The notes below the pieces were generated by a model. That model worked only from the letters and a program-made list of their open reading frames with translations. It did no database searches and was not told the origin of the DNA. From the NCBI RefSeq assembly GCF_024713945.1, contig NC_134679.1:4965001-5029000 (forward strand): a stretch of DNA of 64,000 nucleotides, read 5' to 3'. Made by a program: the position numbers and the translations under genes. Of the stretch, positions 1 to 64,000 are shown piece by piece (the first letter of the stretch is position 1; every line of letters starts with the position of its first letter). This DNA comes from Dermatophagoides farinae. Its lineage: Eukaryota > Arthropoda > Arachnida > Sarcoptiformes > Pyroglyphidae.

Positions 1-87
1 ATTGAATGAAACAAACCAGAACTCCTAAAAATCATATATCGATTATAAATAAAATTCGAATCTGTTTGATAGATCGAACTTGAACAA

Positions 88-474
88 ATGTCAAATATTA
101 GCCATTTTTCATGTTCATTTGATTTGAAATTATTCATCAAAGGCAAACATGACAAGGACAACAGTCAAACAATTCTGATATTCCTTACAACGTTTGTATT
201 TCTAATGTTTCTTGCCTATTTAATGGCATTGGTAATCGGATCTCATATTGCTAGAATGCAAGTCAGATATTACATTATAAGAATAATCAATCAACAACGG
301 CAACAACAACAACAACAGCAGCAACAAAAACGAAGCCGCCATCATCATCAACAAGAAAAAAATCAACAGCAGAATAGTCTGGAATTATTTTTGACAAAAC
401 TGGATGAAGAAGATCGATCACGCAAATGTCGAAGATTTTCATTTTCATGTTCACTCACTCCTCAAAAACGGTAG
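88..474 (+). CDS. small single-pass membrane protein with Gln-rich tail, hypothetical
   Basis: Not recognised. The frame is open for 128 residues from the first ATG after an in-frame TAG at 70-72. Residues about 28-51 form one strong hydrophobic segment (ILIFLTTFVFLMFLAY and onward). A basic stretch follows, then an almost pure Gln run (residues 69-80), a KRSRHHH cluster and a polar tail. No signal peptide precedes the segment, so a single-pass protein with a basic cytoplasmic tail is the simplest reading. An AATAAA lies at 537-542, 63 bp past the stop, and the next gene converges from the other strand with 98 bp between stop codons. An upstream exon outside the window cannot be excluded. The reality of the gene is moderately supported; its function is unknown. 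Confidence 0.5.
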   Translation: MSNISHFSCSFDLKLFIKGKHDKDNSQTILIFLTTFVFLMFLAYLMALVIGSHIARMQVRYYIIRIINQQRQQQQQQQQQKRSRHHHQQEKNQQQNSLELFLTKLDEEDRSRKCRRFSFSCSLTPQKR

Positions 475-572
475 TAGTTTAATCAATGTATAAATAGAAC
501 GCAATCAATTGATAATTTATAGAAAAATGATTAAAAATAAATTCTTAATACAATCTTATCATGATTTAGATG

Positions 573-1630
573 TCAATGATGTCGAGTGTAATTATATTGA
601 TTAGGATAAGTATCGATTGTTGATGGATCTGCTTCTTTAGAGGCAACATTATCCGAATCTTGATTAAACATTTTAACTACCGAATTGTACACGACAAAAT
701 TATTGACACGAAATTGAAATCCAACACCATCCTGTACGGATGGCTGTCGTTGCCAATCGCTGCTACCACTCCTAACTGGTTCTATCCCGACATCCTTAGA
801 TGTATTCGGTTGTATGAGAGGATTTTTTTCCAAGTTGCCTGAATCTCGATTCACTATGTTTATATTGGTTGGTCCATATTGATTTGCGGAAAATTTTGAT
901 TCATACGTTGATAATAAAAATGGATGTTTCGATTGGTGACAGAGAAATTCATCATCACCTTCGGGACAATCACTTCGATTATCGCATAATTTTGACATTT
1001 CAATACAAATATTTGTGGAATTGCGACAAAGATAACAACCTCCAGCGACTGTATGATTGTCGGTTTTGTCATGATGACAAATGTCATCAGATTCATCTTG
1101 ACCATTTGGACAATCTCGATGACCATCACATAGACGTGAACGATCGATACAAATAAACCGTGGTATAGATGTTGCTGGAAACAGTGAATAATCATCATCC
1201 AATAAATGATTTGATTTTTTTATTTCATTTGATAACCAACATTGAAACATTCCATTCGGACAAGAATTGTTTGCGTCATTAAATGGCTTTTCTGTGGTGC
1301 TCGTCATTATTGATGGTAACGGTGCAATCGTATCCACTGTTTCCGTAGTCGTAGGATAAGTTGTTGCTTCTGGAATCGTATTAAAAACGAGAAACATCAA
1401 TCCTATGGTTGACATGATTGATGTGGTCGTCATCATTACAACAGCCATGATGCTCAATATAATTATCGAAACGATGATGAAATGATTCTTTTTTGTATAC
1501 CGATAGTATGTAACGTAGTTGCAGGGCTTTAGTTTAAACAACGAAAAAAAAATTAGGCACTGAAAGTTTAGTATTAATGAATCAAATACGAAAACAGAAA
1601 ATCACAAACAAATCAATAAACACTCACCAT
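573..1630 (-). CDS. membrane-anchored protein with two LDL-receptor class A domains
   Basis: Predicted 329-residue type II membrane or secreted protein. The ATG (1630-1628) is followed immediately by a GTGAGT donor. Intron 1627-1560 ends in CTTTCAG, and exon 2 runs 1559-573 in frame. A hydrophobic segment (IIVSIIILSIMAVVMM) near residues 30-60 follows basic residues and would act as a signal anchor. Two Cys-rich modules follow. The first ends CDGHRDCPNGQDESDDIC and the second reads CDNRSDCPEGDDEFLC; both carry the acidic calcium-binding end of LDLa domains. In the first, the spacing between cysteines 2 and 3 is about 30 residues, far more than the usual 5-6, so it carries an insertion. The tail is polar and low in cysteine. 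LDLa modules usually bind ligands or lipoproteins outside the cell; the ligand here is unknown. No other domain was recognised. Confidence 0.75.
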
Positions 1631-2113
1631 CCGATTTTTTTTTTAAATTTGAAAAAAAATTCTGTAATTTCACAAAAAATCTAGTTAGTCTTGAGAATTT
1701 GTGTGCGTCTCTTATTTTTAATCACAACAGAAAAAACGAGCAAATCACTTGATTCGTCATTTGTCGAAAATTGTTTATATCCGAAAATCACAAAAAAATT
1801 GATCGGCTGATTTGGTTTCGATACTTCGAATGGCGATCATCATGTTTTTTATAGGCGATAATGATGCCAGCGTATGTAAAAAAATTTTGCTTAAAGAAGC
1901 AAAAAAAAAAATTTAAAAACGCTGTACAAGATATGATGATAGTGGTGAATAGATTTTGTTGTCGCTCCTGAATAACCCAAATCCATCAATCTCATTTTTT
2001 GATTGAGCAAACTATAAAAACTTTTTTGTCAACTAAATTCTATCGTCTGTCAAGAAGATTGTATACACGAGCGATGTGTTTTCATAAATCAATCTTAGTT
2101 GTCGTCCATGTTA
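1631..2113. other. intergenic region, no gene seen
   Basis: AT-rich spacer between the start of the LDLa gene and the stop of the GPCR gene, both on the minus strand. It should hold the promoter and 5' UTR of the former and the 3' UTR of the latter. Short A and T runs only; no coding signal. Confidence 0.5.
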
Positions 2114-3417
2114 TTATCTAGGTTGCTCTATCGCGTTGGATCGTAATTTGATTATTTTGACTAGAATCCGATGCATCATGTCAATCAATGTTTCACGATA
2201 ACGTCGTGATAGAAGGCAGTAGATGATAAAATTACCGGCCGAATTGATGGCCATTAATAAATTGCATACGTTGCCAAGAATTTGTTTTATTTTTTTATTT
2301 TGATTGGATGGCTGATGAAATGTATCGTAGACTATGACCAATGCTGTTGGAAGTTGACATATGATAAAGAATATGACAACGGCAATCAACAATCGGGTTA
2401 TATGGGCATCTTGATATTTTAACATTCGATAACGATTGAACTTGATGGCCGTCTCGAGTAGAATTTGTTGAGGATTCGAGTTTTTCGTTGATCGACTAAC
2501 AGAACGAATCGGTTTCGTTACCATTATGGTTGCTTGGCTAGAAGATTGAAGTGATGTATGTGCTCCGGATGTTGTCGAAGTTGCCATAAAACTATTCACA
2601 TGAGACATCCATTGGTTTCGGCGACGTGTTTGCTGTTTGACCGACCAAATTAAAAATCCGTTCATTATGGCTAGCACTGATAGTGGAATGAAAGTGAAAA
2701 CTAAAGTGATGAAGCCTAGATAAATCATCTTTATTTGGATCAAAACAAATCAATTCATTTTTAGCGATGAAAAATTGTTGAAAAAATAAAATTTACCTTA
2801 TAAGTTCGATCTCGAGCCAAATCAGAATCACAAAGCTGTACAATTTTAATATCATGAATGGTCGTATTGTGGGCACAAATTTTCCATTCAAAATAAGTTG
2901 GTAATGTAAGTGTAAAACAAATAATACCAATCAATGGTATCATTTTTAACGCTAATGATCGGGTACAAAATACACGTAAACGTAAAGGAAATCGTATGGC
3001 GATATAACGTTCAATAGTAAATAAAACAGTTAACCAAATGGAAGTATTTGAAGCAAAATCACAACAGAATATCAATCCAGGATAACTTAACAGATATATG
3101 ACTTTAACAGGATCATTTGAAAATGATGATAATCCACCTGAAAATAGTGGATAATGTTGTATGGACAAAAGGAACGAAAATGATAAATAAAAAGTATCAA
3201 ATATGGCCAAAGTAGCTAGATAGATGTGTGTTGTCGATGTAATTGATCTCATTTTTTTCTGAAACATCACGACCAAAGTGACTAGATTGCCAAAAACACC
3301 AACAATGGTGACCATCGGAACGAGAACACGTTGGACCCAAAACCGAACTTGTATTAGGTCATGCTCGTTAGCTAATGTTGAATTAGGTAATATCATTTCG
3401 TGATTGTCGTCCATCAT
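2114..3417 (-). CDS. class A (rhodopsin-like) neuropeptide-type G protein-coupled receptor
   Basis: Seven-transmembrane receptor of 411 residues from two exons: 3417-2797 and 2728-2114. The 68-bp intron 2796-2729 is phase 0 (ACTTATAAG then GTAAAT, with acceptor ATAAAG). TM1 carries GVFGNLVTL, TM2 follows SITSTTHIYLATLAIFD, and TM3 ends with the DRY-equivalent ERY in FTIERYIAIRFPLR. TM6 is IAVVIFFIICQLP, and TM7 has NSAGNFIIY in place of NPxxY. The N-terminus carries an N-glycosylation site (PNSTLAN). The third intracellular loop is long and Ser/Thr-rich. The pattern is closest to arthropod FMRFamide-type and related peptide receptors; this is a family-level judgement and the ligand is not determinable. 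The two coding exons appear complete. Confidence 0.85.
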
Positions 3418-3420
3418 AAG

Positions 3421-3851
3421 GTTTTACCAGAAATTTTATCGTTATGTGAAATGTGTGTGTGTGTATGGTAAGATCAAACATTTAATGGTTTATGGCCAAG
3501 ATAGATGGTTGATTCCATTATTTCAAACAGTAGAGAAAAAAATTTTTATTAATTGTTGATGATTGTTGCACCATACATAGTTTGGTTTTCACTCACTTGG
3601 TTTGACTGTTCGAAATGATTTATTGATACTTTAATGACGACAATGGATCCATGTAGAGCGGCATTCAACTATGAAATTCTGATTCATATAATATTCATAC
3701 TCTAATATGTGCATTACATTGCTTTGAATAAACAAATTCAATAGAGTATAAATTTGAAAAAAAAAATTTTGAATTTCCCACTTAAAACACGCATGTCAAA
3801 TGGAAACACTAAGTCTTAGTGACTAAGACAATCTATTTTTTCTATAGATTA
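3421..3851. other. intergenic region, no gene seen
   Basis: Spacer between the GPCR start codon and the QRSL1 stop codon, both on the minus strand. It contains a short (TG)n tract near 3452-3463 and nothing recognisable. It presumably carries the GPCR promoter. Confidence 0.5.
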
Positions 3852-5420
3852 TTATTCAAAAATCAGATGAGGAAATTGAGCAAGTTGTTGAAATTTTTCG
3901 GAAAATTTCAACAGCTGATAATCATTGAATCGCCGACCGATTATTTGCAAACCAATTGGCAGGTGATGATTGTCTGAATCCAATTTAAATGGTAAACTGA
4001 TGGCTGGCAAACCGGCCATGTTTGCTGGTTGCGTACAGTAATCTTCACGAATAGCTTCTTCCGTTTGATCCATTTGATTCCATTCCTGGTAATTCATTGT
4101 ATGAGTTATACATACCGGTGTCAGGATGAAATCGACTGTTTGAAATGCTCGTACAAAATCTTCGGTAATTAAACGTCGAATTCTAAGAGATTTTTCAAAA
4201 AATTTTTGATAATTTTGATTTAGTAGGAAATAATTTCCGGCAATGATTCGTGATTTGACAATATCATTGAGAGCTTCTTCACGTGTAGTTATGTACAGAT
4301 CTTCTAAATTTAAATCCATTTTTGATGTTCTATAACCATATTCGATACCATCATAGCAAGCAAAATTTGAAGCTACTTCGCTAGAATTCAAAATCGAATA
4401 ACAGGCTAGCGAGTATCCTGTATGAGGCAGTGATATTCGTTCGATTCGTAAGCCAGCATCGCGTAACATATGCTCTGCATCTTTCCAAGCTTTGGAAATT
4501 GTTGGACTCAGATTTTCAACGTCATATTCTACAGGTATTCCAATAGTCAAATTATTTAAATCAAGATGTTCGCAGTCTTCAATTTCAACTGCAACAGTAG
4601 TGGAATCCCTCGGATCATGACCATGAAGACAGGTGAAAACCAATCGAACGTCGTTCACATTACGAGCCATAATTCCTGGTACATCAAGTGAATGTGTCAA
4701 TGGAATCAAACCGAATCGAGAAATTAATCCGTACGATGGTTTGAATCCTACGATGCCTAGACGTGAAGCTGGATTTCTAGTTGATCCACCAGTATCGGAT
4801 GAAAGTGCAGCAAAACAAGTTCCTGTGGCAACCGAAACTGCACTACCACCAGAACTTCCACCGGTTATGAACCAGCAGTTTTTATCGTCAACTGGCTTAG
4901 ATTCGGTAATTGTTTCTGGGTTTTCAGACTTTAAACAGAATTTACAATTGAGACTAGAATTCCAAGGATGATATGCTGAACCGAAATATGATTCTGAGCA
5001 AGCTGAACCCATTGCAAATTCGTCCATATTTGTTTTGCCCATTAATGTCACTCCTGAATCGAATAATTTTTCTACTACAGTTGCATTGAATGGTGGATGA
5101 TAATTTTCAAGCATCTTAGAAGCACACGTTGTTCGGATATTTTTAGTGTTGAAATTATCTTTGATTGAAATCGGTATTCCATCCAACAAGCCAAATGGCT
5201 TACCTTGAAGATATCTTTCGTTGGATTTTGATGATTGGTCCAAGCCTAGATCGTCGGTACAGGTTATGAACGAATTCAACATTTTTGTATCGCGTATCCT
5301 CTGGCGACATGCTTCGAAAAGATCTGATGGAGACAGTTGTCTAGTACGAAAAAGATGATGAATTTCGTTAATTGATCGATTCAATAATGGCCAGCTATTA
5401 TCCAGATTCACTTTGAGCAT
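3852..5420 (-). CDS. QRSL1: glutamyl-tRNA(Gln) amidotransferase subunit A, mitochondrial
   Basis: Intronless 522-residue amidase-family enzyme. In the mitochondrial GatCAB complex this subunit releases ammonia from glutamine and drives conversion of Glu-tRNA(Gln) to Gln-tRNA(Gln), needed for organelle translation. The Ser-cisSer-Lys triad is visible: Lys87 in ISIKDNF, Ser189 in the amidase signature GGSSGGSA, and Ser213 in DTGGSTRNPA. The 24-residue spacing of the two serines matches the family. A roughly 25-residue insert before the signature (around 155-182) resembles that of animal homologues. No strong N-terminal presequence is obvious, so import may use a weak or internal signal. The gene is divergent from POLR1B with 172 bp between start codons. 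Length and motifs are complete, so it should be active. Confidence 0.95.
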   Translation of the reverse strand: MLKVNLDNSWPLLNRSINEIHHLFRTRQLSPSDLFEACRQRIRDTKMLNSFITCTDDLGLDQSSKSNERYLQGKPFGLLDGIPISIKDNFNTKNIRTTCASKMLENYHPPFNATVVEKLFDSGVTLMGKTNMDEFAMGSACSESYFGSAYHPWNSSLNCKFCLKSENPETITESKPVDDKNCWFITGGSSGGSAVSVATGTCFAALSSDTGGSTRNPASRLGIVGFKPSYGLISRFGLIPLTHSLDVPGIMARNVNDVRLVFTCLHGHDPRDSTTVAVEIEDCEHLDLNNLTIGIPVEYDVENLSPTISKAWKDAEHMLRDAGLRIERISLPHTGYSLACYSILNSSEVASNFACYDGIEYGYRTSKMDLNLEDLYITTREEALNDIVKSRIIAGNYFLLNQNYQKFFEKSLRIRRLITEDFVRAFQTVDFILTPVCITHTMNYQEWNQMDQTEEAIREDYCTQPANMAGLPAISLPFKLDSDNHHLPIGLQIIGRRFNDYQLLKFSEKFQQLAQFPHLIFE

Positions 5421-5471
5421 TTTGGAATCAATATCTTTTCCAATTTAAATCTATGACCACATTAGTTATGT

Positions 5472-5477
5472 CACGTG
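5472..5477. promoter_or_regulatory. CACGTG E-box 1
   Basis: Perfect palindromic CACGTG in the QRSL1/POLR1B divergent promoter. This is the core site of Myc/Max, USF and MiT/TFE bHLH-zip factors. Confidence 0.5.
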
Positions 5478-5522
5478 ATATTTAATTATTGTATCTACGG
5501 AGGGAATAATATTAGAATGCCT

Positions 5523-5528
5523 CACGTG
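5523..5528. promoter_or_regulatory. CACGTG E-box 2
   Basis: Second perfect CACGTG, 51 bp from the first (about five helical turns) and 65 bp upstream of the POLR1B ATG. Confidence 0.5.
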
Positions 5529-5592
5529 GTCTGAATTCGCATTCTGAATTTGCGTTTCTTTGGTACTGAAGAATTTTAATGATAAAAACGGA

Positions 5593-8500
5593 ATGGCAGC
5601 CGATTTGAAGACATCGAAAACCATAGTTGATGAGCTTTGTGAACAGCTTGAATCTTCTACAACTAAGCCAAGTCAGAAATTTATCAATGGTACTCAATGG
5701 AATGATCTCAAAAGCGAACAAACTCGGGTAATTCTGTCTTGAATTTTTATTTATTATTATTATTTAGATTTCTAATTCTTATTCATATTAATTGATTGCA
5801 GACTTTACAAAATCTTGCCCGAGCTCATATTGATTCATTTAATTTCATGATAAATGAAGGTCTTCAAAAGGGCTTACAAAATTTGAATCCGATTGGATTT
5901 GAATTGGCTAATGGCGATAGGGTAGTTATACAGATTATGGACTGTGTAGTTTTACATCCAACTGTGCCGAATAAAAATGAAGTAAAAATATCATCACACC
6001 ATTCCCTTTGTACAAAAATCTATCCATCCGAATGTCGTATGGTAAAGACATCATATAAAGGCAAAGTTTTATTGACAATGAATTGGAGCCTAAACGGTCG
6101 AGTTCAGGACATTATTGAAGATGTTATTGGTGATATTCCCATCATGGTCAAATCTAATCGATGTAATCTGGAAAAATTGACTCGCAGTGAACTCATTCAT
6201 CGTAAAGAGGATTCAGAAGAGTTTGGTGGCTACTTCATAATGAATGGCAATGAATATCTTATTCGAAAATTGATTGCACAACGTCGAAATTACCCAATGG
6301 CCATCATACGACCTTCGTGGAAAGATAGCGGGCAATTTTTTTCCGAACACGGTGTATCGATTCGATGTGTACGAAACGATCAAATTGGCTCAAATATGGT
6401 TCTTCATTATTTGACTAACGGAACAGTCAAATTAAGATTCTTCTATAATCGTCAGCCAATATACTTGCCATTGATTCTTGTGCTGAAAGTTCTCTGTGAT
6501 GCATCCGATCAGTTCATCTATAATGAGCTAATCAAAACACGTGAAAATGATAATTTTTTTCAATCATGCATTGTTAACATGTTACGTTTGGTACAACAGG
6601 AAAAACTATACACTTCTAAACAAATCAAAAAATACATTGGCGAACGTGTTCGTGTTCGATTTGAAGCTCCAAGCTGGTATACGGACGAAGAGATTACTGA
6701 TAATCTATTCAGAGAATGTATTGCCGTTCATCTAAATTCAAATGTCGATAAATTTAATCTGTTGGTCTTTATGACACGAAAATTATTTGCCTTTGTTCAA
6801 CGCGAATGTGCGGAAGAAAAACCGGATAATCCGATGTTTCATGAGATTTATCAATCTGGTCATATCTATTTCACACTATTGTTGGAACGATTTCAGGTAT
6901 TTTTAAGTACCATAAAACAAGCGATCGAACGCCAATTTCAACAATCGCTACGATTTCGAGATGCCAGTTCCTTCACGTTGACGACAGCTATGGTACGTAA
7001 AGCGTTGACATCCAACTATCGTGAAATCACTCGACCAATGGAACATTTGATTACGACCGGATATCTTCGTTCGAAAACTGGCCTAGGACTAATGCAATCT
7101 GCCGGTATGGCTGTCAAAGCTGAAAAGATTAATTTTTGGCGTTTTCTTGCTCATTTTCGTTCTGTACATCGGGGTCAATTTTTCAGTGAAATGAAAACAA
7201 CAGCCTGTCGGAAATTATATCCAGAAGCCTGGGGTTTCCTATGTCCAGTACATACGCCTGATGGAGCTCCATGCGGCCTTTTAAATCATTTCAGTGAACT
7301 TTGCCAAATAACCAATCAACAACAGTCAGTTCGACATTTGACTTCAGTTTTAACTGGTCTTGGTATGGAACCATTAGATTCTCCAATAAAACCTGATTCA
7401 AATTATTTAAACGTTCTCTTGGATGGTCGAGCACTAGGTTTTGTTCACGAAAATTGTGTCACAAAAATTGTCAATCAATTACGAATGATGAAGACGACCG
7501 GTAAAGAAAAGATTCCGCTTACATTGGAAATAGGATTGGTTCCTCATACTGATAAACCAACACAATATCCAGCTTTGTACCTGTTTTCAACTCCGTCGCG
7601 TATGATTCGTCCAGTGTTCAATCTGTTAACACAAAACATTGAATTTATTGGAACGTTCGAACAATGCTATATGGACATCTGTGTTACAAGTTCAGAGATG
7701 ATACCCGGTGTTACAACACATCAAGAAATTCGCGAAACAAGTTTTCTAAGCATTCTTGCCCGACAAATTCCGTATCCAGATTTTAATCAAAGTCCACGTA
7801 ACATGTATTCATGTCAGATGGCAAAACAAACAATGGGAACAGCAAGTCATACACTTCGATATCGATCAGATAATAAGATGTATTCTATACTTACTCCTCA
7901 ATCACCATTGGTTCGAACATCTGCATACGACCACTATGCACTTGATAATTACCCGCTTGGAACCAATGCTGTTGTTGCTGTTATCTCATACACTGGATAT
8001 GATATGGAAGACGCTATGATTTTGAACAAAGCTTCAGTTGAACGAGGGTTTCAGGCCGGTATTATTCACAAGACAGAGGTAATCGATCTTTATGAATTGG
8101 CTGGGCTTCGGTCAACACAACAACAAGAACTGATGCTTAAATTCGGTTATGATCAATCGGTCGATGTTGATGAGAAATATGCGGGAATGTTCGATCAGGA
8201 TGGATTGCCATTCATCGGAAGATTAGTTTGTCAAGATGATCCAGTTTGTGCGTACGTGGACATGGTTGAAAATAGGACCAAATTTCATAAATACAAAAGT
8301 TCCGAGCCTGCATACATTTTTGACGTGAAAATTTTAAGTGATGGTGATGAAACACGAATTGTCCGAGTGGCCATATCATATTTATTACGACGATCACCGA
8401 TAATTGGTGACAAATTTGCCAATCGTCACGGTCAGAAAGGTATTTGTTCATTTTTATGGCCTGCTGAGGACATGCCATTTACCGAGAGTGGCATCATACC

Positions 8501-9282
8501 TGACATTCTGTTCAATCCACATGGCTTCCCTTCTCGTATGACTATCGGACAAATGATAGAAACATTGGCCGGAAAATCAGCTTCGATGCATGGCTTAGTT
8601 CATGATTGCACTCCGTTTACATTTTCCGAGGATAATCTTGCTTCGGATTATTATGGTAAATTATTGGAAAGTTATGGTTTCAACTATTATGGAACGGAAA
8701 AAATGTTCAGTGGAGTAGATGGGCGTGAGCTAGAGGCTCAAATATTCATCGGTGTAGTATACTATATTCGTCTACGTCATATGGTTGGTGATAAATACCA
8801 GGTACGATCAACAGGACCAATCGATCAAATCACCCATCAACCTGTAAAAGGGCGGAAACGAGCTGGTGGTATTCGTTTTGGTGAGATGGAACGAGATTCT
8901 CTTCTTGCTCATGGTACAACATTTTTACTTCAAGATAGATTGTTCAATAATTCTGACAAAACTCTGGTAAGAGAGATTATCATTAAATATTGAATTATTT
9001 TCATTTCATTAAAATAATTTGATCTAGGTTCATATGTGCAAAAAATGTGGCTCGATATTATCACCATATTTGTTTTCGACAACCACCAACAAGAACAATG
9101 TCAATGATGGGATAGACGGTGAAGCTATTGGTGATCCGGAAGCAGAAATGATTCAATATTGGACATGTAAACTCTGTGATTCAGCTGAACATATTGTCAA
9201 AATAGCCATACCGTTTGTTTTACAGTATCTAGTTGCCGAATTGGCATCGGTGAATATCAAAGTGAAATTCACGGCAACTTAA
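5593..9282 (+). CDS. POLR1B: DNA-directed RNA polymerase I subunit RPA2
   Basis: Second-largest subunit of RNA polymerase I, which transcribes rRNA in the nucleolus. Three exons: 5593-5727, 5802-8966 and 9028-9282, giving 1184 residues, against about 1135 in vertebrates. Boundaries are CTCGG/GTAATT, TTGCAG/ACTTTAC, CTG/GTAAGA and TCTAG/GTTCAT, all in frame. Family landmarks include AHIDSFNFM at the start, the Pol I-type block GGYFIMNGNEYLIRKLI, WGFLCPVHTPDGAPCGLLNH, the active-site region GYDMEDAMILNKAS near residue 780 and GDKFANRHGQKG near 915. The C-terminal zinc ribbon uses Cys1104, Cys1107, Cys1147 and Cys1150. The Pol I-specific sequence separates it from RPB2 and RPC2. The ATG at 5593 is the first in frame near the conserved region. 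The promoter is shared with QRSL1. Confidence 0.96.
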
Positions 9283-9482
9283 TTATTGAAATTGTAACTA
9301 AATTAATTAAAAAATGAAATGAAATAACGAAATGGTTTTGAAAATTTGTATGTTTAACTTGCATGGTATAAATCGGGCATATATCAATGTGATCAATGTA
9401 TGCAGCTGTGTGTGATGAATTTTTTAATCGCGCGCGTTTTATTTACTCAATGTTGTGTTTATAAGTTGTTCAATCATCATCC

Positions 9483-10085
9483 ATGGATCTGAATCAAGTT
9501 CAACAAAACGTTAATAGTAATGATGATGATGATGATGACGATGAAATCGATATTTATGCTGATTTAAATTTTAATTATGAACAAACAAAATTTGAAAAAA
9601 AATCATATGAAGAAGATTCCGATCAACTTTTTGATGAGCTTCAAGTTTATGGGAAACTTTATCGTCTTGAAACTGAAATCACTAGATTGACAAAAGAAAA
9701 TGCTACTTTAAGTAAAGATAATGAAACATTACGAAAACAGATTTCAATTAAAGATGGCCAATTAAAGGTATTGAAAAATAATATATCATCATTATATAAG
9801 ACAGCTAAATTAGAATTGGATAGACGGCTGTCGGAGAAACAAGAGCTTCAAAATCAATATGATGCATTTGTGTTTCGAAAAATTAAAAATTTCGAAATTC
9901 AACGTCAACTACAGCAACAGAATATTCATTCGATTCCTGATAATATGGTGACACCAGATTCTGTTGATCGTGATGAAAAATTACGGCAAAACAATAAACG
10001 AAAAAAGTCCTTCCACAATGACAAAAATGTTTCCATCAACAATGGCCATGGTTACAAGTGGAAACGATCACCATCTAATCGATGA
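9483..10085 (+). CDS. acidic coiled-coil protein resembling the FLASH (CASP8AP2) N-terminal region
   Basis: Single-exon, 200-residue protein starting at an ATG in CCATGG context. An Asp run (residues 14-20) leads into EIDIYADL. A Leu/Glu-rich coiled coil follows from about residue 55 to 130 (LETEITRLTKEN, then LKNNISSLYKTAKLELDRR). The tail is basic with a candidate nuclear signal NKRKK. The order of an [LI]DIY motif, coiled coil and a 'KTA.LE..R' block recalls the N-terminus of FLASH, which binds LSM11 and recruits the histone pre-mRNA cleavage complex through an LD[IL]Y motif. This is pattern recall, not an alignment. The rest of the very long vertebrate FLASH is absent. An AATAAA is at 10272-10277. 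If the match fails, it is an unassigned nuclear coiled-coil protein. Confidence 0.6.
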   Translation: MDLNQVQQNVNSNDDDDDDDEIDIYADLNFNYEQTKFEKKSYEEDSDQLFDELQVYGKLYRLETEITRLTKENATLSKDNETLRKQISIKDGQLKVLKNNISSLYKTAKLELDRRLSEKQELQNQYDAFVFRKIKNFEIQRQLQQQNIHSIPDNMVTPDSVDRDEKLRQNNKRKKSFHNDKNVSINNGHGYKWKRSPSNR

Positions 10086-10474
10086 TTGAAAATCACTGCT
10101 ATGGTACCATTATCAACTTTTAATATCGATTTATAACAATTTTTTCTTTTAAATAATCATGTTGTTATTTCAATGAATTCTAACAACAACAACAAAAAAA
10201 ATGTATTTTTTTATAAATGAGTGATTAAAATTATTTAAATTCTTTTTTTTTAATTATGAATTGAAAAAAAAAATAAATTTTTTATCATCATATCTATTAA
10301 GATAAATTTTGTTCCTTACATCATTGAGTTAGAATTGGTGAAATTTACGGAAATGGTCGTCTATATACTTTCAACAAAGTATCGGACAAAAAATTTTTTT
10401 TTTCTATAGAAAATGGATGAAAAAAAATCCAATAAAAAGAAATGATTTTTATATGTTTCGACACTATATTACGT

Positions 10475-10499
10475 GAATGAATGAATGAATGAATGAATG
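10475..10499. repeat. (GAAT)6 microsatellite
   Basis: Perfect tetranucleotide run of about six units. Confidence 0.9.
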
Positions 10500-10500
10500 G

Positions 10501-10559
10501 ATAATGATGATGATGCTGATGCTGATGCTGATGCTGATGATGATAATAATAATAATAAT
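10501..10559. repeat. compound (GAT)/(GCT)/(AAT) microsatellite
   Basis: Contiguous runs of GAT, then four alternating GCTGAT units, then GAT and AAT units, only a few bases after the GAAT run. Confidence 0.9.
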
Positions 10560-11070
10560 CATTCGAGTTATAAAAAGCCATAATAATAATCATAATCATA
10601 ACGAAAACGAATGAAAGCAATAATAATAATAATAATAAACGGCCATGCATGGCAAAACAATTGCTGCTTGGTCGGATATTTTTCTCTACTACCTCTCTCT
10701 TTCTCTCTCTCTCTCTCTTTTTCCGTTGAAAGAAGAGATCAAAACTGATCAAATTTTATAATAAAACCTTTCAATATTATTGACAACGAAAAACCATCAT
10801 CAATGGCACACGTACGTTATAGTCATAGGGAAAAAAAACATCATATACACACGCACTTGTCCCAATAAAGGACATTTAACCATATCAGATCAATTGAAAA
10901 TTGTCCTTATAGATATGACAATGAAAAATTTGTTGGTTGGTTGGTTTGTTGGTTGAATTTGCAATCTGAAACTTTCAGGTCACCCAAATGGTTAGATTTG
11001 ATTGGGGGGTTGGCTATTACATACACACAATATATAATATGGAAAAGAATTGGTCTGGTCTATATTCTCT

Positions 11071-11099
11071 ATTATTATTATTATTATTATTATTATTAT
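11071..11099. repeat. (ATT)n microsatellite
   Basis: Perfect ATT/TTA run of about nine units. Shorter copies of the same unit recur at 11163-11177 and 11263-11293. Confidence 0.9.
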
Positions 11100-12124
11100 G
11101 ATTTGCCTCGGTTCTATTCAAGTCGTTTGTACGTTGCCTATCATCATCATCAACATGGTATATAATAATAATAATAACTTCAGACTCTATCTCAATCGTA
11201 CGAAAGACTATTTGCCATTTTTTCGTTGTTTTGTAATTGTTATGTTTGAACTGTTCTCGCCATAATAATAATAATAATAATAACAATAATAATAAACATT
11301 TTTTTTTCTCCATATTCGAATCCACACAAGGAGACAAGATGTTTAGCTCGTATTTTATTATTATTATTATTTTCATTGGTTCATTCGTCGAATAACAATA
11401 ACGATAATAATATTAATGAATGATGATCATGATGATGATGATGATGAAAAAACAATCTCAAATGGATGAAAATGGATGAAAATGAATGAAAAATGTTTGT
11501 GTCATGGTCAAAAATATTTCGATAGATTCTTTTATTTTAAATTTTTTGAAAATTTTTTTTTTCATTAATTCAATCTGATCATCACATTGTATTATTCTTA
11601 TGATGACTGACACATATATCGATATTCGAATCTGAATTTTAAATCACCGCCATAGCAATTGCTAGTAGTGGCATTCGATCATGATAGGTTTCATGGTATA
11701 CAATAAAAGGATACAATTGTTTGGATATCCGCAACATACTGCTACCACGGGTTAAAAGTACTACTACTGTCAATGACCACTAGTATTCATTTATGCTACT
11801 CAGCTTTAAACTTTCTCTCCCCGTACAGATTGGTATCTTCTCAAACATAAACAAAATTTGGGATGGAAAGAATTTCATTTCATTCATAATATTTCGACGA
11901 TCATCATAATTTATAATTCAAATTCAAATTTATATAATAATGCTAATGAATGCTGTTCGTTATGTAATTGTAACACGAATTAATTGATCATTTAATTTGA
12001 TCTCGACAAAGTTTCCATTACGATTCTTAAGTGATCGTAATTATTATCATATATATAGCCAATATTAAAGAACAAAAAAAAATTAAAGCTGTATACCAAA
12101 ATTTTCTCACCACAATCATTTCAG

Positions 12125-13932
12125 GCGGCTTCACAGATCGCACACGATCTGTTGACCGGAAAGATTGATAACATCCACGTGGCTGCTGCGGCTCAGGCTG
12201 TTCATTCACATTATCAACATCATCATAATAATGACCAACAACAACAAACGCATATCATTGATCAGCCGAATCATCCGCATCATCATCATCACCAACAACA
12301 ACAACAACAACATTCAAATGGGCCACCTTCCATGTTGTTCACACAACATCAACAAAATTCCGATCTCAAACGTGGACGTGGAAGACCGCGAAAAGAAATG
12401 GAAACATCCAATAAAGATACATCGAATAGTTCGACATCATCTTCATCGTCATCGTCATCGATCAAGTCATCTTCCAAGACGAGAAATAATCGTAATGGTT
12501 CAGCCAAAAAACTCTTTCCATGCGATTGGCCCGAATGTGGTATGTGGTTTTCGCAATCATCTAACCTAAACAAACATTACTTAACTCATACGAATGAAAA
12601 GCCATTTAAATGTTTATGGCCAAATTGTAATAAAAGTTTCAAACAAAGTTCCAATCTGAACAAGCATCGATTTGTACATACAGGTTTGATTTTCATTCTT
12701 TAATCAATAACACTAATCTGATCTGATTATATTTATCTGTATATAGGTGAAAAGCCATTCGCGTGTGATTATCCTCAATGTACTAAACGCTTCTCTCAAT
12801 CATCCAATCTTAAAAAACATAAATTAGTCCATAGTGGTAAATTGTTTATTGAAACTTTAAATCATTTCAATCTTAATATTATTAAGTATCTTCATCATTT
12901 TTCACAGGAGAAAAGCCATACAAATGCCAATACCCAGGCTGTACGAAGATGTTTGATCAATCATCGAATCTAAATAAACATTACCTGACACATATGGGAC
13001 AAAAACCATATCAATGTCAAGATTGTGGTGATAAATTCTCACAAACATCCAATTTGGCCAAACATATGCGTAAACATGGCCGTAATGATTGTAGTAGTCC
13101 GCCTTTATCTCCCATAATTGCCGATCAACCAAATCGATTGATTAATCATCAAATGCCATTGTTTATGACGACCGATAATAAGCGAAATCCAAATTCGATT
13201 CAACCACATTCACAACAGCAACAGTTGACAGCAATCACTACCTCGAATTGTTATCATACTAATGGACAAAACAATGGTAATCAGTCACACCATCATCATG
13301 TTCCTCATCTATTGCATGATCCAAATGATCAACAATTGACGTCCACACATACATCATCAGATCAATTGGCTGGTTCTATTCGAATACATAATGCAACAGC
13401 TATGGCACTATTCAGCAACCATAATCCCAATAATCATTCTAATCACTCCCGATCATCGACAGCAACAGCTACACCTGTATTTGTTACAGATACGAATAAA
13501 TTTATATCTGGTTTGTATTTTATACAATTCCTTAAAGACGTTCTTAAAATTTTACTTTTTTGTTGTTGTTATATCGTATTTATAGCTCATAATTTTCTGA
13601 CACCGACGTCACGACCATTGGCCATACCTCCATATATTTCATCGCCATCACAGGCGGCTTCGGATTCTATTTCTACGACAGCAGTTCCAGTAACGACCAG
13701 GACCAAATCCCAACCAAATCGAATAGTGGATTCACCACATTCAACTACATCTCATTCGTTTACACCGTCACCTAATCCATCCACCTCGTCTTCATCATCA
13801 TCACAACAACATCAATCATCTCAACAGCAGCAATCATCTACATCCACGTGTCATTCTTCCGTGGCAGCCATTTCTGCTATTATAATTGAAAATAAAACAT
13901 CTAGTAAATCAACTTCTACTACGAAAACATAG
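12125..13932 (+). CDS. five-finger C2H2 zinc-finger protein with AT-hook (5' end missing)
   Basis: Nuclear DNA-binding protein. Four exons are seen: 12125-12683, 12747-12836, 12908-13510 and 13586-13932, giving 532 residues in frame. The first exon starts after TTTCAG with no ATG, so an upstream exon is missing. Order: an Ala/His/Gln-rich stretch, an AT-hook ([10 protein letters not shown]), a Ser-rich linker, then five C2H2 fingers. Fingers 1-4 have C-x4-C spacing (as in CDWPECG) and finger 5 has C-x2-C. Two introns cut the H-x-G/EKP linkers in phase 1, a common zinc-finger gene pattern. The helices read [28 protein letters not shown] and QTSNLAK, so nearly the same triplet is predicted for each finger. 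The Ser/Thr/Gln-rich C-terminus looks like an activation or interaction region. The family is not named with confidence. AATAAA is at 13990-13995. Confidence 0.85.
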
Positions 13933-14147
13933 ACAAATTAAAATTGATTTGTGAAAAAAGACTAATTTTTTTTTGAAAATGACAAAGTAAATAAAATAAT
14001 GGGTATAGCAAACAAAAAAAGAATCGTTTCGAATAAATCGATTAATTTGTCATCTCTGAGTATTCATGGATAAATGATTGTGTCTCGATGAACAATCGCT
14101 TAATGGGATTAACGATAATGTGAAAAAGAGGGTGCTAATTATGCCGA

Positions 14148-16803
14148 TTATGTCGTTTTTGTGCCACCGCTATTCTCCACATTAGCTACATTGGTCACTG
14201 TAATGGTTGGCTGTGATGGCTGTTCAATAGGTTGTGGTGGTTCTGCCGATTTCAACTCGATCATTTGCTGGCCATCATCTTCATTATCATCGTAAAGATT
14301 TTTAATACGTCCAGCCAGGCAAATAGTACCGCATTCAAGTATAACACCGATCATCAAGAATGTAAAAGCACTCATATGCATGTAGATACGATATTTATCA
14401 ATATCATATAACCAACAATTTCCAGTCTTTCCACAGGATTTTTCCCATATCAAACATGTTGAATCGATAATTGTACCAAAGATCAATGGATAAGGTATAA
14501 ATGCAAACACAGCGAATACTGTACCCATGATGCCCATAGCAAAACTTTTATCCTGTGGATCAACTGATCGTAGTGTAATGAGCGTATCACCTGTTCTAGC
14601 TGTCGATGCAATTGTATTTGACAAGGCAATCAAGGTGATGTACATGGGGAAACGATTACAATCAGTTTGACAAAGACCGGATGTGGTTACTTGCGGTGAA
14701 GGTACACAGCTACAATTGTGAAATGTCTATAGTACACGATGGAATAGGTTAATAGGAAGAATCAATCGGTCATTTTTTAATCATATAATCTTACCACAAC
14801 TTCATGACCAGGCAAATGAAATGATGACTTACATCCGGCAAAACAGGGCGAAAAAAAATTTGTATCACCGTCCTTGATACATATCGGTTGATATACTTCT
14901 CCAGTACATCCACAGTCCCGATTGCAACGATAATCATGTTGATTCAATCTTATCAAAAATCAATTATTCTAAGTATGATCAAAAAGTAATATAATCGCTC
15001 ACCCATATGGATTCTGTGATAAACTTGGATTCAATTGTTCTAGCCCAAAAAAGTGTGGCGTGGGACATTGTAGGAACATTCCACTGAAAATGGCCAACGA
15101 TGATAACAGTTCAACTAAGACGACAAAAACGGCTATACTACGTGCGTTTGGACGGAATTGTCGAATGATTATACCACCGGCCATCGTTCCAATAGCCATG
15201 GTCAAAACAGATGCAGCTCCTTAAACAGATATAAAATATGTGCATTTATTTTTGATCGATTTATCAAAACTAAATATACCAGTGAAGAACGAAGCACTTG
15301 ATGCTGATTGTCTATATTGAAGCTCAATGTATTTTGGTTTGACAATATAATACCCGAGATATCCAATGACACGAAATACGCCACTACACATGTGACAGAT
15401 GAGCAATGAATTCTTGGAGAATCGAAGAAAAGCTTTTCGAGCATCTGTGGACAATAATAAATCAAATTATTAACAATCAAATTCAAAGCAATATTTTCAA
15501 ACGAACCTTGAATAGTGGAAATGTTCTCTGAGGTAGATGATGATGAGATGACCGCTTTAGCTTTATCTTCGTCTGCTCGATTATCAGTGTCTGCTGTATC
15601 GGAAGTTTTACTTTTATTAAGTTCTTCCTTGGCGAATGATTTTGGAAATAAAAACATTGGAAATGTAAATAGTAGGATGAGTGTGCCAAGAATAAGAAAA
15701 CCGATCCACTATATTGATAAAAGACATTAAATTATGAAATTTCTGTTCTCTAATCTAATTATCAAACTTACCCAGGCTCCAATCCAACGAGGATCATGAT
15801 TATTGAATGATGGTGGCACTAAATGTCAAATTAAAATGACAAAAACAATTCAGCAAAAAATAAAATCAACAAATGACTTACACAATGGATTTTCATAAAA
15901 TTGCAGACAAATTGATGACAATATAAATCCTAAAGCTGGTCCAAGCAATCGAATAGTAGATATACTACTCAAATAAACTGGTGAATTTTTTTTCTTAATA
16001 TTATCATCAATGTGTGGCAATCCGATCGTATAGAATGCTGTATATCCTAATCCATTGAAAAAACATGAGAACCATAAAAGGACCACGGCTACTATGACAG
16101 TCGAATGTCCTTCATGATGTTCACAGAATGCAGTATCTTTAGCTCCACACATTTCAGAATTTGTAACTGAAGTTTTATTGAAAACTTGCGAACCAAGATG
16201 TGAAGCTGTACCGTAGATGAAATAAGGGGCAGCACTTAGGAAGCAGGAAAATGCAACAACTAATTCCCCCAAAGCAATTAAACGGGATCGATTATACTTT
16301 GAACCTAAATAGCCAACAATTGGAGAGACAACCATTTGGCTTAGATTATCTGCAATCAAAATGAAACCGGAAATCTAATGATAATAATGAAATAATAAAA
16401 ACAATAAGTAAGAATTGATCTTGATTGATTCTTCTTGATCGCTGCTACTTTTGTTTCGAAAGCATAACGCTTTTCTAGGGTGGATATGATGCCGACCATG
16501 TAAGTGAATAATGCTCCTTGAAAAATAAAAAAAAATAAAAAATAAAAAAATTGAAAAAATTGAAAAAATTGAAAAAAAACCTTGCAATATCGCCAATATG
16601 GAGAAATTTAAGACGAAAAAATTGGCCGAGGCAAAATTTTGTAGAAATTGGGGCCGAAATGTCCCAATACCACAAGTCACTTCTTTCGAGCTTAAAATTG
16701 TCGCCGAACGTAGTTTTCTTGGCACTTGAAGATGTTGATCATGACCGGTTTGTTCACCGGTCGTTCCGGTATCTGTCACACCATCACTGTTGTTTGTTGT
16801 CAT
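14148..16803 (-). CDS. organic anion transporting polypeptide (OATP/SLCO family), copy A
   Basis: Twelve-TM plasma-membrane transporter of amphipathic organic anions, 715 residues. Nine exons: 16803-16581, 16516-16449, 16374-15882, 15818-15772, 15708-15507, 15444-15280, 15219-15003, 14948-14795 and 14726-14148, summing to 2148 bp in frame. Family signs: the RSATILSSKEVTCGIG N-terminus, IADNLSQMVVSPIVGYLGSKYNRSRLIA in TM2-3 (conserved parts ADNL and GYLG), DPRWIGAWW before a central TM, and a Kazal-like Cys-rich extracellular loop (exons 8-9, with CNRDCGC, CFAGCK and CSC). The last exon holds FAFIPYPLIFG. It lies in tandem with copy B, same strand, 1.1 kb between them. Exons 1/2, 2/3 and 6/7 are fused in copy B. 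Substrate is unknown; in mites such genes may serve xenobiotic or hormone transport (inference). Confidence 0.93.
15819..15881 (-). other. 63-bp intron 3 of OATP copy A, conserved in copy B
   Basis: This intron matches the equivalent intron of copy B (19495-19557) at 57 of 63 positions without gaps, including a 24-base identical core. The adjacent 47-bp exon matches at only 38 of 47. If retained, it would add a short conserved tail ending at an in-frame TGA. Confidence 0.8.
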
Positions 16804-17607
16804 TATGGTTAATGAATATATTGTCTTTCCAGAATACGATTGATATTATCGGAATCACAATGATGATCCGTTTTTCAATTTGAAGAAAGTCCTTAACCTT
16901 TTTGGGAATCTAATTCGGTTACGACTGTATGTGATTTGATTTCAGATGATGGCCACTAATTGATCATGGTTACTAAATCCATCTAAAATAAAATGACGAG
17001 ACTACATGTACTAGCAGCGAAGTGCGTGTGTGTGTAAAATCATTAATTTGTCACTGATGATCATTCTTGGCTATTGCAGCAAAAAAAAAATAAAAAATAA
17101 AAGTTTCCCATATCTGGTTTAAGATTGATGATAATGTAGGCTCGAATATTGAATGATTTACTCATCAAATATTATAATCATTATCAGAAATATCTGTAGT
17201 AAACGACTGAACTGTCACTATTTTAGCAATCGTATTCTTATCTCAATCAAAACACTATAGCCAGAACAAAATTTTCATTATGTATGAATGACAAGATTTT
17301 TTGATAACCATCCATCATTTCGATTAAAACAATGATTACAACAATTGTATCGAATTTCATACTCGTAAATATCTTTGTTTCATTATTTTTCATCCAATCA
17401 CTGTTGTGGCCAAGTTTTTGACTCCATATATATTCAATATAAATGATCATATTACTGATCATTTAAATATTGTTTATTATTGATTTAATCGATAATTTTA
17501 GTTTTGAATTGTTTTTCAAAACATCTTGTTTTTTAGTAATCGGATAATATATACCGTTCACTAGTTTATAAATCTTTGTGTCGGTTATAACTTTCCGGTA
17601 ATTTATG

Positions 17608-17638
<31 letters not shown>

Positions 17639-17941
17639 ATTCTATTTAGATTGAATCGTGGTAAAGGTTCAATGAATTCTTCAAAATTTGATAATTAGAA
17701 CAAACCAGATTATATTTCCGGGTAAATATTGAAATTTTTTTTTTCACTATCGATAGGTTTCAGTGATTAGATTTCCATTTTTTATAATAATGTTCGCCTT
17801 TTGTTTATGCGACCAGCAAAAAAAAAATCAACAGAAAAGTCCATTTCATTAATAAAAAATGAATGTTTTATATAAAAAAAATGATTTATATATTATATTG
17901 AATCAAATGCAAAAAAAGCAGATAATTTTGTAAACTAAAAT
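16804..17941. other. spacer between OATP copies A and B
   Basis: 1.1 kb without a supportable gene. It holds the presumed promoter of copy A, a (TG)n tract near 17026-17035, a (CA)n run at 17608-17636 and the 3' UTR of copy B. Several open frames here are low-complexity and not convincing. Confidence 0.5.
17608..17636. repeat. (CA)n microsatellite
   Basis: Perfect 29-base CA run downstream of the OATP copy B stop codon. Confidence 0.95.
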
Positions 17942-20344
17942 TCATTCGGATTTGGCTTGATTATTGTCGTCGTCGTCGTCATCGTTGTTGTTGTTATCAT
18001 CATCTTCAATGGATTTCAATTCAATCACATGGTTATCATTTTCTTGTTCATCTTCATATAGATTCTTAATACGTCCAGCATAACAGGCTGTACCAATTTC
18101 AAATAAAACACCCAACATAAGGAATGTAAACGCTCCCATATGCATGGATACCCGATATTTATCAAGGTCATATAGCCAACAATTACCCGTTTTTCCACAG
18201 GTTTTTTCCCATATCAAACAAGTTGAATCGATGAGAGCACCAAAAATCAATGGATATGGTATGAATGCGAATACGGCAAATATGGTACCCATTATACCCA
18301 TGGCAAAACTTTTATCCTCTTGATCGACAGCTCTAAAGAGTTTAATCAAAAGAGTTGAAAGAAAAAACAATAAATTCCATTATTATTTATACCTTAGTGT
18401 CAGTAGTGTATCTCCTGTTCGAGACAACGAAGCGATTGTATTGGAGATTGCAATCAATGTGATATACATTGGAAATCGATTACAATCATTCTGACAAAGA
18501 CCAGATGTCACAATGCTTGATGTTGATGATGCACAAGAACAATTATGAAAAGTCTATATGAATTAATTAGATTAAAATCAATTATTTGAGATATTATCAT
18601 TATCATTGCCAAATACCAATATTCCAGATCCTTGATCAGATATGATGGCTTCTTTACAACCAGCAAAACAAGGGGAAAAGTAATTCATATTTGATTCTAG
18701 ATTACATACTGGCTGATAAACTTCAACAGAACAATCACAATTCTGATTGCATTGAAAATTATTTGTCGATAATCTATGTAGAATTAGAATAATAAATGAT
18801 AAAGATACGAGCTTCTATAACTTGAAACTTACGGATTGATACTAGGATTCATTTGTTCTAAACCAAAAAATCGTGGCGTCGGACATTGCAAAAACATGCC
18901 ACCGAAAATGGCCACAGAACTTAGAAATTCGACCAACACGACAAATATAGCTATAATTCTTGCACTAGGTCGTAATGAACGAATCATCAATCCTCCGACC
19001 ATCGTACCGATAGCCATTGTGGCCACTGACGTAATACCAGTGAAAAATGATGCACTCGAAGCTGATTGTCTATATTGCAGCTCAATATATTTAGGTTTGA
19101 CGATATAATAACCCAGATAACCGACTAATCGAAAAACGCCACCAATAATATGACATAGAAGTAGCGAATTTTTCGAAAACCGTACAAATCTCTTGCGTAC
19201 ATCTAATCAAACAATCAGAAGATCAGCGAATAAAAATTAGAAAATTTTATACCTTGAAATGTAGAATCATTTTTATCTCTCTTAGTTTCCGATTCTTCAA
19301 TCTTAATGAATGATTTTGGAAAGAAAAACATTGGTATGGTGAATAAGAAAATCAATAGGCCAAGAACAATGAAACCGATCCACTATAAAGTAAAGAAATA
19401 AAAATGGATTTATTTCATGTTGAAATGATTAATTTGTTTTTTCATACCCATGCTCCTATCCATCTGGGATCACGATTATCAAATGAAGGTGGCACTAAAA
19501 ATCAAATTGAAATGACAAAAACAATTCAGCAAATAATAAAATAAACGAATGACTTACTCAAAGGATTCTCATAGAATCGTAATGAAATCGATGATAACGT
19601 AAATCCCAAGGTTGGTCCCAGCAAACGTATAGTAGAAATAGTGCTTAAATAAAGTGGTGAATTTTTCTTCTTGATATTATCATCAACATATGGTAAACCG
19701 ATGGTATAAAAAGCCGTATAACCTAAGCCATTTAGTAAACAAGCGATCCATAGTATAACGACGGCTGCAATAACCGTTGATCGTCCACCACCACCGTCAA
19801 TATCGTTGACATCAAGCTGACAAGATGATGAATCTTCTATCACTGAACATAAATCAAAATTGATTGAAGATGAAGAACTATTAGTGTAGCCATGTGATCC
19901 AAGGTGTGTGGCTGTACCATATATAAAGTATGGCAAAGCACTTAGAAGACAGGAAAGTACTACAACCATTTCACCGAATGCAATCAATCGGGAACGATTA
20001 TATTTAGAACCAAGATAACCCACGATTGGACTGAGAACCATTTCGCTCAGATTATCGGCAATGAGAAGAAAACCGCTGACTTTCGTTTCGAATGCATAAC
20101 GTTTTTCCAATGTGGAAATGATGCCGATCATATAAGTAAAAACGGCACCTTGCAGTATCGCTAATATGGAGAAATTGATGACGAAAATTTTGGCGGAAGC
20201 AAAAAAAAATTGTGGTTGAAAGCCACCAATACCGCAGGTAATTTCTTTAGAACTTAAAATTGTCGCCGAACGTTCAAGCTTTCTTTGGTCATTATTACAG
20301 TTATTATTATCATTCGATGAGACTGTATTGCCATTGGTTGCCAT
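17942..20344 (-). CDS. organic anion transporting polypeptide (OATP/SLCO family), copy B
   Basis: Paralogue of the neighbouring OATP, 680 residues. Seven exons: 20344-19558, 19494-19448, 19382-19253, 19202-18833, 18773-18617, 18553-18393 and 18332-17942, summing to 2043 bp in frame. The same landmarks occur: RSATILSSKEITCGIG, ADNLSEMVLSPIVGYLG, GLGYTAFYTIGLPYVDD, NRDPRWIGAW, a Kazal-like loop (CNQNCDC, CFAGCK) and FAFIPYPLIFG. Exons that are split in copy A (1/2/3 and 6/7) are continuous here. Conversely, this copy has an extra 60-bp intron (18392-18333) inside TLR/AVDQ, which copy A lacks. The C-terminus is a run of Asn and Asp, unlike the Pro/Thr-rich end of copy A. Tandem arrangement and shared intron sequence indicate a local duplication. 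Confidence 0.93.
19495..19557 (-). other. 63-bp intron 1 of OATP copy B, conserved in copy A
   Basis: Counterpart of 15819-15881, the same length and nearly identical. Other shared introns of the pair, for example 15709-15771 against 19383-19447, show no comparable similarity. Confidence 0.8.
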
Positions 20345-20700
20345 TATTATTTAATCGTACAACCGTATCACGAGGTTCGTAAGAAAAAAATGGCCCATGC
20401 TAATTTATTTTTTCGAGACCTGATCAATTTTCGCAATGATATCATGACCATAATAATCATATCATATTATGGCTTCTTTTCCTCAACCGTATCTTCAATG
20501 ATAAACAAATTATATATTAGTTCCTCAATCAAGTGATAACCAAAATCGGTTAATCATGCAAAAAAAAATCTTTTTTTTATTACCGATTGCTAACTTGAAA
20601 AACATACTAATAAACTATAAAATTGTAATCAATTAAAATGTGTCAATCAAATCTATAGTATAAATATTGATATATATTCAATAGTAAGATAATCGAAACC
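20345..20700. other. spacer between OATP copy B and TTC19
   Basis: 356 bp of AT-rich sequence with the presumed copy B promoter and the TTC19 3' UTR. No gene seen. Confidence 0.5.
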
Positions 20701-21879
20701 CTAATAGAATCGTAAGCCATTAAGACATAGTTCACATTTTTCTATCAATTGTGATCGTTCTTTTTCGGTGAGTAATTCTTCGAATTTATCACTAGAAGAT
20801 TCTTGTGACCATTTGGATAGAATGTCCATGGTTTGACGGCAGAATTTTTTGGCCAAATCTGGACGATTATCCTGGCAATAAATGGCTGCTAAATTCATTA
20901 GAAAAACAGGCAATAAATCAACAAGTTGCAAGTCTTGTGCCTTATCGATAGCACGACGAAGATAAAGTTTCGCCTGGTCGAATTTCGCCATTCGAGCATA
21001 TAGGTCAGCGATATCATTTTCTAGGATCAACGTCTGTTGATGATCGTTGCCGTTGACTAGCAATGATATTTTTAACGCTTTATTACGATATACTAAAGCT
21101 CGATCCAATAGTTTGGATGAAAGTTTCTCCAAATGTTTGGAGTAATAATCGTAGGCCATACCCAACAATGCTAGAGAATTTCGTTGTTCATCGTTATCCA
21201 GCTGTTCGATCGAACGTAATTCGCCTTTACGATCATCGAAAAATGAGTCAGTTCGAATCAATTGAGTATCGATAGAAAATTGAAATCCTTTTTCGGCTGA
21301 ATCTATCTGATTTAAGCGTCCATAGCAATAGGACAGTTTGATGCTTATTTCAATCAAAGCTTCACAATCATAAGTAAAGTCATCACGTTTCGATAGTCTC
21401 GACAAAACTTCGAGATAAAGTTCGAGTGCTTTCGAATAATCACCTTTTTCGAAATAGTTGTCTGCCATAACATCGAATATGTATGTTTCAGCATCAGTAT
21501 AAGATAAATCCTGAGCCATTTTCAATGCGGTATGTAACAACATCTCTGCATGATGATGTTGTTTACGTTGTTTGGCCAGTATTCCTCGTTTGATTATCAT
21601 TATTAATGGCGAATCTTTAGGGCGATCGGATGAATCTTGGATGCCTAGCAAAACGAGGATTGTCGTAATGAGATCCCATCTCAAGTGAACACGATTAGGT
21701 TTTCGATGATAATTGTCTTCTTTCTCCTGTCGATCATAATCGATGGCTATGTTTGACCTAGTTCTTTGCTCCAAAAATAAAGGAAACTTAAAACTAGAAC
21801 CAATCAGTGAAGATTTCGGAAAGGTGATGATTATTTGAGATAACCTCCGAATATTTTGGATAGTTTGAATTCGTATCAT
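20701..21879 (-). CDS. TTC19: tetratricopeptide repeat protein 19, mitochondrial
   Basis: Single-exon protein of 392 residues from the ATG at 21879-21877. TTC19 sits at the inner mitochondrial membrane and supports complex III by clearing fragments of the Rieske protein. The N-terminus is basic and hydroxylated (MIRIQTIQNIRRLSQ), as expected for import, and a hydrophobic segment (WDLITTILVLLGI) near residue 70 fits a membrane anchor. Helical TPR-like repeats fill about residues 95-350, including AETYIFDVMADNYFEKGDY, ALIEISIKLSYCYGRLNQ, TLILENDIADLYARMAKFDQA and LPVFLMNLAAIYCQDNRPD. The length compares well with vertebrate TTC19 (about 380). It is divergent from LACTB2 with 392 bp between start codons. 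Confidence 0.85.
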   Translation of the reverse strand: MIRIQTIQNIRRLSQIIITFPKSSLIGSSFKFPLFLEQRTRSNIAIDYDRQEKEDNYHRKPNRVHLRWDLITTILVLLGIQDSSDRPKDSPLIMIIKRGILAKQRKQHHHAEMLLHTALKMAQDLSYTDAETYIFDVMADNYFEKGDYSKALELYLEVLSRLSKRDDFTYDCEALIEISIKLSYCYGRLNQIDSAEKGFQFSIDTQLIRTDSFFDDRKGELRSIEQLDNDEQRNSLALLGMAYDYYSKHLEKLSSKLLDRALVYRNKALKISLLVNGNDHQQTLILENDIADLYARMAKFDQAKLYLRRAIDKAQDLQLVDLLPVFLMNLAAIYCQDNRPDLAKKFCRQTMDILSKWSQESSSDKFEELLTEKERSQLIEKCELCLNGLRFY

Positions 21880-22271
21880 TTTCAATATATTGAAATGGCT
21901 TTAAATGAAACTCGATTAAAAATTGCCAAGTTTATACGATGGCAATTTTCTAAGGACATTTGTGAATTTATTCGTTATCATCACGTATAGTTCTTTGGAA
22001 CGATTCTTGTTTTGCAAAAACAAAACTTTTGATTAAAATATTCAAAGTTTTCGATAAAATGTGATGGATGTTTATGTGATTCATTACATTAATCCAGTGA
22101 GAATTAAAACTCAATTAACAAGTACAAGGTTCACTTGTACTCAATTCACAAATAATTGTTAACAATTATTTTCTCATTTCTTAATTTCGAACTGTATGCC
22201 AATACTATTCTCGTTATCCTGTTGATTTTTTGATCGAATAATCAAAATCGTGTCTACATATTGACGACGAA
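21880..22271. promoter_or_regulatory. divergent promoter region between TTC19 and LACTB2
   Basis: 392 bp separate the two outward-facing start codons. AT-rich; no specific motif stands out. Both genes encode predicted mitochondrial proteins, so shared regulation is possible but only inferred. Confidence 0.4.
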
Positions 22272-23259
22272 ATGACTGCTGTGATACCAAAAATTAGTAA
22301 ATTATCCCGGCGAGTAATACGAGTTTTAGGCTGCAATCCTGGACATTTCACGTTGCAAGGAACCAATACCTAGTATGTAAGCTCTACATTTAATACGAAT
22401 GATGACTATTTTTTGCTTATTATCTCGTAATTCAGTATTATTGGAACCGGACGTGATCGTCTGTTGATCGATTGTGGTGAGCCAGAAATTCCCGAATATA
22501 TACAAGTGCTCAAAAATGTTGTCAAAGAGAATAATATATTATTGACTAAAATTTTGCTCACACATTGGCATCCAGATCATGTTGGCGGTACGAAAAGCGT
22601 ACTCGATGAAGTGGCTCATAAAGGTTTGATTTTATGATTGATGATTAGTTACTGTCTTATAAATGACCATTAATTCCTTAGAATGTAAAGTCTTTAAATA
22701 TCCGAATCCTAATGCTGATGATTCCATTACCAAAGGCAAATATGAGCTCAATTATCTGGATGATGAAGACGAAATTCATGTTGAAGGTGCATCGCTCAAA
22801 GTATATTTCACACCTGGCCATGCTAAAGATCATCTTGTAGTCTTCCTTAAGGAAGAAAACAACCTTTTTTCTGGTGATAATATTCTTGGAGAAGGTTCGG
22901 CTGTTTTCGAAGACCTGGCTAGTTATCTACATTCATTACGTAAAATTTCTTCTTTGAAAGCAAATAAAATTTATCCATCACATGGTCCAGTCGTTAATGA
23001 TCCACAAAAGAAAGTTCATGAATATATTGAACATCGGGTGCGAAAAGAGGAACAAATCTTGGATGTATTAAGCAAAACATCGGATCGTTTCGTTTCGGTC
23101 GACGAAATTGTCAAGATAACCTATCCAAATCTAAAACCAGGTCTGGCTTTTGGTGCTCAATGGAACGTGCTGAATCATTTGGAAAAATTATACAATGAAA
23201 ATAGAGTGGAAAAACAAGAAGTGGAAGATGATATAGCCAAATTTCGGCTGAAAATTTAA
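22272..23259 (+). CDS. LACTB2: LACTB2, metallo-beta-lactamase-fold endoribonuclease
   Basis: Mitochondrial single-strand endoribonuclease of the metallo-beta-lactamase superfamily; 288 residues, the length of the human protein. Three exons: 22272-22372, 22436-22623 and 22682-23259, with introns of 63 and 58 bp (TA/GTATGT, TTCAG/TATT, AAAG/GTTTGA, CTTAG/AATG) in frame. Visible motifs: [17 protein letters not shown] near the start, the metal site THWHPDH (His77, His79, Asp81, His82), a further His in FTPGHAKDH, Asp in FSGDNILG and the terminal SHGPVV. The C-terminal helical region with [13 protein letters not shown] is the usual winged-helix tail. AATAAA lies at 23278-23283. It converges with the ABC transporter, stop codons 129 bp apart. 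Confidence 0.95.
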
Positions 23260-23388
23260 TTAAACCATTCATCAATTAATAAAATAAGAATTAGGAAACT
23301 ATTTTTTCAATGTTAATTTTTTGTAACAGAAATGGATAAATAGATTTGTAAAAAAAAACAAAATAACAGATTAAGGTTAAATAAACAA

Positions 23389-26300
23389 TTAATGTGCACA
23401 TTGAGCCGTGTACATTTGATAATAGATTCTTCTTCGTTCAATCAATTGATCATGTGTTCCTTGTTCGACTACACGACCGTTTTGTATAACAAGAATCCTA
23501 TCCACATCTCGGATGGTTGATAATCGATGAGCAATAACCAAACATGTTCTTCCTTTACGTGCTTCATCCAGTGCTTTCTGTACGGCTTTTTCGCTTTCCG
23601 AATCTAATGCACTTGTTGCTTCGTCAAGTAACAATATCTTCGGATCGCGTATCAATGCACGTGCTATAGCTATTCGTTGTTTTTGTCCACCACTTAATTG
23701 AGCACCTTTGTCGCCCACTGATGTATCATAACCTTTGGGTAATGATTGAATGAAATCATGAATATAGGCAGTTTGCGAGGCTCGAACAATTTCGGACTGG
23801 TCAACAAGACGAGAATTATCACCATAGGCAATGTTTTCTGCGATTGTTTTGTCAAATAGTACTGGCTCCTGTGAAACGATACCAATCTGTGATCGGAGCC
23901 AGGCAATATTAAGTTGATGAATATTGTGGTCATCGACAAACACGTCTCCGTGTTCGTAATCATAGAAACGTTCCAATATCTGCATACAAGTACTTTTTCC
24001 ACACCCAGATTCACCGACCAGAGCAACTGTTTCGCCTTGACAAACTTCAAATTCGATGCCTTTCAGCACACGAACTTGAAGACGACTTGGATAACGGAAT
24101 TCCACTTCTTTAAATGCCAGCTCTCCTTTACATTCATTAGGTTTATCGCCAAAAATAGAATTTACCACAATGGTCGGTATACGATCAAGTAAACGGAATA
24201 TGGCAATTGCAGCAATTTTGCCTTTCTGATAATCTGATGAAAAAGCCACAGATTGTCCAATCATATTCGTACCAAAAAGAACAGCTTCAGTACTTTTGAA
24301 AAGTTCAGAATAAGAAAGCTCATTCTGGATGATCAATCGACTTCCATAAAAAAGAGCAACAGAATAAGCAACATTGAAAGACATTTGAGTGAAGCCGAAC
24401 GTAAAACTTTTGATATGAGGTTCAAGACGAGATTTTCGGAAATCAACATCCAATGCAGTCTGATAATTGATCCAAAATGTCAATTCCAAATGCAAAGATG
24501 CTACGGTTCGAATGTTGGAAATGGCTTCGACGGCAATTTTGGTTGCTTCTTCTGATACTTTACGTTTGGATATGTTCATTCCCATGATAATTTTCATTTG
24601 AAAGTAGACAGAAATCAATATTACTGGTACGAAACACAACATTACAAGGCTTAGTTTCCAACAATAAAACATCGATATAACAATTCCGGCTGTTAATATT
24701 GATACGGTTTGAGCCATTACTGATAGACGAGAACCAGTTGCACCTTGTACAGCGGATGCATCACTAGAGAGTCGAGCACAAAGAGCCCCGGTCGTATTTT
24801 CTGGCTGATCAAACCAAGCCACTTCTTGTGAAAGAATGGCACGAAATACGTCGTTTCGCATACGATATGTTAGATTTTCCGAACTGATTCCATACAAATA
24901 TGATTGTAAAAATTGCAATATGCCCGAAATAATTCCCATGGCCAAAAAAATCAGAGCATATTTCAATACATGATCCAATATGTAATCAGGATCAGGAGCA
25001 GCAAGTACTCCAAGAACTTCACCAAAAATAAAAGAAAAAACTGGTATACTCAAACCAACGATAAATGAAAATATTGTAGCTGTGATCAAGTAGCAACGAT
25101 CGGGCATCACTGAACGAATCAATCGTCGCAGTGGTAAACTCTCCTGTTCCAAAGATTTCTCATCATTGTTTGGGCCATCTTCGTTTCCATGTGCACTCGA
25201 TATGGATGTTTGTACAGTATCGATAGATTTGCTTCTTTGGGCATATGCGATAGATCGTTTTCGAATTCCATCTTGCAACTGTCGTTGTTCTTGTTCTTCG
25301 TCTTGATTCTGTAATCTTGCCATATTGTAATAGATGCCTTTAGCGTCGATCAATTCTTGATGAGTACCAGATTCTTTGACTCGTCCCTGATCAAGAACAA
25401 GAATCTTATCGGCATTACGAATTGTCGACAATCGGTGAGCTACAATGAATGTGGTACGACCAATACTAGCGCGGTCCAATGCTGCCTGAACGATTTTTTC
25501 GCTTTCTGAATCCAACGCCGATGTCGATTCATCTAGCAACAGAATTTTCGGTCGTCTAATCAATGCTCGAGCTATGGCAATACGTTGCTTTTGTCCACCA
25601 GACAATTGAGCTCCTCGTTCACCAACCAATGTATTGAATTTGTCGGGTAGATTTTGTATGAAATCATAAGCGTTGGCTTCTTTCGCTGCCTGAACCACCT
25701 CCTCAAAATTGGCTTCCGGATGACCAAATGCAATATTTTTCTCGATAGAATAGCCAAACAAAACCGGTTCTTGTCCTACGACGCCGATTTGATCACGTAA
25801 CGAACCGACATTTAAATCTTTTATATCATGTCCATCGATCAATACTTGTCCTTTATTAGTATCATAAAAACGTTGAATCAATTGCATGATTGTTGACTTT
25901 CCATTGCCAGAAGAACCAGCGATTCCAATGGTTTGACCAGGTTCAGCATCCAAGTTTATACCATTTAAAATAGAAACTTCTGGGCGAGATGGATAATTAA
26001 AATGAACATTTCGAAATTGAACTCGACCACGAATCTGTACTCGTTTTCCTAACTGTGACAGTGAATCGATTTTTGGTTTTTGCTGAATGATTTGAAAAAT
26101 ATTGCCAAAAGCACCACAAGCTCTGCCAATGGCTTCAAAATATGGAGATGTTTGACCAAGACTAAATGCACCCATCAATACGTTGAAGAAAACGATCAGC
26201 ATATTACTAGCTTGATATTTTGGTGGCGTTTCACCATTCTTGATGGATCGTACAATCAAACGTGCACCGTACCAGAACGATAAGCCATACGATGAATAAA

Positions 26301-28277
26301 TGGCAAAATACATAATACCAAGACTGATACCAGTAAACATGCTACGACGGATTCCATTACGACGAGCAGGTTCAATGTTTTTATTGTATCGTTCAATTTC
26401 TTTTTGTTGTCCACCAAACGCATGCACAGTTCTATCAAATTTAGAACGATATTGTTTTAATAAAATAAAAGATGCTATCATCATGGTTTACCTGATCAAA
26501 TTAAACACTTCTTCAGCAATTGCACCGGCTTTACCGTAAGCATTCGATTCACTAGCTGCAAATTTTACTTGAACCTATGAAAAAATAAAGTGATATATAT
26601 TTTAAATAAAATCTAAATGAAATAATTGCAAAAATTAAGCAACCTTTCCGATAACAGCAAAAGCAATGCCAAGTACTGGCATAATGGACATTGTGACCAA
26701 AGTTAATTCCCAACCATGATAGAATGCAATGCAGATTGAAAAAATTAACGTTGAAAACGACATGATGGTAAGGGCGACTTTGTCGCCCATACCTTGTTGC
26801 ACTAAATTCAAATCACTATGAAAAAAAAACACGAATAAATGAGAATAAAAATAAAACAACTTGAAACATACTTGGTCAATTTTGAAGCAAAATCACCCGA
26901 TGCTTTCGTATCGAACCAGGCGATATCTTGATGGATTATTGATCTAAAGAATAATAATTTGATTCGATATACTTGATTACGTGCGGCTTGTTCCCAAAGG
27001 CCTAAAGCGAAATAATCAAGAATACCAAAACCGATTGCAATGAGTGCCATATAGAGAGCGTAAAGGCCGGAATCGGTACGAAAATTATCAACATATAGAG
27101 TTCCATTATGAAATATCGAATCATTGAATATGTTGACAATATGTTCAACACTGAGGCCAGTTCGTGAACGTAGTTGATCAAAATCGCTTTTATCATCAAA
27201 ACTATTGTAGTATGCGGCCGTCAAATTATAAAACTCATCAACATTATTGATGTTTGTTAAATTTTGTTCATAAAAAGTATCATATCCAGGTGGTTTGTTG
27301 GTGGCAAATTGATGAAATATATCATATTCAACAAATATATCGGTTAAATGGCCCATAACCAGAATAATGGATGGAAAACCAAGGCCAAGACTAAAGGCGA
27401 AAAAAATTCCGCAACCAATGAATATTTTATCCAATGTCGATGCATAACGAAACTATAATGTGAAACAAGATAAAGAAAAATTTATTTTCATTTTTTAAAA
27501 TAATTTTTTATCATTTGATTTTTTTTTTTGTATACAATCGCAAATCTTGATCACAAAAAAAATCAATCAAATAAACCTATGAGCTTAGATTGATGGTGAT
27601 GACAGCGATAAGAAACAAGCATGATTATCACCTTTTTTTTATTAGAAAATAAAAAACATCAAAGCATTTAATCCGACTTGTTTAACACATACAGACTTAT
27701 GGTCAAAAAATATTGAAATGTAAAAAGTACTAACAAAAAAATGTACTGAATGATTTTTTTTTTTGTTGTTCTTAAATCAAAATTGTTGAGAGAACATAAA
27801 AATCAAATGATTTACAAGGTCATTTATTATATATATGATATGATGATTATGATAATGATAATTACCAATTTAAAAAATGAAACTGATTTAACTTGGTCAT
27901 CCTTATTCTTTTTTTCTTTATCATCTTTAACAACCATCACTAACGTATTGTTTTCATTTTTTTCGGTTTTAGTTGGTGGATCAAGATTGCTGAATTTTTT
28001 TGGAAAAAAAAATTTTAATTCAATTAATTCTGTTTATAGAAAAGATTTTTTTTTTGAATCAATCAAATTACCTATCAAGTTGTATAACATTTTTGTCATT
28101 TTGTTGGTCATTTGTATGATTTCTATTGTTGGATTGATGATTATCTTTTAAATCGATTGATTGAAAAGAAGACATTGATTCTGTTCGTTCATTACTATCG
28201 ATGGGTGGTGCTGGTGGTGGATTCGATGGTGGTGTATCACTATCATCACCAGTACCAGTATTATTGTTCAATACCAT
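23389..28277 (-). CDS. ABCB-type full ABC transporter (P-glycoprotein family)
   Basis: Complete TMD-NBD-TMD-NBD exporter of 1402 residues. Six exons: 28277-28072, 27989-27866, 27452-26872, 26815-26644, 26574-26492 and 26431-23389, summing to 4209 bp in frame. The Pro/Asn-rich N-terminus precedes SFFKLFRYASTLDK, the usual P-gp entry to TM1. The first extracellular loop is long with several N-x-T/S sites. NBD1: Walker A GSSGNGKST (561-569), signature LSGGQ (665-669), Walker B with catalytic Glu690. NBD2: Walker A GESGCGKST (1195-1203), LSGGQ (1301-1305), Glu1326. All ATP-site residues are present in both halves, so active drug or lipid export is expected. Subfamily B1-like is an inference from order and linker; the substrate is unknown. 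In mites, P-gp is often discussed for acaricide tolerance. Confidence 0.95.
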
Positions 28278-29360
28278 GACTGGTCAACAATTTTTTTTTT
28301 ATATGTTGACCAACAAATAAAAAAAAACAAATGAGACAGCACAATAATATAATGTAATTATATATTGTTTTTTAAGGTACAATGACGCGAATAAATATCA
28401 ATTAAAATCAATGATGATGATAATTTGTCAATGATGAAACAACAACGATTAATATTGAAATGATAGAGTGATGTATTACACTGGATGGTGAAAAAAAAAA
28501 TAGTAAATGACAAATATAATGGCAATAATTTTAAAAAATTATTAAAACCATACAATTAAATTTTTTTTTTGTCTTTTGTTATCAACTGGCAAGATGTGCA
28601 CTTGATATATATATGCATTATAATTCTAATTCTAATAATAATATATGATCGATATATTGTAATTGTCATATGGCTGATACTAAGAGAAACGTATATAGAT
28701 CACAATTGTCATTATCTCATATTGGCTAAATGTATAATGAACGGTATGAGAGAAAATGAAAGGCTTTGTTTTTTTTTCTGGTAACATTCAGGATTGTAAT
28801 GATAATTATTATTATGATTATGATTATGATGATAGCAGGCTGTTGATAATGTAACTATGCAATCAAATAAAATGATGGTATATAGGAGGAATTTTTTTCT
28901 TTTTGCGATCGATCGATGCGGTTACCAATGGTGGCAGTGAAACATTGATTCTTTTTGGTCGATCCAATAAAGTACATTGAGAAACAAAAAAAAAATTTAC
29001 ATTATGACAAAAACATAGTTGTGAAATCTGATTGTAAAAAATAGTATGATGAATATTGTAAATGGAATATATATAGAGGTGACAAAAAACAATACAATGA
29101 ACAACCACCATTTAAAATTTGCATTGATGATGATATGTGATCGACAAACAATGATTGTTTTATTACCTTATGCCAAAACAATCAATCGTAAAAAAGGGGA
29201 AAAGGGAAAAGGAATTTAGCAAACATAATAAACACACATGCATGCATATAATATAAATTAATACGTTCTATGTGAATGGATATTAAAGTCACATGTTTTT
29301 TTTATTGAAATTCATTTTCATTCATATTTTTGAAAAATTTGAAAAACAATAACAACAACA
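28278..29360. other. divergent intergenic region between the ABC transporter and MRPS28
   Basis: 1.1 kb with no supportable gene. Contains poly-T and poly-A runs, (AT)-rich blocks and a short GATCGATCG stretch at 28907-28915. It should carry both promoters. Confidence 0.5.
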
Positions 29361-29920
29361 ATGTTTCGACCGATTTTTAGAGTAAATTTTCTAATTCGAA
29401 AAAATTTTACCATACGAAATTCTTCCCTGATATTAAGCAATAGATGGATAGGTACATCATTAGCTATCAAATGGAATAAAAGCAATAATGAACAACAGTC
29501 CAAATCATATCAGCATCATGCAACATTTGCAACACTATTTCGTGATTCTCCTTACTGTCAACTTGGATTACCTGAAGAAAAAATTGTCATCGGTGAAATC
29601 GTTCAAATTGTTGATGATGATATCTACATTGATTTTGGCTTTAAATTTTTGGCCGTTTGTCGTCGTCCTAAACAGAATTCTGTGTAAATATTCTTTCCTT
29701 TGACTTTATTTATATTCGATTGATGATGAATTATTCTTTCTGTAGATTGTATGCCCGTGGAGCTAAAGTCAAAGTTCGCATCAATGATTTAGAATTGAGT
29801 GATCGTTTTCTTGGATCAACACAGGACATGACATTGTTGGAAGCTGATGTCACATTGTTGGGTTTACATTCGAGTCCAATCAAAATTACTACCCCCTCTT
29901 TGAGATCCGGTACCACCTAA
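29361..29920 (+). CDS. MRPS28: mitochondrial small ribosomal subunit protein MRPS28 (bS1m)
   Basis: Component of the mitoribosomal small subunit. 165 residues from two exons, 29361-29683 and 29746-29920, with a 62-bp intron (TCTGT/GTAAAT; CTGTAG/ATTG). The basic N-terminus ([16 protein letters not shown]) is a likely import sequence. Family landmarks are [40 protein letters not shown] and [16 protein letters not shown] followed by [11 protein letters not shown]. The first poly(A) signal, AATAAA at 29925-29930, begins four bases after the stop codon; another is at 29955-29960. Slightly shorter than the human protein (187). Confidence 0.9.
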
Positions 29921-30189
29921 TATGAATAAAAATTATAGACTTGAGGAATGTTCAAATAAACTTTTGTAATTATTTTAATCATCGCAATTAATTATAACCA
30001 TCATTAAAATATAGATTTGAAAATTGTGATATTTTGAAACGTCTTGTATGAACGGTTAAATTGTTTTGTTTTGTTTTGTTTTGATTGATTGCTGTTGCGC
30101 TTTCACTTTCAATTTATGTTTTGAGTCGACAAAATAAAATTCGTTCCTAAATTCTTCACGGATCAAAATCGAATTCCAAATTCAAAATC

Positions 30190-33100
30190 ATGTCTTCATC
30201 GAATGATCAACATTTTGACGTTAATGATAAACTTGGGCAAAGATCAATGAAATTCGACCAGAATCAAAATCCAGTGAATAACGGATCGTCAAATTTTTCA
30301 AGCGATGAAGATGGTAGCAATGAAAATGGTTTTGTTAATTTAAACAATTTGAATAAAACTGCGACTAAAAGCCAAGCTTCATTGCCAAAAAGTGATGGAG
30401 CAGATTCTGTTCGAAAATTCAACGAATCAATGCATTCATTAAATCTATGGATCTGGCAATGTCAAACATGGATTTATTTCCATGGAGCATATCATGCTCG
30501 TATTCAACAACAACATCAACAAATTCCACAGTCGAGAACGACCAATTTTGGTAATCAACAATCGACAACAATGGCTTCGACATCTAATCAAGGTGTTTAT
30601 ATTTTATAGATTTGTTTTTTTTAATCACAATTCCTTACACTAGATGGTGTTTAAAATGCCATTTATTTTTTTAAATGCCAAAAAAAAAAATTTAATTTTA
30701 AAATCTCCATCGAATTTTGTTTGTTTTTGTTGTCCATAGTTTTTTCACAATTCGATTTTGATTAATTTTTTTGTGTGCGTTACACTGGATTCGTTCTCCA
30801 ATTTTTTTTTTATCTCAGTTGAATTGAAATTACTCATTTTCTTTGGAACACACAGAACGAATGGTCTAAATGAAATTGTTTTCTTTATATCTGTTGTAAC
30901 GTTTATATTTCGTCATTGTTTGGTTCCTGTGTGTGTGTGTTTATTTAGCTGTTACAATTCCTTGTACAATCGTATTTTTTATTTATCTAAAGAGGTGTGT
31001 GTGTGTCACAACCCCTTATTTTCAGAAACAATACGGTAGTTGTTTCTCTATCTTTTACATTATAGAATATAAAAACATAGAATTTCTACGGAACAAACAA
31101 ACAAACAAACAAACAAAAATCCAATAGCCAAACTGAAAGACACATTGAGTACATTTTGGAACTGATAGTAAATTATTATTGTCTTCATTTATATATGATG
31201 ATGATAATGATAATGTGTTTTTATTTTTTGTTCCAGATTAATATGTGTGTGACTTTTAATTTTCCAAATCGTCCATCATAGTGAAAAAAAAACTCGCCCA
31301 TCACCATTAATTCTTCATTCATTCGTAATCTTGGTCAATTTTTTTTTTTGTTTTGTTTTTGTTTCTCATTGATTCATATGATGATGATGATGATAGGATA
31401 TGCTTTCTGTCACATCACGAATGGCAATCATTCATTCATTTAGTAATTAATTGTCTTCAAATTGAGCCCTTAATGAATGATTTCATCATAACTGCCGTGT
31501 TCTTTTTCTTTTGGTACATTACGATTCTATGGTTTTTTTTCATTATTCGAACAAATTGATTGAATAGGGAATGAATGAAAAAAAAATCACAGGACAAAAA
31601 CTCTTATAGAAATAGGAAATTTTTCATTTCTGATTTTTTTTTCTGAATCAAATGGAAAAGCCAAAAAAAAAACTTGAAAACTTGGCTTATCTTTTTTTTG
31701 GTTTGGTTGTTGTTGTTTTTTTTTTTTTTTTTTTTTGTTGGTTGTTGTATACCATTCTTATCGGTATATTCTAATCTCAATCTTTGGTTTGGTTCGTTTG
31801 GTTTGTGTATGTGTGTGTGTGTGTGTGGTATGTAACGAATTATAGCAACGACAAAGAGATAAAGACGTTTTTGGAACACACCAAAAAAAATTTTTTTTTT
31901 TTGGTGGATTTTTTTCCTTCTCTGCTGTGATGACGACAAAAAAAACCATCATTTGTTCACTGTAAATATCAAATATTTTTGTGACAAAAATTCTGAACAT
32001 TCAGAACCCCATCTCTTTCTCTACACTACATAAATAGCGGAAACGAACGAGTCTATAGATTTAAAAGCTGATTATTCAGGCGTTTTTTTTTGCTCATCAT
32101 TTTTTTCCTTCATTTAAATGTTGATGGTGGTTGTCTCGGTACAAACAACAAATTTATTCTAATCCATCGAAATAATAATTTGAATTTTAGCTTTTCCATG
32201 TAATTTTTTTTTTTTTTTTTGGTACAAAACAAAAAATGAATAAAGAATTGAATGTAAATTAACTCCCAATAGACAAATGGTGGTGGTGGGCATAAAATTG
32301 GGATGAAAGCGAATCGAGTGGTCAAATTTCAAAAAACGTCAAAATATTCCATGATCACAAATGATTACAATAGTATAGCGTGTGTGTGTGTGTGTGTATG
32401 TTATACCTATGAAATAAAAATGGTTGAAACTCTATCCGATATATGCATGTAATATTTTGAATATAGATCGGATACCAATCTTTTATTCAATGTATAACGG
32501 TAATTGGATGGAATTCTCATCTATGTGAACACCTTTGCTTTTTTTTCTTCTAAGCAATAATGGAAAAAAAAAAGACAATCATCCAATAATTTTTTAGTTG
32601 ATGAGAGATGCCAGCCAGGAAAAATTTTTTCAGTTCATCGTTCATCTATAAAATTTGAGTAGAAGAATATTTTTTTTCGGGAGAAAAAAAACTATCATTT
32701 TTTTTGTTGTTCACTATTTGACCATCATCATCATCAGTGCATTTACCAGAATCATTGTTTTTTTTTATTACACATCACACAGAAAGAAAAAAAACGGTAA
32801 CAAACAGTCGGTGGTATTATTATTGTTGGCTGACTGGCTAGTTTACTTGTTCAAATTCATCATCGATCATTTTGTCTGCCAACTACATTCACAACACACA
32901 TCGTCAAAATCGAGTCCAATAACAATAATCATACGGATGTGTGGTAATATCCATAGAGAATATTCTGTGTTGTGTGTGTGTGTGTGTATGTTTGCCAATA
33001 GAATCTATTTCTCTGCATTCAATTGTTATTTTATTTTTTATTTATCCATCTTCTGGTATTTTTTTTCCTGTGATGATTTATTATTTTTATTTACAATATT

Positions 33101-36100
33101 TTTTTTTTTTTTGGTTCAATATATCAGAATACACACATACACACGCACACACAAACAGAGAATATTATTCTGTTGGTCAAACACTTTTTTTTAAAAAAAA
33201 AGCAGTTCCATCAGTTTTGTATGAATGTGTTGACCATTTTTTTAAAAAATGTTTTGAATGCTTTGAAAAACGATAAATAAAATACGATAGGATAGGATAA
33301 TCACAACATAATCATTGTTCATCATCATCATTTTCTTAAAGTTTTTTTCTTTAAGAATTTCAACCCAATATTTCTATTACTTTTTGGGTTATTTTTGATT
33401 TGTCATCTTTTAGACAAATTTTTTTTCTTTTTTTTTGATTCTATGACCAAACACACTATTCTTTTGTTCGAATGTGGCCACAACAACACATTACAAATAT
33501 AGAAGGATTCTATAGATGATGACAGTTATTAATTGCAAAAACTGTCCAACCCTAGAAAAAAGAGCAAGACCAAAAAAAAAACCCAAAAGTTTGAGTTTGA
33601 GAGTAATAGAAGATATGACATTAGTGATTGGTGAATGAACCAAATATGACCGATCGGTTTATGACGTGCATTTATTTTGGAATTTTTTTTTCAATTTTTT
33701 GTTGTTGTTGTTGTTGTTTTTGGCAAGTTTTTTTTTTGGTGTTTAATATAGATTTTTGTTTTTTTGTTGCAAAAACTGATGATAATAACTATGTTGTGGT
33801 TTATTTTTCCAGATAACGATAGTGGCAACTAAAATTTGTTCAATTCATTTTTTTTCTCTCTACATTCAGGAACTATATCTCTACATTTTTTTTGTATGAA
33901 GAGAAGAACATACACGACCACCCCCCAATTAATTGTCAGGTATAGCACACACACACACACAAATGCTAATCAATCAGTCATAAAAAAGAGAAAATTTTTA
34001 TTTTCATTTCATCTCAGATCAATATATAGAAAATAACCAGGAAAAAAAGTTTTAGGAATCCTGGTCCTTTTGTTGTTGCTGTTGTTGTTGTTTTTGTTTG
34101 TATTTTTCCATTGAAAATCTTTCCATTTCAATTCCAATAATTGTTTCCAATTCTTCATTGAATTCTTTATGGATATCGTTCAACATTGTCGATAATAATG
34201 TAATTTGATCGATCATATCGAATATATCATCAGGCTTTTGATCGGCTATAGTACGTAAAGTATATGATGTCAACTCTTTTCCTTCCATCGGTTGGTTTTT
34301 AGTTTTTTTTTTTTTTTGACTAAAGTAAACACAGTCTTGTCAAGTCAACAAGAAAAAAAATACTAAAAAGTGAATTCGTTGAAATAAACACAAATCAAAA
34401 TGTTAAAAATATAAAACAGTAATTTTTTTCATGTTCGATATTCGAATTTTTTTCCATTTGAAACTTTTTTTTTGTATATCAATCAATCGTTATAATTGTA
34501 ATTCGATTAGTATAGTTTATTATTTAGGTCATGTTGTCAACAGAGCCACACACACACATAGTATATTTGGATTCTATTAATTTGTAATTTAGCCTAGAAT
34601 ATCATATATTTGAAACTTTTGATGTTTTTTTTATCAGATTTTTTTTCTATCTTATTCTTTATCATCACAGAATATTTCATTTTTCGAATCCAAAATTATT
34701 CGAGTGTAAATATATTTCATTTTTTGTATGATGGTCGGGTCGACTTTGTCGAACCGGTCCTTCTGGTGGGTGGTGTTTGTGGCACGATTGAAATAGTTTT
34801 CGAAATTATTTTTCATTCTCAGGAATTTGTTGGCCAAATATATATTAACTGTATTATAGAATAAAAAACGGGATAATTTAGCTAATTACCCATCATTATC
34901 ATCAACATTGTAATCATCATCGATTTTAATGTTTTGCAATGAATACTAAATGATTTTGTAGTAAAAAAAAAATCTAAATGAAATAAAAAAAACGAATATT
35001 TGCTGGTAATGACCAGAATTTTTTTTTTTGTTCTTTTCGCTAAATGAATAAACTGACACATCACATTTAGTTATTTGAAAAAAAATAAAGGGTAATTGTC
35101 GTCAGCACATGTGTAGATATAAATATCATTACCATGTTCTGGACTATGACTATAAACGATCGAACGATTCATGATGATGATTATGAGGGAGAAAGAGTGA
35201 AAAAAAAGTAACTGATAAACGATGTACACATCGTACCATTTGGTCGCTTTTTGTTGTTTTCATTGCTTGCCTTAATCATCATCGATTATGTCGGCGTCGT
35301 TCATTCCAATAATCGAAAAATAAAAAACCAAAAAAAAAAAAATCCTACCGTTTTTAAACGTTTTTTTTCTCCTTTCTGATTATTCTGATCAATTATGTAA
35401 CACTGATGATGTTTTTTTTTATTTCTCCTAATCATCATCATCATCTAGTTTATTGTTGTTGCCACTGAAGATTGATCCATAGATATATTTTGTGTTGAAA
35501 ATGAAAACAAACAAACAAACAAAAAAAAATTCATAATGAAAGTCTGAAGATGTTTGGTATTTTATTTTCATCAAGTATTTTAGAAGCAAACAAGTCAGTT
35601 TTTCGTGTTAATGGATTCAATATATTCGAATCCAAAAAAAGACACATTAATTCTATGTGTTTCTTTTCTGTTTTTTTTAAATATATACACATGCCATTGG
35701 ATAATGGTTTTGCCTGAATTTTGTTGTTGTTGTTGTTGTTGTTGTATGTTTATTTATGGATATTACCATTACCATCATTATAGATATAATGATAATGATG
35801 ATATAGATGTGATGATTCTGTATAATCGATTGATTGCCAATGATTAAATTGATTAACACTACGACGATTGATCGTTGACATTTAACGACGGTTTTTCCTT
35901 CTCATTGGATGTTTGAATTTCAATTTTTCAATAAAAAATCAGAGAAAAAAAAACAACAAGTTTCACTCACCCATACAATTATGATTACCGAATTTGACCA
36001 TTATTTCATTGGCCAAATTGCAAAATAAAAATGAATAAATAAATAATATGCATCATTGAACAAATCCTCCAAATTCAAAGTCGATTTTAAATTTTACTTT

Positions 36101-39100
36101 CATTTTGATGTTAACCCCCTATTTCATTTTTTTTTTTTTTTGCTTGTTGTTGTTTTGTGTGCCCACAAGAAATAAGCTTATCATCATTCAATATGCAGCA
36201 AAAAAAAAACAAGAAAAGAAAATTTCCAAGAAAAATTTTTTTTCCTGAATAATCGATTTAACATGGACTGATTGTACGTGCTTTGGATTTTCGAATCATT
36301 GGCTCGAATTCATTGGTCTTCAGAATAAAAAGAAAAAAAAAGTAGAAGAATAAAGAAATTGTCATTATTCCTTTCTCATTGATTATTATTATTATATTTG
36401 AATTTTTTTTTTGCTTGAATTCTTCGTTTTATTCTTCTTGTTCGTCTTGTTTAAATCTTTTTCTTTATATATAAAGAATAAGCTTATTGAAATGGACGTT
36501 TTTCACTGGTTCAAATCCATACAAATATTTTTTTTTATTTTTACAAAATTTTAAATTCTGGCTATTAGAATTGATCATGCTGATGAATAGTGCGAATTTC
36601 TTTCGTACATTGATAAAAATCACAATCAAGCTCTAGTATGGTATGAATTTTAAATTTACCAGCCTATGAAACATGCTCGTTCATTCAGTTTCACAAACAG
36701 TCATCATTTGAATATATGATGATGAACAAAAAGATTTTCAATTTAGAAATAATATACTTTGATGTGATAGTTTTTACTCTCTTCACGCGTTCTTCAATAG
36801 CTCATTTATATTAGCTTGTAAATTATTCTCCCACTTTTTTTCATAATAATAAAAAGTAAAAAATTCGTCATTTTCGAACCAATTTGACTTATTTTATCTT
36901 TCACTTTCGCTTTCTTTCAGTTATTCTGTCCATTCATTCATTCATTTTTCAGTCTCTTCAAAATTGAACCCTTACGTTTTTGTCATCATCATCATAAAAC
37001 GCTGATGATGATTGTCGATGATCGCTTGTGTTCGATGATTATGTTGATGATTACAATAGTTAGGCAACTAACAATAAAAATGATGTTATTGTCATCATCG
37101 ACTACACTATGAACACATACGATCCCATTAGTACCAAAAAAAAAAAAAATACAACTTTTCTCTTCTTCACACAATGCAATGTTACAGCTCTCAAAAACTA
37201 CCAGGAAAATGAAAAAAAAAGTTTTTTCTGGTTTCCCGTCATCATCATCATCATCACGCCAGAAAAAAGCCAAGTGGATATTTGGTGCCAATGGCGTTAA
37301 TGTTATTGTTATATGTTTCATTTTTTTTTGTTTGTCTGTCTCTCTGTATGTATGTATGTCCTAGCTTCATTGTAAATATAGTCATCATCATCGTAATAAT
37401 GTGTTATATGTGTTTAAAGCGTCAAACATTGCAGTAATTCTAGTCTTAAACATGATGGCGATGATGATGATGGTAATCATGATGATTGTCAATGACACTT
37501 TTCATCATTGGATCATTCCATAAATTCAGAAAACTTAAACTTATGCTGGTTGATGTGTGTGTGTGATAGTGTGTGGTGATGATGGTCGTCATTGAAAACT
37601 TTTTATTTTTGATCGTAATATTGCATATAGACCATTTTTTTTGTCTATAGATCTAATAATGTTTCTTTTTTTTCTCTCCCTCTCTCTATCTCTCTTTATC
37701 TCTATTTTTTTCCCCTATAGGTCCTAGTATGGTTGTAAAACTTTCTTCAATACGTAAACGTCTATTGGCCGGTATGATTGATTATTTTTTCATACATTTC
37801 CTTTATGATCAATTTCGTATGCTTATTGCCGAATTATTTGATTATGATATTCCATTGTAAGTTTTCAAAAAAAAAAATTCAATTTTTTCAAAAACCCTTT
37901 TTTTGCAGAATTTGAACAGAATTTTTGTTGTTGTTGTTGTTGTTGTTTTTTCAAATGAATCTCAATTCAATTTCTGTTTATCATGTTTAGGATATTTGCA
38001 TAATAAATGTATGGATATTTTGTGTGCGTGTGTATGTGTGTGTGTGTGCAACCAGAATAAAATTCTTTCCATTCAAACAAATAAACAAGAGAAAAAAAAC
38101 TAGAATCACATGATAATCATGTAACGGAAAGAAACAAATAATTCCTATAGAATCATCTTTTTTCCACTATTGTTGTTCGACAAATTTAATTATTTTTTGT
38201 TCATCATAATCATCATTGGAATACAAAATTCCATATTTGGTATCTAGAATATTTTTATTCTTCATTGTTTTGTTTGCATATGAACAATGAAGAATTGAAT
38301 TGAATTCTTTCTTCACATATAGCAATGATGATGATGATGATGATAATGATTTAATCTAATTATGATTAGTATGATGATGATAATTTTATTTGTGCATGTG
38401 TATATGGTGAAATATACCTGCATAACCAAAAAAAATGTAATGTATCATTTGTATTTGGAATGAATTTCCATTTTCTTTGAATATTACCATTTGTATATCC
38501 ACATAAATTCAATGATGATGATGATCGATTCATAATGATAGGCCGATTAGTATAGCTGTATATTGTGTCTTTATCTGGTTGAATGAACATATTGATGATG
38601 ATTATGATGATGACTAATCACTAATTAGGTTTATTATTCGAAACAAAAAAAAATTATTATTGAAATTGGATATTCATGTAATATACAGGGGCACCAAAAA
38701 AAAAAAAAAAAAAATAGTGTGATCATTTTGTATTATAAAAATAAAATAGAAAATTTTCGATTTTTATGACATTATTGTGTGATCCATGGAAACTCATTTG
38801 TTTAGTAATTTTTTTTTTCTTTCCACCATATTTATATTCTTCCATCCATTAAACCGCCCACGTACAAGATGAAAATGAAACCATTTCCAATGTGTTTTTT
38901 TTCAATTCTATTTCGTGTGTGTGTGTGTGTGTGTGTTGACACACCTCCATCATATAATAATGAGCCATATAACTAATCATAATAATAATAGAATGAACGG
39001 AAAAAAACTGAAAGAATTTTTAAAAAAAAAATTCCATTTTCTCAAAGTAGGTTATTATGATGACATTCAAAAGCAATATGGATGTAAATGATGATGATTG

Positions 39101-40566
39101 CATAGCATCTGTTATGGTAAAAGATGGGGATGTGGTGGTGGTAAAAATAAAAGAAAAAGAAAAACCATATTCATTTTTGTCCCCGTTAGTTTAATTTTTT
39201 TCAACAGAAAAAAAAGTGAAAAAGAAAAATTCGTTCATTTCAATTCGGTTTTTTTTCTAAATTAACAAAAAAAAATTTTTTCTTTCTTTTTGGCTGGTGA
39301 AAATGTAGAATTGATTCTAATGTAAATTGAAATTTAAATGGAAAGTACACCAACCAACCAGTCATCATCAGTATTGTAGTAGTCATTGTCATCATTCTGG
39401 GAACTGGAAACGTGGTGGGTACACACACACAGAACAAGAAAAAATGGCTAAAGGCCCGAGGTTTTTTTTCTTCCTTTTTTTCTCGACAATCGTCTTCGAT
39501 TGTTGTAATAAATGTGTGTGTGTGTGTGTACCCTATATATGTATATAATGTAATTTGAAATGGAACAAAAAAAAATATTCGGGTCCCATTTTCATTTGAT
39601 TTCTTTTTTTTTCGTTGTTTTTACATCATTTTGGTTTGGTTTTTATCGTTTGCAAAACTGTCTCTCAACTTTATTCTTGTATATCAGCAAAAAAAAAAAT
39701 CAATTGTGAATGACAAGCTTTGACTTGATGATGGTGATGAGAAAGTCTATTTCTTGACACTTTTTTTCTGTTCAATTCTTTTTTTTTGTTGTTGGTTTTG
39801 TTGTTGTCGTTGTTATTGTTGCTATCAACATCAACATCATCATCATCATGATTGAATTCATTCATTGTTCGGTAAAAAAAAGTGAGTTGATTAAAATAAA
39901 TAAATTAGCATGAATTAAAACGGAAGAAAAAACGACGACAATGACAATTCGAATAATTCAAATGTTTCAGTTATTATTTTGATAGGTGGTGGTTGGCTGT
40001 TGTTTGATTTTCATTTTGTTTCTGGTCAATTTTTGATTTTGTAACATCATTATATATTCTTATCTAACTAGTGGTAAAAAAATGGCGCCTCTGATTGTCA
40101 AAAAAAAAAAAATTTTTTTCGCCATTGAAAATGCATTCAAACATAATTCTATCTATGGATAGATGGATAGATGGATGGATGAATGAATGAATGAAAAAAC
40201 AAAGAACCAATTTAAATTTAAATTGAAATTCATTTTATAAATGTCAAAAGTAAGCGTGTTTGAATCAATTGATCTCGAAATTGTTTCATGTTTCTTTTTT
40301 TTAGGGAAAATGAAAAATGCCCAAATCCAAATTGTGCAAGCAAATTCTTGCCAAGAATTCTTGGTTTTTTTTATTTGGTTCAAATAAGGCAGACGGAAAA
40401 AAATGGGCAAACAATCGAAACGTTGACGATAAAGAATTTATTTGTTTTTTTGTTTTCATTTGAATTCATATAAATTGTTGTTGAATGTTTTGAATTTTCG
40501 GTTTTTTTTATAGATATTTGTTGTTTTGTCCTTAGATACCGTTTTGGTATTTTTTTTGTGGCTATT

Positions 40567-40602
<36 letters not shown>

Positions 40603-43137
40603 ATTAAAAATCCAATCCAAACAACATTGATTTGTGGTTTCTGGTCATCTGATTCCACCCTGATATATGATGACAACCGGCACATATAACTGTAATCAAT
40701 GTCGTTGTCCCGGGATATAATGAGAAACAAACCAATTGGTTTTTGGCTCCCGAACATGGAATTATTATTATTATTATTATTATTTTTTTTTGTTAGATGA
40801 TCTTTCATTCATTCACATTTTATTGTTGTTGTTGTTGTTGTTGGAATCCAACAAGATCGGAAACCACAAGAAAGAAGAATTTTTCATTTACTTTTTTTCT
40901 TTCTCTGTCGCTAACGATTGTATATTTTATTTCAACGGAATAGAAGCTTTTTTTTGACTGGATGATTCAAATGATTTTTTTTCTTGCCTGCTTTTCTCAA
41001 GATAAGGTGTATGTGTATGTGTGTGTGTGTGTGGGTTGAATGTGGTTCAGAATCTAGTCTTCTTTGACAACCGCATCTTTTTTTTTTTGGTTAATAGAAT
41101 TTTTGGTAACTTTCTCCATTTCTTTCGCTCTATCTTTTTGGTTGAGTCATCAAGTAAATTGGCTTCAATTTAAATACTCATACGACATTTTGTGTATGGT
41201 TGTGTATATAAATGATATGACGATAATGAATTGAATGAATTGTAGACATAGACCAGAATGATGATGATGATGATGATGATTATAGCTGGTTGACAATCTG
41301 GCACCAATCTTCATTCATTTGATTTAGTTGAATGTTTTCTATTCGTTTTACATTGAATCAAAGTTCCGTTTCGGAATCTGTGTTTGTTTGTGTGTGTGTG
41401 TGTGTGCATGTATATAAAGATATCAGAACAAAGTGAACGTGAAACATCCGAACACGCGACCAGAAAAAAAAACAAAACATGATAACCAAACACAACGACC
41501 ATGATCATTTGATTGTTGAAAATACTGGATACGATTCGGACAATTTTGTTTTGTTTTGTATAATTTGTAACTTGCTTGCTAGCTTAATAGCAAGCAATGT
41601 TGAATCCATAATAATATGATAACACGATTAGAAATTGAATTAATTAAACTTTGCCTTTCACTGAGACATTTTAATTGTTGTTGTTGTTTCATAAAATAAA
41701 AATTCCCTTCAAAAATTCTGCACTATTTTCTTGAATAATACTCATTTCATGTATTTATGTATTTTTGTTTTCTCACACATTCATATAAAGCACAACAATG
41801 GATTTCAAAGAATTGGAAACATTCTTTCCAGAAGATGATGATGGCCTTGAAGATTTATTACCAAAAATATTCTGGATCTATATAAAAAGCATACAATATT
41901 CTACAATGTTCTATCTATTTGATTTAATCTATGAGGTAAGGATTTAAGTAAGTTCTCTACCCTTTTTTTTCTCATTTTTCTTATCAACTTTCATACAATA
42001 CAACCAAAGTAATACTCAACTATGAAATATAGACTGGTGGTGGTGTATCCATAATTATGAGATTGTAGCCAATATATCTCTTTGTCTGTGATGTGTGTGT
42101 GTCTGTGAATATATCATGCCTCTTTATTCGCTTTTATTCAATGTGTTTTTTTTTGTTAAAATTCATATTCGTGTATATATTGCTATCGCCTTTTCAATCG
42201 ATAACACACACACACACACACACAAAAAAAACATTCAGCTATTGCTTTTTTCCGTCATAAATATTTGATGAAAATGAATTTCCATCATTCATTATTGATC
42301 CTCATACAGGCAGATTTATTTAGATGAGATTTTCGATGAATGAATGATTGTCGTGTTTGTGTGTGTGTGTGTGTGAAATGGAGGTCGATCAAATCACGGT
42401 CCTCGTTTCTTTATTCAATTCGTTTTCATTTTCACCATCATCATGATGATAACAAAACTAACTTGCATCATCATTTTCATCATCGTTTCAGGATCTTTCA
42501 TCTTGTTCACGCGTTTTTTTTCCATTGATGAAAAATGATAACCAAAAAAAATGCAGTTGTTTTTGATGATGATGATGATAAAAACAATGGAAAATTAGCT
42601 CATCTTTCTTTTTATTTCCTTATGAATGAAATAGCATTATGATACATTCACGCACACCACACACACTAAAAAAAAACAACAACACTAACCAATCTCAGAT
42701 GAAAAAAAAATGTAAACAAATTTGCATAATCATTTCATTTTCACGATGAAATCTTCTACATTTTTTTTCCTGGTTAAGACAAAAGTTTCCTGCAAAGACA
42801 AATATTCGCTACAAACACACACATATGGAGAAAGAATACAAATGAAATAAACATTAGTTGTGTGTCTGTGTCAGTAGCTCGTAAGAAGAATCTAGACTGA
42901 GAATGGGTTATATTTCTAAATTATTCTTTCAAAAAAAATTCTATTTTTTTCCATCTTGTCTTATCTGGTTATATATATATATCGTTGTTGTTACAAGCTG
43001 TCCATTTTTTTGGTTACTGTTGTTGGCCGCACACACACACACAGACACATTTTCAAAATTGTTTGTCGATTGTTTTTCTACCGTGTTTTTTAACATTTTG
43101 TGAGTAGCAAAACATTTCAGGTTCGTTTTTTGAATGG

Positions 43138-43173
<36 letters not shown>

Positions 43174-45819
43174 CAATGTACAAAGGTTTAGAATTAATGG
43201 GTTTTTCTAGTTGCTGTTGCCGTTGTTGTTGTTGTAGTTTTTGTTGTTGTTGTCGATCTTTTCGCTTCGCTATTCATTATTTGTTGTTGTTGATGTTTGT
43301 TTGGTCCAAAAATACATACATACACTTTTTTTTACATAAACCGATTAGCATCATCATGTGAAAGACAGTCACAACAAGAATGTAATAATAATAAGAAATA
43401 AATATCTTGTTTCGCCTTGTTTCTTCTTCTTCTTCTTCGAATGAAGCAAAAATAACGAAAAGTTTCAACAAGCTTTGAACTTTTTTTTTAAATATAATTC
43501 ATTCTGATGAAAGGATTCCTGTACAAGTCTTGCCAATGTTTGTGTGATGTTTTTAAATTTCGCTTCTACGACAACAGCAACAACAACAACAACAACAAAA
43601 CAGTCAAATTCTTTAAACGAAAATCATCAAAAAAAAACATCACACTAGTGATTTATGTTTAATGTGTTGTTTGGATGATGGCAATGGGAAAAGAAAATCA
43701 CACCTTATTGAATCTGACTTTTTGTGGTGATGAAAACTTGAGATTCGGTTTTTTTTCTGTTTGGTTTTGATTCTGAAGATTTGGTATAAGATCGACATTG
43801 TATGCCTTTGTCATATATTGGTCTTAAATATCGAGATAATAGCATTGAATAAATGGATTTTTCTAGAACCATTTCAGTTTAATGTGGTGGTTTCTTCAGA
43901 CAAAATAAAAATCGTTAAGTTTTTTTTAAGAAAAAAAAATTCATAACAGCTTGTAGAGTGTGTGAGTATGTGTAACACGTTTCAGAATGAAACTTTTTAT
44001 TTTTTCAACTGGATTTAAATTCATCAAATAATGAATTAATTAATGAATAATGGATTCTTTTTTTCTCTCTCTACATTAAGTGCCTCGTCTTGAACGTTGC
44101 ACGTGAACCATCATCATCATCATCATCATCATCACCATCACGCATAGAAAAGAATCTTCAATTGAGAACAACCCCTTCTCCCGTTTTTTTTTTGCTGGGC
44201 ACGAATCCTTTTTGTAGAATATTAATGAGAATAAGTACGTGAATCATAATGGTACTACAGAAATAATGAAAAAAAAAAACAGAATAAGAAGATTGTGTTG
44301 ATGGAGAGACTCAAATTAATTAGATGTTGGCATCTTCTTTTTGTCGGGTTGGAAATTTTTTTCGAATGGAATTCTGGTAGCTCTCACGTTTTTTTACACT
44401 TTTTTTTCTCTTTCTAACACATGAGTTAAATAAAATAGTTGTGTGTGTTTGGTAGCTTTACCGGTGGTTTTTTTTCTGGTAATGAATCTCATTCTTCATT
44501 CATGTTGGGTGTGTTTTTTTTTTCTTTTTCGATTATTGTTCCTTTCTTGGGATTGACACCAAATGGTGGCGATGGTGGTTGACTGTAATGAATTTTCAAT
44601 CAACACTTTTTCTTTTTCTGATTAAATATATTTGGTGAGGTTTTTTTTTTTTTTTTTTTGGTTGTTGTTGTTGTTGTTGTGTTTTTTCTTTTATTGGTTC
44701 ATTGCATCTGTATTATTATAGCCTATATTTAATTTGTATGGTGATGGGTGGTCATAAATGTATGCAACAGTAAAAAAAAATTATTCCTCAAGGCTAGATT
44801 GTATTTCCTGTAATAGAATTTTTTTTTTCGCCCACTAACTATATTCGGATATACCCACCCACCTACCTATCTATCACAATTCACAATAGATAGACTACTA
44901 GTTTGAGTTCTTGTTTTTGTTTCGTCGAGTATAGTATAATATATTAATAATACACCCATTCGATAAAGTAGCTTGTTCCGGCTTGACACTCAAAATGAAA
45001 TCCATACCGAATGTTTGAACGGAAATGAAGAAAAAAAATATGGAAAGTGAATGTTTGTTTGTTTGTTTGGTGAAAATAATATTTCCTCTTTGATTACGAG
45101 GAAATTTCAATGACTTTTTTTTGTTCCATCATCTTCATTCAAGAATATTTTCCATTACTCAAATATAAACTATTTTGTCATTTCAATTTTTTATTCTTTG
45201 ACACCCACACACACACATGTAGACATTATTCCTATATGGATGGCCAAATCGTACATATCCAGGAGCGACAATAGGTAAACGTATCATGGGTTTACGAGTG
45301 GTGAGCTGTAATCATCTGGAATCAATTTCAATGGCTGTACCAAACATTGTTCGTGTGATGCCAGCAGGCAATATTACACTTGGCAAGTAAGTAATATAGA
45401 AAAAAAAATTTTCTTGTGTTTTTCTTCTAGGTAGATGTGTGTCATGAAAGTTTTCATTATGATCCGATATATATCCGTATTATATGGAACGAAATTTTCA
45501 ATTTTCAAATGTTTGTTTGTATTTTTTTTTTCTTTTTTTTGCCACATTCAGAGCATTCATACGAACATTGATAAAATTAATGCCAGTAAACAATACTATT
45601 CAAAGTCTTTACATATTAACTTCACGTTATAATCGATCATATTTTGATAAAAGAATGGGATTATTAGTTGTCGATATGTCAGCTCCGGCTATGGCACAAG
45701 TTGCAGCAGTTATGACTACAACCAACACTAATAACACACCGGCAAATCCACTTCCTCAGCAACAGCAGCAGCAGCAACAACAACAACAACCACCGAATTT
45801 GAATCGTGCATTTTTGTAA
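30190..45819 (+). CDS. FAM8A1: FAM8A1-type RDD-domain membrane protein, five exons over 15.6 kb
   Basis: ER membrane protein of the RDD family; FAM8A1 is a cofactor of the HRD1 ERAD complex. Exons 30190-30592, 37721-37856, 41791-41935, 45223-45386 and 45552-45819 give 1116 bp, 371 residues, with matching phases throughout. The N-terminus is disordered and Asn/Ser-rich, then LNLWIWQCQTWIYFHGAYHA. The RDD region starts at SSIRKRLLAGMIDYFFIHF (Arg and Asp of TM1), continues through an extra acidic loop (FFPEDDDGLEDLLPK), TM2 and the box TIGKRIMGLRVV, and ends RYNRSYFDKRMGLLVVD. A Gln run and PPNLNRAFL close the protein. AATAAA lies at 46032-46037 and 46130-46135. Introns of 7.1, 3.9 and 3.3 kb contrast with about 65 bp elsewhere in the window; the fourth is 165 bp. 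Confidence 0.88.
31092..31117. repeat. (AAAC)n microsatellite
   Basis: Six near-perfect AAAC units in intron 1 of the FAM8A1-type gene. Confidence 0.9.
33997..34002 (-). terminator. poly(A) signal of the nested coiled-coil gene
   Basis: AATAAA on the minus strand, 50 bp downstream of the stop codon at 34052-34054. Confidence 0.5.
34052..34288 (-). CDS. small acidic coiled-coil protein nested in a FAM8A1 intron, hypothetical
   Basis: Not recognised. A 78-residue single-exon ORF starts at MEGKELTSYTLR and continues through DDIFDMIDQITLLSTML and IHKEFNEELETIIGIE to a Gln run and a stop. Leu, Ile and Met recur at heptad-like spacing over about residues 20-60, suggesting one coiled coil. Unlike the many spurious frames around it, its composition is balanced and not a translated simple repeat. 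A minus-strand AATAAA (33997-34002) lies 50 bp past the stop. The size and acidity recall small subunits of coiled-coil assemblies, but no family can be named. It lies antisense to the host gene. Confidence 0.55.
   Translation of the reverse strand: MEGKELTSYTLRTIADQKPDDIFDMIDQITLLSTMLNDIHKEFNEELETIIGIEMERFSMEKYKQKQQQQQQQKDQDS
35721..35745. repeat. (GTT)n microsatellite
   Basis: About eight GTT units in intron 1 of the FAM8A1-type gene. The unit recurs across the right half, for example at 37926-37946, 40824-40842 and 44661-44680. Confidence 0.9.
37857..41790 (+). other. intron 2 of the FAM8A1-type gene (3.9 kb)
   Basis: Bounded by CCATT/GTAAGT and TATAAAG/CACAAC. Contains the longest homopolymer of the window (T33 at 40569-40601), (TG)n and (GAT)n tracts. 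No exon or nested gene is supportable. Confidence 0.75.
40569..40601. repeat. poly(T) tract of 33 bases
   Basis: Uninterrupted T run, the longest homopolymer in the window. Confidence 0.95.
41936..45222 (+). other. intron 3 of the FAM8A1-type gene (3.3 kb)
   Basis: Bounded by TATGAG/GTAAGG and CATGTAG/ACATTA. Holds (ATT)n at 43140-43169, (CAT)n at 44109-44132 and several poly(T) runs. No gene seen. Confidence 0.75.
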
Positions 45820-46557
45820 TTGTGTATCAAACAACAACACCTGATTTCAAAGATACATTCAAAGTTTACTAAATCCAATTTCATGGCTAATTGTTTTTTT
45901 TTCTTTGATGGCAAAGCATATACGAGAGATTAAGAAAAAAAAAACAGTTTTTGATGAATAACCGAAATACAGAATAAGCCGGGTTATTATAAAGTGGATG
46001 GTGAAAAATCTGATTTTTTTTAAGAAAAAACAATAAACATCCACCCACATTCTTTCATTTCTTGTACTTTCTTTTTTTTTTCTTTGAGTTTGTATTTACC
46101 CTATTGTTACAGATTTTTTTTTCTCTTATAATAAAAAAAATTCTTTTTTAAGAATAAAAAAAAGCAGTGGCAAACAACAACAACAACAACAGCAACAACA
46201 ACAACAATTTAGGCTTCCTTAAAAGATTTATAATACAACACTTTTAAACATATTTGGCTTGTTTGTTGTATATTTATTGTGCAATGGTTGTTGTTGTTGT
46301 TTTGTTATATAATAAATTACATCCAATAAATCTTGAACCTTTCATTCACACCCCCCAGACGAAAAAAAAGAAACTTTTTTTTCATCGTCTGGTATTAACT
46401 TTTATTTTAGTAAAACTTTTTTATATATACAGAGAGATAGAGAGAATGTATGTATATCTTTTTCATGGAAGTGATTTATCCTGAAAACAAAAAAACAATG
46501 GATAAGCAAGCGCAAAATTATCAAAATTGAAAACAAATTGGAAAATTGTAAACAACT

Positions 46558-46585
46558 CACACACACACACACACACACACACACA
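46558..46585. repeat. (CA)n microsatellite
   Basis: Perfect 28-base CA run downstream of the FAM8A1-type gene. Confidence 0.95.
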
Positions 46586-49500
46586 ATGTGAAACAATGTG
46601 GTTTGTTTTTAATTGAATTTTTTTTCTCAGTTTCTCTGTCTTTTTTTTTTGTTTTATTTTCTCATTTAGTTTTTGGATTTTTTTTTATCTCGGAACCATT
46701 CTGTATTTTCATTTGGAATGTTTCAAACAAACAAACACATGGACATGGTCAATGTGTGTGATTGTCTCTTGGCCAATCAAAGAGAAAAAAAAGGGTAAAC
46801 ATAAATATTTTGTTTGTATAGAACAATTTATAATACACAATAGTTACCTTATATGCAATTTTAATGAAAAATAATAAACTCAAAAATAGGGTTAAAATCA
46901 TCATCATCATCACAAATCACCGCCAATAGACCGGAAAGTTTTTTTTTGTTGTCACGGGATGTCTTCATCCATTCATTCATTTATCTAGACAAGACCGTAT
47001 GTTCGTTTGTTTGTTATGGGTCAACTATTTTTTTTCTAGCCCAATGTCACTATAGTTTATCGATTCAATCTTTATTTGTTAAAGATTGAAAGGCAAACTA
47101 TTTTACAGTAAGTAGTAAAAAAGTCGAATCATTTGACATTTTGTGTGTGTGTGTTTTGCTTTTTTTTCTCTCTTTCTTAAAAGACATTTAAGCGACGACG
47201 ACGACGACAACGACAACGAAGGAGCTTCTGAATTGTATTGAAAGTTGAATTGAATTCAATTCACAATTGAATGTTGTTTGGATGGAAGATTGCCGGAACA
47301 ATCGAATTCAATTAACGGACAATGAGGAGAACGAGCAGTGAAAAAAAACCAAAAAAAAATGACATAGGACAGTAGCAGGGCAAAAGGTCTTGGTAAACTA
47401 AGAGCAGTCAAACAATTTTTTTGAGGAGAAAAGAATAAAGAGAAAGTGTGTGTAAGATATGTGGGGTTTTATAAAATGTATGTATACATACCATTTTCAT
47501 TTGAAGTAACAAACAAAACAAAAAAATAGGAAAAAGAAAAAAAGTTTTTCCCGATCGCATAAAAACAGTTTGTTTGGGTTGTTATATATATGTCGGTATT
47601 CATTTTCAATGTACGTATACTCTTCTTCATGGACCATATTGGATGGATAGATGAATGAATGAATGGATGGATGGATGGATTGTATTCCAAATGCAATAGA
47701 TGAAATGAAAGTTTTTTTTCGGTTGTTGTTTTTGGCCAACAAACTTTGTTAGTTTGTTCGACCGATCGATCGATCCATTCATTCATTTATTCATTTCATT
47801 TAGTTCGGGTGGCGTGATCATTGTTTTTTTTCTTCTCTTTTCTTGGTCCTTACTGGTTTTTCGCGAATAAGGCTCGTTTAACAATGATGATGATTTGGTT
47901 AGGCCTCATTTCAGAAACGGTGACGACGACGAAAACTAAAATGAATGATGATGATCAAATTTGATGACATTTGTCATAATGTTTAGTCTTATTGTGGGCT
48001 GTGTCTCTTTTTTTTGTGTTCAACATTGTTCTTTGACCTTATTCTCAAGTATCGTCGTTTATTTGATGGTAACTGCTACTATACTGGATTTCTTGGTGAT
48101 CCGATATGTGCGATTGGCAAACCACAATCCAATTGAGAGGATAAATACGAAATTTGATAGCCTTCACTAGAAATGATAACAATCTTCAAATCCCATTTTG
48201 AATGAAAAAAACAACAACAACAACAACAACGAAAAAATTCTCTTGATTCGAATTTATTCAAATTTAACTCTTCAAATTCGTGATCGGAATTTCGTTTTTT
48301 GCCATTCTTGATGATGATGGTGATGATGATGGTAATCAACCTGCCAGAAAATGGAAAAAAACGTGCAGAATTGTTTTTGAATCTACAGAATATTTTTGAA
48401 TAAATTTTTATTTTTAGTTTTTAAAATTAAAAATTAAAAATGCAATAAATAATACAAATAATACAAACTTTATGAATGCATCGCATAACTAGTAGCTTGA
48501 ATAATAGTTACATGAAATTGATGACTTAACTATTGATCAGACCACTACTACTACTACTACAAACGTGGTTGTGGCTTTCGTTATTTCTGGCGTATTAAAA
48601 AAAAAAAACATTGGAAGAGGAGGTTCTAAATTCACAGCGCACAAGCATAATGGCAAGAAGATAGTCAGTCTTTCATTGGATATCAATGTCGATGGATGGT
48701 ATGTTCATGTCCTGTTTGTGTGTTTTATTCTTAGCTGTTGCTTTTTACAACATTTCTTTTTTCCAATTATCGATTCACAACAAAGATTCGATCTCAATGT
48801 GTGTGTGTTTTGTTTGTTTGTTCTATGGATCAGTATCATCATTTTGTGTTTGTGTATGTATGAATATTGACTATACTTTCACATTCTGAACAAAGTGAAA
48901 ATAATTTTTGAAAAAAAACCATCAATCGATATAGCTATGTGTAATATGCAAATTTCATCCAAAACCATTCTTTTTTTTGTGTGTGTGTCGTGAATTGAAT
49001 CCATTACCCCTGAAGGGTTGACACACACATAGCGATTCTATGTTCAATGTTAAAGTTTTTTATCGTTTTGTTTGTTTGATTGTTTGTTTGTTTGCTTAAA
49101 CAGCAATGCAAAACTGAATGAATTTGTTTGTGTGTGTGTGTGTATGTGATGCAGGTGCAGCAGCAATATCCAACAAAATCAAAAAAAAAAAAAAATAAAA
49201 AAAAGGTCATCGGTCCGTAAATCATACCACACAACAAAACAAGTAAGAATCACCATTCTATATTGATCTTTATTATATGAATTTCATTGATCACTGCTAT
49301 TAGACATCAAACAACATTTGAATTTTCAAATGAAAAAAAAATGCTCTAGTCTTATGATGATGAAAGTCATTTTCTATACGATTTGCATTGACTAAATTTA
49401 TCTGATAATTTGAACTGGTTCTATTAAGACGACACTTTTTTAAATGAATTAATTAAATGGTCAGTTTTTATGTCCATTTGTTTTTGCCGATTCGTTTTAC

Positions 49501-51979
49501 CTTTTTCTTGAATGGCTGGCATTTTTTTTTACTTTTGTTCTATTTTGATTTTTAATCTTACCAAGTGTTAAAAGCCATCAGATCCTATCAGTTCACAAAT
49601 ATAGAATCCAATGTGTAGTGTCTGTGACAAATGCAGATCTGATAAGAGGTAAAAGTTCTACCAAATTAACACCATATAGCGATCATCACTACTGCTAAAA
49701 AAAACTGAAAAAATGTGGTATACAGGTGTATGAAGGAAAAAAAAGGTGTGTTGAGTTATGCGGTATTCAAATTAATGTGTGTATATGTTTGTGTGTTTCA
49801 AATGGAACATAAATAAACAGCATCATTCATTTTCAATTTATGTGGACAACTGTCAAAAAAAAAAAAATAAATCTCATGTTTCAGTTAAAAGAAAAGAAAA
49901 AGAAAAAAATTTCCATAAAAATAATTTCACAATGTGTCGAGAATTATGAATGTGTCCGGATCAGTGTGGCAGATTTTTATTTATTTATTTTTTATGTTTT
50001 TTTTTCACCAGCCATCATCGTCATAACCCGGATGAAATGATGATATTTCATTATGATAATAGGGCCATCATCATCATTACTATCAATTTGAATGGATTTC
50101 TGCTTTGCATTTGTGATATTTTGGTTTGTTGACACACAACAAACGACAATTTGCCAAATGTGACTTTCTTGCTACTTATGATGATGATGAGCAGATTTAT
50201 TCACCATCATGATCATCATGATGATAATGATCATAATGGCTATTGCATTTAGGATCGTTAGGGTTAATCGAATTTACTGTTTCAAAATGATGAGTTCAAT
50301 GTTTGAATTATATATATAATTTTTTTTGTATCCAATTGAATAAGTTATATTGTAACCCCATTGCCTAACGGATGAAGAGATGCCATCCTCAATAGATTAC
50401 AATTGGCCCTCTTCTTTTACTAATCGAATTGATTCTTTTCGAGTTTTGAATGTTGATGATATTTATTTTGGAATCGTCTGTGTGTGTGTGTGTGTGTGTA
50501 TGTGGTACGTTTCATTTTGTGAATTACAAATGTTCAAATTCCTATTTCATAATCAAACCCCACATTGGTTTATTTGAATTCCCTCAATTCATTCATGAGA
50601 ATGTTGATAATCTTGATTGGTCATCGTACTGAATTTTTTTTTCATGTAGCAAATAGCTGCTATTTGAAACTAAAACTTGAATATTTTTGCCTTGTTCAGC
50701 ATAAGCAATGAACAACAAGATAATTCGATTTATTTTATCAATTCGCCTGTCTGTATGTCGGATTTAATTCAATTTAAATCTCATCGTTTCGTTGTTGTCG
50801 TTGTTGTTGTTGTTGTTGTTGTTGTTTTCCGTTTTTTTTGATCGTTGTTTTTTTTTCTCGAGCTATGCATCCAATTGAATTGAATTGGTTGTTAGAGTTA
50901 GTTATTGTGTAATAGTATAAAAGCTTAGCGATTCTTGAATTGTATGCATCACCATCGAATTCGATTCACTTTAGTTGATGACATTTGTATTAGGAAAAAA
51001 AATTGATAATGAAAGTGACTAGAATGATCCGCTTTCTCTCTCTCTCTCGATGATTGAGAATGATATCAAACTAATGATAATGATGATGATAGTAATGGTG
51101 ATCTCTCTCATCTTCTACATTGAGCTGTTTTCCCCATTCATATATGATAATACATGAAAATTACCATAATGACAACAACAACAATTTTCAGTAAACAAGC
51201 TGAAAATCTTTATTGGTTTGCCTATTTTATAATGGTAAATACAACCGTGGTAATGATTTAGAATCAATCTTATGGGTTTTTTTCTGTTTTTGTTTTTGTT
51301 TTTGTTTTCAATTTACAATACATTAATAATATGTGCTAAGTTCAAGTCTCAAATTTCCATATAATAATAACGGTGGTTTTTTTTAAAAAAAAGCTAATTT
51401 TCAAAAACACCAATATCAGCAGTAGCAGCTTGAGATTTAGTTTATATATCAATATCACACTTTATTGGCAAACAAAAGCAAAAAAAAAAATGAATTCATA
51501 TCATGTTGGAGGATTACGTACCCACACACCACACACACACACACGCCAAACTTGTATTGGATATGGATTTTTGTTTTTGTTTGATCCAAAATTATTTGCT
51601 GGTAGTAGAGAAATGAGTCAACATCTGGAACGAATGTCGATAAAACTCTCAAATTGGCTGCTACATGGAATTATATTGCATATTTTAGCATATTCATATT
51701 CAAATAAAAGAAAAAAAAACCAATCCATTGGACAGGTTTGATTTTGGAGAATCTAAATTCGTGTCGATATTTTCAATATTTTTTTTTTTTTTTTTTGAAA
51801 CTGAGACCAAAAATTTTTTTCTTTCTGCCAATTCACAATTCTTTTGTCAATTTTTTTTGTGGTTCATGTGATGTTGGTGATGAGAATGAATCATTCATTT
51901 TTGATTGACAGATTTGAGCCCAATTTCTTATCTCAATGGCTTAATATTCAATGATTTTGATTTTGGATTATGATTGATC

Positions 51980-52009
51980 ATTCAATTCAATTCGATTCGA
52001 TTCGATTCG
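51980..52009. repeat. (ATTCA)2(ATTCG)4 pentanucleotide array
   Basis: Six tandem 5-mers in which the last base changes from A to G after two units. Confidence 0.9.
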
Positions 52010-52592
52010 ATGGATGTGACAAAATTAAATTTCCATCTGATCCATAATAATGAATAAACAAGAGAGAGAGAGTCAAATAATATTTTTTTTCTCATTTACT
52101 ATTGTGGTCATTGTGTGCGTTTTTTTTTGTTTCCGACATTGTTTCAATGATCTCTACATTTGACATTATTTTGAATAAACAAGATCCAATCAGGCTATGA
52201 TGATGGCGACGACCTCCCGTATTAACGACACTCGACGATTCTCGTGACCACAATGTGTATGTATCAAGTCAATGTTTGTATGTGTCAAACATACTTAAAA
52301 TGTCAACCAATTTTTTTTCCTATTTTTGATTGACACATACACACATACCAATCAACTTGTGTGGTATGACTCATACCAGTTTGTTATATTCAAAAGAATT
52401 TACGTTCCAATTGTTGTTTTTTTATTTCTGAAAAGAATTAAATCAAATTGATTCTTTTCTACAGAAAAAACAACAACAAAAATTACCTCATCTTGTGAGG
52501 TAAAAATGTAGGTATGATGTCCATGTTTTTAGCATATGATGAAATATAAAAAAAAATAAAGTCATCATCATCATCATCATAACCAAAAGGTT

Positions 52593-52628
52593 ATGGCTGG
52601 CTGGCTGACTAGCTGACTAGCTAGCCAT
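52593..52628. repeat. imperfect inverted repeat in a GGCT/GACT-rich stretch
   Basis: ATGGCTGGCT at the left pairs with AGCTAGCCAT at the right, with one mismatch. A small AACC-AAAA-GGTT hairpin lies just before it (52581-52592). Confidence 0.6.
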
Positions 52629-54908
52629 GGCTGTTTGGTAATTTTGTTTGGGTGTATATCACATATTTTTTTTCTGGGCAAATAATAATTAACTTGTCGG
52701 ACAATATTTTAGTTATTTCTTTCTTACTATTCACATTCATTCATATTCGTATGCCTGGCTAATTTATTGTCACAATCAACTGAGTTTTTGTTTTTTGTTT
52801 TTCATTTAATTCTTTTAATGTCCAAAATGTCCTTGAAGTATTAACCCTAGCAATGATGATTATTGTAATAATCATATACCAATGTATATGTAATGGTAAT
52901 GATGCTTGCCATGTATTCATTCATTCATATCATATCATAACCATAGATAGAATTGAAAGAAAAAAATCATTATCATCATCATCATTTTTATCCAGAGAGA
53001 CCCCATGTTGCCAGAAAAAAATATATGAGAACTTTATTTCGATAACTCTATCCAAAAGAATTGATCATGAATCTTATAACGTATATATGTATGTATTATA
53101 TTCCCTGAACAATGCCAGACACAATAGTCATCAGGGTCATATAATCATATATTACCTGATTGAATAAAGACATCAACAAATGACAAGTAAAATGAAATGA
53201 TTAGACCATATTGATGATGATGCTAAAATTTATGTGTGCTCACTGGTTGGTTGATTGGTTGGTGGCCCTAAGTAATTGAAAAAAAAATTTTTTTGTGTGT
53301 GTGTGAAAAAATGCTCAGCAGAGTAGCTTTGGTCAGTTTTAGTTGATGCAAATGTTGTTTACCTTAAAATTGATGAAAAAAAAAACAGTTTTTTCCCAAT
53401 GCTTTGGTAAACTCAATTCTTTTATTTGGTTTCTATCATCATCATCATCACCACCACCAGTGGAAAAAAATCAAATTCGCATTCTAATTCAATAGAATCG
53501 AATATTTTCTTTTTTTATAAAAATCTCTCAATCATAATAATATCATATATATCATCACATGTGTTTCGCTTTATTTAAGTAGCCCGAATTGAACACGAAA
53601 TTTTACTTAGTTTTATATCATCATCATCATCATCATCATTAATAATAAGTAGGAGGATGGCAAAAATAAAGTTCACTTTTTTTTGAAATGAAGATGTGAT
53701 TTTGATTTCCATTCAATTTGATTACTTTATCGATGTTTTAAAGACAAAATTCAAAAAAGTTTGTATGACGAATCATACAGCCTACACACGCACACACACA
53801 CACAACCAAGGTGGAATTTTTTTTTGATGTTTTGGGAATTCTCGATATATTCTATTCATATAAAACATTCTTGTTTTCAATCACAATATTATAACGAGAA
53901 TATCTTGGTCAAATTATTATTATTAAGATTTTTTTTCTGGAAAAAAAATTATCATCATTGTCGGTCAATTTTTTTTTGCTTAATGATGATGATGATGATG
54001 CAAATTGCTTAAGGTCTATTCGTTTGTTGGTCAGTATGTTCCATTTTGAATGTATAGACGGCAAATTATTGCTTGTTGTTTTTTTTTGATGATGCTTGCA
54101 AATGAAACTTTATTTTCCATCGGGGGTATGTTGTCTAATAATTTTCTCTTTTTTTCCAGGTTCCCATAGGATTGTTGTCCGCCGATTTTGATTGGATTCA
54201 TTTTGAAAACTTTTTTTTCTATCCGATTCAAAACTACCATCTGGTCATATGTAGTTTCGGTTTGAATTTCTTTGTTTTTTTTATACAACAGTTTCAGGAT
54301 TCATAATTTGCCGGATTTTCGCAACGGATCATCATCATCATGCCCGATTGGTATCAAAATAAACGAACCGAAATTAAATTATCGCCTATTGTATAGATCT
54401 GTTGTCGTTGCTGTTGTTGTTTGTTTCCCAAAATTCATGCATTCCTTTTTTTTATTCTGTTTCGAAAAAAAGAATTGGTGATGTGTTGCAACGAAAATAG
54501 CCAATATTTCATCCTCGAGCATATTTTTTTCTCTTTACAATCTTTTCACCCTCTTCGATCGTCAAATGAATTCTCTCAGTGATCAGAATATCAACGAAAT
54601 AAGAATGTTAAATTAATTTTATCCACTAGAATTTCAACTCAATTCAACACTAAAACCTTCAACAAACAACAAAGTCCATTGGCCTCTTTCATTTGAATTT
54701 CGTGTATTGTTTGTGTGTGTGTGTGTCTGTATTTGTGTTTATCGTGCTTTTTCTTTATTTATTGGTTTTGCTTATGATCCTGGAACAGGATCTCAAATTT
54801 TAATCTTGTGTTTGTTTTAGTGTGTTTGGTGTGATAGTGATCATCATCTTCATCATCATCATCATCATCACTGTGATTATAAAATCATAAACAAAAACAG
54901 CAGTCATA

Positions 54909-55405
54909 ATGGCAGCATCAACATCACATAAGATTGGTGGTCAATTACATACAACCGAATCAATGTTATTACATCTGTTATCACGTTTAGATGTAGCTAG
55001 GCAACGTGCACAACAAGCTCGTCGTAAACGTTTTGGACGTCATGAACCAATATCATTGGCAACAATGCGTTATGAATTACGAACATTTGATTTATGGCGA
55101 TCAATCATTGCTGAATGTTTAGCATCATTTCTATATGTATTCCTATTGTGTGCCACACATCTTACATGGACTGGATCGAATTTTATATTCGGTTCAAGTA
55201 CACCAAATTGGCTTATAATTGCACTGTGTTCCGGTTTCACAATGGCTACATTGATACAATGTTTTGGTCATATTAGTGGTGGTCATATTAATCCGGCCGT
55301 TACAATTTCTTTTCTATTCACCAAACGTATTTCACCATTAAGAGCATTTATGTACATTTTGGCCCATTGTACTGGCGCTATTGCCGGCGCTGCTCTTCTT
55401 TATGG
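54909..55405 (+). CDS. bib: big brain (bib), aquaporin-family neurogenic protein, first coding exon
   Basis: Opens at ATG 54909 and ends at TATGG/GTAAGT, 165 full codons, phase 2. The N-terminus contains a helical basic region (LLSRLDVARQRAQQARRKR). The junction RYELRTFDLWRSIIAECLA leads into TM1, with TM2 and the first aquaporin half-helix GGHINPAVT (NPA at 128-130), then TM3 (ISPLRAFMYILAHCTGAIAGAALLYG). The match to Drosophila bib around LRT.[ED][FL]WRSII[SA]ECLASF and HISGGHINPAVT is strong. Bib is a membrane channel-like protein that promotes Notch signalling through endosome function. The second NPA half is not found in the remaining 8.6 kb, so the next exon must be beyond the window or very small. 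This is therefore a partial gene with a first intron probably longer than 8.5 kb. Confidence 0.88.
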
Positions 55406-57131
55406 GTAAGTTACAACTAAAAAAAAAAATATTCTATCATTCTTTATTGCTTAGCTTAGCATAATATGATTTCTATTTCTATCTATGCATACTACCGCAA
55501 AATGTAATTTTATCGCTTCAACAAAAACAACAACAACAAGCTGCTGCCATATTTGTAGTATTATTACGACACATGAATCACGAATCAATTATTAATTATT
55601 AGAATTATGACAACACGTGCTGATGTGTGTTCCTTGTTTTTTGTTTTTTTTTTTGTTGCACACACACACAAATAAGTCACATTTGATCATCATGTTTGAT
55701 TCTTGACGATGATTCATGCTGGAAACCCATTGTTTAATGTAACATCATACTTCAATGGTCAGCGCACAAAAAACCATAATGCCAAAATGTAATGAGAATA
55801 TATCTGTAAAATTAACATTTTTTTTAGGTTTCTTTTGTTTTGAATTTTCGTTTTTTTTTTTGGCTGTCTGTAATCGAGAGTAACCTCTGATTGATCACAT
55901 TATTCGGTCCCATATATTTTAATAGTTTGACTGACCATCGAATTTCAGTGATTCGTTCGTGGTCCAAACGAACAGACAAAAAAAAAATAATAAGTTTTCC
56001 TTCTTTTATCTGTATTTTTTTTTATTTTTGCAAATTGTTTTTTTTTCGTTAGTTCAAAAATTCGTGTCTATCTTTTCATGCCACGAAAGTTAATTATTAT
56101 AGTTTACTTTTACCAATGAGTAGGTTTTTTTTCTCTGTGGTCAGTGTGTATTTTCTTTCTTTCTTTCTTTCTGATCTGTCCATCAACAATAATTGCCGTT
56201 TACTTTGCCTGATTAGAAAATTACCTTTTTCTATGGGTCCGTCGTTTGATGATGATATATGAACAACCGCAATGCAATGGAAAGCAGAACGAATTTTTGT
56301 TTCCACAGTGGAAAAAAAATCAATTCACTTTTTTTTGCTCATTTTTTTTCTTTATCAGATTTTTTGTTTTGAAAAAGTTTTTGATGGACCGAAGGTTTTT
56401 TCTTTGCTTGTGGTGTGTGTGTGTGTGTGTGTATGTATACCGACTGGCCAATATCGTTGATTTTGTTATTGATCAAAAGAAAAAGCAAACTTATTTTTTT
56501 TCTTCTCGTTCATTTGGTTTTTATTGGTAGTCCAATTTCCACAATAATAATAATAATGATATATCGATTGTTATTGAACAACTTTCAGATTAGCTTGGCC
56601 TAAAATCATATTGAGTTTACTGATTAAATCAATCCAAACATATATCCGCTAGTAATCAAATCATTGTTGGTTATCGAGAACCAACCAAATAACGAAACTT
56701 TACAATAACAACAACAACAACAACAACAAATCAATTTTGTTTTGTGTATTCGATATGTTTTAATTTCTTGTTGTTTGCTCGATTTTTTTTCCATATATCC
56801 AGATTTCAAATATACAATTGTTTCGTCCATTTCTGATGATTCAAGAATCGACACCTTATTTTTTCGTATTTTGTAAGAAATTATCGAATTTTCTCATTTT
56901 GTACGAATATTACAAGTGTTATTGGTGAGAAAAAATGATAGCTTTGTATAATTCTCACACAAGCTACCCATATTTTTTTTTCTTGGTTTCATACAGCCTT
57001 AATCATAATAATAATAATCATCCACGTACAACAACAACAACAACAACAATATGCACACACGAGCCTCTTTACCATTGTCGATGATTAGAGGTTAGAGGTC
57101 GATGATGATGATTACTGTGGCTATCCAAACC

Positions 57132-57208
57132 CATCATCATCATCATCATCATCATCATCATAGAAATTGATCGTAAACCACAGCCTGATGATGATGATGA
57201 TGATGATT
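57132..57208. repeat. (CAT)10 and (GAT)7 in inverted orientation
   Basis: A 30-base CAT run at 57132-57161 and a GAT run at about 57186-57208 are reverse complements separated by about 25 bp, so a hairpin or cruciform is possible. Confidence 0.7.
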
Positions 57209-58102
57209 GAGAAAAAGTCACGATCTTGAATGATATTAGTTCGTCGTCTGATTGTATGGTTTAAATCCATATGGATAAAGTTTTTTTTTTCATTACTATT
57301 GTTGTTGATGATTACAATAGGATGTACAACTTGTCTCTATATCACCCAAATGTAACAAATATACAGACAACAACAACAACAACAACAACAATAACAACAA
57401 GTGGCTTCTGTACTTGTACTCGATCATCATCATCATCATCATCATTACTACTTAAAATGACATGTCATGACATGAAATGAAATTTTTTTTGTTACTTCTT
57501 TATAATAAATCATTATTCAAATTGAATTTTTTTCCCTGTTGTTGTTGTCTATGCCGAAATTGAAAAAAGTCTATGATTATGATAAAATCCGGTGGCAAAG
57601 TGTCTCGGTGTGTGTATGTGTGTGTGTACTACGTGCTAGGTTTTTTAAAAAAAAAAGGAGAGACAACCTTTAAAATTATCCAACAAAAAAAAATGCCTTC
57701 TCGTTCAATTAACACAGAGATGACATTTATCCAAAAGTTTTACTATCTAATGATAAATGTCATTTGGATAGATAGAATAATAATAACCAAGGTGGAATTG
57801 ACAAACTAAACCAGGTTGTTGTTGTTCTTTTGAATGTTATTTAGAGAAAGATTAATTAATTTAAACCTCCTATATAAATGTTGTTGTTGTTGTTGTTGTT
57901 TTTCTTGGTTTGTACCGTTTTTTTCTCATTGATATCTGTATATAACGATGATGATGATAATAATGTTGAAACATGAATTTTTTTAGAAATGATGAAAAAT
58001 GAAGGATTAAGTTACAGTTCAAATGATGATGATGATGATGATGACAAGCTTTTTTCCTTATCTCTCTGGGATCTTTATTTGGTCATCCATCTATCCAGTC
58101 TT

Positions 58103-58104
<2 letters not shown>

Positions 58105-58134
<30 letters not shown>
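58105..58134. repeat. (CA)n microsatellite
   Basis: Perfect 30-base AC run in the bib intron. Confidence 0.95.
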
Positions 58135-58137
<3 letters not shown>

Positions 58138-59509
58138 AACACCAAGGACATGGACAACAATTTAATAGATAGCAATAGCAGCAGGATTTTCTAGTTTTTT
58201 TTTCAATCATTAAAATCAACCTTGTTCCTTCTTTGCACTTCACAATAGTTTGTATGGAAAATTTCTCTATTTGGTGGTGGTCGAATTAGATATCATCATC
58301 ATTTTTATCTATAGTACTGATGATTAGAATATTCCCCAAAATTATATATCACCATTTCAATTTGACATTCTATATAATGCTGTAAATTTATTGCCACCAA
58401 AAAAAAAAAAACTAATCTATAGAACGAAACGAAAAACACAAACGCATTCCTGGAGAGCCAATTAATTAATTGAGATGCTGGCGTTAATAATATGGAGAGT
58501 AAAAGAGTGTGTTTGAAATGCAATTGATGAATACAAATTTTCGATTTCAATATCAATTTTTTCCGTTTCATTTCGTGTCGTTTGATGCAATGCCCTTTTG
58601 ATTCGACACTGCAATATTTACAGCACCTGTTTTTCTCTAATTTTGAATTTCGGTCAGACAAATATATGAAAAAATGGACAAACGACATAACTTTTAAATC
58701 AATCGTTTGTAAAATTTGCCATGAATATGAATATTCATGATGTATGTTTATTATATTAATTATAAAATAGGGACACCACCAACAACATTAATAACAAGTA
58801 ATGGAATGATTTTTATTTTTTATTAACATTTATCAATCTAATCTAATCTCCTTGTCTACGGTTGAATGTTGCTCCAATTTGGCCATATATTTATATTTAT
58901 TACATTGCGCGTGTTTTTTTTCAAAGCTGCTGCTGCTTCTGTTGCTATCGATATGATATGATATGATTTTAATGTCAAAAAAAATTGATATGACTTGTGT
59001 GTAATGTATGTTGATAATACAAGATTAATGACTACTATTAGCTGCTATAATCATTCGTACACTATAGTATATACTATGATGATGAACTAAATGGCGATGA
59101 AAGGTGAGATTTTTTTTTCTTTCATTTTTTACTTACTGATGATGATGATGGCTACTTTTGGATTTATTTTTTTTTGTGCGTCATCCATCCATATATTTCT
59201 ACCATTTGTCATACATGTGTGTGTGTGTGTGTTTGTAGTCCATGAATCAATCTGTCCAGAAATTCCAACAACAGCAACAACAACAAACTTATCATTCTCT
59301 TTCATTTATCTAGAATAAAAAATGATTTTTCCATTCAATTTGACAATTTACAAAACGAAATGGTGTCCAATTTCTTGATATGCCTACACACGCACACACA
59401 CACACACTCAAACACACACGCATACAATAGCTGGACATTATTCAATGAGAAACAAAAAATTTTTTATTTGGGTAGTCACTCACAAAAATAATGATCAGCT
59501 ATGAAGCCA

Positions 59510-59515
59510 TTTATT
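59510..59515 (-). terminator. poly(A) signal of the PYTF-repeat gene
   Basis: AATAAA on the minus strand, 33 bp beyond the stop codon at 59549-59551. Confidence 0.5.
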
Positions 59516-59548
59516 TTAAACATAGATCATTTGATACATGGAATTCTA

Positions 59549-60145
59549 TTAATCAATGGTTTTCGATGGTATCCATGGATTTTTTTCTGTAGTTGTTTCC
59601 GCTTGTTTAGTTATTTCCGTTTTTATAACCGGAGGGAGGTATCCATTTGTTGATGATTGAAATTGAGATGATGTTCTATCATTGCTATTGATAATGTTAA
59701 TTACATTAATCACTATTGTGTTTGAATTATCTTTTTGGATTGTTATTGTTCGATTCGTTACCGATGATGTGGACGTTGTTGATTCGATCGGTACATCACT
59801 TTTCGTTGTTGGTGATGATGGTAAGGTATATGGCCGGAAAGTATATGGTGGTAGAGTATATGGTCCAAAAGTATATGGTTGAAAAGTATATGGTTGGAAA
59901 GTATATGGACAAACTGGTGGAGGATATTGGTTTGATATTAATCTCGATGTAATCGGAATACGATTTCGTCCCATATTTGAGGATTGTTTATGATGATGAA
60001 ATGGATAACCACCTTTTAGTCCTTGTTGGCTAATAGTTGTTGTATTTGATGATTTTTGTTGACAATTGATTGAAGATATAAAGCATAAAATAATGATGAT
60101 AAAAACACATAGATTACTCATCATTGTAATAATTGATTTCATCAT
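59549..60145 (-). CDS. secreted protein with six PYTF/PYTL repeats, hypothetical
   Basis: Not recognised. 198 residues from ATG 60145-60143; a start at 60142 or later ATGs is also possible. A clear signal peptide (SNLCVFIIIILCFISSINC then QQ) predicts export. After a polar stretch comes CPYTFQPYTFQPYTFG and three more units (PYTLP, PYTFR, PYTLP), a 15-bp tandem repeat at DNA level (59826-59910). The rest is Ser/Thr/Asn-rich with N-x-T/S sites and ends IPSKTID. Short Pro-Tyr repeats occur in cuticle, silk and adhesive proteins, so a structural extracellular role is possible but unproven. Minus-strand AATAAA lies at 59510-59515, about 34 bp past the stop. It lies antisense within the presumed bib intron. 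An upstream non-coding exon may exist. Confidence 0.65.
   Translation of the reverse strand: MMKSIITMMSNLCVFIIIILCFISSINCQQKSSNTTTISQQGLKGGYPFHHHKQSSNMGRNRIPITSRLISNQYPPPVCPYTFQPYTFQPYTFGPYTLPPYTFRPYTLPSSPTTKSDVPIESTTSTSSVTNRTITIQKDNSNTIVINVINIINSNDRTSSQFQSSTNGYLPPVIKTEITKQAETTTEKNPWIPSKTID
59826..59910 (-). repeat. 15-bp tandem repeat encoding PYT[FL]x units
   Basis: Six in-frame copies of a unit of the type CCATATACTTTYSRR inside the secreted protein gene. Copies 1-2 are nearly identical and later ones diverge. Confidence 0.9.
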
Positions 60146-60756
60146 AATGTAATTGTCAACACACACATAACTCGATGATTGAGTACAAAATGATTAGATA
60201 AATATTTTTAGTGTTTTATATTGCAATATTTCATCATATTGAAATCATCAACAACAACAAAAAAAACCTAATTAAATCGTGATATCATCATTGAAAAAAT
60301 ATCAAAGTTGATGACATTTTTTAAAATCCAAAAAAAAAAGTTCAAAGTTGTCCAAATTGATCAATTATATTTCAAAACTAAAAACGAAAAATTCTTGACA
60401 TTCCAAATTCAATATATAAAAAACCTTTTCGATGTAAAAAAAATCTGGTTGCTGTTGTTGTTGTTGATTATCTTTGCTTCTCAAATATTTTATTTCTTCA
60501 GAGAAAAAATTCTCATCATTTCGTGTGACACAATCCTTTATCCGTGTTTGTATTTGTTAAAACTGCTTGTTGTTGTTGTTGTTGTTTTTTTTTCCACACT
60601 CGTCATCAAGTTATTATTGTTACATAAGATGACATGACCACAACTAGCTTATCTGATATGTTGGCAATATTATTTTCTCATGAATTATAATTCCATTTGG
60701 TCATTTTTTTCATTATTATTTCCATCATCAACCGTTGATTGTTTGAGTCATCATTG

Positions 60757-60783
60757 TTTTTTTTTTTTTTTTTTTTTTTTTTT
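60757..60783. repeat. poly(T) tract of 27 bases
   Basis: Uninterrupted T run on the sense strand of the presumed bib intron. Confidence 0.95.
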
Positions 60784-62169
60784 GGTTTTTGTTTTAGTTT
60801 TTTATTGTCCACCACATCAAGAGATTATCATCATCATCATCATCATCGAATCTTGTGTCTGTGATGATTTTTGATGATTGTAGTTTTTTTTTTGCTTTTA
60901 CTAATAATAAAATCCATCGATAAGACCACCAACGAATTTCATATATATATATACGAAAAAAAATGATTATAATCGATGGTGATGATGATTATCATTCATA
61001 GAGTTTTTGAGTAATAAAAAGAAAAAAATTTTGCATTTTGTTGTGGTCAATGTTTGAAAAATGAAAAACCATTACCATTACCTTTACCTTTACCTTCTTT
61101 GAAGAATGACATCATAAACTTTGATGATGGTGTTGGTTTAACCCTTTCAATCCGTTTTTTTTCATTATATATGTTCGGCTGATTAAGAGAGAGTGAGCGA
61201 GAGAAAATGAAAAAATTTTCATTTCCGAGATTTTATTTTTTTTTTCACTGCTGTTGCTGCTGGTTTTTAATTTTCCATCACACACACACCGGTGTTCAAC
61301 CATCGATCGACCGAACGTGACTTGGATTTTATTTTATTTTTCTTGATTATTCGAGAACGAAAATTTTGAAGAATTCTCTTCATTCTTTGATATTTTGAAA
61401 TTCTTGTTTTTTTGTTTTTATTGTTGAATTTTTGTCATGAAATTTTTTTTTCTATTTTTTTTATTATATCATCACGATCTCATCATCAGATCAGAATCAT
61501 CATTTTCGAAAATTACCAAATATCGAAATTCTTTGAACAGAAATTTTTTTTTTTTGGTGTCAAAATCGAAAATTCTTTGTTGTAAAAGGGGCTGAACATT
61601 ATAAACAAAAGAATTATGATGATGATGATGATGATGATTATCACCATCTTGTATCATTAATCAAATATCGGGTGATTGTGTTGTATTCGATTTTTGTAAT
61701 ATATATATAAGGATGACAAACCGAAAAAAGAAATTCCATTCATTCCATGACCTCGATCTTTGATCGAACAAATAGCAAAAAAAAATTGATGTAGAAATTT
61801 TATTACCTCTACATATGCAATGTTTGTTTATTATATATGAACAATGATTACAAAATCCCATTTGAATTGCACAAAATACAAAAAAAAACACATATACCGC
61901 TAATAATAACGATGGCCTAAGGGGCCATCGACATAACCGACAACAACAACAACAAGCGAACAGCATTTTTTTCTATCTGGCCAATCTCAATTTAATAAAC
62001 ATTGTTTTCCAAATTTGGTTTTTTCCGTTTTGTTTGAATCAAAACAATCTTTTTTTTCGATATTTGTTTGTTTGTTTGCCATCGATAAATCATTTTTTCA
62101 TTCATTCATTCATTCATTTTGTGATCCATTTGTTTTTTCCGGTAATTTTGACAAATATTTTCTACATAT

Positions 62170-62197
62170 ATGATGATGATGATGATGATGATGATGA
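62170..62197. repeat. (ATG)n microsatellite
   Basis: About nine perfect ATG/GAT units, the commonest trinucleotide of this window. Confidence 0.9.
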
Positions 62198-62597
62198 TTA
62201 TGAATCATTTTTTTTATATATGATCATAAAAAATTATTATTATTCATAATAATCAATATTGACTTGTGTGTTTACTTTCAAATAATTGTGTGGTGTGTGT
62301 GTGTGTGTTCATATTCATATTCATATTCATCATCAACATCATCATCATTCGTATTATCCTAATAAAAACAAGCAACGTCAATTGCTTCTATGATGTAACT
62401 CTCGATTGTAATATTGATGTTTATACTGTGGTTATATGGCATCAAAAAAAAAAAAAATTTACCATTACAACAACGTTTGTTTTTTGTTTTTTATTTACCA
62501 AAAACTCAATCGACAAAACTGCATATTTATAGTGTAATAAATAAATAAATAAATAAATTCGAGGTGATGAAATTGATGGGCGATACTGTGAAATGAG

Positions 62598-62620
62598 TTT
62601 TTTTTTTTTTTTTTTTTTTT
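62598..62620. repeat. poly(T) tract of 23 bases
   Basis: Uninterrupted T run. Confidence 0.95.
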
Positions 62621-64000
62621 GTTGAATAAATTAGCATAGAACAGCGACAATGATTTTTTTTTTATCGTCAGTTTGTTTATGAATTTGATCAAGTATTTTT
62701 TTTTTTTTTTGTTTTGTTTATTATTTTCATTATTATTATGTGACTCAACAAAATTGCATTCTGTTTTTTGTTTTTTGTTTTTGTTGCCCGTTTTCCATTT
62801 ACTCAATTGGATTTTGATGTTAAAATTTATTTTTGTTTTTTCCTTTTTTTTTGCTCTTTTGAATTTTTTTTTTTGGCGAGGTTGTCATCACAATCAGTAT
62901 AGTAGTAGTTTGGTTTCCCGACAACAAAAATCTTTGGCTGTAAAGTTGTCAATCATTGATAACATAGACAGACAGATAAAACAACAACAACAACAACAAC
63001 AACAATAGGATTGGCCTATTGGATATGAATATAGTCGCTATAGGCGACAACCTGATGGTTCAAAAATCCGGAAAATAAAAAATTTCAGACTCTTGCCATT
63101 CAATCAACCAAACAAAGATTTAGTCAGCAAGCGATTCATTTTTTTTCTATTCTTCCATAAATTGACTTTATATCATCTTGTTTGTGTGTGTGTGTGCGTG
63201 TGTCCATTTCATTATGCTATGATAAAATTCTCGAAATTTTTTTTTCGCTCTAAATTTCTATGAATCATCGTCATGGTCGTTTTCCCTTTTGTTTGTTGTG
63301 GATGATAACATAACAACAATATTCGTGATCCATTTGATTTTTTTTCCATTTAGTTTTTTTTTGTTTTGTTTTGTTGATTTCACAATTAGTTTGCTAGCCA
63401 TTATCATGGATTTTTTTTTATAACCTGTTGGTTGGTTTGTTTTTAATTTTGGTTGTTATAATATTTACCTACCTGTCAGCTTGTCAGTCAGTCATGTCAA
63501 TTCAAATGTTTGACTGTATTTGGTTGGTTGGTTGGTCGGTCGGTCGGTTTGTTTTTGTTTATTTGTGATTTTTTTTTATATGATGATGATAATGATGAAA
63601 GCAAAGATTGCCTTGCCAAAGATTCCATCATCCTGACGATGATGATGATGATGATAATGCAGAAAAAAAACCTCCCAGCCAGTTATTATTCAATTAGCAA
63701 AAATAAAAAACACTTCTCGCACATTATTGAAAGACATTCTTGGCTATAGAGACACACTTTAATAAATAAACAAAACAAAACAAAATAAACAAACCTAACA
63801 AAAAAGTCTGTTTTGATCTGATCGTCGATTGTGCGGTTTGCTTGTACCAGCAGGTCAATCGGTAATAATAATTTTAACTTTTTTTTTTATTTTGTTTCTG
63901 GTTGAATATTCATTGATATTCATGACCTTGATGACATTTTTGTTGTTTTTTTTTCTTGGAAACAAAAACAACAAAAATCCATTCCCTTGTGTCCTCAATG

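Follow-up and report, generated by a model that had tools for sequence, protein, structure and literature searches.

Arrays of C2H2 zinc fingers bind DNA in the antiparallel orientation, and thus finger 1 of the designed protein 1MEY contacts the 3' triplet of its site, GAA. ZNF410 has five fingers, four of the CX4C type followed by one of the CX2C type. The Drosophila proteins D1 and Prod bind their satellites. The site recognised by 1MEY has been reported as G(A/G)G(G/T)C(A/G)GAA, and the protein was co-crystallised with GAGGCAGAA (PMC10036435). The engineered helix QSSNLVR is paired with GAA in a published table, where the helix row is printed in the opposite direction to the target row (PMC9705829), and also in the output of a design tool (PMC5260015). 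According to a review of the C2H2 code, G is read by Arg, Lys or His and A is read by Asn or Gln (PMC12264921). The nearest functional parallel to the protein described below is Drosophila CLAMP, which recognises a 15-bp GA-rich motif, for which its authors suggested the use of five of the six fingers (PMC4945028). CLAMP is likewise a natural C2H2 array on a long purine repeat, but it reads the dinucleotide GA and not GAA and has a six-finger domain. Short tandem repeats are used as enhancers by the KLF4 mutant K409Q (PMC9391581). It resembles our proposal as a C2H2 protein acting through such repeats and differs from the protein described here in being a three-finger disease mutant and in its repeats (GGRT-type and a 19-bp unit).

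We analysed a window of 64,000 nt from Dermatophagoides farinae (NC_134679.1, positions 4,965,001-5,029,000 of the forward strand, GCF_024713945.1); the assembly that contains it has 22 contigs and 62.4 Mb. A spliced finger gene is visible on the plus strand over 12125-13932, with its 5' end absent. Its splicing was deduced from the DNA alone, by GT-AG sites and the reading frame. Four coding exons can be seen (12125-12683, 12747-12836, 12908-13510 and 13586-13932, all on the plus strand), and they join into 532 residues in frame up to the stop codon. The first of them (12125..12683) encodes a His/Gln-rich segment, an AT-hook-like motif, a Ser-rich segment and fingers 1 and 2. This exon is preceded by a tttcag acceptor, and the frame upstream is open to 12059 but contains no ATG; one or more 5' exons must therefore be missing. 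Within the window, no convincing candidate for the start exon was found upstream of 12125. A phase-0 candidate at 10803-10811 (MAH) was rejected as too short to be trusted. Neither a scan of 12100-12200 for bacterial-type promoters nor a tRNA scan gave anything, and both have little bearing on this gene. The GT...AG sites and the continued frame place predicted introns at 12684..12746 (+) in the linker between fingers 2 and 3 and at 12837..12907 (+) in the linker between fingers 3 and 4. Both introns are short and in phase 1, and both interrupt the Gly codon of the linker. Another predicted phase 1 intron (13511-13585, +) lies in the C-terminal tail (13078..13932, +), which is of low complexity, rich in Gln, Ser, Thr and His, and ends at the stop codon. 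The order along the protein is thus the His/Gln-rich segment, the motif KRGRGRPRK, the Ser-rich stretch, five C2H2 fingers and the Gln/Ser/Thr-rich tail.

Several other genes were seen in the window. The second-largest subunit of RNA polymerase I, with the Rpa2-specific Pfam domain, is encoded upstream of the finger gene at 5796-8993 (+). The ORF between the two genes (9465-10085, +) appears by eye to encode a coiled coil and matches no Pfam family above the cut-off. Just downstream of the finger gene there are two adjoining genes for OATP/SLCO-type transporters (14148-20350, -), a fragment of each of which matches Pfam OATP; they are probably tandem duplicates. Large ABC-transporter ORFs at 23389-27452 (-) have, judged by eye, the appearance of a P-glycoprotein-type gene. 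An aquaporin-type exon (Pfam MIP) is located at 54891-55409 (+).

The five fingers occupy 12521..12589 (finger 1, helix QSSNLNK), 12611..12679 (finger 2, QSSNLNK), 12764..12832 (finger 3, QSSNLKK), 12925..12993 (finger 4, QSSNLNK) and 13015..13077 (finger 5, QTSNLAK) on the plus strand. The first four are of the CX4C type and the last is of the CX2C type. Pfam zf-C2H2 (PF00096) matches five stretches of the protein with E 7e-22 and 77 bits against the curated 25.2, and the C2H2 fold of the array is not in doubt. Gln(-1), Asn(3) and Lys(6) are present in every one of the five helices. The fingers, their helix sequences and the sameness of these three positions are exactly as the original prediction gave them; the interval that it assigned to them, 12500..13075, does contain the fingers but ends 2 bases before the end of finger 5. 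Every linker has five residues, as in arrays that bind contiguously in the major groove, and the exact canonical TGEKP is found in only one of the four (TNEKP between fingers 1 and 2, TGEKP between 2 and 3, SGEKP between 3 and 4, MGQKP between 4 and 5). The AT-hook that had been proposed together with the fingers corresponds to KRGRGRPRK (12368..12394, +). This motif has the GRP core but scores 13.6 bits with Pfam AT_hook, over profile positions 1-9 of 13, which is under the cut-off of 17.4; we refer to it as AT-hook-like. On the same stretch, RFX5_DNA_bdg scores 16.7, also below its cut-off of 27.

Among proteins of solved structure, ZNF410 (PDB 6wmi) gives a single alignment that covers the whole array (residues 4-148 of 151, E 1.7e-34). 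The two proteins also share the five fingers and the order of the CX4C and CX2C types. However, finger 2 of ZNF410 has Val at both +6 and -1 (PMC12264921), where the array described here has Lys and Gln. The same base-contact residues are not found in ZNF410, and we regard this as a likeness with no claim of orthology.

A closer precedent for the helices is finger 1 of 1MEY, which aligns as FSQSSNLQKH and has the helix QSSNLQK with Gln(-1), Asn(3) and Lys(6), and all five fingers of the array are of this type at the three positions. At -1, 1, 2, 3, 4 and 6 its residues are those of QSSNLNK and QSSNLKK. In contrast to the array, 1MEY is a designed protein in which three fingers carry three different helices, and its target is not a repeat. 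The claim that each finger should read about GAA therefore agrees, as a prediction, with the 1MEY precedent, with both tables that pair QSSNLVR with GAA and with the code review. Since the linkers have five residues and the helices have these precedents, (GAA)5 is a sound prediction of the site for contiguous binding. Natural arrays include fingers that serve as spacers or that cross the minor groove, and cross-strand contacts also occur in them (PMC12264921). Five good helices thus need not yield a 15-bp motif.

We compared the array with other fingers of the same genome. The control sample consisted of 60 other finger regions, the best of 137 listed places down to about E 4e-9 (three of the 137 were the finger gene itself). 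From these regions 210 fingers were extracted with a strict pattern, which drops atypical fingers, and the sample covers part of the repertoire. The combination of Gln, Asn and Lys at -1, 3 and 6 did not occur among the 210 sampled fingers. Gln, Asn and Arg occurred in 8 of them, in other arrays, and by the code these would be expected to read GAA too; Gln(-1) together with Asn(3) was present in 21. Single fingers of the GAA type are therefore ordinary and the GAA triplet itself is not special; the unusual part is the uniform array. At least three fingers were found at 47 of the 60 sampled loci, and at none of these 47 was one triple common to three fingers: 45 had no repeated triple and 2 had one triple used twice. 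The chance that two random sampled fingers have the same triple is 0.009, and 200,000 random draws of five sampled fingers produced no uniform set.

Uniform helices could arise from recent tandem duplication of a finger. When the five fingers are compared in pairs, 59 of 70 comparisons of helix residues show identity, against 24 of 80 for the other non-zinc residues. At the DNA level, identity is 73% in the helices and 39% elsewhere, and of the 59 identities in the helices, 29 are encoded by different codons. On these values we rejected recent duplication as the cause of the sameness. They suggest instead that the sameness is old and has been kept by selection. The residues agree in every one of the 30 comparisons at positions -1, 3 and 6, with different codons in 8 of these. 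The fingers look like old duplicates in which the readers were kept at, or brought to, the same residues.

Searches for relatives gave little. A scan of viral contigs for orthologues gave no match, the 7 pattern matches in contigs of prokaryote genomes included no relative by tblastn, and an NCBIfam search with the protein returned nothing relevant. The helix strings QSSNLNK, QSSNLKK and QTSNLAK are absent from the texts of the open-access papers searched, and the excerpt of PMC3997970 contains nothing on them. Among the matches listed from the open-access literature there was neither a natural finger protein that binds GAA repeats nor the finger name QSNK.

We counted start positions of repeats on both strands of the whole 62.4 Mb assembly. 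Of the four trinucleotides that we counted, (GAA)5 came last with 1,651 positions, against 9,537 for (AAT)5, 42,790 for (AAC)5 and 60,812 for (ATG)5. (AAC)5 is 26 times commoner than (GAA)5 despite a near-identical base composition. The genome has a strong bias in its triplet repeats: GTA, which is ATG backwards, occupies only 1,150 positions against the 60,812 of ATG and is thus about 50 times rarer. Perfect (GAA)10 was found at 7 positions in 4 places of the assembly, with unassembled satellite as a caveat, and (AAC)10 at 704 positions. The first 100 listed of the 1,651 (GAA)5 positions make up 60 tracts, from which we extrapolate, on the basis of part of one contig, a total of about 1,000 GAA tracts. 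On this contig, C1, 53 of the 60 listed tracts lie below 3.75 Mb and 7 lie between 4.6 and 6.7 Mb; (AAC)10 also appears sparse in the middle of the contig. In 20 regions taken from the first tracts listed on C1, with one tract each, the tracts have 5-8 units. Two of the 20 lie in sense frames of at least 150 codons that encode Glu, and the sampled tracts bear no sign of function.

A search of the window for (GAA)5 that allowed up to 2 mismatches gave 8 matches, where shuffled sequence gave a mean of 0.29, and the exact matches form a single tract at 43421-43438 (-). None of the 8 lies near the finger gene, which gives no indication of autoregulation within the window. The count of GAA/TTC tracts, which had been proposed as a check, thus exceeds the shuffled control in the window but reveals short tracts of a minor class genome-wide: GAA tracts are real above-chance repeats but a minor class. 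The scarcity of GAA and the lack of long GAA arrays in the assembly argue against two parts of the original prediction, namely that the protein recognises satellite DNA and that it would be fitting for a genome with so many microsatellites, where it is ATG and AAC that are abundant. The scattered GAA tracts make a manageable number of single sites, in keeping with a transcription factor.

On balance, we favour the reading that the gene encodes a C2H2 transcription factor that is nuclear and sequence-specific. Its site would be 15 bp long and (GAA)5-like, and the factor would act at scattered short tracts, perhaps with the help of the AT-hook-like motif. The five fingers would follow one another in the major groove and take one GAA triplet each, with Lys(6) reading G, and Asn(3) and Gln(-1) an A each. 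The array would then prefer the 15-bp purine tract 5'-GAAGAAGAAGAAGAA-3' or something close to it, and finger 5 would take the 5'-most triplet. The neighbouring AT-hook-like motif may additionally hold AT-rich flanking DNA through the minor groove, and regulation probably resides in the Gln/Ser/His-rich arms. The roughly 1,000 short scattered GAA tracts would be the sites of action. A more specific version of this reading is tentative and, in our view, unlikely. It supposes a transcription factor dedicated to the GAA.TTC microsatellite, in which a tract of five units would form one five-finger site, tracts of 5, 6, 7 or 8 units would set the number of binding registers and so tune nearby genes, and GAA would be kept rare in a genome where repeats of ATG and AAC abound.

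The alternative that survives best, although we consider it unlikely, is a binder of A-rich tracts: if Lys(6) selects G weakly, the array would read (N/R)AA, in practice poly-A or mixed purine, and the protein would be a general chromatin or promoter protein of AT-rich DNA. Only two A per triplet are fixed by Gln(-1) and Asn(3), and Lys at position 6 is a less selective reader of G than Arg. RAA x5, with A or G as the first base, is also common, at 72,268 positions, and poly-A is present in many of those listed. However, Lys(6) has been retained in all five fingers. Moreover, 1MEY has the same Lys in finger 1, and in its reported site the G of GAA is fixed (PMC10036435); Lys is also among the listed readers of G (PMC12264921).

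Less probable still is an ordinary developmental C2H2 factor with only two or three fingers on DNA, or a binder of RNA or protein, whose motif would be short and not a repeat. The spacer and minor-groove-spanning fingers of natural arrays (PMC12264921) are consistent with it, as are the linkers TNEKP and MGQKP, which deviate from TGEKP. Against this, the DNA-contact residues are the same in all five helices while the rest of the fingers diverges, a pattern that would not be expected if some of them had no part in reading DNA. Finally, a coat protein of GAA satellites or long microsatellite arrays, of the chromocentre or heterochromatin type and aided by an AT-hook as in D1 and Prod, is very unlikely: uniform helices suit a repeat, the protein does carry an AT-hook-like motif, and AT-hooks are often found alongside major-groove domains (PMC11354804), but this motif is under the Pfam cut-off, (GAA)5 has the lowest count among the four repeats, and the abundant cognate satellite that D1 and Prod have is not seen here, with perfect (GAA)10 at four places against 704 positions for (AAC)10, satellites outside the assembly being the caveat.

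Taken with the favoured reading, that of a transcription factor on scattered GAA tracts, the protein looks like an unusual gene switch and not like a satellite-DNA protein. The expansion of (GAA)n is the one that occurs in Friedreich ataxia, and a natural compact GAA reader could therefore serve as a useful probe. The protein is an unusual, testable variant of the well-known C2H2 kind. Should the predicted binding hold, the protein would represent in nature what engineers build as modular polydactyl arrays, its five near-identical readers having been maintained by selection. It would then offer a clean test of the C2H2 code, and also of the idea that a transcription factor may read how long a microsatellite is.
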